This document shows positions 1 to 64,000 of a stretch of DNA of 64,000 nt, in pieces. The notes beneath the pieces are model-generated. The model saw only the letters and a program-made list of their open reading frames with translations, did not search any database and was not told the DNA's origin. The position numbers were made by a program, and so were the translations under genes. Position 1 is the first letter of the stretch. Each line of letters starts with the position of its first letter. Source of the stretch: Nitrosopumilus oxyclinae (GTDB taxonomy: Archaea > Thermoproteota > Nitrososphaeria > Nitrososphaerales > Nitrosopumilaceae); contig NZ_CP026994.1 in the NCBI RefSeq assembly GCF_013407165.1, forward strand, positions 1,082,187 to 1,146,186. Direction: 5' to 3'.

Positions 1-615
1 AATCTCAATATTGTGCCATTTCTGCCTATCAAGAGGGGGAATGTCATTATCTAGGCTCAAAATCTCGCCATTAAGTCGTATTCTAGAATAGCCATCTTTT
101 TTGATTTGTTCAAATAATTTCTCATACGTACCCTTTTTTCTTTGAACCATAGGAGCCAAAACAAGTATTTTTTTTCCCGAGAAATCTTTGAGTACTGAAT
201 CACAAATTCTTTCAATAGATTGTGTTGAGACTTTGCGTCCACAATTAGTACAGTAGGGGATTCCAATTCTTGCAAACAATAATCTCATGTAATCATAAAT
301 TTCAGTAGTAGTTCCAACAGTAGAACGTGGGTTTTTGCTTGTAGTTTTTTGTTGTATAGAAATTGCAGGAGATAAACCCTCAATAGAATCGACATCAGGT
401 TTATCCATCATCTCTAAAAATTGACGAGCATATGAAGAAAGAGATTCCACATATCTTCTCTGACCCTCAGCATAGATGGTATCAAATGCCAATGTAGATT
501 TTCCAGAACCAGACAATCCACTAATTACAACTAATTTATTTTTTGGAATATCAACATCTAAATTTTTCAGATTATGGTGTCGAGCTCCACGAATTTTTAA
601 TTTATTTTCTACCAT
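1..615 (-). CDS. uvrA: UvrA, excinuclease ABC subunit A (N-terminal part, runs off left edge)
   Basis: Nucleotide excision repair ATPase that scans for damage with UvrB. About 205 codons are visible. The protein opens with the UvrA-type sequence RGARHHNL, followed by a Walker A loop (GLSGSGKS) and the signature stretch [19 protein letters not shown] zinc-binding start lies near codon 100. The ATG at 615-613 sits inside the end of uvrB, a 14-nt overlap that implies co-transcription after uvrB and translational coupling. UvrABC is bacterial in origin and is known in mesophilic archaea. No uvrC is present in the window. The C-terminal ATPase lies beyond position 1. Confidence 0.96.
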
Positions 616-2563
616 TTTTAAATTCAATCTCCTTCTCTAGTCTTTTTATTCTATCTCTGCATTCAATTGCACGTTCAAAATCTAATTCTTCAGAATATTT
701 TTTCATTTGTGCATCCAAATCTATAACTTCAGTAGTAAGATCATGTGTTGATTTGAGTTTAGAATCATCTAATGCAACTTCTTGATCTGGGACTGACTTG
801 ATAATTGTTTTAGGAGTAATATTATGATCTTTATTGTATTGTATTTGTTTTTCTCTACGACGTGTAGTTTCATCCATTGCATTTTTCATAGATTTGGTGG
901 TATTATCAGCATACATGATGACAGTTCCATTTACATTTCTTGCAGCTCTACCACAGGTCTGAATTAAACTTGTAAAATTCCTCAAAAATCCTTCCTTGTC
1001 AGCATCCAAAATTGCAACTAGAGAAACTTCGGGAATATCCAGACCCTCACGTAAAAGATTAATCCCCACAAGTACATCAAACTCCCCTAATCGTAATTGC
1101 CTGATTATCTCAGTTCTCTGTAATCCTTCTATCTCTGAATGCATGTATCTCACCCTAACCTGTTTTTTTGATAGATATTCAGCCAAATCCTCAGCCATAC
1201 GTTTAGTCAAAGTAGTGACTAAAACCCTCTCAGATTTAGCAGTCCTTTTGTTAATTTCTCGAATTAAATCATCCATCTGGTCTTTGCTAGGCCTAATCTC
1301 TACTTGAGGATCAAGTAACCCAGTAGGCCTCACTAGTTGCTCTGCAATGTGAGATGAAATTTTTTTCTCATAATCAGAAGGAGTAGCTGAAACAAAAATG
1401 GTATTTTGTATGTATTCTTCAAATTCTTCAAATTTTAGTGGTCGATTATCAAATGCACTAGGTAATCTAAACCCATATGTGATCAATTCATTTTTCCTAG
1501 AATGATCACCCTTGAACATCCCATGAAGTTGAGGTAACGTGACATGAGATTCATCAATTACCAAAAGATAATCATCGCCGAAAAAATCCATTAAACAAAA
1601 TGCTTTTTCTCCAGCTTTTCGTCCATCAAAATGTCTAGAGTAATTTTCAATTCCAGAGCAATACCCTAACTCTTCAATCATCTCTAAATCATATTTTGTT
1701 CTCATCTCAAGTCTTTGTTTCTCTAATTCGTTTAATTCAGGTAATCGTTGTTTTAATTCAGTTCTAATAGATTTGACAGCCTTTTTACGAACATCTTTTG
1801 CAATAAGATAATGTTTTGCAGGATAAATTTTCATTTGGTTAACTTTCTTTTTTTCTTTCAAGGAAACATGATCTAATAAAGCAATTTTTTCTATTTCATC
1901 CCCAAACATAGAGATTCTAACTAAATCTTCAGAGTATGCAGGAGTTACATCTATTGTATCACCTTTAACTCTAAAATTTCCAGGAGCTACTTCAGTATCA
2001 TTTCTTTCATATCTTGCATCTACAAATCTTCGAATTATCTCATTTCTTTTAATCTCATCACCAATGTTTAATGTAATAGCCAAGTCTCCCCAATCTTTAG
2101 GATTACCAAGAGAGTAGATACAAGATACTGTAGATACAATAATTGTAGGTTCGCCAGATAACAACATTGCAGTTGCCTCCAATCTCATCTTTTCAATTTT
2201 TTCATTAATTTGAGTATCTTTTTCTATGTAGGTATCAGTTTGTGGAAGATAGCTTTCAGGTTGATAATAGTCATAATAAGATACAAAATAACCAACATTA
2301 TTTTTTGGAAAAAATTGTTTTAGTTCAGAGTATAGTTGAGCAGCAAGAGTTTTGTTATGAGAAATGACTAAGGTATTCTTTCCAGTTCTTGCAATTACAT
2401 TTGCTACAGAAAAGGTTTTTCCACTACCTGTAACTCCAAGTAATGTTTGAACAGTTCCTTTCTCTACTCCTTTGACTAATGCATCAATAGCTTGAGGTTG
2501 ATCCCCTGTAGGAGAGTAATCAGAGGCCAATTCAAACTTAGATATCTGTTCCAACGCATACAA
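602..2563 (-). CDS. uvrB: UvrB, excinuclease ABC subunit B
   Basis: Helicase-like damage-verification subunit of nucleotide excision repair. The 653-aa length is normal for the family. Visible features are Walker A GVTGSGKT at residues 43-50, the Tyr-rich beta-hairpin ([12 protein letters not shown]) that inserts between DNA strands, the motif II DESH, helicase motifs V and VI ([16 protein letters not shown]), and a C-terminal UVR coiled-coil motif (residues about 615-645, [17 protein letters not shown]) that binds UvrC or UvrA. It is first in the leftward pair with uvrA, which begins before uvrB stops. The family is bacterial, so this is an old transfer into archaea. Confidence 0.97.
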
Positions 2564-2688
2564 TCCTCAAAAACTGAACTTATAGCTAACGTTTGTAGAT
2601 TAGTAATGCCAAGTCAACAAATTACTAAATTTGGGAAATTCTACATCATTATAAATTCAAGTGAAATTCAATTAGGAATGTGCAAGTA

Positions 2689-2898
2689 ATGAACAATGAT
2701 CCTAAAAAAGAACTCAAAGAAACAGAGCAAGAAGTTAGAATTGAATTAAAACTCAAAGGAACTGCAATTCCTGAAGAAGATACGAATAAAGAATTCAAAG
2801 AAACACAGCAAGAAGTCATGATGGATTTGAAGATCAAAACCGATGACTTTCTTCGAAAATTCAGAGAACAGAAAGGCAAAAAGGTTTTTGGAATTTAA
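2689..2898 (+). CDS. Small charged hypothetical protein with an internal duplication
   Basis: A 69-aa Lys/Glu-rich protein with no recognised domain. Two similar segments are visible: KELKETEQEVRIELKLK and KEFKETQQEVMMDLKIK, about 34 residues apart, suggesting a duplicated amphipathic helix. I chose the ATG at 2689 over a GTG nine bases upstream. It is transcribed divergently from uvrB and convergently towards the FMN-binding gene. An antisense frame over the same DNA is open but looks like a Ser/Phe-rich shadow. Confidence 0.62.
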   Translation: MNNDPKKELKETEQEVRIELKLKGTAIPEEDTNKEFKETQQEVMMDLKIKTDDFLRKFREQKGKKVFGI

Positions 2899-2924
2899 AA
2901 GGAATTAATTTTAAAATACCCAAA

Positions 2925-3557
2925 TTACCAACTAGGCTCATCAATCATTTTCAAACCAGTATCAGTTATCTCAAATCCCATAATCTTCAAAGTTTCATGT
3001 GCAGAAGGGGAATTTTTCTTTAGAATTTTTTCTGCCAAATCTAATCTATCATCAGGTCGCATATGCTGACCGATTTTGTATTTGCCATGTATGGACTGGG
3101 GAGATACTTTGATAACACTAACAGCATCTAAAACCCGCATATCAGATTTAATTGGATCGTAAAATCCTTCAGGCTGATATTTTTCCATTAAACCATTTAG
3201 TGCACGAGTTTTTTCTTCTCTATCAGATACAAAAGAAGCAATCCCCTTGATTACAACACTGATGTATAATGTATCAGCTAAAGATGCATTATGTGGATCT
3301 TCAAAATAGGATGGTAAAAATTCAAGTTCCCTATCAGACTCAAATCCAACTTTGTTGTTTCTTGCAATATTATCAAGTTTTTCACCCTTTACATGAGAAT
3401 GCATGTAAACTGCATCATTAAGAAATACAAAATTCATAGGAATAATTTGCGGGAATCCATTTACATCAATACTTGCTACACGTCCAACATGTTCTTCATT
3501 TAAGAAATCTTTTACTTTTTCATATGATTTTATTTGGAGAATTCCAGTTAACTGCAT
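2925..3557 (-). CDS. FMN-binding split-barrel protein (pyridoxamine 5'-phosphate oxidase-like)
   Basis: A 210-aa protein of the PNPOx-like/NimA superfamily. The N-terminal pattern (residues 15-60: FLNEEHVGRVASID, then IPMNFVF and YMHSHVKGEK) is the typical beta-barrel with a phosphate-binding SHxxGEK segment for FMN. An extra C-terminal region of about 60 residues includes the polar segment GHMRPDDRLDLAE. Related archaeal proteins are annotated as flavin-nucleotide-binding; the substrate is unknown. It is a stand-alone leftward gene with an AT-rich promoter upstream of 3557. Confidence 0.82.
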   Translation of the reverse strand: MQLTGILQIKSYEKVKDFLNEEHVGRVASIDVNGFPQIIPMNFVFLNDAVYMHSHVKGEKLDNIARNNKVGFESDRELEFLPSYFEDPHNASLADTLYISVVIKGIASFVSDREEKTRALNGLMEKYQPEGFYDPIKSDMRVLDAVSVIKVSPQSIHGKYKIGQHMRPDDRLDLAEKILKKNSPSAHETLKIMGFEITDTGLKMIDEPSW

Positions 3558-3633
3558 AATTTAATTCAGTAAAATAATATTATAAATCCAGAGTATAGAA
3601 ATTCCTAAAATACAAGGTAAATAAAAAACAATC

Positions 3634-3858
3634 ATGGACGATCCTTATCTTAATGAATTAAAAGATGATTTTCGAGAATATTCTAATCAATTAAAAAAAT
3701 TAAAAATAAAATTATTAAAAACAAATTCTCCTGAAATTCAAGCAAAAATCATCAAGCAAATTGATTCCATAGCAAACAAGATGGAGAACAATCAAAAACA
3801 ATCAGTCAAAGTAACAAAATCTAGAATTAAAGAAAGGAAATCAAAATCAAAGAGATAG
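3634..3858 (+). CDS. Small Lys-rich coiled-coil hypothetical protein
   Basis: 74 aa, mostly predicted helix (residues 5-50 with heptad-like Leu/Ile spacing: LNELKDDFREYSNQLKKLKIK), followed by a strongly basic tail (KSRIKERKSKSKR) that could bind nucleic acid. No family recognised. It is divergent from the FMN-binding gene, with 76 bp between the starts that hold both promoters. Confidence 0.65.
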   Translation: MDDPYLNELKDDFREYSNQLKKLKIKLLKTNSPEIQAKIIKQIDSIANKMENNQKQSVKVTKSRIKERKSKSKR

Positions 3859-3860
3859 AG

Positions 3861-3953
3861 TCAATCTTCTTCATCTAATTCTTTGGCCATAGCCTTAATT
3901 TCCATTATTCTACATTCTAATTCATTACATTCGGTTTTGAATTCTGTGCCCAT
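3861..3953 (-). CDS. Possible 30-aa acidic micro-protein
   Basis: A short frame with an ATG at 3953-3951 and an in-frame stop just upstream of it, so no longer start exists. The product is Glu-rich with two Cys (TECNELECRIMEI) and a helical pattern. It converges on the preceding gene with only 2 nt between the stops. Size and composition match other micro-proteins in the window, but there is no independent support. Confidence 0.35.
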   Translation of the reverse strand: MGTEFKTECNELECRIMEIKAMAKELDEED

Positions 3954-4058
3954 AGAGGATGATTACAAAAATTATCAAAAACAAGCAACTTTCTAAAACT
4001 TGACTTTTTTCATCCAAATTCTTCATTAATGTAAATTCCTAAATTTAGGATTAATTCA

Positions 4059-4481
4059 ATGTATGAAATGAGCGAAGTAGATGATGAACGAGAAGAAGCC
4101 ACCAAAGTTACACTGAATCTTCTAGAAGAATGGGGTTCGGCATCAAAATTCATTTGGTTTAGAGAATTACATAGAATTACAGATATCGATAAGGGATTAC
4201 TTCGAAATATTCTCAATGAATTGAAAAAATCAAAAGAAGTCAAAGAGATGCATGGGACAAACAATAGAATATTCTTCTGTTTGAAAAAGTACTACATCAA
4301 ATGCAGAGATGTAGAGTTTAGATTCAAGGGTAAACAAATAATGTTAAAGGATGGAAGTAAAACAAAAATTATTCAAGGTTCAACTAATGCAACTGAGAGA
4401 ACTAGAAAAAGAATTGAAAAGCAAAAAAATAGACGTAATTCTAAATCAATGACAAAGAGAAAAAGGCCACATAAATCATAA
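4059..4481 (+). CDS. Hypothetical winged-helix-like basic protein
   Basis: 140 aa. Residues about 10-75 look like a small winged-helix domain: helices around LNLLEEWGSASKFIWFRELHRIT, then DKGLLRNILNELKKSKEV and a beta-wing ending in RIFFCLKKYYIK. The last 40 residues are very basic (TERTRKRIEKQKNRRN, KRKRPHKS). A DNA- or RNA-binding role is inferred from charge and fold pattern only. The start could also be the ATG at 4068. The 3' end overlaps the convergent gene by 6 nt. Confidence 0.72.
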   Translation: MYEMSEVDDEREEATKVTLNLLEEWGSASKFIWFRELHRITDIDKGLLRNILNELKKSKEVKEMHGTNNRIFFCLKKYYIKCRDVEFRFKGKQIMLKDGSKTKIIQGSTNATERTRKRIEKQKNRRNSKSMTKRKRPHKS

Positions 4482-4706
4482 AGAATCTTCAGATTGCCGT
4501 CTAGCAAAATTTGATTCTGCACGTTTTAGTTTAGCAGATTCTGCCACATCTTCACTCATATCATATAGATTGTGCAATTCCATATCAGGAGTCAATTCAT
4601 CTTCCTTTTCATCATCTAAATCATATTCAAGATTTGCCAAGATTTCCACATTTTCTTCTAATATATCAAGGCATTTTTTTACAGAATCAGGAAGTTCTTC
4701 ATCCAT
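4476..4706 (-). CDS. Small acidic hypothetical protein
   Basis: 76 aa, strongly acidic (NLEYDLDDEKEDELTPDMELH in the middle), predicted mostly helical, with no signal peptide or membrane segment. No family recognised. It overlaps the stop of the convergent basic protein by 6 nt; the acidic/basic pairing is noted but may be chance. Confidence 0.68.
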   Translation of the reverse strand: MDEELPDSVKKCLDILEENVEILANLEYDLDDEKEDELTPDMELHNLYDMSEDVAESAKLKRAESNFARRQSEDSL

Positions 4707-4765
4707 GGTAAATTCTATGAAGAAGTATACTAAATGATTTGCTGTATGATATAATATTGAATTTC

Positions 4766-5872
4766 TTATTGTTTGGCTTTAGCACGCAATACAGGCATCA
4801 CATGACTTGCAAACTTGTCAATAGAACCAAAGTAATTCTTACCCCAGAATCTAATAACAAAGTGATTTACACCAGCATCCATAAATCGCTCAAATACAGG
4901 AATCATATCTTCAGGAGTACCAACTGCAGTTGATGAACGAGCAACAGCATCTGGAATTTTAGTTGCAGCTTCTCTCATCTTTACAATCCAACTTTGATCA
5001 GACATTGAATATTCTGTAAAGTATTTTACAAAATCAAATCCTTCAATTTCTTTCAAGCCGTGAACCCTTAAAATTTCAGGCTTGAATAAACTAACTTTAA
5101 CAGCTTCTTTCATTTTGGCCCATGATACTTCAGCATCATCAGAAAAGTAGACATCAATATCTAAAGCCATTTGGAAGTTATCTTTTTCCTCTTGTGTTCT
5201 GTTGTTTGTATCCATTGAAACCTCGATTTGTTTTCTATGATCCTCAAACAATTCAGGAGTGTAACCAATTGGTAGCCACCCATCACCGAGTTTTCCAGTT
5301 AATGCAAGTGTACGTTTACCACCGGATGCCATGTAAGTTGGTGGACGTGGTTTTCTAATTGGAGGAGCTTGCAAACATGCCCCTTCAAGTTGATAATATT
5401 TTCCTGCATAATCTACAGTATGATCAGGAGTTGATTTGTATAATTGATGAATAACTTCAATTTGTTCTTCCCATTTAGAAACAGGTTTCTCAAATGGAAT
5501 ACAAAATTCTTTTAAATTCTGTGCCTCACCTGCACCAATTCCCAAAATTGCTCTACCTTTGGAAACTCTATCAAGAGTAATTGCAGCTAGAGCAATGTTA
5601 GAAGGATGTCTTCTAATTGCATCAGTTACACAAGTTCCTAGTTCAACATTACTTGTTACAGCTGCAATTGCAGATAACATTACCCAAGGATCAAGAACAG
5701 TTGCATTTTTCCATTGTGGGACATTTGTGTGGTCCATATAAAAAATAGAATCATAACCAGTCTTATCAGCTAGTATGCATGCTGTCAATATTTGGTCTTC
5801 AGTATAACCAGCTCTTGCTACATTTAGTCCATTTTGAATACCAAATTTGAGTTGTTTTGAAGCCAAGTACAT
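4766..5872 (-). CDS. LLM-class (luciferase-like, F420-type) oxidoreductase
   Basis: A 368-aa TIM-barrel flavin/F420 oxidoreductase of the bacterial luciferase-like superfamily. Diagnostic segments are the N-terminal strand KFGIQNGLN, YDSIFYMDHTNVP, the loop VTSNVELGTCVTDAIRRHPSNIA, the GRAILGIGAGEAQNL segment, and YMASGGKRTLALTGKLGDGW. These match Mer/F420-dependent glucose-6-phosphate dehydrogenase relatives. Ammonia-oxidising archaea make F420, so it is a plausible cofactor. The substrate is unknown and Mer itself is not implied. It lies upstream of, and probably separate from, the iron alcohol dehydrogenase (93 bp gap, same strand). Confidence 0.85.
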   Translation of the reverse strand: MYLASKQLKFGIQNGLNVARAGYTEDQILTACILADKTGYDSIFYMDHTNVPQWKNATVLDPWVMLSAIAAVTSNVELGTCVTDAIRRHPSNIALAAITLDRVSKGRAILGIGAGEAQNLKEFCIPFEKPVSKWEEQIEVIHQLYKSTPDHTVDYAGKYYQLEGACLQAPPIRKPRPPTYMASGGKRTLALTGKLGDGWLPIGYTPELFEDHRKQIEVSMDTNNRTQEEKDNFQMALDIDVYFSDDAEVSWAKMKEAVKVSLFKPEILRVHGLKEIEGFDFVKYFTEYSMSDQSWIVKMREAATKIPDAVARSSTAVGTPEDMIPVFERFMDAGVNHFVIRFWGKNYFGSIDKFASHVMPVLRAKAKQ

Positions 5873-5965
5873 TTACACCAGATTATTAGAATAAAAAGTT
5901 TCATCAAGCTGCCAATTTCGTACTTTATCAAGAAAATAGAAAAAAAGTAAAAAATATTGAATTTT

Positions 5966-6910
5966 TTACAAATTACCTGCGTTGATATCTTCAAGACACT
6001 TTACAACATCTTCTTTGGATATTGGAATTGGGTTTGGATCCAAATGTCCTCTATCTGTCATTACAGTGTCTGCAGCTTCTGAAATATCAGTTTTGAGTTC
6101 TAGTTTATCAAAGCCTAACTTTTCCATAGCCTCTTTGAATCTATCATAGAAGATTGACTTGTTATGCTTGTGTGCAACGGTAGTACAAGAGGACAAGGAA
6201 TATCCATGGGGTACACCCTCATTTGAGAACACATAGGACAATGCATGTCCTAGAGTTGTAGAGCAATTACCAAATCCCATTCCAGACAACATTGATCCGT
6301 AAGGATAGTTTTCTGGTTTGTCATTCATAATTGCATCATATAGAATCTCAAATGCTTGTTTGCATAGAGTTCTTGTCAAGTCATTACCGAGTTTGCTATC
6401 ATAGCCTTCAGTAGCTTGAGCACATGCATCACAGACAGAATTGTTTATGACTTGTTGCGGAGTTCCATCTAGGAAATAGGAATCTACAACTGCCATATCA
6501 GCTAGAAATCTGTCTTCACGTAACAATTTCTTTTTGCCATCAAATTTCAAAACGCAATAAGTTGTCATTTCAGCTCCAGTTCCAAATGTAGTTGGAATTA
6601 AGATTTTGTCTTTTTTCATCTCAGGTGCAGCATATTTTACTACATCCATAGAACTTCCACCACCAAGTCCAATTAGACATGATGGGTCTTTGTCTTTGAA
6701 TTGTGAAATAACAGCATTGACGTCATCCATGGATGGTTCAGGTTTTACTTGGTCATACAACATGTAATCCGTAATACCCATTCTTGCAATCCATTTGTCA
6801 GAAAGTTCAGGAGGAACTGTTGTGACAATCAAGGCATTTTTTGGATACTCTGTTTCACCAAGTGCATTTTCTCCAAAGTTGATAACTTTTGGAATGCGTA
6901 CTGTATTCAT
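5966..6910 (-). CDS. Iron-type alcohol dehydrogenase family protein (possible semialdehyde reductase)
   Basis: 314 aa with the dehydroquinate-synthase-like fold: NAD(P)-binding GLGGGSSMD (residues 81-89) and PTTFGTGAEMT (106-116), and the metal region SVCDACAQATEGY (158-170) plus TTLGHALSYVFSNEGVPHGYS. Family members here usually supply Asp-His-His-His. The sequence shows D161, Q165, H222 and H235, so one His is Gln. It is shorter than the usual roughly 380 aa because the C-terminal helical domain is trimmed. In Nitrosopumilus, enzymes of this family reduce malonic and succinic semialdehydes in the 3-hydroxypropionate/4-hydroxybutyrate CO2-fixation cycle. That role is a possibility here, not shown by the sequence. 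Confidence 0.85.
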   Translation of the reverse strand: MNTVRIPKVINFGENALGETEYPKNALIVTTVPPELSDKWIARMGITDYMLYDQVKPEPSMDDVNAVISQFKDKDPSCLIGLGGGSSMDVVKYAAPEMKKDKILIPTTFGTGAEMTTYCVLKFDGKKKLLREDRFLADMAVVDSYFLDGTPQQVINNSVCDACAQATEGYDSKLGNDLTRTLCKQAFEILYDAIMNDKPENYPYGSMLSGMGFGNCSTTLGHALSYVFSNEGVPHGYSLSSCTTVAHKHNKSIFYDRFKEAMEKLGFDKLELKTDISEAADTVMTDRGHLDPNPIPISKEDVVKCLEDINAGNL

Positions 6911-6953
6911 GAATGAAAGACATCATTGATTATTATTATATCTTGCATTATCG

Positions 6954-8240
6954 ATGGACATCATGATAATTCAAAATTTTGACGACTTGGCAACTACAGA
7001 CAAGAAAAAAGATTGTTTAAAAATTTTAGAATCAGGACTTCAAGCAGCAAATCCAGAAAATATAATTAAGAAATTTGTCACTCCTAATGAAATAAAAATT
7101 GATGGGAAATCATTCAGTTTAGAGAAATATTCAAGTATCTATTCAGTCGCTTTTGGGAAGGCAGGGGACACTATGACTAGAGCACTAAATGCAGTCATTC
7201 CAATAAAAAGCGGAATTATAGTTATTCCAAAAGGTTCAAAATCAGTTATCAAAGGTAAAAAATTCCAGATTTTTAATTCCAGACATCCAAAGCCAGATTC
7301 CACAAGTGTAAAAGCAGCAAAAGAAGTCATGAAATTTGTTCAAAACAAGCGGAGTGATGAATTGATAATTTTCCTAGTTTCAGGAGGAGGCTCATCATTG
7401 TTAGCAATGCCTGATGATATCACTTTGGATGACAAAGTGCATGTCACAGATACTCTGTTAAAATCTGGTGCAACCATACAAGAATTCAATTGTATTAGAA
7501 AGCATCTATCAAAAATCAAGGGAGGTAAGCTTGTAGAGAATATGAAATGTCAAGGAATAGGACTAATAATGTCAGATGTTGAAGGAGATGATCTGTCATC
7601 AATTGCATCAGGTACAACATACATGGATGACACAACATATGCAGATGCATTAGCAATTATTAAAAAATACAAAATAGGTTGGAAAATGCCTAATGAAGTT
7701 TTGACACTTTTAAAAAATAGAATGAATGAGAAAGAACTAGAGACTCCAAAAAAAGCCAAAATCGAAAATTATGTGATTGCAAATAATGACGATTGTCTAA
7801 ATGAAATGAAATCTAAAGCTGAAAAAATGGGCTATACAGTTAGTGTGATGCATATTTTTGGAGACATTAAAGAAATAGTAACTAAAATTCTTAAAAAAAT
7901 TTCAGAAGAAGATAAAACATGTATTATTTTTGGGGGAGAACCAACAGTCAAAGTTCTAGGAAAAGGAATGGGTGGGAGAAATCAAGAATTAGTTTTAAGA
8001 TTATTAAAAAATACACAAAAATTAAAAAAGATGGTCATTGCATCTGCAGGAACTGATGGTGTTGATGGCAATTCAGTTTTTGCAGGAGCAATTACAGAAA
8101 ATGTAAAAGTGGATTTAGACACAATGAAAGAATTTCTTAAAAATAGTGATTCAGGGAGATTTTTTCAAAAGCAAAAAGGAAACATCAAAACAAATCCAAC
8201 TCACACAAATCTAATGGATATAGGCGTAATTTTGAGATAA
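6954..8240 (+). CDS. Glycerate 2-kinase (DUF4147/MOFRL family)
   Basis: 428 aa. It phosphorylates D-glycerate to 2-phosphoglycerate with ATP. Recognisable parts are the N-terminal kinase fold with FGKAG (SVAFGKAGDTM), the Gly-rich loop FLVSGGGSSLLAMP, NCIRKHLSKIKGG, and the C-terminal MOFRL region with FGGEPTVKV, GGRNQELVL and SAGTDGVDGN. It is divergent from the alcohol dehydrogenase, with 43 bp between starts, so the two promoters overlap. A start at a second Met (codon 4) is equally possible. Confidence 0.9.
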   Translation: MDIMIIQNFDDLATTDKKKDCLKILESGLQAANPENIIKKFVTPNEIKIDGKSFSLEKYSSIYSVAFGKAGDTMTRALNAVIPIKSGIIVIPKGSKSVIKGKKFQIFNSRHPKPDSTSVKAAKEVMKFVQNKRSDELIIFLVSGGGSSLLAMPDDITLDDKVHVTDTLLKSGATIQEFNCIRKHLSKIKGGKLVENMKCQGIGLIMSDVEGDDLSSIASGTTYMDDTTYADALAIIKKYKIGWKMPNEVLTLLKNRMNEKELETPKKAKIENYVIANNDDCLNEMKSKAEKMGYTVSVMHIFGDIKEIVTKILKKISEEDKTCIIFGGEPTVKVLGKGMGGRNQELVLRLLKNTQKLKKMVIASAGTDGVDGNSVFAGAITENVKVDLDTMKEFLKNSDSGRFFQKQKGNIKTNPTHTNLMDIGVILR

Positions 8241-8364
8241 ATCATTCAAAAAGTTAGGCGTAAAAATATTAATTTTTTTGAATTTTATTGAACAAATGAT
8301 TATTCAAAAAGTAGAGTCCTTCAAATATCATAATTGCCTAATTAGAATATGGTAAAAAACAATC

Positions 8365-8484
8365 ATGGATTTTGTAACGACATCTCCTGCAAATGTGACT
8401 GCCATGAGGGATCAAGTTTTAGAAGAGGGAATAGGAAGAGACAGTATTGCTAGAAAAACAATTCAATCCAGAAATGCTGTATAA
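8365..8484 (+). CDS. Probable 5' part of a frameshifted small zinc-binding protein
   Basis: A 39-aa frame starting at ATG 8365 (MDFVTTSPANVTAMRDQV) and stopping at 8484, overlapping the next frame. Dropping one T near 8467 would join ARKTIQ directly to PEMLYNRVVHFYI of the next frame, giving one continuous 105-aa protein. That natural junction makes a single interrupted gene more likely than two overlapping ones. TATA-like sequence lies upstream near 8335. Confidence 0.5.
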   Translation: MDFVTTSPANVTAMRDQVLEEGIGRDSIARKTIQSRNAV

Positions 8485-8683
8485 TAGAGTAGTTCATTTC
8501 TATATCGATAAAAAAGGATTTTCAAAAGACAAAGCAAATAAAATTGCTCAATCTGTGGTTCAGAAAGAAGCTATACGAAGAATTTGTAAAAATGAAGAAT
8601 GTAAACACTTTTCTCACGACCATGTTAGAAATGCAGAAACATGTCTTGTAGATAATTGTGGATGTAATGAATTTACTAAGTAA
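8447..8683 (+). CDS. Small zinc-ribbon-like protein (probable 3' part of a frameshifted gene)
   Basis: 78 aa from TTG 8447 (or 69 aa from ATG 8474). The N-terminal helix FNPEMLYNRVVHFYIDKKGF is followed by a Cys/His cluster, CKNEECKHFSHDHVRNAETC and then DNCGCNEF, likely one zinc site. The Cys/His layout resembles the 50-aa protein at 47793. The 3' end overlaps the convergent MBL-fold gene by 8 nt. It is probably continuous with the frame starting at 8365 after correction of one extra base. Confidence 0.68.
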   Translation: MLEKQFNPEMLYNRVVHFYIDKKGFSKDKANKIAQSVVQKEAIRRICKNEECKHFSHDHVRNAETCLVDNCGCNEFTK

Positions 8684-9656
8684 AATCATCTAATGAATTT
8701 TCAAGTAATGGCTGTGCACTAATCCCTCTTTTCCTCAAGTCTTCTGCAAACTCATCTACAAATCCATGTATTGTGTAAACTTGTTCAGCTCCAGATTGTA
8801 CAACCATGTCAATCAATTCAGTGTAATCACAGTGATCACTCATTGGAAACGAATAATCAGTTCTCCTCCCAAAAGAGTACTTCATTGATTGTGCCCATCC
8901 ACTAAATCCAATTGTTACTGCACCGTATTTTGATTTCATATCTTGAACAAATTTATTTTTACTAGACATCATTGGTGCAATCATAACCCAAGGTTTTTTG
9001 TCAAGTAAACCATTTTTCTCAGCCTCAGTATGTCCAATTCCATCATTGAGTGATACCCCAAATTTTTGATGTAATGCATTCATGTCTTTAACAGAGTCAT
9101 GTAGGTATAACGGACCCCAATGACCAAAAAACTGTGTTATAGTTTGGGCCTTACCTAATTGGTAACCCATCAAAATTACAGGAACCCCTTTCCCATAAAG
9201 TTCAGAAATTAATTCATTGACTTGTTTTAGAATATCTTCAAGTTTTGGAAAAATAAATTCAGGTAAACCAAATGTACATTCAGTGATCAGAGTTTTACAC
9301 TTTGGAATTTTGGCACCCTTGAGAAATCCACGATCTCTTGTACAAACATCTCCAGTATAGAAAATATCATCGAAAAGTAATCCTTTTGCACCCAAAATAT
9401 GCCCACTGTCAATTAGAGAAAAATCATCAAGAAATTCAACATGATTTTCCATCTTAAACCCTCGAAGGTTGGCTATTTCACTAGTCTCAATAGATGATAG
9501 AATAGTTCCACCGTTTTTCGATGGAAGATGATCAGAGTGTGCGTGCGATACAAAATTTATCCCATTAACATCACTGTTTTTTGGATCCAACAAAACTCGT
9601 TTATCATCAACCTCACACAGGATTCCATTTTTTGTCATCCTGACTTTACTAGGCAA
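8676..9656 (-). CDS. MBL-fold metallo-hydrolase, RNA 3'-end processing/exonuclease type
   Basis: 326 aa with the metallo-beta-lactamase motif HAHSDH at residues 38-43 binding two metals, the second His/Asp motifs (IDSGHILGAKG and YTGDVCTRD), and the C-terminal MSDHCDYTEL and YTIHGF. Archaeal homologues are annotated as mRNA 3'-end processing factor-like or DNA-ligase-associated exonucleases related to the SNM1/CPSF group. Cytoplasmic nuclease activity is a family inference. The gene is divergent from purN with 58 bp between starts. Confidence 0.84.
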   Translation of the reverse strand: MPSKVRMTKNGILCEVDDKRVLLDPKNSDVNGINFVSHAHSDHLPSKNGGTILSSIETSEIANLRGFKMENHVEFLDDFSLIDSGHILGAKGLLFDDIFYTGDVCTRDRGFLKGAKIPKCKTLITECTFGLPEFIFPKLEDILKQVNELISELYGKGVPVILMGYQLGKAQTITQFFGHWGPLYLHDSVKDMNALHQKFGVSLNDGIGHTEAEKNGLLDKKPWVMIAPMMSSKNKFVQDMKSKYGAVTIGFSGWAQSMKYSFGRRTDYSFPMSDHCDYTELIDMVVQSGAEQVYTIHGFVDEFAEDLRKRGISAQPLLENSLDDFT

Positions 9657-9714
9657 TGAAAATCAAGTAAGTTGGATTTGATATAAATTGCAGGTTTGAT
9701 CTACTATTGACTAG

Positions 9715-10332
9715 TTGCTAAATCTAGGAATTCTAATCTCAGGTCGTGGGAGTAACATGGAATCAATCCTAAAGGCAATTAAGAAAAAAAAGATTCCAAT
9801 CAATCCAGCAATTGTAATTTCTAACAAACATGATGCTAAAGGTCTAAAAATTGCAGAAAAATTAGGAGTTAAAATCGAAGTAGTTGAAAGTAAAGGATTC
9901 AAAGGAACCAGAGCAGAGTACGATAAAGAAATTATTTCAATCCTCACAAAACATGGAGTCACACCAAAAAATGGCCTTGTATGTCTTGCAGGATTTATGA
10001 GAATTATAAGCCCAGAATTTGTAAAAAAGTACAAAAACAGAATCATCAACATTCATCCAGCTTTACTTCCAGCATTTCCAGGATTAGATTCACAAAAACA
10101 GGCATTAGAATACGGAGCTAAAGTATCAGGATGTTCAGTTCATTTTGTAGATTCAGGAATGGATACAGGTCCTGTAATTATTCAAGCAGTAGTCAAAATT
10201 AATGAAAAAGATACAGAAGAATCATTATCAAAAAGAATCTTAAAAGAAGAACACCGAATTTATCCTGAAGCAGTCAATCTATTTGCTAGAAAAAAAATCA
10301 AAGTTTCAGGTAGAAGAACAATAATTAGTTAA
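9715..10332 (+). CDS. purN: Phosphoribosylglycinamide formyltransferase
   Basis: 205 aa. It transfers formyl from 10-formyl-THF to GAR in purine synthesis. Visible features are the N-terminal LGILISGRGSNMESI, the catalytic Asn/His segment INIHPALLPAFPG, and the conserved Asp loop GCSVHFVDSGMDTGPVI. The start is TTG at 9715; no better ATG precedes the motif, and an AT-rich TATA-like box (ATATAAAT) lies about 30 nt upstream. It fits with folD, the cyclo-ligase and purD within 4 kb, a folate/purine neighbourhood. The 3' end overlaps the cupin gene by 4 nt. Confidence 0.94.
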   Translation: MLNLGILISGRGSNMESILKAIKKKKIPINPAIVISNKHDAKGLKIAEKLGVKIEVVESKGFKGTRAEYDKEIISILTKHGVTPKNGLVCLAGFMRIISPEFVKKYKNRIINIHPALLPAFPGLDSQKQALEYGAKVSGCSVHFVDSGMDTGPVIIQAVVKINEKDTEESLSKRILKEEHRIYPEAVNLFARKKIKVSGRRTIIS

Positions 10333-10649
10333 GAATCAGGACCTCCAAAAAAATACAAAACTTTGAGTTCCTTTGTATTTCCATGAAAGCAATGCTCCAC
10401 ATTTTTTGCTACAAAAAATAATTTATCTTGAGAAACTTTGTAATCCTTATCTTTAATTTTTAAAAATCCGTTACCTGAAATGATATAGTATACCTCATCA
10501 CTGTCATGTGGTGTTTGAGTGTCCTCCTCTCCAGGTTTGAGTACCAAAACTCCTGCGGCTAAACTGTCCTTATTGATAAAAGTATGAAAATAAGAATTAT
10601 TGTTTTTTATTTTTTCTAGATATATATCTAAATCATATTCTAGCTTCAA
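10329..10649 (-). CDS. Cupin-domain protein
   Basis: 106 aa, a single beta-barrel cupin. Motif 1 is present as PHDSDEVYYIISGNGFLKI (His, Glu and Gly positions) and motif 2 as FFVAKNVEHCFHGN. The His/Glu residues could bind a metal. The substrate is unknown. It follows the ABM-domain gene by 2 nt on the same strand, so the two are probably co-transcribed and may act together. Confidence 0.82.
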   Translation of the reverse strand: MKLEYDLDIYLEKIKNNNSYFHTFINKDSLAAGVLVLKPGEEDTQTPHDSDEVYYIISGNGFLKIKDKDYKVSQDKLFFVAKNVEHCFHGNTKELKVLYFFGGPDS

Positions 10650-10651
10650 TT

Positions 10652-10984
10652 TTATTCAGCAGCTACTTCGTATGTTTTTCTCTGAGGATCAGCACTCATG
10701 AATGAATGTCCAGTAGGATGAACTTTTTCATGTTCAGGGCTTTGGTGCATTTTGATAAAAGTTTCTTTGCTTTCATGTTCAACAAGGATTCTATAAGTTC
10801 CATCAGAGGATTTCAAGAATTTTCTAGAGATAAATCCTGGAAAATTACATAGTACTTTGTTTGATTCAGCAAACCAATTTTTAAAATCGTCCTCAACCCC
10901 TTCCTTGAGTTGAATATCGGCAATCATTACAAACATGTTATGACTAGTGAAATAACCATTTAATTTCTTTTCTGAGATTTTCAT
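10652..10984 (-). CDS. Antibiotic biosynthesis monooxygenase (ABM)-like domain protein
   Basis: 110 aa. The core from about residue 17 (MFVMIADIQLKEGVEDDFKNW, then FPGFISRKFL and ILVEHESKETF) is the dimeric ferredoxin-like ABM fold, whose members include cofactor-free oxygenases and many of unknown function. Met17 (10936) may be the true start, since ABM proteins usually begin at this strand. It is first of a two-gene leftward operon with the cupin and divergent from folD. Confidence 0.8.
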   Translation of the reverse strand: MKISEKKLNGYFTSHNMFVMIADIQLKEGVEDDFKNWFAESNKVLCNFPGFISRKFLKSSDGTYRILVEHESKETFIKMHQSPEHEKVHPTGHSFMSADPQRKTYEVAAE

Positions 10985-11029
10985 CTTAGAATTCCAAGGA
11001 TTAAATATCTACAAATCAAAAAGCAGTTC

Positions 11030-11890
11030 ATGGCAGGCATTAGAATTGATGGTAAGATTATTGCCCAATCAGTCAAGGAAAGAGTCAAAAAAGCAGCTGA
11101 GGTGCTGAAAAATCAAGGGATTTCGCCTTGTTTAGCCACAGTATTGGTTGGAGATAATCCAGCTTCTGCAACATATGTTAGAAATAAACACATAGCATGT
11201 GAAGCAGTAGGAATTTCCACAAAAGATCACAAACTTGATGCCAACATAACTCAATCAGAATTAACCAAAATTATTGATGAATTAAATGCAGACAAATCAG
11301 TTCATGGTATTTTAGTTCAACTTCCTCTACCAAATCAACTAGATGAATTTGCAACTACATCAAGAATATCTCCACTAAAAGATGTAGATGGTTTAACTCC
11401 ACATAATGCAGGTTTACTTGCCATGAGTAAAGCAGCATTAGTTGCATGTACACCATCAGGAATAATGGAGATGTTTGATTATCATGGAATAGACCTAGAA
11501 GGAAAAAATGTCGTGTTAATTAATCGAAGTAACCTCGTAGGAAAACCACTGTATCATTTGTTATTAGAAAAAAATGCCACTGTATTGACATGTCACTCTA
11601 AAACTAAAAATTTATCAGAACTATGTCAAAATGCAGACATTATCATCACTGCAGTAGGAGACAGAAACAAATTCACACTAACCCCAGATATGATCAAAGA
11701 AGGAGCAATTGTAATTGATGTTGCAATTTCAAGATTTCAAGAAAAATTAGTGGGAGATTCAGATTATGAAAAAATAATTCAAAAAGCATCATTTGCCACG
11801 CCAGTTCCAGGAGGAGTTGGTCCCATGACAGTTGCAATGCTATTGAAAAATACAATTACAGCAGCATCACTGAGTAGTCAAATTGGATAA
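11030..11890 (+). CDS. folD: Methylene-THF dehydrogenase/methenyl-THF cyclohydrolase
   Basis: 286 aa, bifunctional one-carbon enzyme interconverting 5,10-methylene-, methenyl- and 10-formyl-THF. Signatures are ATYVRNKHIACE (catalytic Lys region), VHGILVQLPLP, DVDGLTPHNAG, NRSNLVGKPL for NADP binding, and PVPGGVGPMTVAMLL near the C terminus. It supplies formyl-THF for purN nearby and overlaps the following cyclo-ligase gene by 8 nt, forming an operon. Confidence 0.97.
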   Translation: MAGIRIDGKIIAQSVKERVKKAAEVLKNQGISPCLATVLVGDNPASATYVRNKHIACEAVGISTKDHKLDANITQSELTKIIDELNADKSVHGILVQLPLPNQLDEFATTSRISPLKDVDGLTPHNAGLLAMSKAALVACTPSGIMEMFDYHGIDLEGKNVVLINRSNLVGKPLYHLLLEKNATVLTCHSKTKNLSELCQNADIIITAVGDRNKFTLTPDMIKEGAIVIDVAISRFQEKLVGDSDYEKIIQKASFATPVPGGVGPMTVAMLLKNTITAASLSSQIG

Positions 11891-12446
11891 AAACCCAGAA
11901 AAAGAATCATTACGAAATAGGCTTTTGGAAACAAGAGACAACACATCGTTTGATCTATTAAAAATTGCAAGTGGGAATATTCAGAAAAAATTAAGAAAAA
12001 TGTATGCTTTCAAAAATGCTCAGAGAATTGGAGTATACTACCCAATAGGAAGTGAGATTTTTACTCAGGATATCATCCAAGAACTAATCAGTCAAGGAAA
12101 AGAGGTTTTCCTGCCTAAAGTTACTGGGAAAACCATGGAATTTAGAAAAATTGTAGATTTTTCAAGCCTAGAACATGGCAGTTTTGATATTATGGAACCA
12201 AAAGATGATTGCCCAGTGAACAACAATCTAGACGTTATTTTAGTGCCAACTGTAGGAATTGATCATAGCGGAGTCAGATTAGGTTATGGCTATGGGTTCT
12301 ATGATAAATTTTTGGCAGAAAATAAAACTACAACAATTTCTCTTACCTTGGAAAAACAAATTATCAAAAAAATTCCAAAATCAGATCATGATGTATTGAT
12401 GGATTGGATTGTAACAGAAGATCAAATGATACAGACTCAAAGATAA
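11883..12446 (+). CDS. 5-formyltetrahydrofolate cyclo-ligase
   Basis: 187 aa. It recycles 5-formyl-THF to methenyl-THF with ATP. The family signature near the C terminus, RLGYGYGFYDKFL, is clear, as are the ATP-binding start (KESLRNRLLETR) and IGVYYPIGSEI. It starts at TTG 11883, inside the last codons of folD, so translation is likely coupled. The 3' end overlaps purD (convergent) by 10 nt. Confidence 0.93.
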   Translation: MDKNPEKESLRNRLLETRDNTSFDLLKIASGNIQKKLRKMYAFKNAQRIGVYYPIGSEIFTQDIIQELISQGKEVFLPKVTGKTMEFRKIVDFSSLEHGSFDIMEPKDDCPVNNNLDVILVPTVGIDHSGVRLGYGYGFYDKFLAENKTTTISLTLEKQIIKKIPKSDHDVLMDWIVTEDQMIQTQR

Positions 12447-13702
12447 GAAAGACCTTTTTGACCAATATCTTTTCGATGAAATTTCTGAGACCAAATAATT
12501 TTGTCAGTTGCAGCATATGCGTTTGTGATTGCCGATTGTAATGTATCACCTAATGCAGTTACTCCCAATACACGTCCACCGTTTGAGAGAATCTTTTCGC
12601 CAGACTTTTTGGTACCAGCATGGAAAACAATTGCACCCTCCGGAACAGAATCAAAGCCAGTGATCTCATCATCTTTTGAATATGCCTCAGGATATCCCTT
12701 TGATGCCAAAACAACACACACAGCAGATTGTGATTTCCAAGTGGCAGGAGGTAAAGAAGACAATGTGCCATCAACACTTGCTACAAAATAATCATACAAA
12801 TCAAAATCCATCCTCATAGTAATTGGCTGGCATTCAGGATCACCCATTCGAACGTTGTATTCTAAAACATATGGTTTACCATCCTGAATCATAATTCCGG
12901 CATACAAAAATCCCTTGAAAACAATTCCCTCTTTTTTCATTGCATGGATAGTTTTTTCAATAACTTCTTCTTGAATTATTTTTGCTAAATTATCATCAAT
13001 TATTGGAGTTGGAGAATATGCACCCATTCCTCCAGTGTTTGGGCCTTCATCATTATCAAAAATTCTCTTATGATCTTGGCTGGAAGCCATAGGAATAGCA
13101 ATATCCCCATCAGAAAGAGCAATGTAGGAGGCTTCAATTCCATCAATTCTCTCCTCAATGATAATCCTATTTCCAGCATCACCAAATGTCTTATTTACCA
13201 AAATTGTTTGAATTGCAGAAATTGCCTCATCATTACTATTACAAACAATTACACCCTTTCCTGCAGCCAAACCATCTGCCTTTACAACTACATTGTAGTC
13301 AAGGGATTTCACATATTCTTGAGCTTTTTGAGCATCATCAAATATTTCAAAACGAGCAGTCGGGATTTCATTTCTTTTCATAAAGTCTTTTGCCCAAATC
13401 TTACTTGATTCAAGTTGAGCCGCTTGGCGTGATGGTCCAAAAACTCTGAGACCTAATTTGTTAAATTTATCTACAATTCCAGCAGCTAGAGGATCTTCAG
13501 GTCCAACTACAGTAAAACAATTATTTTTTTGAGCAAAATCTGCTAATCCATCTAAATCATCCACACTTATTGGAACATTATTTTCAGTCCCGCCATTTCC
13601 AGGAGCAGTAAAAACAGTTTCAACTTTACTACTTTGAGACAACTTCCATGATAATGCATGTTCTCTTCCACCAGAACCAATCACTAAGACATTTACCAAC
13701 AA
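12437..13702 (-). CDS. purD: Phosphoribosylamine-glycine ligase (GAR synthetase)
   Basis: 421 aa, ATP-grasp enzyme of purine synthesis. It shows the N-terminal LVIGSGGREHALSWKL, the ATP-grasp segments VVKADGLAAGKGV and GMGAYSPTP, and the metal-binding EYNVRMGDPECQ. The start is a TTG at 13702 immediately before the LVNVLVIGSGG strand; no ATG fits better. It is divergent from ileS over an 83-bp AT-rich promoter region. It works upstream of PurN in the same pathway. Confidence 0.96.
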   Translation of the reverse strand: MLVNVLVIGSGGREHALSWKLSQSSKVETVFTAPGNGGTENNVPISVDDLDGLADFAQKNNCFTVVGPEDPLAAGIVDKFNKLGLRVFGPSRQAAQLESSKIWAKDFMKRNEIPTARFEIFDDAQKAQEYVKSLDYNVVVKADGLAAGKGVIVCNSNDEAISAIQTILVNKTFGDAGNRIIIEERIDGIEASYIALSDGDIAIPMASSQDHKRIFDNDEGPNTGGMGAYSPTPIIDDNLAKIIQEEVIEKTIHAMKKEGIVFKGFLYAGIMIQDGKPYVLEYNVRMGDPECQPITMRMDFDLYDYFVASVDGTLSSLPPATWKSQSAVCVVLASKGYPEAYSKDDEITGFDSVPEGAIVFHAGTKKSGEKILSNGGRVLGVTALGDTLQSAITNAYAATDKIIWSQKFHRKDIGQKGLSYL

Positions 13703-13785
13703 AAATTATCTTTTTCTCAATTATATAATCCAAGTCTCAACAAATCAATTTAGCTTTATAATGCCACAAACATTCTAAAATTTAG

Positions 13786-16700
13786 ATGGAACTTTCTTCA
13801 AAATTTGATGCTAAAGCAATAGAATCAGAAGTTAGAAAATATATCAAATCCATTGACTTGGAAAAACTGATTTTTGCATCAGATAAACCTGAAAAAATTC
13901 GATTTATTGAGGGCCCACCCACTATGAATGGAATTCCACATGCAGGACATCTCAGAGGCAGAGTAATCAAGGATTTGTGGTATCGATTCAACACATTACA
14001 AGGAAAAAAAATTGAATTTAATGGTGGATGGGATACCCAAGGACTCCCTGTAGAATTACAGGTGGAAAAAGAATTAGGAGTTACAGGTGGAAAAAGTGAA
14101 GCCATCAAAGAATTTGGAATTGAAAGAATTGTTTCTGAATGTAAAAAAACTGTAGAAAAATTCAACAAAACATGGGTTGAAGTTGATACACAACTTGGAA
14201 TGTCATTTAATCATGAAAAAGCATATTGGACATTTAGAGATGAATTTATTGAAAGAGAATGGCAAGTTCTCAAAAAAGCATATGAAAATAAAATTTTAGA
14301 AGAAGACTTTACTGTAATTGCATACTGTCCAAGTTGTCAAACGTCACTCAGTCATGCAGAAGTCAACCAAGGGTATGAAGAAGTCAAAGACCCTTCACTA
14401 TACTACAAAGTCAAGCTAGTGGATGAAGATGCATTTTTGATAGTATGGACTACAATGCCATTTACTCTTGTTACTGATGCCATGGTAGGATTACAACCTA
14501 AAGAAGACTATGCATATGTCAAAGTGGAAAACGAAACTTGGGTAATTGGAAAAACAAGACTAGAAGAGTTCATGGCAGAAGTAAAAATTGAAGAATATAA
14601 AATTGAAAAAACTGTAAAAGGCTCAGAATTTGAAGGAAAAAAATACATTCATCCATTATTGGATTTAATTCCAGAATTAAATGAAATTTCAAAATCAGAT
14701 AATTATCATGTGGCAGTTTCAGAGACATTTGTAGATGCCAGCACAGGGAGTGGTCTTGTACATCTATCACCTGCAAACGGTGAAGAAGATATTAAAATTG
14801 CAAATAAACGCAAAGTCAAAATTTTCAGCCCCATTAATGACGAGGTAAAATTCACTGAAAAAGCAGGAAAATATCAAGGAATGTTTGTTAGAGATGCAGA
14901 CAGACCCATAGTCGAGGATCTAAAAGAGTGCAATGCCCTTGTAAAAATTGGTAAAATCAAACACAAGTACCCACTATGCTGGAGATCACACCATCCAATT
15001 GTGTGGCTTGCAAGAAAAGGGTGGTTTTACAAATTAGATAGATTAGATAACAAAGCAATTGATGCAGCAGAAAGTGTAGAGTATTTTTTTGAGCAGCCAA
15101 AAAACAGATTTCTTGGAATTATCAAAGAGAGACATCCTTGGTGTATTTCTCGAGAAAGGATTTGGGGCTGTCCTCTACCAGTTTGGAATTGTGAAGATTG
15201 CGGTGAGAAAAATTGGTTCTTTACTAGAAAAGACATTGTAGATGCTGCAGATAAATTGCCAGACGGCCCTGACTTTGAATTACACAGACCATGGATTGAC
15301 AACATTACAGTAAAATGTAAAAAATGTAATGGAGTCAATACAAAAAGAGAAGAATATGTTTTAGATACTTGGCATAACAGTGGCTCTGCACCTTATTCCT
15401 CGCTAACAGATGAAGAATATGCAAATGAAATTCCGGCTCCATTTTTCACAGAAGGAATTGATCAAACTAGAGGTTGGGCATACACGTTACTAATTGAAAA
15501 TGTAATTTTAAACAATGCTGCAACTCCACCTTACAAATCATTTTTGTTTCAAGGACATGTGTTAGATGAGAACGGAGGAAAAATGAGTAAAAGTAAAGGC
15601 AATGTCCTAGAGGGAGCAGAATTGCTTGAAAAATATCCAGTAGACCTGATTAGATTCTATTTTATGTGGAAAGCAAGTCCAATTGAGCCCCTAAGTTTTA
15701 GCACAGATGAATTAATGTCAAGGCCATATCAGGTAATCAACACGCTATTCAATTTACACCTGTATTTTCAGCAAAATAGTCAATATGATAATTTTAATAA
15801 TTCAAACTCAATTAAATGGGCAAAGCAAAATGACTTGCTGACATCTCCAGATATATGGTTACTATCAAAACTTCAAAAACTGATTCAAATTCTTACTGAG
15901 AAAAATGAATCATGTAAATTTCACGAAGGCGCAAAGGCAATTGATGATTTTATCATCAACAACCTCAGTCAAATCTACATTCCAATAACTAGAGGAGAAC
16001 TATGGGATGAAGACGATGAAAAGAAAAACAGAAGATTGGCAATCTATGCAGTCCTAAGTGAAGTTCTAAAAACATTAGATATTCTGATTCATCCATTTTG
16101 TCCATTTACAAGCGAACATCTCTATCAATCAATATTTCCAGGAAAACAAAGTATTCTACTTGACAAATGGCCAACATACCAAGAAGATCTAGTAAATGAA
16201 AAAATCGAAGAATCATTTGACATCATGAAGGATATCGTATCAATTTCTTCAGCTGCCAGAATGAAAGGAAAACTGAAAAGACGATGGCCATTAAACGAAG
16301 CACAGATTTGTGTAAAGAAAGGTCAGAAAAATAAACTTGAATCATTATCTGAATTATTACAATCTCAACTAAATGTCGAGAAATTTACAATTACTGAAAC
16401 AGAAAAAGAATCAGGAATAGAACAAATTCTGGAATTAAAACAATTAGGATTACCTGTCAAAGGAGTAGTAGAATTAGAAAGAAAACGAATTGGACCAAAA
16501 GCAAAACAACACATGGGAAAACTTGTATCTACATTTAATGAAACCAATCCAGATGAAATAATTTCATCATTAGAGAAAAATTCAAAATATGATTTTGATA
16601 TTGATGGAGAGATTATTTCGCTATATAATGAAGACTTCATAATAGATTTTGATGCAAGTGAAAATTATGCCGCTGCAAAAAGAGACAACTATACTGTAAT

Positions 16701-16983
16701 TATTTCAACATTAAGAAACAAAGAGATGATGGCAAAAGGATTGGTAAAAGATATTGCAAGAAGACTCCAAACACTTAGAAAAGAGAGAGGATATACCCCA
16801 ACTGATGTTTTAGAAGTTGCATCTATTTTAGAATTAGATGAAGAATCCCTTGAAATGATGAAAGAAAAAGCTGAAGAACTAGCATTTTTGGTCAGAGTAA
16901 AACAAGTTAACTTTACAGAATCTTGTAAGGAATACAAAGAAGACGACATTGATGGTCAAAAAATCAAAATTTCTGTAGAATAG
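13786..16983 (+). CDS. ileS: Isoleucyl-tRNA synthetase
   Basis: 1065 aa, class I synthetase of the archaeal/eukaryotic type by length. The HIGH-like motif is PHAGH (in MNGIPHAGHLRGR, near residue 55), the CP1 editing domain covers about residues 190-400 (WTTMPFTLVTDAM, SGLVHLSPANGEED), WxxSRxRxWGCPLP is present, and KMSKS is at about residue 598. Zinc-type Cys clusters appear at CPSCQ and CEDCG/CKKC. A TATA-like TTTATAA lies about 30 nt upstream of the ATG. Confidence 0.97.
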   Translation: MELSSKFDAKAIESEVRKYIKSIDLEKLIFASDKPEKIRFIEGPPTMNGIPHAGHLRGRVIKDLWYRFNTLQGKKIEFNGGWDTQGLPVELQVEKELGVTGGKSEAIKEFGIERIVSECKKTVEKFNKTWVEVDTQLGMSFNHEKAYWTFRDEFIEREWQVLKKAYENKILEEDFTVIAYCPSCQTSLSHAEVNQGYEEVKDPSLYYKVKLVDEDAFLIVWTTMPFTLVTDAMVGLQPKEDYAYVKVENETWVIGKTRLEEFMAEVKIEEYKIEKTVKGSEFEGKKYIHPLLDLIPELNEISKSDNYHVAVSETFVDASTGSGLVHLSPANGEEDIKIANKRKVKIFSPINDEVKFTEKAGKYQGMFVRDADRPIVEDLKECNALVKIGKIKHKYPLCWRSHHPIVWLARKGWFYKLDRLDNKAIDAAESVEYFFEQPKNRFLGIIKERHPWCISRERIWGCPLPVWNCEDCGEKNWFFTRKDIVDAADKLPDGPDFELHRPWIDNITVKCKKCNGVNTKREEYVLDTWHNSGSAPYSSLTDEEYANEIPAPFFTEGIDQTRGWAYTLLIENVILNNAATPPYKSFLFQGHVLDENGGKMSKSKGNVLEGAELLEKYPVDLIRFYFMWKASPIEPLSFSTDELMSRPYQVINTLFNLHLYFQQNSQYDNFNNSNSIKWAKQNDLLTSPDIWLLSKLQKLIQILTEKNESCKFHEGAKAIDDFIINNLSQIYIPITRGELWDEDDEKKNRRLAIYAVLSEVLKTLDILIHPFCPFTSEHLYQSIFPGKQSILLDKWPTYQEDLVNEKIEESFDIMKDIVSISSAARMKGKLKRRWPLNEAQICVKKGQKNKLESLSELLQSQLNVEKFTITETEKESGIEQILELKQLGLPVKGVVELERKRIGPKAKQHMGKLVSTFNETNPDEIISSLEKNSKYDFDIDGEIISLYNEDFIIDFDASENYAAAKRDNYTVIISTLRNKEMMAKGLVKDIARRLQTLRKERGYTPTDVLEVASILELDEESLEMMKEKAEELAFLVRVKQVNFTESCKEYKEDDIDGQKIKISVE

Positions 16984-17035
16984 AATTTGAAAATGAATGC
17001 AATATTTTTATTACATTTAGAAATCCCATAAGCAA

Positions 17036-17620
17036 ATGTCAGAATCAACCCCAAATGTTGTTGGAATTAACGTTCTAAAACAAAATGGCCTAGATGTTGA
17101 TGAATTGTTAAAGGAATTAATCAAAAATGCTGCAGTAGAATTTACTGCATACTATTACTTTACCAATCTCAGAGCACATTGCACAGGTATAGAAGGGGAA
17201 GGATTGAAAGGAATTATCGAAGATGCAAGATTAGAAGATCTTAGTCACTTTGAATCATGCCTTGAGAGAATCTACCAACTAGGTGGAACTCTTCCAAATG
17301 ACGCAACAGAATTTATCAAAATTTCTGGATGTGAATTCTTACAACTTCCAGCAAATCCAACAGATCATAAAGCGATTCTAGAAAAATGTCTCAAAGCAGA
17401 ACAAGGAGCAATTGTCAACTGGAACAAAGTTTGCCAGATGACATTTGGAAAAGATCCTGTCACATACGATATTGCAAAAGATATTTTGGCTGAAGAGATA
17501 GAACATGAGTCTTGGTTCCTAGAACTAATCTATGGTAGACCATCAGGACACATGCGAAGAAAGTATGCAGGTGAAAGACCACATACAAGAAAACATTCTA
17601 GAGCATTAGATATGGCCTAA
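17036..17620 (+). CDS. Dps-like ferritin family protein
   Basis: 194 aa, four-helix ferritin-like protein of the archaeal Dps-like group. Metal-binding helices are visible: AAVEFTAYYYFTNLRAHC (helix A), EDARLEDLSHFESCLERIYQLGG (Glu...ExxH), AEQGAIVNWNKVC (helix C) and LAEEIEHESWFLELI (ExxxHE, helix D). It likely oxidises iron with H2O2 and stores it, protecting DNA in the cytoplasm. The basic C-terminal tail (HMRRKYAGERPHTRKHSRA) could bind DNA. Single gene with its own promoter after ileS (52-bp gap). Confidence 0.88.
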   Translation: MSESTPNVVGINVLKQNGLDVDELLKELIKNAAVEFTAYYYFTNLRAHCTGIEGEGLKGIIEDARLEDLSHFESCLERIYQLGGTLPNDATEFIKISGCEFLQLPANPTDHKAILEKCLKAEQGAIVNWNKVCQMTFGKDPVTYDIAKDILAEEIEHESWFLELIYGRPSGHMRRKYAGERPHTRKHSRALDMA

Positions 17621-17734
17621 GTGCCAAATCATTTTCTTTATTTTAAATTCAAAATTAAAGTGACTTTATACACGACAAATAGTGAAGAGGTGTTGTTTTA
17701 TCACGGTTAAATAGAAAAATCCCTTATTGATAAT

Positions 17735-18064
17735 ATGGTTAAACAGATTAGCCTTGATGCATGGCAAATTCAGCAGCTATCAGATCTGTTAGAAAAAGGC
17801 TCAAGTATTGTTGCAAAAACAAACAGACCAATTGTTCTGTACAGACAAACTCTTGAAGAAGAAGAAGAATCTTATGAAGAAATTGTATGTACACTTACCA
17901 AAGGATATGTGATTGAACAGATGGTCACATCAGGAGGAATTCTAGTTCCAAGCTTTCATCAACAATTTGTATTTACCATAGAAGAGTACCCTCAAGAATT
18001 ATTACGAAAAAGTAAAGATCGCTTTTTAGAAATGATTGATTTTCTAGATGAACAACTAAAATAG
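17735..18064 (+). CDS. Hypothetical protein
   Basis: 109 aa, soluble, mixed alpha/beta pattern: an N-terminal helix (SLDAWQIQQLSDLLEKGSS), strands around PIVLYRQT and IVCTLTKGYVIEQMV, and a C-terminal helix (SKDRFLEMIDFLDEQ). The Glu run EEEEESYEE marks a loop. No family recognised. It lies between the ferritin-like gene and sucC on the same strand, with an AT-rich promoter (TTTATA at about 17665) in the 114-bp gap upstream. Confidence 0.75.
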   Translation: MVKQISLDAWQIQQLSDLLEKGSSIVAKTNRPIVLYRQTLEEEEESYEEIVCTLTKGYVIEQMVTSGGILVPSFHQQFVFTIEEYPQELLRKSKDRFLEMIDFLDEQLK

Positions 18065-18104
18065 TATCATAGTTAATAAAGACCGTAAATTTCATAATTT
18101 CTGC

Positions 18105-19211
18105 ATGCAATTACTTGAATTTCAGGCCAAGGAATTATTTCGAGAATATGGAATTAACTTACTTGAGAGCATCTCATCAACTAGCATAGAAGATGGTCGT
18201 AAACATGCAAAAGAATTAGGATATCCATTTGTAATTAAAATTCAAGTGCCTGTTGGAGGCAGAGGAAAAGCAGGCGGAATTCAAAAATGTCAAAACGATG
18301 ATGAATTTGAGCTAAAATATCCTCAAGTCATGGACTTGACGATTAAAGGAGAGAAAGCAAGAGCAATTTTACTTGAAAAGATGGCAGATATTAAAAAAGA
18401 ATTGTACCTTTCAATATTTTTGAATCGTTCAAAAAGATGTTACACCATTATTGCATCAGCTGAAGGTGGTGTAGAAATTGAATCAGTTAAAAATCAAATT
18501 ATCAAAGAGGTTGGATTAGGAGATGTCTCAGATGAATTAGCAAAACAAGTTGCAAAGGAAATGGGGCTAGAAGGAATCACAGCAGAACAATTTGTGGATA
18601 CTTTAAAAAAATTATCAAAATTAACAATTGAAAAAGAGGCAGAACTTGTCGAGATTAATCCATTAGCAATAATGCAGGATGATTCAATCATGGCACTAGA
18701 TGGAAAATTTGTAACAGATGACAATAGTAATTTCAGACACCCAGAATTACAAAAATACCAAGAAAAAACAGCAATAGAAGAACAAGCTGAAAAAAGTGGA
18801 TTTTCTCTAGTAGAACTTGATGGAGATATTGCAGTAGTTGGAAATGGTGCAGGACTTGTAATGTCAACATTAGATATGTTATCAGATAACGGTGGAAAGC
18901 CTGCATGTTTTCTTGATGTCGGTGGCGGTGCAACAACAGAATCAGTGTATGAAGCATTAACATTAATCAGTCAATTGCCAAAAGTCAAAGGAATTCTCGT
19001 AAATCTCTATGGAGGAATTGTAAAAACTACTGTTGTTGCCGAAGCATTTCTCAAAGCATATGAAAATAATCTAATTGATTTGCCAGTATTTTCAAGACTA
19101 AAGGGAACAGAATCAGATAAAGCAAAAGAAATGTTACAAGGTTCTAGAACCAACATATTTGATACAGTAGAAGAGGCAATTAATGCAGCAGTGATGGGGA
19201 TAAAGAAATGA
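18105..19211 (+). CDS. sucC: Succinyl-CoA synthetase (ADP-forming) subunit beta
   Basis: 368 aa, ATP-grasp beta subunit that binds nucleotide. Visible are the N-terminal LLEFQAKELFREYGI, GYPFVIKIQVPVGGRGKAGG, EINPLAIM, ALDGKFVTDDN and the Gly loop CFLDVGGGATTESVYEAL. It makes or uses succinyl-CoA, which in these autotrophs links the citric acid cycle with the 3-hydroxypropionate/4-hydroxybutyrate cycle. It overlaps sucD by 4 nt (ATGA), ensuring equal expression. Confidence 0.95.
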   Translation: MQLLEFQAKELFREYGINLLESISSTSIEDGRKHAKELGYPFVIKIQVPVGGRGKAGGIQKCQNDDEFELKYPQVMDLTIKGEKARAILLEKMADIKKELYLSIFLNRSKRCYTIIASAEGGVEIESVKNQIIKEVGLGDVSDELAKQVAKEMGLEGITAEQFVDTLKKLSKLTIEKEAELVEINPLAIMQDDSIMALDGKFVTDDNSNFRHPELQKYQEKTAIEEQAEKSGFSLVELDGDIAVVGNGAGLVMSTLDMLSDNGGKPACFLDVGGGATTESVYEALTLISQLPKVKGILVNLYGGIVKTTVVAEAFLKAYENNLIDLPVFSRLKGTESDKAKEMLQGSRTNIFDTVEEAINAAVMGIKK

Positions 19212-20125
19212 CAGACATCTTTGAATTACTAAAAGGAAAACCAGGAGACCCAGATTATGAAAATAAAGAAGTCATAGTTCAAGGAATTACAGGATCATAT
19301 GGTTCACTACATGCAGGAAAAATGTTAGAGTATGGAACCAACATTACAGCAGGAGTTACACCAGGTAAAGGAGGACAAACATGGAATGAGAGTGTACCAA
19401 TTTACAATACAATGCAGGAAGCAGTAGATGCAACTGATGCAAAAATTTCAATCATCTTTGTTCCAGCAAAATCCTTCCTTTCAGCAGCTAAAGATGCATT
19501 AAATGCTGGAATCAAATTACTAGTTGCAATTCCAGAACACGTTCCAATTAGAGATACAATGGAGGCATTAGATTTAGCAAACAAAAAGGGCGCAACAATA
19601 ATTGGACCAAACACACCGGGAATAATGATTCCAGAACTAATCAAGATAGGAATCATGCCACCAATGCCATTTAAGGCAGGAAAAATTGCAGTATTATCAA
19701 AAAGTGGAACATTACTATATGAAATTTCAGATGCTCTTACAAATTCAGGATTTGGTCAATCAATTACAATTGGAATTGGCGGTGACCCAGTTAACGGAAC
19801 AAGATTAATTGATGCATTTGAAATGGTAAAAGACATTCCAGATATGGAAGGATTGGTAATAGTTGGAGAAATTGGAGGAGACTCTGAAGAGATGTTAGCT
19901 CAAAGAATTATCGATTGTGGATTTAACAAACCAACAGTAGCATACATTGCAGGAAGAGCAGCACCTAAAGAAAAGAGAATGGGTCATGCAGGAGCAATTG
20001 TAATGGGAAATTATGGATCAGCAGAATCTAAAGTATCAATGTTTAACAAAGCAAACATCCCTGTTGCAAAAAGACCTGCAGAAGTACCAGTATTACTAGC
20101 AGGAAAGATGGAAAAATCCGATTAG
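19208..20125 (+). CDS. sucD: Succinyl-CoA synthetase (ADP-forming) subunit alpha
   Basis: 305 aa, CoA-binding subunit. It shows VQGITGSYGSLHAGKMLEYG (CoA-binding Rossmann start), GPNTPGIM, LSKSGTLLYE and GGDPVNGT. The phosphorylated histidine is H260 in KRMGHAGAIVMG. Its start overlaps the sucC stop by 4 nt. rpl40e follows 30 nt later, possibly in the same transcript. Confidence 0.95.
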   Translation: MTDIFELLKGKPGDPDYENKEVIVQGITGSYGSLHAGKMLEYGTNITAGVTPGKGGQTWNESVPIYNTMQEAVDATDAKISIIFVPAKSFLSAAKDALNAGIKLLVAIPEHVPIRDTMEALDLANKKGATIIGPNTPGIMIPELIKIGIMPPMPFKAGKIAVLSKSGTLLYEISDALTNSGFGQSITIGIGGDPVNGTRLIDAFEMVKDIPDMEGLVIVGEIGGDSEEMLAQRIIDCGFNKPTVAYIAGRAAPKEKRMGHAGAIVMGNYGSAESKVSMFNKANIPVAKRPAEVPVLLAGKMEKSD

Positions 20126-20155
20126 AATAAAAGAGAGAGATAAAGGAGAAAATTA

Positions 20156-20323
20156 ATGCCTATTACAGATCCAGAAAAGAAACGAATTGCACAACAAGCA
20201 CGTCTTGTAATGAGAATTTGCTTCAAATGTGGAGCTAGAAACGATATAGGTGCTACACGATGTAGAAAATGTAGAAATCCATACTTGAGATTAAAGAATA
20301 GGAATCTCGGGGTTAAGAAATAG
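20156..20323 (+). CDS. rpl40e: Ribosomal protein L40e
   Basis: 55-aa basic ribosomal protein. It shows the L40e start MPITDPEKKRIAQQARLVM and a four-Cys zinc site, CFKCGARN and CRKCRN (C22, C25, C36, C39), ending in a basic tail. Archaeal L40e exists as a free protein, whereas in eukaryotes it is fused to ubiquitin. A GGAG lies 7-8 nt before the ATG. It follows sucD closely on the same strand. Confidence 0.95.
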   Translation: MPITDPEKKRIAQQARLVMRICFKCGARNDIGATRCRKCRNPYLRLKNRNLGVKK

Positions 20324-20338
20324 AATTAAGAAATAGAA

Positions 20339-20587
20339 TTAAGAAATCATTAATCTTTGTCGATAGTCTACAATTACAGATTTTAATTCACTATTGTATT
20401 GTTTAACAAAGGATTTAGCTGCCTCAGGATCTTCCAATTCTTCAAATGTCAACTGTAAATCCTCAGGGAGTTGATCATTCATTTGATACAAAACTCTAGC
20501 AGCCTCTACATATTGTCCTAAGTTATCAGCATATTCAAAGGCCAATTTCATCCGGTCAATTAATGCATCAAACTCTTGTAAAGACAT
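20339..20587 (-). CDS. Hypothetical helical protein
   Basis: 82 aa, predicted almost all helix (EFDALIDRMKLAFEYADNLGQ, then EAARVLYQMND and AKSFVKQYNSELKSVIVDYRQ), acidic, soluble. No family recognised. It is convergent with rpl40e (15 bp between stops) and has its own promoter next to the tRNA-Val gene. Confidence 0.72.
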   Translation of the reverse strand: MSLQEFDALIDRMKLAFEYADNLGQYVEAARVLYQMNDQLPEDLQLTFEELEDPEAAKSFVKQYNSELKSVIVDYRQRLMIS

Positions 20588-20681
20588 GAAAATTATTTTT
20601 AAAAATAGTAAAAAAGGTCAAGGTAATTGTAACATAATCACATAGCAAAGACAAAAAAACTCCTAATTGAGCAATTTAGTT

Positions 20682-20780
20682 GGACCGGTCGTCTAGTTTG
20701 GTTTGGATGACGCACTCACACTGCGTAAGGAAATTACTTTCCCGCAAAGGTCGTGGGTTCAAATCCCATTCGGTCCACCA
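20682..20780 (+). tRNA. tRNA-Val (anticodon CAC) with a variable-loop intron and encoded CCA
   Basis: The acceptor stem is GGACCGG (20682-20688) pairing with TCGGTCC (20770-20776), the D-arm is 20691-20708, the anticodon stem is ACGCA/TGCGT (20710-20714, 20722-20726) with loop CTCACAC and anticodon CAC at 20717-20719, and the T-arm is GTGGG-TTCAAAT-CCCAT (20753-20769). The discriminator A and CCA are encoded. Between the anticodon stem and T stem there are 26 nt instead of 5. Removing 20728-20748 leaves the standard variable loop AGGTC. It serves GTG codons. Confidence 0.94.
20728..20748 (+). other. 21-nt tRNA intron at non-canonical position 44/45
   Basis: A bulge-helix-bulge-like fold fits exactly. 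A 4-bp central helix forms from TGCG (20722-20725, exon) and CGCA (20743-20746, intron), flanked by 3-nt bulges TAA (20726-20728) and AAG (20747-20749). An intron hairpin GGAAA-TTAC-TTTCC caps it. Cutting each bulge after its second base excises 20728-20748. The outer helix on the exon side is weak, so this is a relaxed form of the motif. It is presumably cut by the archaeal tRNA splicing endonuclease. Confidence 0.85.
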
Positions 20781-20786
20781 TTTCAT

Positions 20787-21467
20787 TTATCCCAAAATAC
20801 ATGAATTGGATTTAGAATCAAAGATAGTTCCAGGGCCACATTTGGAATCAAACTCAGTTGAATCAGATGTTTTTACAACACCAACTCTACATGCATTTGT
20901 ATCAGGATCAAGAACAGTACCAGGGCCACATTTGGAATCAAATTCACCATAGAAAATATCTTCATCCTCAATCACAGGGTTAGAAATTGTATCAGATGAT
21001 GAATCAAATGTATTATCAAAATACCCTTGAGAATAACCAGCACCAAGTATTATCAATATCAAAACAGGAATTCCCACAATAATTGGAATCTTTAATGGAA
21101 TTGATTTTGAGAAACTGCCAAAAGATTTTGATTCAGGAATAAGTTGAGGGTTTGCACCTACTTCAAAAATTGAAGCCCCACAAATCATGCAAAAGTTAGC
21201 ACCCAATGGACCTTGTTTTCCACATTTCCAACAATGAATTGTATCTTTATTTTCAGGTTCATTTTCAAAAACAATCTCATCAGTTTGTGCATCAGAAGTA
21301 TGTTTAACAAGATATTTTTCTCGTAAATTTTTCAGATAATTCTCATCAGTAATCCAGATTTTTTTATTTTGAATGAAAGTCTGTTTAATGTGCTCTAATC
21401 TATAAGGGTCACCAACATCCAATTTCAATAAAGCATTGACGTCATCTACAACATCTCTGGAATCCAT
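20787..21467 (-). CDS. Zinc-ribbon membrane protein with duplicated Cys motif
   Basis: 226 aa. Order: helical N-terminal domain (1-60), double-Cys zinc ribbon CWKCGKQGPLGANFCMICG (about 79-97), linker, one membrane segment (IPIIVGIPVLILIILGAGY, about 127-145), then an outside tail with two copies of EFDSKCGPGTxxDxxxNxC (around 175 and 207). Inside zinc ribbon and outside Cys repeats suggest a sensor or anchor; the function is unknown. The CGPGTxxDPxTxxC motif recurs in surface proteins of ammonia-oxidising archaea. The stop lies 7 nt beyond the convergent tRNA-Val 3' end. Confidence 0.8.
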   Translation of the reverse strand: MDSRDVVDDVNALLKLDVGDPYRLEHIKQTFIQNKKIWITDENYLKNLREKYLVKHTSDAQTDEIVFENEPENKDTIHCWKCGKQGPLGANFCMICGASIFEVGANPQLIPESKSFGSFSKSIPLKIPIIVGIPVLILIILGAGYSQGYFDNTFDSSSDTISNPVIEDEDIFYGEFDSKCGPGTVLDPDTNACRVGVVKTSDSTEFDSKCGPGTIFDSKSNSCILG

Positions 21468-21617
21468 ACGTTCCCCGTAAATGGCATATCATTAAAAACT
21501 AATTGAAAAAGAAAGAGGATTTTAGACAGAAATAAGGGTGAAAATGTCTAAAACGAATAATCCCAATCCAGTGTGAAATAATAGTAATTATTAAAATCTA
21601 GAAAACAAACAAACCAT

Positions 21618-21809
21618 GTGAATGTCTCTCAGACAAAATTAGAGGTTGAATCATCAAAAGAAATCCTACTGCAGACAATTTTAAAAAACAAGGAAAATCT
21701 AGATACAAATTTGATTGCAATTGCGATTAAAGATTATGTTAAAAATTACGATAAATATATTGATGAAAAAAAAAGACTCTTAGATATTATTTCAAGTTTT
21801 AAGAAATAA
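21618..21809 (+). CDS. Small helical hypothetical protein
   Basis: 63 aa from GTG 21618 (an ATG two bases earlier would read directly into a stop). Helical and charged (ESSKEILLQTILKNKENLDTN, KNYDKYIDEKKRLLDIISSFK). No family recognised. It is divergent from the zinc-ribbon membrane gene and convergent with the micro-gene cluster that ends at 21817 (7 bp between stops). Confidence 0.6.
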   Translation: MNVSQTKLEVESSKEILLQTILKNKENLDTNLIAIAIKDYVKNYDKYIDEKKRLLDIISSFKK

Positions 21810-21816
21810 GTGGGTT

Positions 21817-21969
21817 TTAAGATATTTGTGCCAATAGTTGTGTGTGACTAACATCATTTCTAAAACAGTCATCCAATCTGGATTGTAGTACTTTGAGATA
21901 GCAGTTAATCGAACAACATCCTTTGTGACCTACATCAAATGAATCTAAACAGATTTCACAGATTTTCAT
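21817..21969 (-). CDS. Micro-protein A3: Cys-rich, zinc-binding type (50 aa)
   Basis: Last gene of micro-cluster A. Cysteines at residues 4, 7, 18, 19, 23 and 35 (CEICLDSF, GHKGCCSINC) look like one small zinc site. The ATG overlaps the stop of A2 as ATGA, with GGAG 8 nt upstream, so it is translated from the same message as A1 and A2. No family recognised. It has the same role in cluster A (Cys-rich tail gene) as the 58-aa B7 protein in cluster B. Confidence 0.68.
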   Translation of the reverse strand: MKICEICLDSFDVGHKGCCSINCYLKVLQSRLDDCFRNDVSHTQLLAQIS

Positions 21970-22070
21970 AAGGATATCTCCTGAGTTTGAAGCTTTATCT
22001 TTGAAATGACAGTGTTAGTCATTTTGAGCAAAGCCTCCATTTGAGGATCTTGGACATATTGTAAAGTCAT
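21966..22070 (-). CDS. Micro-protein A2 with LLKMTN-V-KIK motif (34 aa)
   Basis: Second gene of cluster A. The sequence MTLQYVQDPQMEALLKMTN continues TVISKIKLQTQ. It aligns end to end with B2 (23757-23858), sharing MT-Q, LLKMTN, the V and KIK-Q-QE. It starts at the ATG in TAATG shared with the A1 stop, with GGAG exactly 8 nt before the start. Single amphipathic helix expected; the function is unknown. Confidence 0.68.
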   Translation of the reverse strand: MTLQYVQDPQMEALLKMTNTVISKIKLQTQEISL

Positions 22071-22204
22071 TAGGATGACTCCATTACGTGTAGTTTAATC
22101 TTCATTAGGACTTCATTTGTCATTTGTAAGAGATTTGCCATGTCAGCATCAAGAAAACATTCTGAACTGGAATCAAACATCACTGTTTTTTGTGTTGTAT
22201 TCAT
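22070..22204 (-). CDS. Micro-protein A1 with LLQMTN-V-MKIK motif (44 aa)
   Basis: First gene of cluster A. Paralogous to B1 (23855-23989), which is also 44 aa: both begin MN-T, have FDS, FLD, a Met-Thr-Asn motif (NLLQMTNEVLMKIK here) and a C-terminal ME-S. It follows the conserved promoter block (22225-22264) by 20 nt, so the leader is very short. The stop overlaps the A2 start (TAATG). Confidence 0.68.
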   Translation of the reverse strand: MNTTQKTVMFDSSSECFLDADMANLLQMTNEVLMKIKLHVMESS

Positions 22205-22224
22205 TTTTCTTCAATACACTATTA

Positions 22225-22288
22225 GTTACAATGAATATAACCAAGGATTTCGATTAGGCATGAATTAAGTATCGATGGCATCGAACCT
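22225..22288 (-). promoter_or_regulatory. Promoter and operator of micro-cluster A
   Basis: Reading leftward, a BRE/TATA element (TCGAAATCC, then GGTTATATTC) lies about 35 nt before the A1 start. The 40-bp block 22225-22264 matches 24011-24050 at 37 positions. Beyond it, a CGAACC half-site (22282-22287) sits 18 nt past the block end, exactly as in cluster B. An ATCGAT palindrome lies at 22271-22276. Shared control, plausibly by the TrmB-family protein of cluster B, is inferred. Confidence 0.72.
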
Positions 22289-22314
22289 CACTGGTTTGAG
22301 AGTATTTTGAAACT

Positions 22315-22425
22315 TTAACAAGGATATTCAGAGAGATCAGTAATCAGTTCTGAGGTCTCATCTAATATTTTGAGATGAAATAAGATAGATTTGCCATTAC
22401 TGGACTTTAAAATATTTTGAATCAT
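22315..22425 (-). CDS. Micro-protein B8 (36 aa)
   Basis: Last gene of cluster B. The ATG overlaps the stop of B7 as ATGA. The product is helical (ILFHLKILDETSELITDLSE) and ends in Cys. Unlike most junctions in the cluster there is no GGAG upstream, so this is the least certain member. It stops about 27 bp before the cluster A operator. Confidence 0.5.
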   Translation of the reverse strand: MIQNILKSSNGKSILFHLKILDETSELITDLSEYPC

Positions 22426-22598
22426 GCCGAGATTTTAGAGAGTGGAACTATAGATTTAATCATATCTTCTGAACCAAAGTGAAATTTAGTTTCATAGCAT
22501 TGCTCACATACAAGCCATTCATGGCAGTAAATCTGTCCAATTGTAGGTTTGTAAATAATTTTGTATTTTGGTTCGTGTCTATCTTCGCATTGATTCAT
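22422..22598 (-). CDS. Micro-protein B7: Cys/His zinc-binding type (58 aa)
   Basis: CEDRHEPKYK at the start (C4, H8) and YCHEWLVCEQC in the middle (C25, H26, C31, C34) suggest one zinc site. I chose the ATG at 22598 because GGAG precedes it by 7 nt; a TTG two codons earlier is possible. It overlaps the end of B6 in another frame by 20 nt. No named family recognised. Confidence 0.75.
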   Translation of the reverse strand: MNQCEDRHEPKYKIIYKPTIGQIYCHEWLVCEQCYETKFHFGSEDMIKSIVPLSKISA

Positions 22599-22668
22599 CG
22601 TCAATCTCCTTTGATAGTTGTTCTACTTGTCCAGTAAGTAGTAAGTAGAATTTACGGACCATATTCAA
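22579..22668 (-). CDS. Micro-protein B6, tandem copy of B5 (29 aa)
   Basis: Starts at TTG overlapping the B5 stop (TTGA), with GGAG 8 nt upstream. Residues 7-19 (FYLLLTGQVEQLS) are identical to the same positions in B5, and both begin Met-Asn from TTG-AAY. A hydrophobic patch is followed by a charged tail (KEIDDESMRR). It arose by duplication of a 71-bp unit and is read in a different frame from B5. Confidence 0.55.
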   Translation of the reverse strand: MNMVRKFYLLLTGQVEQLSKEIDDESMRR

Positions 22669-22722
22669 GTAGACATCTCCGTAGATAATTGCTCTACTTG
22701 TCCAGTAAGTAGTAAGTAGAAT
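22622..22722 (-). repeat. Two 30-bp direct repeats, 71 bp apart, inside B5 and B6
   Basis: Copies at 22622-22651 and 22693-22722 are identical. Each starts TCTACTTG and ends AAGTAGAAT on the + strand, so each can also fold back on itself (TCTACTT with AAGTAGA). They are the cores of the duplicated micro-genes B5 and B6. Two copies with a coding context do not make a CRISPR array. Confidence 0.9.
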
Positions 22723-22739
22723 TGTTGTAAAAAGTTCAA
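22665..22739 (-). CDS. Micro-protein B5 (24 aa)
   Basis: TTG start overlapping the B4 stop (TTGA), with GGAG 8 nt before it. The product is MNFLQQFYLLLTGQVEQL followed by STEMST. The identical core in B6, the repeated TTGA coupling and the ribosome-binding site argue that this very short frame is translated. The function is unknown. Confidence 0.52.
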   Translation of the reverse strand: MNFLQQFYLLLTGQVEQLSTEMST

Positions 22740-22912
22740 TAGTAAAACTCCTTTGTCTGATTTTTAATTTTCATAACTACATCACCGGTCATTTTTATCA
22801 AATGTTTAACTTCAAGATCATTGAGATGTTGACGACCATCATCTATAGACTGTTTAGCCATAAATGAAACCTCATTTTGAAGGCTCTCAAGTGCTAAAAC
22901 CTGACTAGTCAA
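22736..22912 (-). CDS. Micro-protein B4 with LIKMTG-V-MKIK motif (58 aa)
   Basis: Directly follows the TrmB-family gene, starting at TTG 22912 within its stop (TTGA); GGAG lies 10 nt upstream. A longer start at TTG 22936 would overlap the regulator by 28 nt. The C-terminal half carries HLIKMTGDVVMKIKNQ, the same motif as A1, A2, B1 and B2, here preceded by an extra helical region (LALESLQNEVSFMAKQSIDD). Confidence 0.72.
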   Translation of the reverse strand: MTSQVLALESLQNEVSFMAKQSIDDGRQHLNDLEVKHLIKMTGDVVMKIKNQTKEFYY

Positions 22913-23757
22913 TATAGCGCCTCTCCTTTTTCCCAAGACAGTTCAAACAATGAACTCATCATATCTACGAGAGTTTCAGAATCAGACCACCATGCAAAGA
23001 CCTGTCTTGTAGGATGTGTTGCATTGCGCATAAAGATGAGGACCTCTTTTTTGTCATTCACAATGAAACACTTGTTTTCAGAATTTGCAGGCATTGCTCT
23101 AATTTGTGCTGAATTCATCTCAGATAGGAATTCAGGGGTTTGGTTTAGAGGAGTGACGACCATTTTGAGATTAGTTGGTGCTTCTTCTACCCAATCAAAC
23201 ACATCTGCATGATACATTCTTAGTAAATCTGAAACACTGCCATAGATTCTGAAATCCTCATTGCTAGAATTTACCATTTCCTTGATTTTGTTCATGATAG
23301 GGCCTGTTCCATGTAGCAATTGCATTTTTTCAGATTTTGATTCATCTGTCTCTACTGCAAAGAATGGGATTTCTTTCCACATCTCTGAAAGAGATTCTTC
23401 CTTGTTTGCCAGGGTGTCAATTCTATCCTGTTCTTGTTTGACCAATGTAGAAACTGCTTCTTTCATATCCATTGCCGTGTATTTTGTTGGATGTGCCAGT
23501 TCTGCAACAACCAATCCCATACTCTGAAGGGAGTTGACCAGATGATAGGTCTCAGTTCGAGGCAATTGTAGTGCTTTTGCTATCTCAGAAGCAGTCTTCG
23601 ATCCATACTTTCCAAGATAAATGAACACCTTTGCCTGGCTTTTTGTGAGGCCAAAATTGATTAATTCATCTCTAATTTTCTCAAGAGTTAGTTTATGCTT
23701 GTACATTGCAGTGTCTGATTCATTATCAAACAGACTGATTTGATTTTGAGAATTCAT
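22909..23757 (-). CDS. TrmB-family transcriptional regulator
   Basis: 282 aa. Winged helix-turn-helix at about residues 30-95: LINFGLTKSQAKVFIYLGK, then KTASEIAKALQLPRTETYHLV and a wing with HPTKYTAMD. A coiled linker (LVKQEQDRIDTLANKEES) and a C-terminal ligand-type domain follow. TrmB proteins regulate by sensing small molecules; the ligand is unknown here. Its ATG overlaps the stop of micro-gene B2 (TAATG) with GGAG 8 nt upstream. Palindromic CGAACC-type sites before clusters A and B are candidate targets, implying autoregulation. Confidence 0.88.
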   Translation of the reverse strand: MNSQNQISLFDNESDTAMYKHKLTLEKIRDELINFGLTKSQAKVFIYLGKYGSKTASEIAKALQLPRTETYHLVNSLQSMGLVVAELAHPTKYTAMDMKEAVSTLVKQEQDRIDTLANKEESLSEMWKEIPFFAVETDESKSEKMQLLHGTGPIMNKIKEMVNSSNEDFRIYGSVSDLLRMYHADVFDWVEEAPTNLKMVVTPLNQTPEFLSEMNSAQIRAMPANSENKCFIVNDKKEVLIFMRNATHPTRQVFAWWSDSETLVDMMSSLFELSWEKGEALY

Positions 23758-23858
23758 TAGAAATTCTCCTGTGATTGTGTTTTAATTTTCATTATGACAA
23801 CGTTTGTCATTTTTAGGAGATTATCAATGGATGAATCTGCTAGGAATTGGTATGTCAT
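23757..23858 (-). CDS. Micro-protein B2 with LLKMTN-V-MKIK motif (33 aa)
   Basis: Second gene of cluster B, paralogue of A2 (MT-Q at the start, DNLLKMTNVVIMKIKTQSQE). It starts at an ATGA overlap with B1; GGAG lies 8 nt upstream. Its own stop overlaps the regulator's start (TAATG), so regulator synthesis should depend on translation of this frame. Confidence 0.68.
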   Translation of the reverse strand: MTYQFLADSSIDNLLKMTNVVIMKIKTQSQENF

Positions 23859-23989
23859 TGGGACATCTCCATAGATTGTGTTTTAATTTTCATCATGACA
23901 TCATTTGTCATATTGAAAAGTGACTCCAATCTAGAATCTAAAAAAGTGTGATTTGAGTCAAATGTTTGGTTTTGTGTTGTTTGGTTCAT
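23855..23989 (-). CDS. Micro-protein B1 with LFNMTN-V-MKIK motif (44 aa)
   Basis: First gene of cluster B, 21 nt below the conserved promoter block. Begins MNQTTQNQTFDS and carries SLFNMTNDVMMKIKTQS near the C terminus. It matches A1 in length and in the FDS, FLD and MTN-V-MKIK positions. Expected structure: disordered polar start plus one amphipathic helix. Confidence 0.68.
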   Translation of the reverse strand: MNQTTQNQTFDSNHTFLDSRLESLFNMTNDVMMKIKTQSMEMSQ

Positions 23990-24010
23990 TGTTCTACAAA
24001 GATTGTAGTG

Positions 24011-24073
24011 GTTACAATGAATATAATCAAGGTTTTCGATTAGGCACGAAATATGGTTCGAACCATGCGAACC
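24011..24073 (-). promoter_or_regulatory. Promoter and palindromic operator of micro-cluster B
   Basis: The leftward BRE/TATA (TCGAAAACC, GATTATATTC) lies in the 40-bp block 24011-24050 shared with cluster A. Next to it is a perfect 14-bp palindrome ATGGTTCGAACCAT (24053-24066), followed by a further half-site GCGAACC (24067-24073). The site also lies 39 bp before the divergent exported-protein gene at 24112, so it could control both directions. A TrmB-type operator is inferred. Confidence 0.75.
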
Positions 24074-24111
24074 TGTCCTATTTTGAGTCCCAATAGTGGA
24101 ATTACATACTA

Positions 24112-24900
24112 TTGCTTATAAAGGAAAATCCATCAATTACCTTATTGAAAAATAGCCAGATAGGCGTTATCACAATTGCCTCAATTGCAATATTATTTAC
24201 ATTATCTACTGTTTATTCCAATTTTGACATATGGGAAGAAGCTTATGCAGGTGTAACACTCGATCGTGACAATGTTGCAAAGACAATTCTAGTACGAATA
24301 AACCCAGATGGAACAAATTTTGAGAATGCATATGATTCATTCTCAAGAATTGGTTTTGTTGATGGAGAAGCAAATTTTTTACTAGAATCAGTTCCTAGTA
24401 AAGATAAAAAACCATTTTACGCTTTAATTCAAAAATCACTAGAATCAAAAAATACACTACTTAAAAACAAAGGAATGAACATCGCAATCGATATTTTCTC
24501 AGGTGATGGAGAGGTAATTGAGACATTAAAATATTCAAATTGTGATGTAACTGAATATTTTGTTCATGGTGTGGATTCAAAAGGAAAGATTTTCTTTACA
24601 GAGGATGACGGAACTGTCGAGATCAGAGAGGTAACAAAATTTGAATGTGTGTCATTTTCCTTAGAGGTGGAGATCTTACAAAGCGATCTTGACAGATTAG
24701 AGCAAACATTAGAGATTATAGAAACAATATCCAATCCATTTGAAATAACAACTGAGAAAGGATATTTCAGTAAACCTGCAACCAACGGTACAGAAGGAGA
24801 ATTATTCTACAACAGTATGACTAACAAACTACAAAAGTTTGTTGATGGTAAATGGATTGATATTTCCGGAGTAGGTGGACCACCAACACCTAGAAGGTAA
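24112..24900 (+). CDS. Exported hypothetical protein
   Basis: 262 aa from TTG 24112. An N-terminal membrane segment (IGVITIASIAILFTLSTVY, about 17-35) and AYAG suggest a signal peptide or anchor. The rest is a beta-rich outside domain with one pair of Cys (C145, C178 approx.) and a C-terminal segment FYNSMTNKLQKFVDGKW like that in phage-tail or surface proteins. No named family. It is divergent from micro-cluster B across its operator and is followed after 4 bp by another exported protein. Confidence 0.78.
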   Translation: MLIKENPSITLLKNSQIGVITIASIAILFTLSTVYSNFDIWEEAYAGVTLDRDNVAKTILVRINPDGTNFENAYDSFSRIGFVDGEANFLLESVPSKDKKPFYALIQKSLESKNTLLKNKGMNIAIDIFSGDGEVIETLKYSNCDVTEYFVHGVDSKGKIFFTEDDGTVEIREVTKFECVSFSLEVEILQSDLDRLEQTLEIIETISNPFEITTEKGYFSKPATNGTEGELFYNSMTNKLQKFVDGKWIDISGVGGPPTPRR

Positions 24901-24904
24901 TTCA

Positions 24905-25720
24905 ATGAAATTACAAATCATTGTGTTTTTGCTTATAATTATTGGGATTTCAGCAGGATTATCCCAACTAGGAAATGAGCAGATATCAATAATCGTTAAT
25001 TCAGAAGGAAAAGCCAAAATTTCTCAAACACTATTTCCCAAAACATTTGTTTCATCAATTGACGTACCAATAGTTTCAGAAAAAATTTCAAATCTTTTGG
25101 CAATTGATGAAAAAGATATTCTTTTAGGCACTACACAGGACCAAGATCTTTTGAAAATAGCCACATTAGGCGCCTCAGTAGTTGATCTCAAATATAATGC
25201 AGATATTCTAACCTATGAATCAGGAGTTTTTAGGCTAAAATACAGCAGTGAATTAGAATCCAGAGTCAGCCTACCCCAATTATCAAAACTAGTTTCATTA
25301 AATATAATTCCAATTGAAATTTCAGAAAAAGAATACGTCTTACCCCCAGGAGATATTTCTCTGAGTTATTCAATCAAGCCAGTCACATCAAAGGAGTTTT
25401 TTGTTAATGTTGATGGTTCAGAATATAAAATTGAAGCAATCACTGCGGCCAAGATAGAAGAATTTTCAGCAAATTCAGATGAAATTCAATTCATCATCAG
25501 AGACAAGGCAATTGTTTTGACAATTATTCCTACAACAGTTTTGGAAAATCCAAATGACGTATTACTGAATGGAGATAAAGTAGAGTTTAGTCAATTTCAT
25601 CAAAATTCAACCCACTCTTGGATCAGAATAGATCCTCATGAGAAAGGTTTGGTGCGAATTTTAGATTTCAAGGAAGAATCAGTAGAATGGTTTGACTGGT
25701 TATGGGGATGGTTCAAATGA
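24905..25720 (+). CDS. Exported hypothetical protein with N-terminal signal segment
   Basis: 271 aa from ATG 24905, chosen because it begins the hydrophobic stretch LQIIVFLLIIIGISAGLS. The body is beta-rich and acidic, with many short strands; the end is Trp-rich (WFDWLWGWFK). No recognised domain. It lies in a likely operon with the gene before (4-bp gap) and the repeat protein after (4-nt ATGA overlap with one possible start). Confidence 0.75.
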   Translation: MKLQIIVFLLIIIGISAGLSQLGNEQISIIVNSEGKAKISQTLFPKTFVSSIDVPIVSEKISNLLAIDEKDILLGTTQDQDLLKIATLGASVVDLKYNADILTYESGVFRLKYSSELESRVSLPQLSKLVSLNIIPIEISEKEYVLPPGDISLSYSIKPVTSKEFFVNVDGSEYKIEAITAAKIEEFSANSDEIQFIIRDKAIVLTIIPTTVLENPNDVLLNGDKVEFSQFHQNSTHSWIRIDPHEKGLVRILDFKEESVEWFDWLWGWFK

Positions 25721-28311
25721 ACATGAATTTAATTTTTCCATTTGTAATACGGTATTATGTTAATAACATAATGCGAACCGGACGACTGGATGGATCGAAC
25801 TACTCAGTTAAGTTCAGTTATGACGCAAGATCAGTGTTGAAAATAAGCCTCTTCGGCCTAATTGCACTTTTCGTATTAACAGTTAGTGTACCTTCAGCTT
25901 TTGCCCAATCAACTGAATCAGAAACTAGTTCACCAATCAAAATGGTGCTTGATTTGACAAGAAGTAATCTCTTAGACTCTTTTGATGACACTGGAGAGAT
26001 CCCTTCTTCAGCGCAGACATTTTATGATTTAGGACAAGAGGAATATCAAAAGGCAATTGATGCTCTGAACGCAGGTGATTTTGATGCAGCAGAAGAGCAT
26101 GCATTAATTGCCATGACATTGTTTGAGGATTCAGCATCAGTAATTGGAGAAATAATTGAATCAGAATCATTTGGAGAGAGTTCAGGTATAGACGAGTTTA
26201 GTTCTCAGATTATTAATCAGCCAACATCAGCCAATATTTTTGAGATTCAGGAAAAAATTACAGACACTGATGAGGAGGTAGAAAATTTAAGACAATTAAT
26301 TGAATCAAATAATTTAGATGTTAATTTAGAGGAATATGAGGAATCTATCAATTTAGCAAAAGAGGGATTAGCTAATGGTGATATTTCAGGTGCAAATGAA
26401 AAATTATCAATAGCAAATGAGATGAAAAATGAAGTTTATAATCAGATCAATGTAGCAGTAGAGGAAAATCAAGATGAACGAATTGAGCAATTTGTGACAA
26501 ATAGTATCAGCACAATAAATCAAATGTTAGCAAACGGAGAAGAACTAGGCTTAAGCCAAGATACACTAAATGAATTACAAGATACCCTAGATGTTCTGAA
26601 CACAGGTGAAATTGATGAGATTTTAGAAAAAACAGATGACAATAGCAATCTTGCAAAGGAATTCAAAAATGAAAACAAGGAAGCTGAGAAGGAGCTAAAA
26701 GAAGATAACAAGGAAGCTGAGAAGGAGCTAAAAGAAGATAACAAGGAAGCTGAGAAGGAGCTAAAAGAAGATAACAAGGAAGCTGAGAAGGAGCTAAAAG
26801 AAGATAACAAGGAAGCTGAGAAGGAGCTAAAAGAGGAAAACAAGGAAGCTGAGAAGGAGCTAAAAGAGACAGATCCAGAGGCAGCAAAGGAGCTAAAAGA
26901 GGAAAACAAGGAAGCTGAGAAATTATTGAAAGAGGAAAACAAGGAAGCTGAGAAGGAGCTAAAAGAGGAAAACAAGGAAGCTGAGAAATTATTGAAAGAG
27001 GAAAACAAGGAAGCTGAGAAGGAGCTAAAGATTTCTAAATTCGGAAAGGTGCCACCAGGTTTAGCTAAATTACTAGATAAAAATAATGATGAATCAGAAT
27101 CACCAAGTACTGATGTAGAAAATCCAAGTAATACGGATGTAGAAAATCCAACTGAATCTTTAGATTCTGTAGATATTGCATCAATTATTCCTGACGTGTA
27201 CGATGTTTCTGCAGATCTAGTGTATTCTCCAGATGATTATTTTGAAGATGCAGTAGATGAGTTGGAAGAAGATTCATTTGAAGAAAATTACGATAAAATG
27301 TACAAAGACTCAAAGGCTAAAGTCAAGAAGGACAAGGCAAAACAAGCAAAATTAGATAGAATTGCAGATGCTGCAGCTAATGGTGGACCACCAGGCCTTG
27401 CAAAGAAGGCCAATGATGGAATCACAGATGGTGATGCAATTAATATCTCAGCAACAGTAGGAGTACAATACACAGTTCAAGATTTCACTGCAATAAAGAA
27501 CGGTAAAGATGATTCAGATAAAATCAAAATAGATGTAGACATTCCAATCGGTTCAAGTTTAGGAAATATCAAGAATGAGGCACAACCATATTCATTTACA
27601 CCTGACGTAGTGGGGGTTTATACTATTACTGCTAAGGTAGGAGGATTATCAGATGTTATCAGAGTAATTACGGCAATAATAGCTGGTACTCCAACAGTAG
27701 AAAATCCAATTTCAGATGTAACTTTAACTTCTCCAAGACCAGATTCTGTAATTGATCTTAGAAATGTATTTGACGATGTAGAGGATGCCGATGATGAAAT
27801 GACTTATAGCATTTCATTAAATACATTCACCGGCACATTCACTTCAATTTCTATTGATGTTAATGATGTTTTGACTATTGATTATGATGACACTGCTGCG
27901 GGTGAAGGAACAGGAATCATCACAGTCAGAGCAACAGATACAGATTTGTTATTTGTAGAAGATTCATTTGATGTAACAGTTTCTGCTGCTGGAAATACTC
28001 AGCCAACAGTATCTCTTTCAATACCAGATGACAGTACAGCAAAGAATGTAGATTATGTAATTCTAGATATTGGTCAATATTTTGCTGATGCAGAGGATAC
28101 TGACATTCAATTAACATACACTGGAACAAGTGCAATCATTTCAGGGGATTCAGATACAATTGATGCAATCACCAGTGTTCCGGGCACTACATTAGTAACT
28201 GTAGATGTCAAAAATGGAAGAGATGGAACGGCAGATATTACAATTAGAGCAACAGATACAGGAGGATTGTGGATAGAAGACACATTCAGACTTGTAGTAG
28301 GTTCGGGATAA
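25717..28311 (+). CDS. Large exported protein with Lys/Glu 11-residue repeats and Ig-like C-terminal domains
   Basis: About 864 aa. A signal segment ISLFGLIALFVLTVS ends in AFAQ. Order after it: a helical domain (about 30-300) with repeat-like pieces (YQKAIDALNAGDFDAAEEHA), the charged repeat (26674-27030), a linker ending in KFGKVPPGLAKLL and GGPPGLAKKA, then two or three Ig/cadherin-like domains with RATDTxxxxVEDSF endings. Likely cell-surface. The start is uncertain: 25717 overlaps the previous stop (ATGA), but ATG 25771 just after a 17-bp palindrome would give a cleaner signal peptide. Confidence 0.8.
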   Translation: MNMNLIFPFVIRYYVNNIMRTGRLDGSNYSVKFSYDARSVLKISLFGLIALFVLTVSVPSAFAQSTESETSSPIKMVLDLTRSNLLDSFDDTGEIPSSAQTFYDLGQEEYQKAIDALNAGDFDAAEEHALIAMTLFEDSASVIGEIIESESFGESSGIDEFSSQIINQPTSANIFEIQEKITDTDEEVENLRQLIESNNLDVNLEEYEESINLAKEGLANGDISGANEKLSIANEMKNEVYNQINVAVEENQDERIEQFVTNSISTINQMLANGEELGLSQDTLNELQDTLDVLNTGEIDEILEKTDDNSNLAKEFKNENKEAEKELKEDNKEAEKELKEDNKEAEKELKEDNKEAEKELKEDNKEAEKELKEENKEAEKELKETDPEAAKELKEENKEAEKLLKEENKEAEKELKEENKEAEKLLKEENKEAEKELKISKFGKVPPGLAKLLDKNNDESESPSTDVENPSNTDVENPTESLDSVDIASIIPDVYDVSADLVYSPDDYFEDAVDELEEDSFEENYDKMYKDSKAKVKKDKAKQAKLDRIADAAANGGPPGLAKKANDGITDGDAINISATVGVQYTVQDFTAIKNGKDDSDKIKIDVDIPIGSSLGNIKNEAQPYSFTPDVVGVYTITAKVGGLSDVIRVITAIIAGTPTVENPISDVTLTSPRPDSVIDLRNVFDDVEDADDEMTYSISLNTFTGTFTSISIDVNDVLTIDYDDTAAGEGTGIITVRATDTDLLFVEDSFDVTVSAAGNTQPTVSLSIPDDSTAKNVDYVILDIGQYFADAEDTDIQLTYTGTSAIISGDSDTIDAITSVPGTTLVTVDVKNGRDGTADITIRATDTGGLWIEDTFRLVVGSG
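25746..25771. promoter_or_regulatory. Adjacent palindromes before the repeat-protein gene
   Basis: Two perfect inverted repeats lie side by side: AATACGGTATT (25746-25756) and TTATGTTAATAACATAA (25755-25771), the second ending on the A of ATG 25771. They could be an operator or a start-site hairpin for the large exported protein. The function is not known. Confidence 0.45.
26674..27030 (+). repeat. 33-bp tandem coding repeat (11-residue Lys/Glu unit)
   Basis: About eleven units of the form NKEAEKELKED/E, with variants NKEAEKLLKEE and TDPEAAKELKEE. The repeats predict a long, stiff, single charged helix projecting the surface domains. Units at the 5' end are nearly identical in DNA, indicating recent slippage or unequal exchange. 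Confidence 0.93.
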
Positions 28312-28320
28312 AATTAATAA

Positions 28321-29436
28321 CTATTCATTTTGTTTAGAGATTTTGGAATATTTTGAATCAGAAATAATCTGAGATGAGTGCATCTCATCAATTTTTAATT
28401 TAATTTGCTCAGATAGATATTCTGAGAGTTTCTTATCATACCCATCTTCATATTTTTTCTCAGGAGCATCTACTCGCTCAATAACTTTTTCTACAATTCG
28501 CTCTACAGGTTTCTCCTCAACAACTACAGGAACTCTATTCTTGAATTTTCTAAATCCAACAAAACCAATAATCAATATTGGAATTACAATCATCCCAATT
28601 ACAAGCGAATAGTTTTTCTCAACTTTTGCAGAAACTGTAACTGGACCATCAATGAACACTTGAGCAGTATTTCCATCATATGTCACATCAGCACCCTCCC
28701 ATTCAGATAATGAATTTAACACCAATCCATCTCCACCAGCATCAATACCAATAGGAACAGTAACTCCCTGTTCATACCAACCGCTTCCAGTGGTTTCACC
28801 AGAATCAGAAATTACATTAAGCTTGTACTGATATTCTGTAAAGAAATCTACCTGATGATACTCATTCAACACTATCGGTGGAGTAGTAAATGATGTAGAA
28901 CCATCATCCTCAATTTCCCAAAACTCTGCCTTGTCCAATGACCAACCAGTTATCTCTTGTCGAACCTTGTTTGGTTCAATTTCACTAGTCTTTTGCACAT
29001 TTACAGAGACTGAAGTTCCAGAATCAAACCAATTATCACTAGTTGGAGATGATGGAAGAAAAGAGTAATCATTTGTCCCCTCTACACTTAGAGCATATTG
29101 AGGAACTGCTGAAAACACAACACTGTGAGAAGAATCAGTGGGGATAGATAGTGTGAAGTCACCCCTAGCAGTTCTTGAGATCTTTACAGTTTCACCATCT
29201 AGAGTGTACGATACCAGATTGAATCGACTAGTCTCATCTTGAACCCATGAATGATTCTGAGATAAAGTAAATGTCTGCCCAGAAACCAATGGCACTTCAT
29301 ATGATGGAAGAAGATTATTTTCAAAACTCACCTTTAGAGTATTAGTGTTTGAGAATTGGGCATATACAAAATCATCTCCAGACATACCAATAGAGAAAAG
29401 TCCAAAAAAAACTAAACCAAAAATTATCAACTTCAT
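28321..29436 (-). CDS. Membrane-anchored extracellular protein
   Basis: 371 aa. Signal segment (IIFGLVFFGLFSIGMSG) ending near VYAQ, a beta-rich outside domain (30-275) with repeated segments of the type YALSVEG and YKLNVISDSGETTGSGWYEQG resembling bacterial Ig/InlB-like repeats, one membrane span (LVIGMIVIPILIIGFVGF, about 278-295), and a cytoplasmic charged coiled-coil tail (VERIVEKVIERV). Likely an envelope-spanning anchor or sensor. It overlaps the upstream gene by 4 nt, so the pair is co-translated. Confidence 0.78.
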   Translation of the reverse strand: MKLIIFGLVFFGLFSIGMSGDDFVYAQFSNTNTLKVSFENNLLPSYEVPLVSGQTFTLSQNHSWVQDETSRFNLVSYTLDGETVKISRTARGDFTLSIPTDSSHSVVFSAVPQYALSVEGTNDYSFLPSSPTSDNWFDSGTSVSVNVQKTSEIEPNKVRQEITGWSLDKAEFWEIEDDGSTSFTTPPIVLNEYHQVDFFTEYQYKLNVISDSGETTGSGWYEQGVTVPIGIDAGGDGLVLNSLSEWEGADVTYDGNTAQVFIDGPVTVSAKVEKNYSLVIGMIVIPILIIGFVGFRKFKNRVPVVVEEKPVERIVEKVIERVDAPEKKYEDGYDKKLSEYLSEQIKLKIDEMHSSQIISDSKYSKISKQNE

Positions 29437-30047
29437 GATTCAGATACCACCAATGCTTCAAGGCCAGAATATTTTGAATCTAATTTTTCATTAATTTGAT
29501 CAAGAGATTTTTTGTAATCGCTGTTTAATGTCTCATATTTTCCACGAGGAATAACATCAGAGTCATAGTCTGAATGAAGTTTATTCAAAGATTGTTCATA
29601 TCCATATTTTTTTGCTAATAATAAATAAAATTCATCAGATAGAGGCCACGTATTTTTTGGCAATTCATACACATCACCAATTGGCTGAGAACTCTCCCCT
29701 CTGAAACTATCAATTTCCTTAATTTTTTGGAATCTATATGCAGTCAAAATGTATCGAACATCATTTGATGCATATTTGAGTTTCTCAACTAATCCACATT
29801 TTAGAAGAGACTTTTCAATTGTTAATCTAACTAGATCTTGTTTTAACTTGTCATTCTCACCAGTAGTCTTTTGAGCAATTTGAGCGAGTTTTACCGGACC
29901 CATCTCCTCAGCAGTTAATTCAGAAATTGCAAAAAGGATTTTTTGAGTCAATAATTGATTTGAACTTTCTTCAAGATATTTGAAGCAATTTTCTTTGAGT
30001 TGTTTTATTTTCAAAATACGTGCAAAAAGATCTTCTTCACTGAGCAA
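29433..30047 (-). CDS. Hypothetical cytoplasmic protein, helical
   Basis: 204 aa from TTG 30047. Residues 30-100 may form a winged-helix-like fold (QKILFAISELTAEEMGPVKLA, VRLTIEKSLLKCGLVEKLKY); the rest is helical. No signal peptide. It is first of a two-gene leftward operon with the membrane-anchored protein, whose cytoplasmic coiled coil it might contact (inference). Confidence 0.72.
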   Translation of the reverse strand: MLSEEDLFARILKIKQLKENCFKYLEESSNQLLTQKILFAISELTAEEMGPVKLAQIAQKTTGENDKLKQDLVRLTIEKSLLKCGLVEKLKYASNDVRYILTAYRFQKIKEIDSFRGESSQPIGDVYELPKNTWPLSDEFYLLLAKKYGYEQSLNKLHSDYDSDVIPRGKYETLNSDYKKSLDQINEKLDSKYSGLEALVVSES

Positions 30048-30188
30048 CTATAATCACCATATCTCCTAACATCTAACTCTAAAGGGAATAGACATATTAT
30101 TTTTGATAAAATCTTGGTATTTTTTGGTCGATTTTTCAAATATAACATAATCAGCCTAGTTTAAAGGGGTCAAAATCATATCAAATCC

Positions 30189-30320
30189 ATGAAAGCCAAA
30201 TTTACCGGAAAATGTGTTGAATGTGGCGACGTCATAAAGGCCGGAAAAGAGATTCTAAAGAATTCTAAAGATCAATGGGTTCACAAAGCTTGCTGTGACT
30301 TGGAAGACGAATTACCATAA
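30189..30320 (+). CDS. Small zinc-ribbon protein (43 aa)
   Basis: A four-ligand zinc site is visible: CVECGD near the start and HKACC near the end (C9, C12, H32, C35/C36). The layout is like small PARP/LIM-type treble clefs that mark added or modified nucleic-acid binders. A TATA-like TTTAAAG lies about 30 nt upstream. No family assigned. Confidence 0.78.
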   Translation: MKAKFTGKCVECGDVIKAGKEILKNSKDQWVHKACCDLEDELP

Positions 30321-30386
30321 TCAAGAACAAACCCAGTACAAATTAGTAATAAATTTTTTAAGCAACTTTGAACAAATGAGGATGGT

Positions 30387-30809
30387 ATGAGTTCAAAATC
30401 AAGTATTTTGCTAATTGGAACAATTCTAACAGTATTAGGAGTCATGATGATTCCAGCAAGCAGTTCTGCAGAATCAAACCAAATTACAGTTACTCCAATT
30501 AATGAGGAGATTAGCTTGGAAAAAACAATTACAACGATGAATGTTCCTGAAGATAACAAACTACCATGGGGAACAGTTAGAGGGGATGCATCAGATGTTG
30601 CTGAAAGATACCCAGTAATCATTCAATTCTACAAGGGAGAAGATCCAGTGCACTTTGCACAAGTAGACACTAAAGGTGATGGCTCTTATGAATACAAATT
30701 CAGAGTTAGAAGTCTAGATTCCAATTCAGGAGAATTTGTAAATATCTTCAATGGAGATTATATTGTAAAAATTTACAAAGTAATCCCAAATTCCAATGAT
30801 TTAGTTTAA
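30387..30809 (+). CDS. Exported hypothetical protein
   Basis: 140 aa. Signal peptide SILLIGTILTVLGVMMIPASSSA with likely cleavage after SSA, then a beta-sandwich-like domain (VRGDASDVAERYPVIIQFYKG, GDGSYEYKFRV, GDYIVKIYKV) typical of carboxypeptidase-regulatory/Ig-like surface modules. Small secreted or surface-bound protein; partner unknown. Its stop abuts the convergent reductase gene. Confidence 0.76.
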   Translation: MSSKSSILLIGTILTVLGVMMIPASSSAESNQITVTPINEEISLEKTITTMNVPEDNKLPWGTVRGDASDVAERYPVIIQFYKGEDPVHFAQVDTKGDGSYEYKFRVRSLDSNSGEFVNIFNGDYIVKIYKVIPNSNDLV

Positions 30810-31379
30810 TCAATAAGGCATTCCAGATTCTCTTTGTTTAGATAGTGCAGACATGTACCATTCAAATTCTTTTAAGAATCTAGAAAATCGTCTATCATAA
30901 TTTTCATCCAATAATTTTCCATCAGCATCAAATACCTCATGAACTTTAGAAATTGGAAGTTGTGAAGAAATTGCCAGAGTTCCCATCTCTGCCAATATTT
31001 GACGGAGATGGTTTCCAGCCGTAATGCCCCCAAATGCACCCACAGAATATGAAATAATTGCAGAAGGTTTGAAAAAATACTCTTCAAGAAAATAATCTAA
31101 TGTATTTTTTAATGCTGATGAAACACTATGATTGTACTCTGGTGTGATTGGAACATACCCATCTGCTTCTTTGAGGATTTTTTGCAAATTTTGTAATTTT
31201 TCAGGAGGAGATTCCATCTCCTTGTACATCTTGTCAAGTATTGGCAAATCCAACTCTAGAGGATCCACAAGTGAAACATCATGACCTTTCTCTTTTAATT
31301 TTGATACAACCCATTTGGCTACTTTAATTCCATGTCGTTCAGATCTAACAGAACCTACAATGATTACAATTTTTGCCAT
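30810..31379 (-). CDS. NADPH-dependent FMN reductase family protein
   Basis: 189 aa from ATG 31379, chosen because it directly begins the flavodoxin-fold strand AKIVIIVGSVRSERHG. Other features are the FMN loop TPEYNHSVSSALKNTLDYF and the segment AFGGITAGNHLRQILAEMG. It reduces FMN or quinones in the cytoplasm. A start seven codons earlier is possible but adds no conserved sequence. Confidence 0.9.
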   Translation of the reverse strand: MAKIVIIVGSVRSERHGIKVAKWVVSKLKEKGHDVSLVDPLELDLPILDKMYKEMESPPEKLQNLQKILKEADGYVPITPEYNHSVSSALKNTLDYFLEEYFFKPSAIISYSVGAFGGITAGNHLRQILAEMGTLAISSQLPISKVHEVFDADGKLLDENYDRRFSRFLKEFEWYMSALSKQRESGMPY

Positions 31380-31482
31380 GGGTAATCCACAATGAAACAA
31401 GATAAAAGATTTCTACTAAATTCAAATCCACATAATATTTCATAGAATTCATATACTGAATATCTAAATGAAGAGCTAGAAA

Positions 31483-32022
31483 ATGAGTAAGAATTTTTGG
31501 CACGACATAGAATCAGGTAGTGATGTTCCTGAAATTATTAACGCCATTGTAGAGATTCCTAAAGGGTCTATGAACAAGTACGAATATGATAAAAAGCACA
31601 ACATGATAAAATTAGACAGAGTATTATTTTCACCATTTCACTATCCAGGAGATTATGGATTAATCCCTCAAACATTATCTGATGATGGAGACCCACTTGA
31701 TGCACTTGTACTAGTTACAAACCCAACATACCCAGGAATACTAATTGAAGCAAGACCAATAGGACTACTCCAAATGAAAGATGATGGAAAATTAGATGAC
31801 AAAATTATTTGCGTTGCAACAAATGACCCACGTTATTTACACACTGCAGATATTACAGATATTGAAGACCATTACCGCTCAGAGATTGCACACTTTTTCC
31901 AAGTGTATAAAGACTTGGAAGGGAAAAAAGTAGAGATATTAGGATGGAAATCAGCTAAAGAAGCTAAAATCGTCATCATAGAATCAATAAAGAGATACAA
32001 AGACACTTTGAAAAAATATTAG
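31483..32022 (+). CDS. ppa: Inorganic pyrophosphatase (family I)
   Basis: 179 aa. It hydrolyses PPi with Mg2+. The signature DDGDPLDALVL (Asp cluster), IPKGSMNKYEYDKK, YPGDYGLIPQTLSDDGDP and the later DDKIICVATNDPRY match the soluble family I enzyme. A TATA-like sequence lies about 35 nt upstream. A UBP zinc finger gene follows after 1 nt. Confidence 0.96.
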   Translation: MSKNFWHDIESGSDVPEIINAIVEIPKGSMNKYEYDKKHNMIKLDRVLFSPFHYPGDYGLIPQTLSDDGDPLDALVLVTNPTYPGILIEARPIGLLQMKDDGKLDDKIICVATNDPRYLHTADITDIEDHYRSEIAHFFQVYKDLEGKKVEILGWKSAKEAKIVIIESIKRYKDTLKKY

Positions 32023-32023
32023 T

Positions 32024-32287
32024 ATGGCAAAAGAATGCGAACATTTTACTCAAGAAAGAAACGTATCTCAAAATACAAAAAACTGTCAAGAATGTGAAAA
32101 AGAACATCTGCCAATAGTTGCACTTAGAATGTGTTTAACGTGTGGACATGTTGGTTGCTGCGATTCATCAATTGGCAAACACGCAACTAAACATTTTGAA
32201 GATACAGGACATCCTGTAATGCAAGCAGTTCCAGAGAACATTTGGAAATGGTGCTACATACATGAAGAATATTTTCATTCAGAATAA
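32024..32287 (+). CDS. UBP-type zinc finger protein
   Basis: 87 aa made of one ZnF-UBP domain: CEHF, CQECEK, MCLTCGHVGCCDSS, HATKHFEDTGHPV and the aromatic WKWCYIHEEYF. In eukaryotes this domain binds the free C-terminal Gly-Gly of ubiquitin. In archaea it might bind a ubiquitin-like SAMP/Urm1 tail, but that is inference. It is co-transcribed with ppa (1-nt gap). Confidence 0.9.
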   Translation: MAKECEHFTQERNVSQNTKNCQECEKEHLPIVALRMCLTCGHVGCCDSSIGKHATKHFEDTGHPVMQAVPENIWKWCYIHEEYFHSE

Positions 32288-32318
32288 TTTGAGAGATTAG
32301 AAACTATTTTCTACGATT

Positions 32319-32879
32319 TTAATCGTAAACCATTAATTCTTTTTCTTCAAGTAATGCATGGATTTGGTTGACAGAGCGATGAACATCTTTTTCAAGTTTT
32401 GCTCCAACACACACCAATTTACCTGATGCAAAAATTAGAATTACAGTTTTTGGATCAAGCATTCTGTGAATTAGTCCTGGGAATTGTTCTGGTTCATACA
32501 TACTTCTAGGAAGAGTTCTTGCAGCTTGCTCCAAGTTTACTTTACCACCAAGATTAATTGAAGATACAATATTTTGAATTGAAACTATAGGATCATTTTT
32601 AATTTTGATTTTGCCTTTTCTCAAGATTTTCACAACTTCAAAAACAGCAGTTTCTGCCAATTCTTGAGATTTAGCACCAGTACATACCATCTTTCCTGAG
32701 CCAAAGAGCAATGTAGCAGTCTTTGGGCTTTTTAGTCTGAATACTGCGCCTGGGAACTGTTCAGGATGATATTCAACTGCGGGGAATTTTTTAGTGATAT
32801 CTACAAGGTCTAATTTTTGTTCAATTGTTGCAGAGGCTACAACGTTTACAATTGCAATGATAGGTTTAGTTTGAGTCAT
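32319..32879 (-). CDS. tbp: TATA-box-binding protein
   Basis: 186 aa with the two direct TBP repeats (residues about 10-90 and 100-180): each has an IVNVVASA/IQNIVSSINLGG strand, the PEQFPG turn and ATLLFGSGKMVCTGAK/VILIFASGKLVCVGAK. It binds promoter TATA boxes and recruits TFB and RNA polymerase. It lies 4 nt after tfb on the same strand, so the two basal factors come from one operon. Confidence 0.97.
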   Translation of the reverse strand: MTQTKPIIAIVNVVASATIEQKLDLVDITKKFPAVEYHPEQFPGAVFRLKSPKTATLLFGSGKMVCTGAKSQELAETAVFEVVKILRKGKIKIKNDPIVSIQNIVSSINLGGKVNLEQAARTLPRSMYEPEQFPGLIHRMLDPKTVILIFASGKLVCVGAKLEKDVHRSVNQIHALLEEKELMVYD

Positions 32880-32883
32880 TTTT

Positions 32884-33816
32884 CTATTTTCCTCCCATCG
32901 TATCCATATTTTGGTCTAATCTTAAGCCTTTGTATCTATTTCTAATTGTTACTTCAGTTACATTTGCAGCTTCTGCAATATCTCGTTGAGTTTTATCCTC
33001 ACCATTTTTTACACAAGACAAGTAAAGTGCTGCAGCTGCTAATCCCATAGGATCTTTTCCTGCAGATTCTTCATGTGCTTGTGCATCTTTGAGTACTTTA
33101 ACTGCAAATCTTTTTGTCTTTTCTGTAATTCCAATAGAGCTTGCAATTCTTGCAACACATTGTACTGGATCAACTACAGGCATTTTTAGTTCCAACTCTT
33201 GATGTAAAATTCTATAGCATCTTGAAATATCTTTTTTCTTAATGTTACCTGCATCTGAAACATCTTTTAGAGTTCTTGGAGTTTCAGTATCTCTGCATGC
33301 AGCATATAATGATGCAGCAATTAATGCAGAGATGGAACGACCCTTTACAAGTCCTTTCTCTAATGCTTTTCTGTAAATGTAAGATGCTTTTTCAATAACT
33401 GCATCAGATAATGAAAGTTTGTCTTTTAATGTAGATAATTCACTTAATGCTTGTCTAAGATTTTTGTCAGAGGATGCATTTACTTTACTTCTGCTATCCC
33501 AAGTTCGTAGTCTTTCAATTGTACTCTTCATTGTAGATGTAAGTGGTTTTCCAGATGAGTCTTTATTCATAGGACTGATAATAGTTGCAAGTCCTCTATC
33601 ATGCATTGCTAAAGATGTAGGAGCACCAGTTCTTGTTGGATCTGCTCCACCTTCTTTGGAAAAAGATCTCCATTCAGGTCCAGAATCTTGCAATGTCTCA
33701 GTTATGACATAACCACATTTTCCACAAAATCTTTCTCCTGTAACATTATCAGTTAACATGGAATTTTTTCCACATCGACCACAGGTCGAATCTGCATTGA
33801 CAATTTCTAAAACCAT
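32884..33816 (-). CDS. tfb: Transcription initiation factor TFB
   Basis: 310 aa. N-terminal zinc ribbon (CGRCGKN, CGKCGYV), B-finger/linker with GPEWRSF, then two cyclin repeats (LSTLKDKLSLSDAVIEKAS, and a second near the C terminus) ending with a helix-turn-helix that reads the BRE (TQRDIAEAANVTEVTIRNRY). I chose ATG 33816 because GGAG lies 8 nt upstream; the frame is open to ATG 33843. Upstream of tbp in one operon. Confidence 0.96.
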   Translation of the reverse strand: MVLEIVNADSTCGRCGKNSMLTDNVTGERFCGKCGYVITETLQDSGPEWRSFSKEGGADPTRTGAPTSLAMHDRGLATIISPMNKDSSGKPLTSTMKSTIERLRTWDSRSKVNASSDKNLRQALSELSTLKDKLSLSDAVIEKASYIYRKALEKGLVKGRSISALIAASLYAACRDTETPRTLKDVSDAGNIKKKDISRCYRILHQELELKMPVVDPVQCVARIASSIGITEKTKRFAVKVLKDAQAHEESAGKDPMGLAAAALYLSCVKNGEDKTQRDIAEAANVTEVTIRNRYKGLRLDQNMDTMGGK

Positions 33817-34024
33817 AAAGATTACTCCTTTTGTGCTATTCATTTCCTATATAAACGACTTATTTACTGACTTTTTCAGAGATTGATCGAGCCTAGTTTT
33901 TAGGAACAAATCTTTTAAAAATTAAAATTTTACCAAAAATTCTAAAAAATTCTAAAAATAAGGAGGGCAGAAATAGTCTAATCCACATATTCATTTTTTA
34001 ATAGTCACAAAACAGCAAACTCAG

Positions 34025-35797
34025 ATGTCATCGTATCAGTTAGGTAAGTGGGATCTAACAGAACTAGTAAAAAATCCAAAAAGTCCTGCATTTCAAAAAC
34101 AAATTAAAGAATTAGAAAAACAGGCAGAAAAATTCGAAAAGATCAAATCAAAACTAGATCCTAAAATGTCATCTAAACAATTTATGAATATTCTTCATCA
34201 AGTTGAAAAGATTTCAGAAAACATGAGCAGGATCGGAGGTTATGCATCACTATCATATTCTTCTGACACACAATCAGATGAAGCAACAGCACTAATGACT
34301 AAAATGTCAAAACTAGGTTCTGAAATATCAAACAAGATTTTATTTTTTGATTTGTGGTGGAAAACACAAGTGGATGATAAAAATGCCAAAAGACTCATGA
34401 AAGATGCAGGAGAGATTACAGAGTATCTTTCACATAAAAGATTATTTGCAAAATATGCACTAAGTGAACCTGAAGAACGTATCATAAACACATTAGATGT
34501 GACAGGAATATCTGCACTTGTAAAACTGTATGATAAAATTACAAATTCTTTTGAATATAAGATGAAAGTTGGAAACAAACTCAAAACAATGACAAGAGAA
34601 GAACTTACAAACTATGTTCGAAGTACAAATCCAAAAATTAGAGAAACAGCTTACAAAACAATTCTTTCAAAATATTCACAAAATAAAGGAGTGGTGGGAG
34701 AAATTTATCAAAATATCGTTCAGAATTGGAAAGATGAAGGAATAGAGATCAGAGGATATGAATCCCCAATATCAATGAGGAATATAGGAAATGATGTGGA
34801 TGATAAAACTATAGACTCGCTACTTTCAGTTTGTAAAAAAAATTCACCAGTGTTTCAGAAATTCTTTGTTCAAAAAGCAAAGATGCTAAAGATGAAAAAG
34901 CTACGTAGGTATGATTTGTATGCCCCAGCAGCAGCCAACATTAAAGAAAAAAACTACTCTTATGATAAATCGGTAAAATTAGTTTTTGAGTCACTTGGTA
35001 AATTTAGTACTACATTAGAAGAACATGCACGCAAAGTATTCAATGAGAATCATATCGATTCAAGTGTAAGACCAGGAAAAAGAGACGGAGCATTTTGTAG
35101 TACTCTAACTCCTAAAATCACACCCTTCGTATTGGTAAATTTCACAGGCAAATCAAGGGATGTATTTACTTTGGCTCATGAATTAGGTCATGCAGTGCAC
35201 AGCCAAGCTGCACAAGATAGATCTATTCTTGTTCAAGATGCACCTCTTCCTCTAGCTGAGACTGCATCAACTTTTTCAGAATTACTCCTATACGATAACC
35301 TATCAAACAAAATTTCAGATAATGAAAAAAAGGCAATGTTATCAGAAAAAATCGATGATCTGTATGCTACAATACTGAGACAATCATTTTTCACAATCTT
35401 TGAAGTTGACGCACATAAACAAATTGGAGAAGGCACCACAATAGATGAAATTTCAAAAACATATTTGAAAAATCTCAAAATTCAATTTGGTAATTCAGTT
35501 AGTTTATCAGATGACTTTGCAATAGAATGGAGTTGTATTCCTCATTTTTACCATACTCCGTTTTACTGTTATGCATATTCATTTGGAAATTTACTTGCAT
35601 TATCATTGTTCCAGAGATACAAAAAAGAAGGCAAAGACTTTGTTCCAGCATATATCAATATTCTTGCAGCTGGAGGTTCTAAAAAACCAGAAAAACTTCT
35701 TTCAGAATATGGATTTGATATTACTAGTCCAAAATTCTGGCAAGAAGGATTTGATTATGTGAAAGATCAAGTAAAAACACTCTCTTCTTTGAATTAA
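34025..35797 (+). CDS. pepF: M3-family oligoendopeptidase F
   Basis: 590 aa zinc metallopeptidase that trims peptides of roughly 7-17 residues in the cytoplasm. The zinc motif HELGH (LAHELGHAVHS) is near residue 385 with the downstream Glu in ETASTFSELLL. The N-terminal helical lobe and the C-terminal FYHTPFYCYAYSFG segment match PepF. Divergent from tfb, with a long (about 200 bp) AT-rich gap containing a GGAGGG stretch about 55 nt before the start. Confidence 0.94.
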   Translation: MSSYQLGKWDLTELVKNPKSPAFQKQIKELEKQAEKFEKIKSKLDPKMSSKQFMNILHQVEKISENMSRIGGYASLSYSSDTQSDEATALMTKMSKLGSEISNKILFFDLWWKTQVDDKNAKRLMKDAGEITEYLSHKRLFAKYALSEPEERIINTLDVTGISALVKLYDKITNSFEYKMKVGNKLKTMTREELTNYVRSTNPKIRETAYKTILSKYSQNKGVVGEIYQNIVQNWKDEGIEIRGYESPISMRNIGNDVDDKTIDSLLSVCKKNSPVFQKFFVQKAKMLKMKKLRRYDLYAPAAANIKEKNYSYDKSVKLVFESLGKFSTTLEEHARKVFNENHIDSSVRPGKRDGAFCSTLTPKITPFVLVNFTGKSRDVFTLAHELGHAVHSQAAQDRSILVQDAPLPLAETASTFSELLLYDNLSNKISDNEKKAMLSEKIDDLYATILRQSFFTIFEVDAHKQIGEGTTIDEISKTYLKNLKIQFGNSVSLSDDFAIEWSCIPHFYHTPFYCYAYSFGNLLALSLFQRYKKEGKDFVPAYINILAAGGSKKPEKLLSEYGFDITSPKFWQEGFDYVKDQVKTLSSLN

Positions 35798-35811
35798 ATT
35801 TTAGAATAAAT

Positions 35812-35881
35812 GGGGCCGACAGTCCAACGCATGGACTGCCGGCTTGTTCCCCGAACGGTTTGAATTCGATGTCAATTCAAA
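35812..35881. other. GC-rich structured element between convergent genes
   Basis: The first hairpin has GGGG (35812-35815) with CCCC (35849-35852), CCG with CGG, and CAGTCCA (35820-35826) with TGGACTG (35832-35838). The second has TTTGAATT (35859-35866) with AATTCAAA (35874-35881). The GC-rich core stands out in AT-rich surroundings. It could be a bidirectional terminator, a small RNA or a mobile repeat remnant. Confidence 0.6.
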
Positions 35882-35912
35882 GACAAAGATTATCAGATTT
35901 AAACCTTTGAAA

Positions 35913-36485
35913 TTATTTCAGGTCCAATTTTTTGGGTTTTATCTTTCTAATAGAGCCCGCAAGTATTCCTATAGTTATCCCTAACTGATATAGAAAATAC
36001 AATAAAACTTCAAAAGTGCTAGGGGTAAGATCAGTGAAACGACTTACCGCAGTCAATACCAACAAAAGCGCACTGAAAAAGAAAATAAATCCTTTAGCGA
36101 TACCAGTTAGATTTGTAAACTTCAATACAACAAAAGTCATCACAGTTACAGAAATTGCCAGTACAGTCAAAAATCCAGTATTCATCCCAAAAATCAAAAA
36201 AAGAGTAGATGCAAACTCAGCAGGAGAATTTGCAGATAAATTTGACAGACTCACTTTATCAGGGGAGGCAAATCTTGGAACACTCAAAATTGCATTTATT
36301 AAAAATAAAACAAACATGGTAATTGATACAGTTTTAACATGATTTTGTAGACGAGGGAATCTTACCAAAATTGCCCTACCAAGAATTATTCCTTGAAACA
36401 GACCAATTCCAAAAGCACTCAAAACTGCAATTAGTTGAATAACTGGATTAAGAAAAAGATCTACTAGAATTGGAATTAGTGCCAT
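35913..36485 (-). CDS. Multi-pass membrane protein
   Basis: 190 aa with about five or six membrane spans (IQLIAVLSAFGIGLFQGII, TVSITMFVLFLINAIL, FGMNTGFLTVLAISVTVMTFV, GFIFFFSALLLVLTAV, LLYFLYQLGITIGILAGSI). It resembles the 229-aa protein at 49078 in spacing and in the FLYQLGI/FYQAGI last span, so the two may be paralogues. No recognised transport motif. Confidence 0.75.
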   Translation of the reverse strand: MALIPILVDLFLNPVIQLIAVLSAFGIGLFQGIILGRAILVRFPRLQNHVKTVSITMFVLFLINAILSVPRFASPDKVSLSNLSANSPAEFASTLFLIFGMNTGFLTVLAISVTVMTFVVLKFTNLTGIAKGFIFFFSALLLVLTAVSRFTDLTPSTFEVLLYFLYQLGITIGILAGSIRKIKPKKLDLK

Positions 36486-36625
36486 ACTATCTAGATATTT
36501 GTATTAATGAGAATATTAGTTACCAGATAACATATTCTTAGTAAAAAATTAAAAAATATTACAATAATGAACAATATGAACAAAATAAGAGTAAATTTAA
36601 TAATTTGATTTTAAAAAGGCAGTCA

Positions 36626-37789
36626 ATGCAAAAAAAGATTCTTTTCTTTACATTAACCATACTGATAGGGGTTTCAACTAGTTTCACATATGCTCAAGAA
36701 ATGAATCTTGCAACATTTCAAGAGAGTGCACAAGTAGTTGTAGATAGGAGTATATCTCAAAATGTTACAGCGTCAATAACTTTACAGAGTACCAGTATTC
36801 AAGAAATCAAAATTCCAACAGAGTTAGAACAGAGTATCAGAGATGATGATAGAATAACTGCAGTCATATTCACCAATCAAAATCAGTGTGTTCTAGGAGT
36901 AGTGGATCAATCATGTATTATGATTAATGTACAACGAAACATGGAGGATAGAGGCATCATTGCAATTCAAGACTCCACAAAAATGATTGCAGAAAAATAC
37001 ATTGGAGAAATCAATCAAATTTTTGATACAAATGCAGAATTTCATTCAGTTTTCGTACACACAGATGATAAAACAAACCAAGCCTTAGAAACATCAGGTG
37101 CAATTTCTGGAAAAGGAACAATTTCTGCAGTGTACACATTACCAATGGAGGACACCAATTCGATGTATGAAAAAGTATCAGCAATCTTAATTCCAAAAAT
37201 AATCAGAGATGCAGGAGGATTTTATGATGTTGCAAAAAAAATGTCATCTGATGAAAATGCAAAAATGACATTTTCAATGATTCCTTTAGATTCAAAATCG
37301 CTTTTACAGCTAAGGTTATCAGTCATGTATCCAAACACGGCTTCAACAATATCAGAAATGAGCCCATTAGAATTTCTACAAATTGAAGAGATCAAAAGAT
37401 CAGATTATTTTTCTACCGGATTTTATCCATTAAATTCAATTATTCAAGTAGTAATTTTATCACCTGAAAGTATCAGTATTTCAGATATTAAGGGGAATAT
37501 AGTTCCAACACAAATTATCGATAATGAAAAAATTCCCACAGACATAAAAAAACAAGGATGGATTTTTGATCCTCAAGAAGGAGAAGTAATTCAAGGAAAA
37601 TACATTTTTGGAGAAAAGACATCAATCAAAAAAGATGAATTAAAATTTTCTCTAGTAGGAGATGATATAGAAAATAAAAAAGTAGAAAATAAAAACATAG
37701 AATTAGATGAATCAATAGTAGTAGTAGTTATAATTACAATAGTTGCAATAGCTGCCGCATTGTTTTACCTTAAAGGATATAAAAAATAA
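36626..37789 (+). CDS. Exported protein anchored by a C-terminal membrane segment
   Basis: 387 aa from ATG 36626 (start of the signal peptide KKILFFTLTILIGVSTSFTYAQ; an upstream ATG at 36605 adds only MILKRQS). Large beta-rich outside domain with one Cys pair (QCVLGVVDQSC), then a single C-terminal span (VVVVIITIVAIAAALFYL) and KGYKK, the layout of an archaeal surface protein held by its C terminus. No domain recognised. It abuts the convergent pdaD. Confidence 0.78.
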   Translation: MQKKILFFTLTILIGVSTSFTYAQEMNLATFQESAQVVVDRSISQNVTASITLQSTSIQEIKIPTELEQSIRDDDRITAVIFTNQNQCVLGVVDQSCIMINVQRNMEDRGIIAIQDSTKMIAEKYIGEINQIFDTNAEFHSVFVHTDDKTNQALETSGAISGKGTISAVYTLPMEDTNSMYEKVSAILIPKIIRDAGGFYDVAKKMSSDENAKMTFSMIPLDSKSLLQLRLSVMYPNTASTISEMSPLEFLQIEEIKRSDYFSTGFYPLNSIIQVVILSPESISISDIKGNIVPTQIIDNEKIPTDIKKQGWIFDPQEGEVIQGKYIFGEKTSIKKDELKFSLVGDDIENKKVENKNIELDESIVVVVIITIVAIAAALFYLKGYKK

Positions 37790-38353
37790 TTATAATAAAA
37801 GAACTGCCGCTGCAAAAACAGTCGTCCACTTTCCATCTTTGTCACCTTTTGTAGTTTGAGTAATGTTATGAGTTTTGTAAATTTCACCAGAAATTAACCA
37901 TTGTTGTCTCTTTTCATTCCATGCTTTATCAGCATCAAAAGGAATTCCTAAAGAAGAAGCAAGCATTTGTGCTGCAATATCTTCAGCATAATCACCTGCT
38001 TGAACTTCATTTTGGCCAAAAGATTCGTATTCAGAAAGATATCCATATCTATCTTTATCCTTTGGTTGAGCAAGACCCACAGATGCTGCACATACTCTTT
38101 GCGGTTCATTTGTTTGATTTTTAGAATATATTGTAAATAGAATTTGTCCAGGGGAAATTTTTTTTAATCCTTCTTTTCTTGAAATTAATTTTGCCTTTGG
38201 CGGGAAAATACTTGAAATTAAAACAAGATTAGTACCAGCAATACCTGCATCTCGAAGGGCATATTCAAAACTAGTTAGTCGGTCTTCATGAACTCCTTTA
38301 CCTTTTGTAAGAAACAAATTCTTCGCAACTAGATCTAGCATTTCTGAATTCAT
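37790..38353 (-). CDS. pdaD: Pyruvoyl-dependent arginine decarboxylase
   Basis: 187 aa. The proenzyme cuts itself to give a pyruvoyl cofactor at the Ser-Ser pair in LVLISSIFPPKAKLI (residues 47-48), conserved in PvlArgDC. It converts arginine to agmatine, the first step of archaeal polyamine synthesis and a source of agmatine for tRNA-Ile modification. Other conserved segments are ALRDAGIAGTN and the glutamate-containing SEYESFGQNE. Single gene. Confidence 0.92.
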   Translation of the reverse strand: MNSEMLDLVAKNLFLTKGKGVHEDRLTSFEYALRDAGIAGTNLVLISSIFPPKAKLISRKEGLKKISPGQILFTIYSKNQTNEPQRVCAASVGLAQPKDKDRYGYLSEYESFGQNEVQAGDYAEDIAAQMLASSLGIPFDADKAWNEKRQQWLISGEIYKTHNITQTTKGDKDGKWTTVFAAAVLLL

Positions 38354-38424
38354 GATAGAGAGTTATTATTTATACTTTAATTGAACCAAAATCTTTAAAA
38401 TTATTCTAAAAGTTGTTGAAAAAT

Positions 38425-38667
38425 CTAATCGGTTTTTCTTTTCTTCTTTCGTTTATCAGGATCTTTTCGAGTCTGAGTTAGATAGATAAATGTGAAAAAT
38501 GCGCCCAATCCAATATTTATCACACCCATGAATGTGATCATCATCTTAAATGAAGGAGGAGTAAAACCAGATAATCCGATAATTATACCAAGTATACCAG
38601 TTGTGAAAAACATAATCATCAAAAATTTAACTCTAGTTGGTTCGATGTACCTCATAACATGTGTCAA
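38425..38667 (-). CDS. Small two-span membrane protein
   Basis: 80 aa, with two membrane segments (FLMIMFFTTGILGIIIGL and MMITFMGVINIGLGAFFTFIYL) and a basic tail (KDPDKRKKKRKTD) that would sit inside. The start may be the Met four residues in (MRYIEPTRVKF). No family recognised. It lies next to the tRNA-Thr gene on the opposite strand. Confidence 0.72.
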   Translation of the reverse strand: MTHVMRYIEPTRVKFLMIMFFTTGILGIIIGLSGFTPPSFKMMITFMGVINIGLGAFFTFIYLTQTRKDPDKRKKKRKTD

Positions 38668-38777
38668 AATAGGGCATTATTATAAACTGACGGTGAATTT
38701 GATGATTTTAGAATAAAATCATTTTCTATTAACCACAGGTAACACTTTAAACCTTCAAAAAATTCATCCTACTTCGT

Positions 38778-38851
38778 GCCAATGTAGCTCAGCCTGGTAG
38801 AGCAATTGATTTGTAATCAATAGGTCATGGGTTCAGATCCCGTCATTGGCT
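38778..38851 (+). tRNA. tRNA-Thr (anticodon TGT)
   Basis: The acceptor GCCAATG (38778-38784) pairs with CATTGGC (38844-38850). D-stem GCTC/GAGC, anticodon stem ATTGA/TCAAT with loop TTTGTAA (anticodon TGT), variable loop AGGTC, T-arm ATGGG-TTCAGAT-CCCGT, discriminator T. No intron and no encoded CCA. A TTTAAA box lies about 30 nt upstream. Confidence 0.96.
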
Positions 38852-38924
38852 TTTCATTTCTATATCACATCAAATCAAAGATTTGGCAATACGATTAAGT
38901 ATACTATATTTTGATTTAATTAAA

Positions 38925-39731
38925 ATGAGTTTAGATGATTCAGAAATAAATCACAATAATAATGAAAAAATTTCTGTGAAAAAATCTACGTTTAATGGAT
39001 TACTCTTAGGAATAATAATCCTAGTTGGAGTTTCAGCATTCTTTGCAGGATCATACACATCAAATCTCAATTCAAACCAAATTTCAACAGAAGATCTTGA
39101 TGAGGCCATGGCAAAACTAGAGCTAAAACTATTACAAAACCAATTACCTACTAAACAAGTAGCAGAACCAGTAAAAATTTCAATGGATGATGATCCAATT
39201 ATAGGGAATCCGGATGCACCAATTACCATTATAGAGTTTTCAGACTTTCAGTGTCCATTTTGTGCAAGATTCCACATTCAAACATTACCACTACTATTGG
39301 AAGAATATATCGAATCAGGCAAAGTAAAATTAGTTTTTAGAGATTTCCCAATTCAAAGTATTCATCCAAATGCATTACCAGCATCAGTTGCAGCTGAATG
39401 CGCAAATGATCAAAACAAGTTTAGAGAAATGCACGATACATTATTTGAAAATCAAAATAACTGGAATAATCTAGAAACTATCGATGCGCTATCATTATTC
39501 AGTCAATATGCATCAGACATACAATTAGATCAAGAATCATTTGATTTGTGTCTTAATAGTGGAAAACACATCCCAGAAATTCAAAATGATCTTAATGATG
39601 GAAGAGATTATGGAGTTTCAGGAACACCTGGATTCTTTGTAGGAAATGATCAAATTGGATTTGTTGAATTAAAAGGAGCACAGCCATTTGAGAGTTTCAA
39701 AAAAGTAATTGATGCTCAACTAAATTCATAA
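38925..39731 (+). CDS. DsbA-family thiol-disulfide oxidoreductase, membrane-anchored
   Basis: 268 aa from ATG 38925. A single N-terminal membrane anchor (GLLLGIIILVGVSAFFAGS, about 25-43) and an outside thioredoxin-fold domain with active site CPFC (110-113) in EFSDFQCPFCARFH, and the cis-Pro loop VSGTPGFFVG. It forms or isomerises disulfides in exported proteins; several Cys-containing surface proteins nearby are plausible clients. An upstream ATG (38883) adds 14 residues with no conserved content. Confidence 0.9.
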   Translation: MSLDDSEINHNNNEKISVKKSTFNGLLLGIIILVGVSAFFAGSYTSNLNSNQISTEDLDEAMAKLELKLLQNQLPTKQVAEPVKISMDDDPIIGNPDAPITIIEFSDFQCPFCARFHIQTLPLLLEEYIESGKVKLVFRDFPIQSIHPNALPASVAAECANDQNKFREMHDTLFENQNNWNNLETIDALSLFSQYASDIQLDQESFDLCLNSGKHIPEIQNDLNDGRDYGVSGTPGFFVGNDQIGFVELKGAQPFESFKKVIDAQLNS

Positions 39732-39791
39732 AAAAATAACAAGCGTTTATTAGACCACAATCGGCATCAAGCATCAGAATAATGACGAGTG

Positions 39792-39816
39792 GGCAATGAG
39801 CTTTTTCGTCATTGCC
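39792..39816 (+). promoter_or_regulatory. Hairpin in the leader of the DEAD-box helicase
   Basis: GGCAATGA (39792-39799) pairs perfectly with TCATTGCC (39809-39816) around a GCTTTTTCG loop, ending 17 nt before ATG 39834. With a TTTATT box near 39746, the leader would be about 60 nt, long for these archaea. It could regulate translation, as known for DEAD-box mRNAs in some bacteria (analogy only). Confidence 0.5.
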
Positions 39817-39833
39817 AAAGAGTAAAAAATAAA

Positions 39834-41150
39834 ATGACAAAATTTAAAGATCTAGGATTAAGCGACGACGTGCTGAAAGGAATTACTGATCAGGGGTTTG
39901 AAGATGCATTTCCAATTCAAGAAGCAGTAATCCCAGTTTTACTTTCAGGAAGAGATGTTGTGGGACAAGCACATACTGGTTCAGGAAAAACTGCAGCATT
40001 TGCATTATCAATGTTAGAAAAAATTCAACCTAAACAAGGAATTCAAGGTTTAATCATGGCACCAACAAGAGAATTGGCCATGCAAATCAGTGATGAAATC
40101 AAAAAATTTGGTAAACATACAGGAATTAGAATTGCAACAGTCTACGGAGGACAAGGAATGGGAATTCAATTAGATGCACTTCATAGAGGTGTTGAAATTG
40201 TTGTTGCCACTCCAGGTAGACTAATTGACCATCTCAAAAGAGGCTCAATTGAACTACGAGATATCTCTCACATTGTTCTTGATGAAGCAGATACAATGCT
40301 AGACATGGGATTTGTCGATGATATTTCATTTATTTTAGATTTAGCTCCTGAAGATAGAGTAATGTCATTGTTTTCAGCAACAATGCCAACTGAGATTTTA
40401 AGATTATCAGAAGAATATTTGAACAATCCAAAACAATTCTTACTGGATGCAGATGATCTTAGTGGAGAAGGAATAGACCAATCATATTTAGTAATTAAAG
40501 ACCGTGACAAATTCAAGTATCTAATTGATTTCATCAAACCAGTCAAAGGACAAATCATCGTATTTTGTTCAACAAAATATAGAACCAGAGATGTTGCAAA
40601 ATTCCTCCATCAAGAAAAATACAATGCAGTGGCAATTGAGGGAGACATGTCACAGCATAGAAGAGAACAATCTATGGGTAAATTTAGGAGCGGTAAAGCA
40701 GACATTCTTGTTGCAACAGATGTAGCTTCAAGAGGAATCGATGTACCTAGAGTAGAACTAGTAGTAAATTATGATGTGCCAAATCAAGAGATGGCATATT
40801 TTCATAGAATTGGAAGAACTGCAAGAGCTGGTGCAAAAGGAAGAGCAATCACATTTGTATCATATTCATCAGTAGGAGATTGGAATTTAGTCAAACGTCA
40901 AATCAAAGTTCCAATTACAGATTTAAATCAAGAAATGGGAATTCAAATTTCAATTCCAGACCCACTAAAAAGACAAACTCCATCAAGAAGATATGGAGGG
41001 CAATCAAGATCTAATTATTCCAGAGGCGGACGTTCTGGCGGATATGGAGGTTCTAGAGGAGGAGGCAATCCAAGAGACGATAGAAGTAGAAGAAGAAGTA
41101 GTGATAGAGATGGAAACAAAAATAGCTACGGCGGACGTAGTAGATGGTAA
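39834..41150 (+). CDS. DEAD-box RNA helicase
   Basis: 438 aa from ATG 39834. All core motifs are present: AHTGSGKT, PTRELAMQ, TPGRL, DEAD (VLDEADTMLD), SAT, FCSTKYRTRD, DVASRGID and HRIGRTARAG. The tail (from about residue 380) is Arg/Gly-rich (GGRSGGYGGSRGGG) for RNA binding. It resembles CsdA/DeaD-type helicases that act in ribosome assembly and cold growth. An ATG at 39789 lies within a leader hairpin and is less likely as the start. Confidence 0.94.
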   Translation: MTKFKDLGLSDDVLKGITDQGFEDAFPIQEAVIPVLLSGRDVVGQAHTGSGKTAAFALSMLEKIQPKQGIQGLIMAPTRELAMQISDEIKKFGKHTGIRIATVYGGQGMGIQLDALHRGVEIVVATPGRLIDHLKRGSIELRDISHIVLDEADTMLDMGFVDDISFILDLAPEDRVMSLFSATMPTEILRLSEEYLNNPKQFLLDADDLSGEGIDQSYLVIKDRDKFKYLIDFIKPVKGQIIVFCSTKYRTRDVAKFLHQEKYNAVAIEGDMSQHRREQSMGKFRSGKADILVATDVASRGIDVPRVELVVNYDVPNQEMAYFHRIGRTARAGAKGRAITFVSYSSVGDWNLVKRQIKVPITDLNQEMGIQISIPDPLKRQTPSRRYGGQSRSNYSRGGRSGGYGGSRGGGNPRDDRSRRRSSDRDGNKNSYGGRSRW

Positions 41151-41200
41151 TACTGTAAAACTTAAAGACAAGAACTACATAATTATTTTAAGATAAACCA

Positions 41201-41434
41201 ATGCATAAAGGATTCATTTTATTAAATTGCGACTTGGGAGCAGAAGAATACATTGTTGATGAATTAAAACAAATGCAAGACATTAGCAATGCATATCTTA
41301 CTTTTGGAGCATATGATGTGATTGCTGAAATTCAAACTAGCAATCAGGATGAATTTGAAAAAGTGATTGCGACTATTAGAAAACTCTCCAGAGTAGTCAG
41401 CACAATGACCCTAAACGTCATTGTTCCCGAATAA
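41201..41434 (+). CDS. Stand-alone RAM (Lrp/AsnC ligand-binding) domain protein
   Basis: 77 aa alpha/beta domain with the Lrp/AsnC effector fold but no helix-turn-helix: KGFILLNCDLGAEEYIVDELKQ, then AYLTFGAYDVIAEI and STMTLNVIVPE. Such proteins form rings and may bind amino acids or pair with full-length Lrp regulators. A second copy lies at 50071-50301 with the same G-YDV-AE core. Confidence 0.88.
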   Translation: MHKGFILLNCDLGAEEYIVDELKQMQDISNAYLTFGAYDVIAEIQTSNQDEFEKVIATIRKLSRVVSTMTLNVIVPE

Positions 41435-41467
41435 TTGTTATATGAGTGAATTTAGGATTGTTTCAAA

Positions 41468-41758
41468 TTGCAAAAAATTGATTATGAAGGAAAAGTTTGG
41501 GTACTAAATTACAACAACCCAGAGCCATTATTAGATCACGCCATCCACATGCTTGAAAGACACGGGGTCAAACGTGAAGATATGGAAATTACTGAAACCC
41601 CAATAGCTACTGTAGGCTCAATCGTAGTAGAAATTTGGCCATATGAACTAGTTATTGGAAGAGTCAGAACTACACGAAATGACTCTTTTATCAGCGGCAC
41701 TGAATTTACAATTGAATTAAAGTTAGATGATGAAGGAAATTACATAGATTATCTTTGA
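41468..41758 (+). CDS. Hypothetical protein
   Basis: 96 aa from TTG 41468. Mixed alpha/beta: KVWVLNYNNPEPLLDHAIHM, EITETPIATVGSIVVEIWPYE, and a C-terminal strand pair ending FTIELKLDDEGNYI. No family recognised, soluble. Its stop overlaps the next gene's TTG start (TTGA), so the two are translationally coupled. Confidence 0.75.
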   Translation: MQKIDYEGKVWVLNYNNPEPLLDHAIHMLERHGVKREDMEITETPIATVGSIVVEIWPYELVIGRVRTTRNDSFISGTEFTIELKLDDEGNYIDYL

Positions 41759-42444
41759 AAAAAAATAAAATTCAAAATATCACTATTACTGCCATAGGGA
41801 TCATCATTATCGCAGGTATTATTGCATATAATTATTCAGCAGAACAAACTAAACAGAAAGGGTTTCAATTTGGAAATGAGCTTGCTCAAATTCAACAAGA
41901 AGTGACAGAATTGCAGACAAAATTTTATTCTGAAAAAACACAGTGGGATGAAGGAGACATTACAAAAGAAGAACTACTAGAATACTATGATGAACATGTA
42001 GAAAAATTTGAAAATATTATTTCCAAATACGATAACTTGTCCACCCCAGAGTTGTTTGAAAGTTCAGTTGAATTGTTTAAGATATCATCTGAAACTCAAT
42101 TAAAAAGCGATATTGAATATATTAAATGGATTAAAACCGGAGACGAATTAGCAAAGGTAAGATCAGATACTCAAATTCAAGAAGCATATGAGTATGAAAA
42201 TTTAGGACTAGTAGAATTTCAATTAGCTAAATCAGGAATAATAGAATTTGATGAGGCAGGCAAGTTTTCACCTCCAGATAAAGTACTAAAACAAAAAGTA
42301 ATTCAAATCTCAGAGAATATGAAAAACAAATGCGACTTGGAATTCAAAAACGAAATGGATGAATTTGATTCAAATGAGATTGAAGTAGAGTGGTTTAATT
42401 GTTTTAATGAGGCTGAAAAGTGGAAAAAAGATCATTTACCATAG
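41755..42444 (+). CDS. Membrane-anchored helical protein
   Basis: 229 aa from TTG 41755, inside the preceding stop. N-terminal span ITITAIGIIIIAGIIAYNY (8-26), then a long outside helical region (ELAQIQQEVTELQTKFYSEK and following, 40-130) and two C-terminal Cys. No family recognised. The TTGA coupling to the upstream gene suggests the pair functions together. Confidence 0.75.
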   Translation: MKKNKIQNITITAIGIIIIAGIIAYNYSAEQTKQKGFQFGNELAQIQQEVTELQTKFYSEKTQWDEGDITKEELLEYYDEHVEKFENIISKYDNLSTPELFESSVELFKISSETQLKSDIEYIKWIKTGDELAKVRSDTQIQEAYEYENLGLVEFQLAKSGIIEFDEAGKFSPPDKVLKQKVIQISENMKNKCDLEFKNEMDEFDSNEIEVEWFNCFNEAEKWKKDHLP

Positions 42445-42455
42445 ATTTTGAAATT

Positions 42456-42914
42456 TTACAGCAAGTCAGATTTTTGTAAATTATCCATTGTATCAGAAAG
42501 TTCTTCAAGTAGGGCCTTATTTTCAAGAGGCGTTGGTTTTGAGAATTTTTTCTGAAACGCTATAGTAAGCATGTCTTGATCAGTGTGAGATATTCTTACA
42601 GAATGCCAATCATAATTCATTTCAGACAAAAATAATTTCCATTTTTGTAAATGCTCATTGACACGATTTACTTGAGATTCTACATTAGTTATTGTAGTAT
42701 CCAAATCAGTGTCAAACAATCTAAATTTGACAAGAGGAACCATAATTATACCTCCTAAAATCTTATCATGATTTTTTAACATGGAAGCAACGATTTCTTC
42801 AGAATTTGCTTTTGGAAATATATCCCCATAATCAGGATCAAAATATCCCGCAATGAGTTTTTTAGAATCATATATTCTAAAATAACCTTCATCGGATTCT
42901 AATTTCCACAACAT
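42456..42914 (-). CDS. Hypothetical protein
   Basis: 152 aa, soluble. N-terminal beta segment (WKLESDEGYFRIYDSKKLIAG), a middle strand (KILGGIIMVPLVKFRLFD) and C-terminal helices (ITNVESQVNRVNEHLQKWKLF, ALLEELSDTMDNLQ). No recognised family. Convergent with the membrane-anchored gene before it. Confidence 0.7.
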   Translation of the reverse strand: MLWKLESDEGYFRIYDSKKLIAGYFDPDYGDIFPKANSEEIVASMLKNHDKILGGIIMVPLVKFRLFDTDLDTTITNVESQVNRVNEHLQKWKLFLSEMNYDWHSVRISHTDQDMLTIAFQKKFSKPTPLENKALLEELSDTMDNLQKSDLL

Positions 42915-42989
42915 CTTGTAAAGAGTTCATGAATAAATAAACGATTAATCAAAGACAATTAAATAAACTAGGAAATAAATAAAATAGCA

Positions 42990-43331
42990 ATGGTAATTTC
43001 CAAAGAAAATAAAGATTTCATAGATAGTTTAATTGATTATTACATTAGTGAATCAGAATCATATAAACAGATAGCAGAGAATTTTATTCCCGAAATAGAA
43101 TCAATTCCAGATACAGCATTTGGAATTATTACAGGATGTGTGTATTCTGGATTTTTGCAGGCATATCAGAATCAACAGGAAACTCCAAGCTTAGAGGACA
43201 TGAGGGAATTCAATCAAATAATAAAAGATAGAGCAGCACAAATCAAGAAATCAATCATTGACCCTCCAAAGGTAGAATCAACATCTAATGAAGCAAAAAT
43301 CACGCCTGAAGATACAGATTCTGAAGATTAA
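42990..43331 (+). CDS. Hypothetical helical protein
   Basis: 113 aa, helical (DFIDSLIDYYISESESYKQI, then FGIITGCVYSGFLQAYQNQ) with a disordered acidic tail (SNEAKITPEDTDSED). No family recognised. Its own AT-rich promoter lies in the 75-bp gap shared with the divergent gene. A strong hairpin follows 10 nt after the stop. Confidence 0.7.
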   Translation: MVISKENKDFIDSLIDYYISESESYKQIAENFIPEIESIPDTAFGIITGCVYSGFLQAYQNQQETPSLEDMREFNQIIKDRAAQIKKSIIDPPKVESTSNEAKITPEDTDSED

Positions 43332-43341
43332 TCATAATGAA

Positions 43342-43367
43342 AAAGAATGCCCAAGTGGGCATTCTTT
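43342..43367 (+). terminator. Perfect 11-bp hairpin after the 42990 gene
   Basis: AAAGAATGCCC (43342-43352) and GGGCATTCTTT (43357-43367) enclose the loop AAGT. The position 10 nt after a stop and the T-rich 3' arm suit a terminator or RNA stabiliser. The stretch from here to 43524 holds no clear gene. A second inverted pair, TATCGCA/TGCGATA, lies around 43394-43430, so a small structured RNA is also possible. Confidence 0.5.
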
Positions 43368-43524
43368 ATGACTCCTGTTGGACTGGTTGTACTATCGCAG
43401 ATGTATGAATACCATTAGTATGCGATATCAAATATTAGCAAATTTCTATTAAAACACTTACGTAGAAATCATCAGTAAGCAGATTCTTTAAAAAATCAGC
43501 ATAGTTTAATTCCAACTATCATAA

Positions 43525-43626
43525 ATGAAATCCATGAACGTTGATGGAAGTAAGATAATTTTTTTCATGGGAGTTGCTGCTGCCGTAGTGACTGCAGGTG
43601 TAGTATTGTACTTTGCAATTCGGTAA
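43525..43626 (+). CDS. Single-span membrane micro-protein (33 aa)
   Basis: Nearly the whole chain is one membrane helix (KIIFFMGVAAAVVTAGVVLYF) with a short polar N terminus and a terminal Arg. An AT-rich TATA region lies about 20-40 nt upstream, and the next gene starts 31 nt after the stop. It could assemble with a larger membrane complex; partner unknown. Confidence 0.62.
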   Translation: MKSMNVDGSKIIFFMGVAAAVVTAGVVLYFAIR

Positions 43627-43657
43627 AGATAAATCATCAAAGAAATAAAGTGTTGTA

Positions 43658-43978
43658 ATGTCAGCTACAAATGAATTCAAAATTACACAAATAGTAGACA
43701 ATGGTCAAATGATTCAATTAACTTTGATTGAAAACATTACAACAGAGCCTATTTCACAGCAACAAATGATCATGGAAAATGTTGCAAAAAATTTAGATTC
43801 AGAAACTAAAGAACAAGTCATGCCATTATTAGAAGCAATTCTACAAGCACAACCTAAAGTAAATATCAAATCATATCAACAAACTCAGATGACAATAGCA
43901 ATGCCAAGATCAAGATATGACAGTATGGGAAGGCCTCAAGTTGGGAATATCATTGCTACAGATTTGAAGAAAATCTAA
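43658..43978 (+). CDS. Hypothetical protein
   Basis: 106 aa. Beta strands at the start ([20 protein letters not shown]) lead into a helix ([21 protein letters not shown]) and C-terminal strands with [16 protein letters not shown]. No signal or membrane segment and no recognised family. The stop overlaps the convergent DUF255 gene by 4 nt. Confidence 0.72.
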
Positions 43979-46002
43979 AGATTTGAATTTATTTCTTCAA
44001 GAGTATGTAGAGGTAAGGAGCAAGTGAAATCCTTACAAACATAAACACTAGTTTTATCTCCAAATAATTTACCTGCAAAAAATGGATATTTTGCAAGAGA
44101 ATCCAGTTGAGCAGAATTTTGAATGGTAATCAAAATTGAATTGGGCAAATAATCTAAATGAAGAGATTTTCGTATTTCAGAATTTTCAGTGTTAATCAAA
44201 GTAATTTCTACAGGTTTTTGAATATACATTGAAATTGTATTTAGTAGATATCCAAATCCAAATGGGTTTTCAGCCGCAATTTGTGCCTGAGATTCCATTA
44301 TTTTAGTAGTGATTTCAAGAAATGTTTTTTCTTGAGATAGATGGTATAATCTAAGCATGATAAAGGCAGATACAGAATTTCCAGAAGGTAGTGATAAATC
44401 ATAATTACTCTTGGGGCGGATAATCAATTTTTCATGATCATCAGAAGTCATAAAGAAACTATTATTTTCTGAATCCCAGAAATGGTTCACTAAATGATGT
44501 CCTAATTTTATAGATAATTTTAGATATTTTTCATCAGGTTCAATTTCAAAGACATCCAGTAATGCATTTACAAAATAAGAATAATCTTCCAAATAACCAT
44601 CAATTTTTGCAACTCCATTTTTGTAAGTCCGTAATAATTTCTCATCTATCAAAAGTTTTTGCTCTATGAAAGAAATGCAGTTCTTTGCAGCATCAAGATA
44701 TCTTTGATCTCCAGTTACTCGATAGCCTTTTGCAAATGCTGTTATCATTAATGAATTCCATGAAACCAATACTTTGTCATCTAATCCAGGGGGAACTCTA
44801 GCTGAACGTACTTTGAGTAATTTTTCTGAGCAAGATTTTAAAACTTCTCTAACCTCAGATTCTGATTTTCCAAAGTTGAAAGCAACTGTGGATATGTTAA
44901 GATTATTACATAAAATATTATTTCCCTCCCAATTTCCTCCATCAGTTACGTCATAGTATAAACAAAATAGATCTGCATCACTTCCTAGGATTTCTTTAAT
45001 TTCACTTTTTTTCCACACATAGAATTTCCCCTCTATACCTTCAGAGTCTGCATCATATGCAGAATAAAATCCACCTTCAGGGGAAGTCATATCACGTAAA
45101 ACAAAATCAAGTGTTTTTTTCAAAACATCAAGATAAAAAGGATCTTTAGTTATCTGATATGCTTCAGCATAGTTTACAGGGATTAGTGCATTGTCATAAA
45201 GCATTTTTTCAAAATGAGGAACCAACCATTTTGCATCAGTAGAATATCTGGAAAAACCACCTCCTATTTGATCAAAGATGCCCCCATTTGCCATTTTTTT
45301 GAGAGTTTTGAGCGCAAATTCATTGAATTTTCCCAATCCAGATAGTTTTGCATACCTAAACAAAAATGACACATTTGCAGCATTTGGAAATTTTGGTGCA
45401 GAACCAAATCCACCATAAGTTGCATCTCCTAATTGAAACAAGTTCATAGCTGCCTCATCAAGAATTGCTCTCTCTAATTTTGAAGGAGTTTGAATTGTTT
45501 CAGTTTTTTGTAATGCACCAATAAACTTCTCAGCGGATTTTTCGATATCTTTTGGTTTTTCTGTCCATGCTTGTGAGAGTTGTCTACAAATGCTGCCAAA
45601 TCCAGGACGTCCGTATGAATCCAAAACAGGAAAATAAGTTCCAATATAGAACGGTTTTTGATCAGGAGTAAGGAAAATGCTCAACGGCCAACCACCCTGG
45701 CCAGTAGCTATTTGGCAAACTTTTTGATAAATATCATCAATGTCAGGTCTCTCTTCTCTGTCGACTTTTATGTTAATGAAATGCTCGTTCATAAATTCAG
45801 CCACGTCTTCATTTTCAAAAGATTCATGAGCCATAACATGGCACCAATGGCAAGCGCTGTATCCAATGCTTAAGAAAATAGGTTTGTTTTCATCTTTTGC
45901 TTTTTTTAAGGACTCATTATTCCAGCCATACCAGTTAACAGGGTTATGTGCATGTTGAAGTAAGTAGGGACTACTTTCATGAATGAGATTATTTTCTACC
46001 AC
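43975..46002 (-). CDS. DUF255 thioredoxin-fold/glycosidase-like protein (YyaL/SPATA20 family)
   Basis: 675 aa. N-terminal thioredoxin-like domain with [20 protein letters not shown], then [20 protein letters not shown] (CHWC active site) and [12 protein letters not shown]. The long C-terminal region is an alpha/alpha barrel like six-hairpin glycosidases ([32 protein letters not shown]). The family is widespread but its reaction is not established. Full length, single gene. Confidence 0.93.
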
Positions 46003-46047
46003 AATTCATCAACACTGCTTGAATATTTGTACCTAGTTGACATTATG

Positions 46048-46281
46048 TTAATTCCAGATTCCTTTTCCTTCAGTTAATTCATAAATTCTAACGTTAATTC
46101 TTGCTAGCAATTTGACTTTTGATTTATGTGCTTTTTTATCATGACTGTAATCTTTTTTTTCAACTAGTTCTTGTAATCTTTTTAATTGCTCAAGAGTCAG
46201 TTTTTTGAATTCATGTTTAGAACTTGTGATAAGTTGTAATAATTTAACTCTCTCACGGTCTTCATCAGTAATTTCAGCCAT
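46048..46281 (-). CDS. Small basic helical hypothetical protein
   Basis: 77 aa, two or three helices (DEDRERVKLLQLITSSKHEF, LTLEQLKRLQELVEKKDYS, KVKLLARINVRIYELTE), rich in Lys/Arg and Glu. It might bind nucleic acid; no family recognised. It lies 46 bp after the start of the DUF255 gene on the same strand, so it is upstream in a possible operon. Confidence 0.7.
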   Translation of the reverse strand: MAEITDEDRERVKLLQLITSSKHEFKKLTLEQLKRLQELVEKKDYSHDKKAHKSKVKLLARINVRIYELTEGKGIWN

Positions 46282-46472
46282 AGGTATAATTTTTTAATTT
46301 TGCAAATAAATCTTAGCGTAAAAGCAAGATTGGCCTATTACTTAGGATAGACCAACCTCTGACCATTGGATTTATCAGATTGATGATAATTTCAACACCC
46401 ATTGGGTATTCAATTTAGAAGAATAATCCCATAACAATCTAAGAATAATTTGAACATGCTGAAATACAGCGA
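46282..46472. other. Non-coding gap with imperfect hairpins
   Basis: 190 bp without a credible frame. Two imperfect inverted repeats are visible: TTGGCCTAT with ATAGACCAA (about 46333-46358) and TTCAACACCC with GGGTATTCAA (about 46400-46422). They may belong to the end of the zinc-ribbon transcript at 46473 or to the promoter of the 46048 gene. No RNA family recognised. Confidence 0.35.
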
Positions 46473-46598
46473 TTAAGAATATTCTCTTTTTCTACGATAT
46501 GCACCACATTTAGTGCATGGTTTTTTCTTTTGACCTTGAATTGTTAATTCCAAAGGAGTACCACAATCCAAACATGATTCACTGATACTTTCAGACAT
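46473..46598 (-). CDS. Zinc-ribbon micro-protein (41 aa)
   Basis: A four-Cys ribbon: CLDCG (C9, C12) and CTKCG (C28, C31), followed by a basic tail (AYRRKREYS). This layout is typical of small archaeal zinc ribbons that join ribosomes or RNA polymerase, but the partner cannot be named. Divergent from the MDR dehydrogenase. Confidence 0.82.
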   Translation of the reverse strand: MSESISESCLDCGTPLELTIQGQKKKPCTKCGAYRRKREYS

Positions 46599-46721
46599 GA
46601 ACTCTCAGATACTGTGAGCACTTAAGCTTATAGATCATGAACTAGATTTTTGGAATTGGCTACATGTATTGTAAGAATAAAAATTACGAATGTTAAAATT
46701 TCGTAATAGAATATCAAATTT

Positions 46722-47756
46722 ATGGAAAAAATGCGCGCAATGGTACTTTCAGAATGTGCTAAAATTGAAACAAATCCCTTGAAACTTACACAAATTGATA
46801 AACATCAAATTAAAAGATCAAATGAAATTTTATTAAAAATTGAGGCCTGTGGGGTTTGTCATTCACAACTTCATGGAATTGAGGGAGACTGGAAAGATAT
46901 CGGCATTCCACCAACACTTCCAACAGTTCCGGGTCACGAAGTGGTTGGAAAAGTGGTTCAGATCGGAGATAAAGTTACTAAATTTAAAATTGGAGACAGA
47001 GCAGGGATAACTCCTCTTTTAGAAGCATGTAAAGAATGTCAATATTGTAAAGAAGGAAAAGAGTACCTTTGTGAATCATCAATTATCACAGGAGAGTCTT
47101 TCAAAGGAGGTTACACAGAATACATTACAGTTGTAGAAGACTATGCAACCAAAGTACCAGACAATATGAGGGCAGAGTATGCTGCACCGTTATTTTGTGC
47201 AGGCATTACAGCATACAAAGCAGTAAAGGCCGCAGAACCAAAACTAAATAAAAAAATTGGAATTTTTGGAATCGGAGGAGTAGGACACATGGCAATTCAG
47301 TTTGCCAAAGTAGAAAATTGTAAAGTTATTGCATTTTCAAGATCACAGAAACATCTTGATGTTGCTAAAAGATTAGGGGCATCAGATGCAATGGTGTTTT
47401 CTGAAAAGCAAGAAAAGTTTCTAGACACATTAAAAGAAAAACATGGTACACTAGATGCTGCCATAGTGTTTGCCCCAGCAGATATAGTCACAGATACTGC
47501 AATAAAATCAGTAAAGAAGGGAGGATTAATTGTGATTGCAACTGTTGGTGAGAATCCATCATTTATGCCATTTGAAGAGAAAACAATCCGTGGAACTTTG
47601 ATTGGTTCTACAAAAGATATGGAGCAAGTAATCAAGATATGCGATGAAGAGAATCTTGAAGTGATTACTCAGATTTTTCCATTAGAGCAAGCAAATCAAG
47701 CACTCAAAAAATTAAAAGATTCTGAAATTGAAGCAAGAGCAGTTTTAATCCCTTAA
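46722..47756 (+). CDS. Zinc-dependent alcohol dehydrogenase (MDR family)
   Basis: 344 aa. The catalytic zinc site is CGVCHSQLHG plus GHEVVGKV; the structural zinc site is CKECQYCKEGKEYLC; the Rossmann loop is GIFGIGGVGHMAIQFAK. Close in pattern to NAD(P)-dependent alcohol dehydrogenases of archaea such as Sulfolobus. The substrate is unknown. Single gene; a second Met (codon 4) is an alternative start. Confidence 0.93.
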   Translation: MEKMRAMVLSECAKIETNPLKLTQIDKHQIKRSNEILLKIEACGVCHSQLHGIEGDWKDIGIPPTLPTVPGHEVVGKVVQIGDKVTKFKIGDRAGITPLLEACKECQYCKEGKEYLCESSIITGESFKGGYTEYITVVEDYATKVPDNMRAEYAAPLFCAGITAYKAVKAAEPKLNKKIGIFGIGGVGHMAIQFAKVENCKVIAFSRSQKHLDVAKRLGASDAMVFSEKQEKFLDTLKEKHGTLDAAIVFAPADIVTDTAIKSVKKGGLIVIATVGENPSFMPFEEKTIRGTLIGSTKDMEQVIKICDEENLEVITQIFPLEQANQALKKLKDSEIEARAVLIP

Positions 47757-47792
47757 TTCTTGGCTTAAATATTAGAAAAGAATGTTTGGGAT

Positions 47793-47945
47793 ATGAATTG
47801 TAAAAAATGTCACCACACAAATGAGGCACACAGTAAAAATGAAAATAGTAGTTCCCTTATGAAAGCAGGGAAATGTCAAATTCCAACATGTACATGTCAA
47901 CAATATTTAGATCCCATTCAAGAAATTGATGAGGATCTTTTGTAA
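47793..47945 (+). CDS. Cys/His-rich zinc-binding micro-protein (50 aa)
   Basis: CKKCHHTNEAH at the start and CQIPTCTCQQYL later give C3, C6, H7/H8, H13, C28, C33 and C35 as possible ligands. The C-x4-C-x-C ending resembles the C-terminal half of the protein at 8447-8683 (CLVDNCGCNEF), suggesting one small family spread over the genome. It ends in an acidic tail. It follows the dehydrogenase by 36 bp. Confidence 0.75.
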   Translation: MNCKKCHHTNEAHSKNENSSSLMKAGKCQIPTCTCQQYLDPIQEIDEDLL

Positions 47946-47977
47946 CGATTCATATATCAAAATAATTTCATAAAATC

Positions 47978-48217
47978 ATGGACAAACACAAACCATCAGA
48001 TGAAATGATTAAAGATTTAGATAATTTATTATCAAAATTAAACGCCATGGAAATTGTTGCATCTGATGATTTCCAAAAAAACTCTATCAAAGTTCAAAGG
48101 GCTTTGGTTGAAGGACAAATGCATTCAATAAATGAATTTCAACATTTGAAAAAAGCTATTGATTTGTTAACTTTGCAGTTATTTGATGTTCAAAATAAAA
48201 TTAACAATTCATCCTAG
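47978..48217 (+). CDS. Small helical hypothetical protein
   Basis: 79 aa, a helical pattern throughout (EMIKDLDNLLSKLNAMEIV, EGQMHSINEFQHLKKAIDLL), probably a coiled-coil hairpin. No family recognised. It follows the Cys-rich micro-gene by 32 bp, with its 3' end overlapping the convergent gene by 17 nt. Confidence 0.7.
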   Translation: MDKHKPSDEMIKDLDNLLSKLNAMEIVASDDFQKNSIKVQRALVEGQMHSINEFQHLKKAIDLLTLQLFDVQNKINNSS

Positions 48218-48701
48218 TATCACTCAATCCACAACCTGTACATCTAAAAAGCGTAGATTTTTGGAGTAGTTTTTCTGGCTTCATTTCAGCACCACAACAG
48301 AGACAGACAATTTTTTCAGATTTTGTATTTACATCTTCAGATTTTCGTACTATGTAATCAGGTTTTGATTTTGGCATATCTGCAGAATTGCATAGTGGTT
48401 TGTAATGGGCAATTATCTTTTGAAATATAATTTTTCTACGTTCAGAATCAGATTCAAAGAGAGGCAAGATTGCCAAATATAGTGATTTTTCAGAGCCTGA
48501 ATGATCAACCCAGCATTTGTATTGAGAATGTTGGAGAAAAAACGACTTGTCTTCTGTCTTTTCACAATCACCAACATATACAATATTGAATTTGTCTTTA
48601 TCCCTAGAAAGAATTAGGTAAACCAATTTCTCCATCGGAGGCCCCCATTCTTCAAGAGGAATAGGTCCAAGAAATTCGTATTGTAAGATTTGAATGCTCA
48701 A
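48201..48701 (-). CDS. Hypothetical protein with C-terminal zinc ribbon
   Basis: 166 aa. N-terminal alpha/beta region (LVYLILSRDKDKFNIVYVGDC, then KCWVDHSGSEKSLYLAILPL) and a C-terminal ribbon CLCCGAEMKPEKLLQKS followed by FRCTGCGLSD. The fold of the first part is reminiscent of small GIY-YIG or restriction-like domains (YVGDCE), but catalytic residues are not clear, so no activity is assigned. Convergent overlap of 17 nt at the 3' end. Confidence 0.74.
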   Translation of the reverse strand: MSIQILQYEFLGPIPLEEWGPPMEKLVYLILSRDKDKFNIVYVGDCEKTEDKSFFLQHSQYKCWVDHSGSEKSLYLAILPLFESDSERRKIIFQKIIAHYKPLCNSADMPKSKPDYIVRKSEDVNTKSEKIVCLCCGAEMKPEKLLQKSTLFRCTGCGLSDTRMNC

Positions 48702-48821
48702 TGAAGATATTTTTGAGTACTTTCTTTTCAGCTTTTCCCAAAAAAATCCCTAATACCAATAATTTGATCGCAAAATCTCAGCTTGAAAAGATTAAATTCA
48801 AGAGTTATGGATTCACCGTAA

Positions 48822-49076
48822 ATGAAAGACCCTCACAATTATGCTAAAGTGGGATATTCTATGATTGTGGTATCTGCTAGTTTAGCAGCAATAGCCATCA
48901 TAGGTCTATTTATCGCAGATGATGTACTGTTAGCAGATAATTGGGCAAGAGACCATACGGCTCATTTTAACGAATGTAAAGCAAATGATTTTGTGGCAGA
49001 GGATTGTGTAAAATATAGAGAGAGAATCAACAATGAAGCATCAGGAATTTATGTAGACCCAGCAAAGTGGAAGTAA
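48822..49076 (+). CDS. Small single-span membrane protein
   Basis: 84 aa. One membrane span (MIVVSASLAAIAIIGLFIA, 14-32) and an outside region with two Cys (ECKANDFVAEDC) that could form a disulfide, ending near a YVDPAKWK motif. No family recognised. Convergent with the following membrane gene (1 bp between stops). Confidence 0.72.
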   Translation: MKDPHNYAKVGYSMIVVSASLAAIAIIGLFIADDVLLADNWARDHTAHFNECKANDFVAEDCVKYRERINNEASGIYVDPAKWK

Positions 49077-49077
49077 T

Positions 49078-49767
49078 CTAATATCCATTTGTAAAATCTT
49101 CTAGCATATTTTGATTTTTAGTAAGACGATTCATAGCAAAAAATGCACCTCCTACAATTCCGGCTTGATAAAATGTATACAAGAAAACACCAGATGACGT
49201 AGGATCAGATTTTGTAAAACTCAATACAAGCATTGTAAAAAACACAAATGTTCCAACAAATGTAACTATTCTATTTACAATTCCAGTATTCATTCCAACG
49301 ATTCTTTTGGTAGCTGCTGCCATCAAACCAATACTTGTGATTATTAGAAAAGTAGCTCCACCGTTTGCAGTAATGAAATTATTTATCCAAGGTAACAATC
49401 CATCATCCAATATTTCCATATCAGGCATTATACTACCGCCATTAATTGCAAAATTCACAGAACTGAACATCCCACCAATTACAAAAAAGAACAAGAATAG
49501 TTTTACAATTGATCTTTTGATTGGACTGCGAATCTCTGAAGGTTTTACCGCCCTTTCAGTGATTCTTATCCCATAAAGGAACCCTACAGCCATAGCAGGG
49601 AAAAACATGATGTTGATAAGAATTGGAGATTCTTTGTTAATTGTCTCAATTTGCGGGTGAAAAATTAGAAACAACAGAATGGCAAGAGATGCTGAGGATA
49701 CAAATAGAATTAGCCCCATATGACTACGCACGCTTGACTCTTGTTGATAATCATCCCAATTAGACAC
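49078..49767 (-). CDS. Multi-pass membrane protein
   Basis: 229 aa with about six spans (LILFVSSASLAILLFLIF, ILINIMFFPAMAVGFLYGI, SIVKLFLFFFVIGGMFSSV, ATFLIITSIGLMAAAT, IVTFVGTFVFFTMLVL, FLYTFYQAGIVGGAFFAM). Similar length, topology and last-span pattern to the protein at 35913. No transport or enzyme motif recognised. Confidence 0.75.
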   Translation of the reverse strand: MSNWDDYQQESSVRSHMGLILFVSSASLAILLFLIFHPQIETINKESPILINIMFFPAMAVGFLYGIRITERAVKPSEIRSPIKRSIVKLFLFFFVIGGMFSSVNFAINGGSIMPDMEILDDGLLPWINNFITANGGATFLIITSIGLMAAATKRIVGMNTGIVNRIVTFVGTFVFFTMLVLSFTKSDPTSSGVFLYTFYQAGIVGGAFFAMNRLTKNQNMLEDFTNGY

Positions 49768-49870
49768 ATTACATGCTCAAAAGAAAATAATTAAAAACCA
49801 AATCGGAAAATCATTTGCTCAAATAATCAATTCTCTTTACCCTTTTTTAGTAGAATCAAGAAAAAAAGTC

Positions 49871-50074
49871 ATGAAAGGCGGAAAAACTCTCATAATAATT
49901 GGAATTATAATTGGAATATTTGGTTTGATTTTTCATCTCCAAGGTCAATCTATAGTCGGGCCAGAAACATCTTTCATGTATGCAAACCCAGAATGGACAA
50001 GTTATGGTTTGCAGATAATTATTGTCGGAATATTAATTTCAGGTATTGGATTTACAATTCTCAAAAAAAATTAA
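49871..50074 (+). CDS. Small two-span membrane protein
   Basis: 67 aa with two hydrophobic segments (LIIIGIIIGIFGLIFHL and IIIVGILISGIGFTIL) separated by a polar loop (VGPETSFMYANPEWTSYG). No family recognised. Convergent with the RAM-domain gene, overlapping by 4 nt. Confidence 0.72.
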   Translation: MKGGKTLIIIGIIIGIFGLIFHLQGQSIVGPETSFMYANPEWTSYGLQIIIVGILISGIGFTILKKN

Positions 50075-50301
50075 GTTGTTACACGAAGAGTAATTGTACT
50101 TCGAATGTTTGGCAATTTTCTAATTTTAGATGTAATTATTTCGTTAATTTGAGAAGCAGAATCAGTTACAAATTCTGCCACAACATCATAACTCCCATAA
50201 GTAATTAGACAACTTTTCACTTCGGGAATTTTTTTTAATTGTGAATACAATGATTGCTCTTCTCCGATCTCACAACTAATCAGCATGTATGCTCTTTCCA
50301 T
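50071..50301 (-). CDS. Stand-alone RAM (Lrp/AsnC ligand-binding) domain protein
   Basis: 76 aa: AYMLISCEIGEEQSLYSQL, then SCLITYGSYDVVAEFV and IRSTITLRVTT. The same fold as the protein at 41201, with the conserved G-YDV-AE turn. It lacks any DNA-binding domain. It may modulate a full-length Lrp regulator elsewhere in the genome (inference). Confidence 0.88.
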   Translation of the reverse strand: MERAYMLISCEIGEEQSLYSQLKKIPEVKSCLITYGSYDVVAEFVTDSASQINEIITSKIRKLPNIRSTITLRVTT

Positions 50302-50370
50302 CTAAATCATATTTTCTTAAAAAAACACCAACTTAAAGACATCTAAGAAATTATTCTTTCAAAACAGATC

Positions 50371-51567
50371 TCAAAATCCAGCAATCATTGGATCTTGAGG
50401 TTTCATTATCTCTCTTAACAAAATTGTTGCAAAAGATCCTCTAGATAATGAAAATTCTACTACATCACCATGTGCAGAATAATCTGAACATTGTATCGCA
50501 GCTTGTCTAAACCCACCCTCACTACTTGCTTCTTGCATCTCTTTAATGAAGAAATCTTTGGGAGAAATTTCTTCTTGTTGTAGAACTTTGGAAATTTGAA
50601 AATCAAATCGTGTTTTTTTATAATATGAATAACCAACAAATGGTAACGCTAAATTTTGATCCATTCCTTTAACATATTTTCCAATAATACCATGATTATC
50701 AAAGCAAACATCTCCTGTTTGTGCTTCAAAGAGATCCTCACCTTCTAAAAATGCAGCACTCAAAGATTGATTGAAAATAAAAGACTGGTAAGCCTGAATG
50801 TAAAATCGTCTTAATGAGACAGGGATTGCCCTAATGGCACGAATTGGTTCTCCATGTTCAATCATTTCCTTTAGAACAATTCTTTCAATATCCATTTGAA
50901 TTGGAACCTGATCAAAATATTGCTGATAATTTGCCTTGTCAGATAATTTTTGACGGATTTCAGTATTTTCTTTAGAGTCATATGAAGAAGTAAAGGATAA
51001 AATCAAATCAACAGTTTTTACAAAATCTTGCTGTAAAATGGCCTTACCAATATGATGTGTGACTGGTCTTTTTGAGCCAAACCTCTGATATCCATAGAAA
51101 TTAAGAATTTTTTCATATTCTGTAAAAGATTCTAATTTATTTTGACAATCAGATATTTTCAATTTAAAATGATTACCAACCATATCCTTTTTTGATAGCG
51201 GTTTTTTTACAAAACCCAAGTGCTCTAGAGAATATTTGTCACTTGAGAAATTCTCTATTGGTTTTCCCTTATTTCCAGAGCAAACAAATTGCTCTGTAAC
51301 TGCGGATGCATCTTTTAATCCAAGGGATTTTAATCTAATTCCTTTTTGTCTAAAAATTCCAGATAGTGCATGATTGGTGTCAATTTTTTTCTTTTTTAAT
51401 TTATACACAGCATATCCATGTTCATCACCAATTGATTTTTTAGATTTCTCAGAAATTAATTCACTAACTTGGAAATCTTCAGGTTCAACTCTAATCTTAC
51501 CCCCAATGCCAGGAAATTTAGTACTGTAAACTAAAATCCCAATTTGAGAATCTAAGTCAGGTATCAC
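50371..51567 (-). CDS. truD: tRNA pseudouridine synthase D
   Basis: 398 aa. It makes pseudouridine 13 in tRNAs. The catalytic Asp is in GLKDASAVTEQ, and other TruD segments are FQVSELISE, NFYGYQRFGSKRP, and the C-terminal VEFSLSRGSFATILLREIMK. Full length. The ATG overlaps the stop of the upstream propeller gene by 4 nt, an unexpected pairing of an RNA-modifying enzyme with an exported protein. Confidence 0.94.
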   Translation of the reverse strand: MIPDLDSQIGILVYSTKFPGIGGKIRVEPEDFQVSELISEKSKKSIGDEHGYAVYKLKKKKIDTNHALSGIFRQKGIRLKSLGLKDASAVTEQFVCSGNKGKPIENFSSDKYSLEHLGFVKKPLSKKDMVGNHFKLKISDCQNKLESFTEYEKILNFYGYQRFGSKRPVTHHIGKAILQQDFVKTVDLILSFTSSYDSKENTEIRQKLSDKANYQQYFDQVPIQMDIERIVLKEMIEHGEPIRAIRAIPVSLRRFYIQAYQSFIFNQSLSAAFLEGEDLFEAQTGDVCFDNHGIIGKYVKGMDQNLALPFVGYSYYKKTRFDFQISKVLQQEEISPKDFFIKEMQEASSEGGFRQAAIQCSDYSAHGDVVEFSLSRGSFATILLREIMKPQDPMIAGF

Positions 51568-53162
51568 TCTATTGTCACTGTGACATATTTGCTAATTGCA
51601 ACATCAGATAATTGTGCACCTACTAGAACTTTGTATGTCCCAGGAATTGCATCGTCTGCAGTATTAATGATAAGTGAAATTGGACGAGGGGCATCTGAAT
51701 CAAGTTGGAATGTTTTTGGCGCATCAATTAATTCGATATTCAAAAAATCATGTGTTGAAGATAAAATTAATGAAACGCCAAGTAGATCTTTTTGAGACAA
51801 AGAAGACACAACAAAGTCAATAGGTTTTGAATTTCCAGGGGTGGTGATTATAGAAGATGAAGATAATTGTATTTCCAATGGTAATGGAATAGAGGTGTCA
51901 ACTACTCCAATATTGTTTTCTGCCCATTCAGTAAACCAAATTTTTTCACCATCAATAGTAAAATCAAAGATTTGAGCAACACCGCAATCAGCCAACATCA
52001 TACCGGTTCCAGGGTCACAATCAGCCCAGTTTGGATTCTTTGAAGGAACATGATATTCAACAAGTGATTGAGATTTGGGATCCATTACAGAGATATTATT
52101 TGCAGTTTGTTCATTGAAGATGATTCTACCTTGGTTATCGGATTCAATCCAATAAGGTCTGGATATAGGCGTCTTTACAACGCCTGTCTGATTACCATAT
52201 GTGCTCAACATAGGATCAGATGTCACATATTGTACGAAACTCTCAGTCATAGGATCGAAATTAAAGAACGATGATGATGTTGTATCAGCCATCCAAATTG
52301 TTCCATCATCTGCTGCTGCAATACCATTAGGAGTAAGAAGGGTTACAGGTAATCGGTATATTTCAATAAAGTCAATTAATGGAAGAAATTTTTCATTCGA
52401 AGTTGCAACAGCGTTAAGGTAACTATTTTGATCAAACTTTACTAAAACTCCTCCTTGCTGATACAACCAATTAGTATACCAGACATTATCATTTGCATCA
52501 ACTGCAAAGTCTGCAGTTACAGAGTCATTGGTTGGAGATGGGATACTAAGATAATTTACTTCCTCACCGGATTGATTAGGATCTAAAAATGTGAGTTTGT
52601 TTCCAGTAAAATCATTTATTATTATTTGAGAACCATCAACTAGTAGTTTTTGAGGTAATGAATCCCCTTCAGACGGATAAGATAATCTATCATAGGTCTC
52701 ATCAATAGTTGAGAATTTCCATATGGAATCATAAGATTCATCAGTGTACCATATAGAACCATCAGGTGCATAGTCCATTCCCCACATCATTGAGCGTCCA
52801 CCTTGAGGCCACATTGGATTTTCATATTCAGTAAATGTTTTTGAGTTAGGATCAAACTTTGAAATTTTACCAGTATTAGTTTGAGCAAACCACACATTTC
52901 CATCATAATCAGTTATAATTGCAAGTGGATTTGTACATAAGGTTGGAATTGAATATTCTTGAACATAATTTGTAGACTGGGCATTACTTGAACCGCAAAA
53001 TTGTGCACGTTGCTCATCTGGGAAATTATCAGCAGGAGTTCCAGTAACTGAAACTTCTGGAGAGTCAGTACCTGGATCAATTCCAGGCAATGTCAGCAAT
53101 ACAGTAGATGAAAGTAAAATGAATCCGAAAAATATGGTAACTATAACACCTTTTTTCTTCAT
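51564..53162 (-). CDS. Exported Vgb/streptogramin-lyase-like beta-propeller
   Basis: 532 aa. Signal segment VIVTIFFGFILLSSTVLL, then seven-bladed propeller repeats with the Vgb-type motif DxxGNVWFAQT, APDGSIWYTDES, DANDNVWYTNWL, ADDGTIWMADT and GEKIWFTEWAENNIGVVD. The C-terminal 90 residues form an Ig-like domain. Relatives bind or cleave small molecules, but lyase activity cannot be inferred. Likely surface-exposed. Overlaps truD by 4 nt. Confidence 0.88.
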   Translation of the reverse strand: MKKKGVIVTIFFGFILLSSTVLLTLPGIDPGTDSPEVSVTGTPADNFPDEQRAQFCGSSNAQSTNYVQEYSIPTLCTNPLAIITDYDGNVWFAQTNTGKISKFDPNSKTFTEYENPMWPQGGRSMMWGMDYAPDGSIWYTDESYDSIWKFSTIDETYDRLSYPSEGDSLPQKLLVDGSQIIINDFTGNKLTFLDPNQSGEEVNYLSIPSPTNDSVTADFAVDANDNVWYTNWLYQQGGVLVKFDQNSYLNAVATSNEKFLPLIDFIEIYRLPVTLLTPNGIAAADDGTIWMADTTSSSFFNFDPMTESFVQYVTSDPMLSTYGNQTGVVKTPISRPYWIESDNQGRIIFNEQTANNISVMDPKSQSLVEYHVPSKNPNWADCDPGTGMMLADCGVAQIFDFTIDGEKIWFTEWAENNIGVVDTSIPLPLEIQLSSSSIITTPGNSKPIDFVVSSLSQKDLLGVSLILSSTHDFLNIELIDAPKTFQLDSDAPRPISLIINTADDAIPGTYKVLVGAQLSDVAISKYVTVTIE

Positions 53163-53208
53163 ATTAGAAAAAATATTGAGCCTTGTTATATCTTATTCCA
53201 AGTAATTG

Positions 53209-53562
53209 TTATAATAATTTCAGATCCCCTGTTATTTTATCAATCAAGTTTTCAGGAGCAGGACCAATTGAGATGCATGTTGTAGTGCCAGGAGCCAACT
53301 GAGTGTGGCCAGCATCAGACACTTCAGACCAAGGTAGATTCAAATCAATTGCATGGCGTTTTACCTCTTGCAATTCTTTAATTCCAGACACTTTGACTAC
53401 CACTTTTTCTTGTCCACCCCACCATTTTTGATACCATTCAGGGTGAGATTTTCTAACATGTTCTGCACCAAGCACACATGCATGACCCACTTGGGCTGCA
53501 ATTTTGCCTTTACCCATATCTAGATCAGTTCTAACTACAATTACCTGTTTGATGTCTCCCAC
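53209..53562 (-). CDS. pth2: Peptidyl-tRNA hydrolase, Pth2 type
   Basis: 117 aa. It releases peptides from stalled peptidyl-tRNA. The Pth2 pattern is complete: VVRTDLDMGKGKIAAQVGHA, KVVVKV, and DAGHTQLAPGTTTCISIGPAP. Archaeal/eukaryotic type, cytoplasmic. It lies upstream (on its strand) of the propeller gene with a 46-bp gap. Confidence 0.97.
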   Translation of the reverse strand: MGDIKQVIVVRTDLDMGKGKIAAQVGHACVLGAEHVRKSHPEWYQKWWGGQEKVVVKVSGIKELQEVKRHAIDLNLPWSEVSDAGHTQLAPGTTTCISIGPAPENLIDKITGDLKLL

Positions 53563-53622
53563 AAGTAAGCTTGAAAATGGTAAAATGAAAGTCTTTTGAA
53601 TTTGGATTAATCTGAATTACGT

Positions 53623-54261
53623 TTAGAGATCTTTGCTTAATTCAAGACGATTTACATCAGTCTTTTCTTCCTCAGTTGATTTCTCTGTGGTGTCATCAGT
53701 CTTTTCTTCCTCAGTTGATTTCTCTGTGGTGTCATCAGTCTTTTCTTCCTCAGTTGATTTCTCTGTGGTGTCGTCAGTTGATTTCTCTGTGGTGTCATCA
53801 GTTGATTTCTCTGTGGTGTCATCAGTTGATTTCTCTGTGGTGTCATCAGTTGATTTCTCTGTGGTGTCATCAGTTGATTTCTCTGTGGTGTCATCAGTCT
53901 TTTCTTCCTCAGTTGATTTCTCTGTGGTGTCATCAGTCTTTTCTTCCTCAGTTGATTTCTCTGTGGTGTCATCAGTCTTTTCTTCCTCAGTTGATTTCTC
54001 TGTGGTGTCGTCAGTCTTTTCTTCCTCAGTTGATTTCTCTGTGGTGTCGTCAGTTGATTTCTCTGTGGTGTCATCAGTTGATTTCTCTGTGGTGTCATCA
54101 GTTGATTTCTCTGTGGTGTCGTCAGTTGATTTCTCTGTGGTGTCGTCAGTTGATTTCTCTGTGGTGTCGTCAGTCTTTTCTTCCTCAGTTGATTTCTCTG
54201 TGGTGTCATCAGTCTTTTCTTCCTCAGTTGATTTCTCTGTGGTGTCGTCAGTCTTTTCTTT
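53623..54261 (-). CDS. Giant surface protein, C-terminal segment (after third frameshift)
   Basis: Continues the giant leftward gene once one extra T (54259-54261) is removed. Composed of TDDTTEKS units mixed with TEEEK spacers, ending with the non-repeat tail TDVNRLELSKDL. No C-terminal membrane segment or sorting signal is visible, so attachment must come from elsewhere or the product is released. The open frame extends upstream only as out-of-frame repeat (Pro/Gln/Arg-rich), which is not expected to be the real product. Confidence 0.6.
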   Translation of the reverse strand, partial: KEKTDDTTEKSTEEEKTDDTTEKSTEEEKTDDTTEKSTDDTTEKSTDDTTEKSTDDTTEKSTDDTTEKSTDDTTEKSTEEEKTDDTTEKSTEEEKTDDTTEKSTEEEKTDDTTEKSTEEEKTDDTTEKSTDDTTEKSTDDTTEKSTDDTTEKSTDDTTEKSTDDTTEKSTEEEKTDDTTEKSTEEEKTDDTTEKSTEEEKTDVNRLELSKDL

Positions 54262-54390
54262 CCTCAGTTGATTTCTCTGTGGTGTCGTCAGTCTTTTCTT
54301 CCTCAGTTGATTTCTCTGTGGTGTCGTCAGTTGATTTCTCTGTGGTGTCGTCAGTTGATTTCTCTGTGGTGTCATCAGTCTTTTCTTCTA
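53660..54390 (-). repeat. 24-bp/39-bp tandem coding repeat (TDDTTEKS)
   Basis: Units of 24 bp encode TDDTTEKS; longer 39-bp units add TEEEK. There are more than 20 copies in mixed order with few base changes, chiefly a third-position swap in the Asp codon (GTC/ATC on the + strand). All possible frames stay open across most of it. A copy near 54260 carries the extra base that breaks the gene. Confidence 0.93.
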
Positions 54391-57300
54391 CGACATCAAT
54401 CATAGCGTCATTTACTACTTGAACGGTTCTGATTTGCTCCTCTGCTGGAAGTGCCAAGGAATCAGATACATTGTATGTTACTGTGTAGTTTCCAAGTATA
54501 GCAGTGTTTACTGCTGTAGAGTTTATCACAATAGAGCCGCTGATGTCTCCGTCCTCAAGGTCTGTTGCAGTGGCATTGAGTTCAGTGTAATCACCATCTA
54601 GTGTAATTATTTGTGGGTTTGTTCCATTTAGCACAATTACGGGTGCTGTGTTGACATCAATGATAACATCATTTTGAGATTTTAGATCTACATTTTCATC
54701 TTCAGTCTTTTCTTCTTCAGATGATTCTTCAGATGATTCTTCAGATGATTCTTCAGATGATTCTTCAGATGATTCTTCAGATGATTCTTCAGATGATTCT
54801 TCAGATGATTCTTCAGATGATTCTTCAGATGATTCTTCAGATGATTCTTCAGATGATTCTTCAGATGATTCTTCAGATGATTCTTCAGATGATTCTTCAG
54901 ATGATTCTTCTACAAGATCATCAATTAATTCTGATTTAATTGCTGCAGTGGTAAATTCAGATATCTGAGAATCTAGACTATCTAAAATATTTAAAACAGC
55001 GACAATTGTCCATGCTTTTTCATAACTGTGAATTGCCTTGTCATATTTACCGTCATCCTCATAATCTAGACCTTTCTCAAAGTTATCAACTGCCTTTTGG
55101 ATTAATTTTGTGAATTTTCCATCAGTGTTTGCTGCTTGGGCTTGAGATATTGCATTTTCTGCAAATGTCTTATCAATTAGAGTGATCTGATCAATTATTT
55201 CTTGAATAAAGTTTAGGAATGATTCAGACTCTTTGTCTTGTTTTATAATATTCATTAATCTCTTTACAGCTTTTTCTTCTTCATGGATTGAATGCTTTCC
55301 TTGTTTTGGATCTAGTGTATTTTCATCTATCCAGTATTTCTGATCAAGACTTTTCTTGACGTCCTGTACTGCCCTATCAATACGCTTAACAGTTTGTTGT
55401 GATTCAGCTGAGGATTTTAGATTCTTTAATTCATCAATTATTGCTTGTTTTTGTTGCTGAACTGTTTGAACAGAAGATACATCATTAATTCCAACACTAA
55501 CTGTATCTGGATCAGATGAGGCACCTTCATCATCAGTTACAACTAGTGAGAAGACAAGTGTCTCACCTGGGGATTCTACTAAAGGTGCTGTGAATGTTGG
55601 GGAAGATGCAGTTACATCAGATAAGATAATTCCTGTGGGGGCAGTCCATGCATATGATATGATTGTTCCATCAGAGTCAGATGATCCCGTTGAAAGTAAT
55701 GTGACAATTACACCTTCATCAGCTGGATTTGGTGTTGCGCTAGCCTTTGCTGTTGGAGGATTATTGGCACTTTCTTCAATTGTTATGTTTTTAGTTGATT
55801 CATTGTTGCTTGGGTTTGGATCACTCTCATCTGCTGAAACTGTTGCAGTGTTGGATATTACTCCAGACACTCCAGAATTAACTAGTGTGGTAATTGTGAT
55901 GGTTTCATCTGATCCTGCAGGTAGTGAACTAAAGTCACATGTTACAGCATTACCGGACAATGTACATTCTGGTGATGGTGAAACACTTTGTCCTGTAACT
56001 TGTGATGGTAAGACATCAGAGACGATGACATTGGTTGCAGCGTCTGGTCCATTGTTATCAATTTCTAGTGTATAGTTAATGATTGATTGTTCAGATGGAA
56101 TTTCGTATTCGATGTGTAGTAATGGAGCTTTGTTTGGATTAGTTTCATATGAGATAGCATCTCTGTCAGCACTTCCACTATCTTCTTCAACAATTATTGC
56201 AATAGAGTTTCCACTGTTCCAACCATTTCTGTCAACTACCTCTTGAATTAGTGCAGTAATGTCAGGAGTCTGTTGTGGTGCACCTGCAGTTCCTTCTCCA
56301 ATCCAGTCAGGAATTATCCAGCTGACAGAAGCTGAAGTTGTAGGTCTAGAAGAGATATTCTCATCCTGGTTGGTAAAGGTTTGTGGATTATCAGAATCTT
56401 GGGCAAATATCTTTACTTTGGCATATCCTGTATCCTCATCATCTTCGGTTGTAAATTGTACATATGCATTGGTGATTGTTGCACCATCTGGAATTTCAAT
56501 TCCATTGAATCTCATACCGACATATTCTTCTTCATTTAGATCAAGGTCGCTAGAGTTTAGTGATACATCTTCATCATCATCTTCTTCTGCATCATCAGTA
56601 CCAGTTGCTACTCGAACATCAATTACTCCAGTAGTACCACCAGATGTGATTAATTCTCCAGACTTTACTATGGATACGTCAGCGTCATTTCCTAATGAAA
56701 CTACGGTAATTGTAATTGTTTCAAAGTCATCTAGTGATGGTGTTCCATCATCAGTTACTCTTACTGTAACAGTAAATGTTCCAATAGTAGTTGGAGTCCA
56801 TGAGAATTCTCCAGTAAGTGAATCAATTGTTGCACCTGGTGGGGCGCCTGCATCAAGTGAGAATGTTAGTGATTGAGGGGGCACTTCTGCATCAGTTGCA
56901 GTTGCAGTAAATGTCAATGTGGTAGACTCATCCACTGATTGATCACCAATTGGTGAAAGAACTGGAGTAGTGTTTAGAGTCACTACTGTGATAGTTTGGT
57001 CTGCACTGACAGAGTTGCCTGTTGCATCAGTTGCAGTCCATGTTCTAGTGATTACTTCGATGATGTTTCCAGTTCCTGGAACTGATACATCGCTAAATGT
57101 TACTGTTGGTGCTGGAAGTGCATTATCAGTTGCAGTTGCAAAGCCAGTGTTGGCAGGAGTTGTGTCTGCTGGGAATTCTAATGTTACATCAGCTGGGACT
57201 GTAAGAACTGGGTCTGTGGTATCTTGTATAATGTAAGTTCTAGTAACTGGTGCTGCTGCATTTCCTTGAGCATCAACTGAGTTGTAAGTGATGACGTAGG

Positions 57301-59300
57301 TTCCTGGTGTGCTAGTGTCAACTGAACCAGTTGTGGTGACAGTTGAACCATCATCAGTAGTGACTCCATCTAATAGATCTGGTGATGGTGAGCCAGCTTC
57401 TAGTGTAATGGTATCAGGTGTAACTGTGATGGTTGGTCCTACAGTATCTTGTACTGTGATAGTTTGGTCTGCACTGACAGAGTTGCCTGTTGCATCAGTT
57501 GCAGTCCATGTTCTAGTGATTACTTCGATGATGTTTCCAGTTCCTGGAACTGATACATCGCTAAATGTTACTGTTGGTGCTGGAAGTGCATTATCAGTTG
57601 CAGTTGCAAAGCCAGTGTTGGCAGGAGTTGTGTCTGCTGGGAATTCTAATGTTACATCAGCTGGGACTGTAAGAACTGGGTCTGTGGTATCTTGTATAAT
57701 GTAAGTTCTAGTAACTGGTGCTGCTGCATTTCCTTGAGCATCAACTGAGTTGTAAGTGATGACGTAGGTTCCTGGTGTGCTAGTGTCAACTGAACCAGTT
57801 GTGGTGACAGTTGAACCATCATCAGTAGTGACTCCATCTAATAGATCTGGTGATGGTGAGCCAGCTTCTAGTGTAATGGTATCAGGTGTAACTGTGATGG
57901 TTGGTCCTACAGTATCTTGTACTGTGATAGTTTGGTCTGCACTGACAGAGTTGCCTGTTGCATCAGTTGCAGTCCATGTTCTAGTGATTACTTCGATGAT
58001 GTTTCCAGTTCCTGGAACTGATACATCGCTAAATGTTACTGTTGGTGCTGGAAGTGCATTATCAGTTGCAGTTGCAAAGCCAGTGTTGGCAGGAGTTGTG
58101 TCTGCTGGGAATTCTAATGTTACATCAGCTGGGACTGTAAGAACTGGGTCTGTGGTATCTTGTATAATGTAAGTTCTAGTAACTGGTGCTGCTGCATTTC
58201 CTTGAGCATCAACTGAGTTGTAAGTGATGACGTAGGTTCCTGGTGTGCTAGTGTCAACTGAACCAGTTGTGGTGACAGTTGAACCATCATCAGTAGTGAC
58301 TCCATCTAATAGATCTGGTGATGGTGAGCCAGCTTCTAGTGTAATGGTATCAGGTGTAACTGTGATGGTTGGTCCTACAGTATCTTGTACTGTGATAGTT
58401 TGGTCTGCACTGACAGAGTTGCCTGTTGCATCAGTTGCAGTCCATGTTCTAGTGATTACTTCGATGATGTTTCCAGTTCCTGGAACTGATACATCGCTAA
58501 ATGTTACTGTTGGTGCTGGAAGTGCATTATCAGTTGCAGTTGCAAAGCCAGTGTTGGCAGGAGTTGTGTCTGCTGGGAATTCTAATGTTACATCAGCTGG
58601 GACTGTAAGAACTGGGTCTGTGGTATCTTGTATAATGTAAGTTCTAGTAACTGGTGCTGCTGCATTTCCTTGAGCATCAACTGAGTTGTAAGTGATGACG
58701 TAGGTTCCTGGTGTGCTAGTGTCAACTGAACCAGTTGTGGTGACAGTTGAACCATCATCAGTAGTGACTCCATCTAATAGATCTGGTGATGGTGAGCCAG
58801 CTTCTAGTGTAATGGTATCAGGTGTAACTGTGATGGTTGGTCCTACAGTATCTTGTACTGTGATAGTTTGGTCTGCACTGACAGAGTTGCCTGTTGCATC
58901 AGTTGCAGTCCATGTTCTAGTGATTACTTCGATGATGTTTCCAGTTCCTGGAACTGATACATCGCTAAATGTTACTGTTGGTGCTGGAAGTGCATTATCA
59001 GTTGCAGTTGCAAAGCCAGTGTTGGCAGGAGTTGTGTCTGCTGGGAATTCTAATGTTACATCAGCTGGGACTGTAAGAACTGGGTCTGTGGTATCTTGTA
59101 TAATGTAAGTTCTAGTAACTGGTGCTGCTGCATTTCCTTGAGCATCAACTGAGTTGTAAGTGATGACGTAGGTTCCTGGTGTGCTAGTGTCAACTGAACC
59201 AGTTGTGGTGACAGTTGAACCATCATCAGTAGTGACTCCATCTAATAGATCTGGTGATGGTGAGCCAGCTTCTAGTGTAATGGTATCAGGTGTAACTGTG
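54248..59300 (-). CDS. Giant surface protein, central segment (between second and third frameshifts)
   Basis: The frame is open from about 59300 to 54248; the first usable start inside it is a GTG at 56983. Order after five 468-bp units: a cadherin/He-PIG-like domain (PIGDQSVDESTTLTFTATA, FSWTPTTIGTFTVTV), a CBM-like domain with an acidic loop (AEEDDDEDVSL; YVQFTTEDDEDTGYAKVKIFA), a DUF11 domain (YTLEIDNNGPDAATNVIVSD), a PKD-like domain (ISYAWTAPTGI), a helical domain (about 54915-55490), the SSEE run, a DUF5011-like domain (GDYTELNATATDLEDGDISG) and the TDDTTEKS tail. Cell-surface adhesion or S-layer-linked filament is likely. Confidence 0.82.
54715..54912 (-). repeat. 12-bp tandem coding repeat (SSEE, about 16 units)
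   Basis: Perfect or nearly perfect copies of a 12-bp unit encoding Ser-Ser-Glu-Glu sit between the helical domain and the final Ig-like domain. Expected to be a disordered, highly acidic linker, possibly metal-binding or a phosphorylation target (inference). Copy number should vary between strains by slippage. Confidence 0.95.
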
Positions 59301-62300
59301 AATGGTTGGTCCTACAGTATCTTGTACTGTGATAGTTTGGTCTGCACTGACAGAGTTGCCTGTTGCATCAGTTGCAGTCCATGTTCTAGTGATTACTTCG
59401 ATGATGTTTCCAGTTCCTGGAACTGATACATCGCTAAATGTTACTGTTGGTGCTGGAAGTGCATTATCAGTTGCAGTTGCAAAGCCAGTGTTGGCAGGAG
59501 TTGTGTCTGCTGGGAATTCTAATGTTACATCAGCTGGGACTGTAAGAACTGGGTCTGTGGTATCTTGTATAATGTAAGTTCTAGTAACTGGTGCTGCTGC
59601 ATTTCCTTGAGCATCAACTGAGTTGTAAGTGATGACGTAGGTTCCTGGTGTGCTAGTGTCAACTGAACCAGTTGTGGTGACAGTTGAACCATCATCAGTA
59701 GTGACTCCATCTAATAGATCTGGTGATGGTGAGCCAGCTTCTAGTGTAATGGTATCAGGTGTAACTGTGATGGTTGGTCCTACAGTATCTTGTACTGTGA
59801 TAGTTTTGGTCTGCACTGACAGAGTTGCCTGTTGCATCAGTTGCAGTCCATGTTCTAGTGATTACTTCGATGATGTTTCCAGTTCCTGGAACTGATACAT
59901 CGCTAAATGTTACTGTTGGTGCTGGAAGTGCATTATCAGTTGCAGTTGCAAAGCCAGTGTTGGCAGGAGTTGTGTCTGCTGGGAATTCTAATGTTACATC
60001 AGCTGGGACTGTAAGAACTGGGTCTGTGGTATCTTGTATAATGTAAGTTCTAGTAACTGGTGCTGCTGCATTTCCTTGAGCATCAACTGAGTTGTAAGTG
60101 ATGACGTAGGTTCCTGGTGTGCTAGTGTCAACTGAACCAGTTGTGGTGACAGTTGAACCATCATCAGTAGTGACTCCATCTAATAGATCTGGTGATGGTG
60201 AGCCAGCTTCTAGTGTAATGGTATCAGGTGTAACTGTGATGGTTGGTCCTACAGTATCTTGTACTGTGATAGTTTGGTCTGCACTGACAGAGTTGCCTGT
60301 TGCATCAGTTGCAGTCCATGTTCTAGTGATTACTTCGATGATGTTTCCAGTTCCTGGAACTGATACATCGCTAAATGTTACTGTTGGTGCTGGAAGTGCA
60401 TTATCAGTTGCAGTTGCAAAGCCAGTGTTGGCAGGAGTTGTGTCTGCTGGGAATTCTAATGTTACATCAGCTGGGACTGTAAGAACTGGGTCTGTGGTAT
60501 CTTGTATAATGTAAGTTCTAGTAACTGGTGCTGCTGCATTTCCTTGAGCATCAACTGAGTTGTAAGTGATGACGTAGGTTCCTGGTGTGCTAGTGTCAAC
60601 TGAACCAGTTGTGGTGACAGTTGAACCATCATCAGTAGTGACTCCATCTAATAGATCTGGTGATGGTGAGCCAGCTTCTAGTGTAATGGTATCAGGTGTA
60701 ACTGTGATGGTTGGTCCTACAGTATCTTGTACTGTGATAGTTTGGTCTGCACTGACAGAGTTGCCTGTTGCATCAGTTGCAGTCCATGTTCTAGTGATTA
60801 CTTCGATGATGTTTCCAGTTCCTGGAACTGATACATCGCTAAATGTTACTGTTGGTGCTGGAAGTGCATTATCAGTTGCAGTTGCAAAGCCAGTGTTGGC
60901 AGGAGTTGTGTCTGCTGGGAATTCTAATGTTACATCAGCTGGGACTGTAAGAACTGGGTCTGTGGTATCTTGTATAATGTAAGTTCTAGTAACTGGTGCT
61001 GCTGCATTTCCTTGAGCATCAACTGAGTTGTAAGTGATGACGTAGGTTCCTGGTGTGCTAGTGTCAACTGAACCAGTTGTGGTGACAGTTGAACCATCAT
61101 CAGTAGTGACTCCATCTAATAGATCTGGTGATGGTGAGCCAGCTTCTAGTGTAATGGTATCAGGTGTAACTGTGATGGTTGGTCCTACAGTATCTTGTAC
61201 TGTGATAGTTTGGTCTGCACTGACAGAGTTGCCTGTTGCATCAGTTGCAGTCCATGTTCTAGTGATTACTTCGATGATGTTTCCAGTTCCTGGAACTGAT
61301 ACATCGCTAAATGTTACTGTTGGTGCTGGAAGTGCATTATCAGTTGCAGTTGCAAAGCCAGTGTTGGCAGGAGTTGTGTCTGCTGGGAATTCTAATGTTA
61401 CATCAGCTGGGACTGTAAGAACTGGGTCTGTGGTATCTTGTATAATGTAAGTTCTAGTAACTGGTGCTGCTGCATTTCCTTGAGCATCAACTGAGTTGTA
61501 AGTGATGACGTAGGTTCCTGGTGTGCTAGTGTCAACTGAACCAGTTGTGGTGACAGTTGAACCATCATCAGTAGTGACTCCATCTAATAGATCTGGTGAT
61601 GGTGAGCCAGCTTCTAGTGTAATGGTATCAGGTGTAACTGTGATGGTTGGTCCTACAGTATCTTGTACTGTGATAGTTTGGTCTGCACTGACAGAGTTGC
61701 CTGTTGCATCAGTTGCAGTCCATGTTCTAGTGATTACTTCGATGATGTTTCCAGTTCCTGGAACTGATACATCGCTAAATGTTACTGTTGGTGCTGGAAG
61801 TGCATTATCAGTTGCAGTTGCAAAGCCAGTGTTGGCAGGAGTTGTGTCTGCTGGGAATTCTAATGTTACATCAGCTGGGACTGTAAGAACTGGGTCTGTG
61901 GTATCTTGTATAATGTAAGTTCTAGTAACTGGTGCTGCTGCATTTCCTTGAGCATCAACTGAGTTGTAAGTGATGACGTAGGTTCCTGGTGTGCTAGTGT
62001 CAACTGAACCAGTTGTGGTGACAGTTGAACCATCATCAGTAGTGACTCCATCTAATAGATCTGGTGATGGTGAGCCAGCTTCTAGTGTAATGGTATCAGG
62101 TGTAACTGTGATGGTTGGTCCTACAGTATCTTGTACTGTGATAGTTTGGTCTGCACTGACAGAGTTGCCTGTTGCATCAGTTGCAGTCCATGTTCTAGTG
62201 ATTACTTCGATGATGTTTCCAGTTCCTGGAACTGATACATCGCTAAATGTTACTGTTGGTGCTGGAAGTGCATTATCAGTTGCAGTTGCAAAGCCAGTGT

Positions 62301-63522
62301 TGGCAGGAGTTGTGTCTGCTGGGAATTCTAATGTTACATCAGCTGGGACTGTAAGAACTGGGTCTGTGGTATCTTGTATAATGTAAGTTCTAGTAACTGG
62401 TGCTGCTGCATTTCCTTGAGCATCAACTGAGTTGTAAGTGATGACGTAGGTTCCTGGTGTGCTAGTGTCAACTGAACCAGTTGTGGTGACAGTTGAACCA
62501 TCATCAGTAGTGACTCCATCTAATAGATCTGGTGATGGTGAGCCAGCTTCTAGTGTAATGGTATCAGGTGTAACTGTGATGGTTGGTCCTACAGTATCTT
62601 GTACTGTGATAGTTTGGTCTGCACTGACAGAGTTGCCTGTTGCATCAGTTGCAGTCCATGTTCTAGTGATTACTTCGATGATGTTTCCAGTTCCTGGAAC
62701 TGATACATCGCTAAATGTTACTGTTGGTGCTGGAAGTGCATTATCAGTTGCAGTTGCAAAGCCAGTGTTGGCAGGAGTTGTGTCTGCTGGGAATTCTAAT
62801 GTTACATCAGCTGGGACTGTAAGAACTGGGTCTGTGGTATCTTGTATAATGTAAGTTCTAGTAACTGGTGCTGCTGCATTTCCTTGAGCATCAACTGAGT
62901 TGTAAGTGATGACGTAGGTTCCTGGTGTGCTAGTGTCAACTGAACCAGTTGTGGTGACAGTTGAACCATCATCAGTAGTGACTCCATCTAATAGATCTGG
63001 TGATGGTGAGCCAGCTTCTAGTGTAATGGTATCAGGTGTAACTGTGATGGTTGGTCCTACAGTATCTTGTACTGTGATAGTTTGGTCTGCACTGACAGAG
63101 TTGCCTGTTGCATCAGTTGCAGTCCATGTTCTAGTGATTACTTCGATGATGTTTCCAGTTCCTGGAACTGATACATCGCTAAATGTTACTGTTGGTGCTG
63201 GAAGTGCATTATCAGTTGCAGTTGCAAAGCCAGTGTTGGCAGGAGTTGTGTCTGCTGGGAATTCTAATGTTACATCAGCTGGGACTGTAAGAACTGGGTC
63301 TGTGGTATCTTGTATAATGTAAGTTCTAGTAACTGGTGCTGCTGCATTTCCTTGAGCATCAACTGAGTTGTAAGTGATGACGTAGGTTCCTGGTGTGCTA
63401 GTGTCAACTGAACCAGTTGTGGTGACAGTTGAACCATCATCAGTAGTGACTCCATCTAATAGATCTGGTGATGGTGAGCCAGCTTCTAGTGTAATGGTAT
63501 CAGGTGTAACTGTGATGGTTGG
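56988..63522 (-). repeat. Fourteen tandem 468-bp units (156 residues each)
   Basis: The same landmark recurs at 57309, 57777, 58245, 58713, 59181, 59650, 60119, 60587 and so on to 63395, always 468 bp apart except two steps of 469. Each unit encodes two Ig-like modules: a DUF5011-like one (ITLEAGSPSPDLLDGVTTDD) and a HYR-like one (VPADVTLEFPADTTPANTG). By eye the units are identical in DNA apart from the two single-base insertions, so the array is recently amplified or homogenised, and its copy number in the assembly may be unreliable. Confidence 0.96.
59286..59837 (-). CDS. Giant surface protein, short segment between first and second frameshifts
   Basis: 183 codons covering one 468-bp unit in a frame shifted by one base from its neighbours. 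The extra T at 59804-59807 puts translation into this frame, and the extra A at 59301-59302 takes it out again, reading HSYT and stopping. It has no start of its own in the true product; it is part of the same giant gene. Confidence 0.6.
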   Translation of the reverse strand: MQQATLSVQTKTITVQDTVGPTITVTPDTITLEAGSPSPDLLDGVTTDDGSTVTTTGSVDTSTPGTYVITYNSVDAQGNAAAPVTRTYIIQDTTDPVLTVPADVTLEFPADTTPANTGFATATDNALPAPTVTFSDVSVPGTGNIIEVITRTWTATDATGNSVSADQTITVQDTVGPTIHSYT

Positions 63523-64000
63523 TGCTGTAGTGTCAACTACGTTGACAGTTCTAGTTACTTGGGTTGCTACATTACCTGATGGGTCAACTGCATCATAAGT
63601 TACAACATACACACCAACTGTACTATCATCGACTACATCTCCGCCAACAATAGCAACAGGGGCAGTAGCAGGATCATTGTCAGTTACAGTTGCACCAAAT
63701 TCAGTGTAAGTGTCAACTCCAACTTCAATAGTAACAGGAGTTGCTCCATTAAGGGAAATAACGGGGTTTGTGGTATCAACTACGTTGACAGTTCTGGTTT
63801 CAACAGTTGTATTTGATGATGAATCAGTTACGGTATAAGTTACAAGATATGAACCAATTGCATCAACAAATGCTGAATCATCAATAGTGATAGAACTAGT
63901 TAGAATGCCATCTTCAACATCAGTTGCTGTTGCTCCAAGCTCAGTGTAACCTGAACCTAATTCAATTGTTTGTGGGTTTGGTGGATTTAGTATGATTATT
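59755..64000 (-). CDS. Giant surface protein, N-terminal-side segment (enters from right edge)
   Basis: The frame is open from the right edge to 59755. Beyond the 468-bp array (right of 63522) it holds more divergent DUF5011/HYR modules: IELGSGYTELGATATDVEDG and IEVGVDTYTEFGATVTDNDP, each followed by RTVNVVDTT. Then eight 468-bp units before the first frameshift near 59805. The signal peptide is outside the window. With all frames rejoined, the window encodes about 3,450 residues of one protein, with the start still to come. Confidence 0.85.
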   Translation of the reverse strand, partial: IIILNPPNPQTIELGSGYTELGATATDVEDGILTSSITIDDSAFVDAIGSYLVTYTVTDSSSNTTVETRTVNVVDTTNPVISLNGATPVTIEVGVDTYTEFGATVTDNDPATAPVAIVGGDVVDDSTVGVYVVTYDAVDPSGNVATQVTRTVNVVDTTAPTITVTPDTITLEAGSPSPDLLDGVTTDDGSTVTTTGSVDTSTPGTYVITYNSVDAQGNAAAPVTRTYIIQDTTDPVLTVPADVTLEFPADTTPANTGFATATDNALPAPTVTFSDVSVPGTGNIIEVITRTWTATDATGNSVSADQTITVQDTVGPTITVTPDTITLEAGSPSPDLLDGVTTDDGSTVTTTGSVDTSTPGTYVITYNSVDAQGNAAAPVTRTYIIQDTTDPVLTVPADVTLEFPADTTPANTGFATATDNALPAPTVTFSDVSVPGTGNIIEVITRTWTATDATGNSVSADQTITVQDTVGPTITVTPDTITLEAGSPSPDLLDGVTTDDGSTVTTTGSVDTSTPGTYVITYNSVDAQGNAAAPVTRTYIIQDTTDPVLTVPADVTLEFPADTTPANTGFATATDNALPAPTVTFSDVSVPGTGNIIEVITRTWTATDATGNSVSADQTITVQDTVGPTITVTPDTITLEAGSPSPDLLDGVTTDDGSTVTTTGSVDTSTPGTYVITYNSVDAQGNAAAPVTRTYIIQDTTDPVLTVPADVTLEFPADTTPANTGFATATDNALPAPTVTFSDVSVPGTGNIIEVITRTWTATDATGNSVSADQTITVQDTVGPTITVTPDTITLEAGSPSPDLLDGVTTDDGSTVTTTGSVDTSTPGTYVITYNSVDAQGNAAAPVTRTYIIQDTTDPVLTVPADVTLEFPADTTPANTGFATATDNALPAPTVTFSDVSVPGTGNIIEVITRTWTATDATGNSVSADQTITVQDTVGPTITVTPDTITLEAGSPSPDLLDGVTTDDGSTVTTTGSVDTSTPGTYVITYNSVDAQGNAAAPVTRTYIIQDTTDPVLTVPADVTLEFPADTTPANTGFATATDNALPAPTVTFSDVSVPGTGNIIEVITRTWTATDATGNSVSADQTITVQDTVGPTITVTPDTITLEAGSPSPDLLDGVTTDDGSTVTTTGSVDTSTPGTYVITYNSVDAQGNAAAPVTRTYIIQDTTDPVLTVPADVTLEFPADTTPANTGFATATDNALPAPTVTFSDVSVPGTGNIIEVITRTWTATDATGNSVSADQTITVQDTVGPTITVTPDTITLEAGSPSPDLLDGVTTDDGSTVTTTGSVDTSTPGTYVITYNSVDAQGNAAAPVTRTYIIQDTTDPVLTVPADVTLEFPADTTPANTGFATATDNALPAPTVTFSDVSVPGTGNIIEVITRTWTATDATGNSVSADQNYHSTRYCRTNHHSYT

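Follow-up and report, generated by a model that had tools for sequence, protein, structure and literature searches.

Few marine archaea are as abundant as the relatives of Nitrosopumilus. Plant microProteins, such as LITTLE ZIPPER, consist of a single helix and have one segment in common with longer proteins of several domains. Haloferax volcanii, according to extracts of three studies, possesses one-domain zinc finger micro-proteins of the C(P)XCG family, which are archaeal, Cys-rich and shorter than 70 aa (PMC10716476, PMC6562870, PMC11241148). The TrmB family of regulators comprises TrmB, TrmBL1, TrmBL2 and Tgr; an extract of a review places the activator position of the studied TrmB proteins upstream of the BRE/TATA element, and notes one unspecified TrmB in Nitrosopumilus maritimus (PMC4158304).

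Here we analyze a 64,000-nucleotide stretch of the Nitrosopumilus oxyclinae genome (hereafter, the window), in which a TrmB-type regulator is encoded among very small genes. A first-pass annotation had described eleven leftward frames, ten of them of 24–58 codons, and had stated that no described system with such a layout was known to it. A coordinate check found all eleven on the minus strand at 21817–23989 (ten micro-genes and trmB), and our literature search likewise found no description of such a micro-gene/TrmB system. Database entries for the micro-proteins of 24–58 residues are mostly nameless or labeled "hypothetical protein".

A chain of overlapping micro-genes around trmB

B1, 23855–23989, minus: MTN-helix micro-protein, 44 aa; operon B gene 1
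B2, 23757–23858, minus: MTN-helix micro-protein, 33 aa; shares 4 nt with B1 and 1 nt with trmB
trmB, 22909–23757, minus: TrmB-type regulator, 282 aa; PF01978
B4, 22736–22912, minus: MTN micro-protein, 58 aa, with an additional N-terminal helix; TTG start on the trmB stop (TTGA)
B5, 22665–22739, minus: LTG-type micro-protein, 24 aa; FYLLLTGQVEQLS
B6, 22579–22668, minus: LTG-type micro-protein, 29 aa; tandem relative of B5
B7 (C1), 22422–22598, minus: Cys/His micro-protein, 58 aa; overlaps B6 by 20 nt
x36, 22315–22425, minus: micro-protein, 36 aa (SILFHLKILDE...DLSEYPC)
A1, 22070–22204, minus: MTN-helix micro-protein, 44 aa; operon A gene 1, paralog of B1
A2, 21966–22070, minus: MTN-helix micro-protein, 34 aa; paralog of B2
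A3 (C2), 21817–21969, minus: Cys-rich micro-protein, 50 aa

The two clusters had been described as paralogous, each with one Cys-rich gene. Both observations hold (B7/C1 in B, A3/C2 in A), and the likeness extends into the promoters, where a 69-nt stretch is 78% identical. B5 and B6 share a 49-nt repeat (92% identical). The nine overlapping junctions noted earlier are all present, with overlaps of 4, 1 or 20 nt (ATGA for B7/x36). Five further genomes preserve this geometry in full or for the most part, which makes six in all. The GGAG sites reported before the starts are real, with a GGAG/GAGG-type site at all eight overlap junctions scored rather than at the seven junctions counted before. 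The TTGA overlap of trmB and B4 persists to TrmB relatives at 71–75% identity (L037, L041) and is maintained in eight of nine loci scored. In bacteria and archaea no spacing is commoner than an NTGA overlap (PMC12548453, in extract), so what is unusual is that tiny genes form a chain and that this chain is conserved, not the single overlaps.

Short frames are abundant (101 of at least 20 aa in 7 kb), which would fit a reading of the micro-frames as chance frames or non-coding leader sequence. This reading has virtually no chance of being correct, given that selection is frame-specific, that the overlap geometry is conserved, and that database homologs number in the hundreds for two of the families (see below). 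The first-pass annotation had proposed checking conservation and dN/dS for each frame. Related Nitrosopumilus genomes retain TrmB and all ten micro-frames. For eight micro-genes in four genomes, pN/pS was 0.18–0.50 in frame vs 0.76–2.07 in shifted frames, B1 being the weakest of the set (0.50 vs 0.76 and 1.14). For x36, which is conserved in five genomes, four rows of equal length gave 0.20 vs 0.90 and 2.38. Overall, nine micro-genes pass the frame control (0.18–0.50 vs 0.76–2.38), and on this ground we rejected chance frames. Across ten genes, TrmB and B5 included, dN/dS ranged from 0.06 to 0.41, with dS saturated in some pairwise comparisons: B1 0.41, B2 0.20, TrmB 0.06, B4 0.19, B5 0.09 (three genomes, without frame control), B6 0.13, B7/C1 0.16, A1 0.26, A2 0.06 (dS saturated in some pairs) and A3/C2 0.11. 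The micro-frames are conserved genes under purifying selection, and the frame controls contradict a non-coding pattern.

Micro-protein families and the regulator

The motif L-x-x-M-T-[NG]-x-V-x-x-K-I-K, previously reported as common to A1, A2, B1, B2 and B4, is exact in all five. The MTN-V-KIK helix family numbers 234 database proteins by profile and occurs in 53 of 250 genomes. The MTN helix of B4 has no match in Pfam, NCBIfam, PHROGs, PADLOC or PDB, and MTN profile A3 gave none against PDB sequences at E 10. Structure prediction had been suggested for the MTN-motif peptides; for B4 as a single chain, AlphaFold2 predicts a helical hairpin (residues 2–24 and 32–57, pLDDT 85). A Foldseek search of this hairpin against the PDB returned none at E 0.001; two-helix models weakly match many chains.

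MTN genes are also found at sites without TrmB: beside DUF6659, beside a gene that is presumably BtuF-like, and in MTN+C1 pairs. The genome studied here itself carries two MTN copies distant from TrmB. The richest sets, which include LTG, C2 and x36, were found at trmB loci. The micro-genes had been called "TrmB-linked", which is accurate in that TrmB sits among them and too narrow in that the family also occurs at TrmB-less sites; we thus rejected a family tied solely to TrmB.

In family alignments of C1, whose profile has 206 database matches, the residues C4, H8, W28, C31 and C34 are invariant. The window's C1 carries C-x3-H and CEQC-Y and its C2 carries CEIC-L, a Cys/His spacing that suggests zinc binding. 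Distant C2-like proteins (L041, L099) have one CMHCG each. Elsewhere, C1 adjoins two tandem genes that, judged by eye, are HTH-like. MTN helices and Cys-rich domains are fused in both orders: P0209 combines MTN and C1, P0152 of the genome studied here is C1 with an MTN-like tail, and L192 holds MTN, C1 and a tail in a single frame. P0004 joins two MTN helices, as do L043 and L045, where the second is weakly scored. In the C1 fusion, the MTN-like tail likewise scores weakly (0.057 in L092, 5.9 in L192), and its model has a pLDDT below 50.

The earlier description of trmB as encoding a full TrmB-type regulator stands for its HTH domain (PF01978, 56.5 bits, cut-off 25.6) and not for the classical C-terminal effector half (PF11495, 18.1 bits, below the cut-off of 22.2). 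Since several TrmB members in a table of the extracted review lack PF11495 (PMC4158304), this shortfall does not exclude membership of the TrmB family. The nearest solved relative by sequence is TrmBL2 (5box, E 3.9e-6). TrmB is the cassette's sole protein with a recognized DNA-binding domain.

The candidate operator and the divergent operon

A palindrome at the trmB locus is conserved and serves as the candidate operator; the first-pass annotation had overlooked a divergent operon facing it.

Operator B, 24055–24073: 19-bp inverted repeat without mismatch, GGTTCG-N7-CGAACC; in the divergent promoter region
Operator A, 22269–22287: the same repeat with two mismatches, before A1
Operon B promoter element, 24011–24046, minus: conserved; TCGAAANCCTTGRTTATATT; BRE/TATA label by eye
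Operon A promoter element, 22225–22260, minus: conserved
TATA-like box of the divergent operon, 24115–24122, plus: CTTATAAA; TTATA core in ten aligned loci
D262, 24145–24900, plus: divergent operon gene 1; predicted exported or membrane-anchored; start moved from 24112 to TTG 24145
D281, 24875–25720, plus: gene 2; internal ATG 24905; predicted exported
D869, 25702–28311, plus: gene 3; predicted surface protein with KEDNKEAEKEL repeats

Operator B, supported by a footprint alignment across loci, is the genome's only perfect GGTTCG-N7-CGAACC and lies in the region common to the micro-operon and the divergent operon. The two-mismatch level of Operator A also arises by chance (7 sites in all vs 12 in the control). 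Imperfect operator copies are no commoner than in the control, and a wider regulon in this genome was therefore rejected. With up to three mismatches allowed, the 1.585-Mb genome contains just two occurrences of the 34-nt promoter core pattern. Among 32 chosen genomes, eight have exactly one perfect palindrome each, in all eight at this locus, and the other 24 have none. In another genus (G003, L046) the operator stands immediately before trmB, and in a third (G002, L047) a looser repeat does, both with D262 divergent; we thus rejected an operator merely inherited with the B1 gene. A TrmB paralog in a further genome (G092, L035) has a near-identical DNA-binding stretch, is without micro-genes and has different palindromes upstream; that genome has no operator within one mismatch despite this near-identity, and TrmB may therefore not be the protein that reads GGTTCG-N7-CGAACC.

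The divergent operon comprises three genes for predicted exported proteins (24145–28311). D262 has a hydrophobic N-terminus as read from its sequence, and D869 is the fastest diverging gene of the operon; Pfam gave no match for D281 and none above cut-off for D869. At 25 trmB loci, the strict operator and D262 were both present in 10 and both absent in 15 (Fisher 3e-7, with loci that are not independent). This comparison leaves out a 26th locus, that of G002, which has D262 with the looser palindrome and is discordant under the strict rule. Nine of 19 MTN-bearing trmB rows, G002 among them, are without the strict operator. Close D262 homologs (E<1e-40) occur in 12 of 250 genomes, and 11 of them adjoin a trmB locus. 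Eight MTN-bearing trmB loci of the 25 compared are without D262, two of these with just 0.5 kb of upstream sequence. Around one D262–D281 pair (G187), a 6-kb stretch with only 0.7 kb upstream contained neither trmB nor an MTN gene.

A proposed circuit, its alternatives and known systems

We propose, with a probability of roughly 0.45, a dedicated cassette: TrmB, likely together with the helical and zinc micro-proteins, would control both its own gene and the surface operon. The ten micro-genes and trmB would form two paralogous operons of overlapping genes behind a palindromic operator that faces the surface operon. Their overlaps would couple translation, so that TrmB and B4 would be made together. 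TrmB would bind GGTTCG-N7-CGAACC; as the operator lies upstream of both TATA-like boxes, bound TrmB would activate both divergent promoters, and operon A might also be activated by TrmB via the second operator. One-helix and hairpin MTN proteins may pair mutually and with C1 and C2, which would bind zinc, and the micro-proteins would likely assemble together, probably with TrmB, into a small complex switching the surface operon. Within it, the MTN, C1 and C2 proteins could adjust TrmB or the way it contacts the transcription machinery. The natural fusions between micro-protein types likely support complex formation. Since the perfect operator is confined to this locus in the eight genomes having it, the circuit would have the micro-proteins and the surface operon as its output.

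Several other readings address parts of this proposal. The palindrome's reader may be a different factor or one of the Cys micro-proteins, with the TrmB target elsewhere. We consider this doubtful, though not far-fetched: the near-identical DNA-binding stretch in a palindrome-less genome and the different palindromes preceding TrmB paralogs both favor it, whereas all eight genomes with the perfect palindrome have it at the trmB locus, it directly precedes trmB in G003 (loosely in G002), and no cassette protein other than TrmB has a recognized DNA-binding domain. Many of the sites that carry MTN and C1 genes have neither TrmB nor the operator, so TrmB is not necessarily their partner, and it is conceivable, if on balance unlikely, that they are general docking or adaptor modules of gene regulation in this group of archaea with the TrmB operon as one of several users. 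The MTN genes and MTN+C1 pairs at DUF6659, presumed BtuF-like and other TrmB-less sites, the C1 gene beside two tandem HTH-like genes (by eye) and the two distant MTN copies in this genome fit such modules; the richest sets at trmB loci and the trmB/B4 overlap kept in eight of nine loci argue against them.

That the micro-proteins are not regulators but cytoplasmic proteins, either subunits or chaperones, with whose help the divergent surface proteins are built or exported, seems improbable: D262 tracks the strict operator at all 25 loci compared, which favors this reading, but the eight MTN-bearing trmB loci without D262 (two with short upstream sequence) and the G187 pair on its 6-kb read speak against it. 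We give very little credence to a toxin–antitoxin-like or selfish mobile cassette. Small overlapping genes, differing sites and permuted orders recall one, yet the five micro-proteins scanned in PADLOC and PHROGs had no match, and stand-alone copies have conserved neighbors.

Within the proposed TrmB circuit, we also entertain a combinatorial code, which is a speculative and rather improbable extension: interchangeable one-helix (MTN), two-helix and zinc micro-proteins, held at a fixed ratio by the overlaps, would act as exchangeable subunits altering the DNA read by TrmB. This would explain nearly the same TrmB DNA-binding domains behind different palindromes, depending on micro-gene presence, and, if true, marine archaea would use the code to switch a surface protein that evolves fast. 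Conserved proteins of 24–58 residues here come with TrmB as a probable partner and with candidates for both an operator and a target, the latter being the divergent operon of predicted surface proteins. A handful of purified proteins and a single 19-bp DNA would thereby allow a direct test of the role of micro-proteins in archaeal gene control, and the helix–Cys fusions provide testable pairings.

Like the plant microProteins, MTN proteins are single-helix and have a segment in common with longer multi-domain proteins; here, however, the micro-proteins outnumber the regulator and are co-encoded with it, and their targets are candidates. C1 and C2 resemble the Haloferax micro-proteins in being archaeal, Cys-rich and below 70 aa. 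They differ from them in that the family has two C(P)XCG motifs whereas the window's C1 and C2 do not carry any C-x-x-C-G, and in being encoded in overlapping chains with helical micro-proteins, to which they are fused elsewhere. With the TrmB family, the window's regulator shares the HTH class PF01978, although its classical effector domain PF11495 is below cut-off. As in promoters activated by studied members, the palindrome lies upstream of a TATA-like box; its sequence, GGTTCG-N7-CGAACC, differs from the studied sites TACT-N3-AGTA and TATCAC-N5-GTGATA (PMC4158304, in extract). Unlike known TrmB systems, the window's TrmB has micro-genes and predicted exported proteins as its neighbors.

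Conservation of the overlapping micro-genes

All eleven frames proposed by the first-pass annotation were found in place, and the motif it had described, L-x-x-M-T-[NG]-x-V-x-x-K-I-K (the "MTN helix"), is exact in all five products it had named. Names are retained, except that its B7 and A3 are here C1 and C2:

21817..23989, minus strand: operon B (B1, B2, TrmB, B4, the LTG-type genes B5 and B6, C1, x36) and operon A (A1, A2, C2)

The upstream regions of A1 and B1 are 78% identical across a 69-nt stretch, and a 34-nt core pattern (at most three mismatches) has two sites in the 1,585,110-base genome, before A1 and before B1 only.

Of the family's 151 genomes, 106 contain TrmB relatives (E 1e-10); the close relatives with names (22 loci) are mostly Nitrosopumilus and Nitrosarchaeum, some being placed at higher rank only. 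The claim that the short frames are genes held up in these comparisons. The same chain recurs in genomes G074, G134 and G199, the last with a single LTG gene, and is shorter or permuted in G163, G219 and G104. Pooled dN/dS ranged from 0.06 to 0.41, and pN/pS for eight micro-genes (a set leaving aside B5 and TrmB) was 0.18–0.50 in frame versus 0.76–2.07 when the same alignments were reread in the two other frames, unlike the pattern of non-coding DNA.

Pooled dN/dS (four genomes, B5 three; dS is saturated in some genome pairs)
Operon B: B1 0.41; B2 0.20; TrmB 0.06; B4 0.19; B5 0.09; B6 0.13; C1 0.16
Operon A: A1 0.26; A2 0.06; C2 0.11

The frame x36, covered by no profile, is kept in five genomes with a pN/pS of 0.20 in frame versus 0.90 and 2.38 in shifted frames (four rows of equal length); the position of its start codon is not conserved. 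Junction overlaps are conserved as well: most junctions keep -4 or -1 nt, and in five genomes the LTG gene and C1 overlap by exactly 20 nt. At eight of the nine loci scored, trmB and B4 share the TTGA overlap; the ninth, L136, where two junctions deviate from the conserved overlaps, has an LTG gene after trmB, again with a -4 overlap.

Two copies are apparently decaying: that of G104 (loci L036/L164), with an internal stop in trmB and D262 in pieces with stops, and that of G124 (L178), with trmB, C1 and C2 in pieces. Near the cassette lie a predicted tRNA-Val (CAC; 20682..20780, plus strand, 99 nt, possibly intron-bearing) and a conserved 63-aa gene (21618..21809, plus strand) convergent with operon A. 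The latter also occurs at L163 and L038, where trmB stands without micro-genes, and, by eye, at L185, a site with MTN and C1.

The MTN and C1 micro-proteins

Run on 607 candidates, the MTN profile (A4) collected 234 proteins at E 0.01, with matches in 53 of 250 genomes and six of the family's 22 genera; across the class, 42 of 300 genomes had matches, all 42 within the same family. Seven copies at E 0.01 reside in the genome itself, five of them in the window. The other two are:

L083:5170..5262 (about 646.2 kb): 30-aa stand-alone copy
L084:4764..5670 (about 703.3–704.2 kb): DUF6659 gene (Pfam PF20364; Pfam run on this genome only), then the 64-aa, B4-like copy and an 84-aa gene

The neighbours of the 30-aa copy, one of which we take to be BtuF-like, are conserved in five other genomes, and those of the 64-aa copy in five genomes. 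MTN genes also lie outside the cassette, so the family can do without TrmB, and its description as TrmB-linked is too narrow.

After the 64-aa gene at the DUF6659 site comes an overlapping gene for the 84-aa protein P0152, whose C1 domain continues into a tail of the pattern HLxIMTxTxTKKLK; similar pairs exist in several genomes. Natural fusions join MTN to a following C1 (protein P0209) and B4 to a second MTN helix (P0004), and a single 154-codon frame at locus L192 holds MTN, C1 and tail. Such joined proteins suggest a single working unit of MTN helices and C1. The proteins of L043/L045 carry two MTN helices each, the second scoring 0.16 and 0.062; motif and position speak for the C1 tail, whose profile score is weak (0.057 in L092, 5.9 in L192). 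The C1 profile, run on 375 candidates, found 206 relatives at E 0.01, and C4, H8, W28, C31 and C34 are invariant in the alignments made, a Cys/His spacing that suggests a zinc site. C1-type genes at L181–L184 and L187 adjoin two tandem genes that by eye resemble HTH regulators, possibly a third regulatory context of C1.

AlphaFold2 models B4 as a helical hairpin (helices 2–24 and 32–57, pLDDT 85) and predicts a small beta domain for residues 11–50 of a C1 fusion (block means 75–84; tail below 50). Pfam, NCBIfam, PHROGs and PADLOC gave nothing above cut-off for B4, C1 (relatives included) or C2, and the MTN profile matched no PDB sequence (C2 and the LTG proteins being outside that comparison). 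Judged by sequence, the micro-proteins appear to fall outside every family compared.

The candidate operator and the divergent operon

24055..24073: perfect inverted repeat GGTTCG-N7-CGAACC upstream of B1 (the candidate operator), the sole perfect copy in the genome
24145, plus strand: revised start of D262, first gene of the divergent operon D262-D281-D869, with an ATG there in three relatives

The copy upstream of A1 has two mismatches. In a chosen set of 32 genomes, the perfect repeat occurs exactly once in each of eight (G000, G074, G134, G199, G163, G219, G194, G124), always at this locus; the remaining 24 have no perfect copy. The operator of G104 has one mismatch; apart from it, one-mismatch sites elsewhere are not commoner than in the control. 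In an alignment of ten loci, oriented by the TTATAT of the TCGAAANCCTTGRTTATATT element, this element flanks the repeat on the B1 side. The opposite side has a TATA-like box (core TTATA), which fits the divergent operon.

Among 25 mutually related trmB loci, D262 stands beside the operator in all ten with a strict operator (L178 with a trmB fragment and L135 cut by a contig end included) and is absent from all 15 without one (including L042 and L173, whose upstream sequence extends for only about 0.5 kb); L044, L047, L048, L049–L052, L161, L166, L169 and L177 are outside this comparison. At L047, in the genome G002 of a third genus (TrmB identity 59%), D262 is present, and the region between it and trmB has only a looser repeat, GGTTC-N9-GAACC, along with a CTCGAAATCC element; trmB is followed there by two B4-like genes. 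Close D262 homologs (E <1e-40) were found in 12 of 250 genomes, 11 of them at a trmB locus; the 6 kb read around D262-D281 of G187, with only 0.7 kb upstream, contains no trmB or MTN gene. The order D869-D281-D262-operator-TrmB-MTN is retained in G003, of another genus.

D262, D281 and D869 have hydrophobic N-termini, match no Pfam family above cut-off and are predicted from sequence to be exported. D869 diverges fastest (31–57% identity over matched parts); in the same loci D281 is 74–80% identical in five and 59–69% in L046 and L178, and TrmB 85–93% in most. Large predicted surface genes with 468-nt-spaced and KSTEEEKTDD-type repeats occupy 53623..63612; some listed frames end inside repeats.

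Proposed reading of the candidate operator

The strict operator is missing from nine of 19 MTN-bearing trmB rows and present in none of 14 rows without MTN (Fisher 0.0014; on the 33 of 38 rows with an identity of 59% or more, two of the 14 ending within 4 nt of trmB). The TrmB paralog at L035, without micro-genes, is 85% identical and has one difference in the 55 residues compared at the recognition helix, and its genome, G092, has no operator within one mismatch. Paralogs such as this have different palindromes upstream (no control run). A TrmB with a near-identical DNA-binding stretch in a genome without the operator argues that either the repeat is not read by TrmB or its reading by TrmB depends on partners. 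Upstream of the trmB genes of L162, L165 and L166 is a different, TTTGTTCAAATGAACAAA-like palindrome, a possible second type of TrmB operator (no control run).

The first-pass annotation had proposed a full TrmB-type regulator; the HTH domain places the protein in the family by sequence, and the classical effector domain stayed below cut-off. It had also known of no described system with this layout, and we found none by title or abstract start (subscription journals being mostly outside the search), either for Nitrosopumilus with TrmB, small proteins, microprotein or small open reading frames, or for DUF6659 and Thaumarchaeota small proteins or zinc finger. A TrmB review gives Nitrosopumilus maritimus one unspecified TrmB (PMC4158304).

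According to the same review, studied TrmB proteins activate from sites upstream of BRE/TATA and repress from sites downstream (PMC4158304). As both TATA-like boxes have the repeat on their upstream side, activation would be expected, with the same TrmB dimer activating the micro-operon and D262 and a second site acting before operon A. Through the overlapping genes, TrmB and B4 would be made together; the trmB/B4 overlap, being conserved, and the co-occurrence lead us to infer that a micro-protein complex may contact TrmB. Of the two options for the repeat, reading by TrmB that depends on such partners would be the new case.
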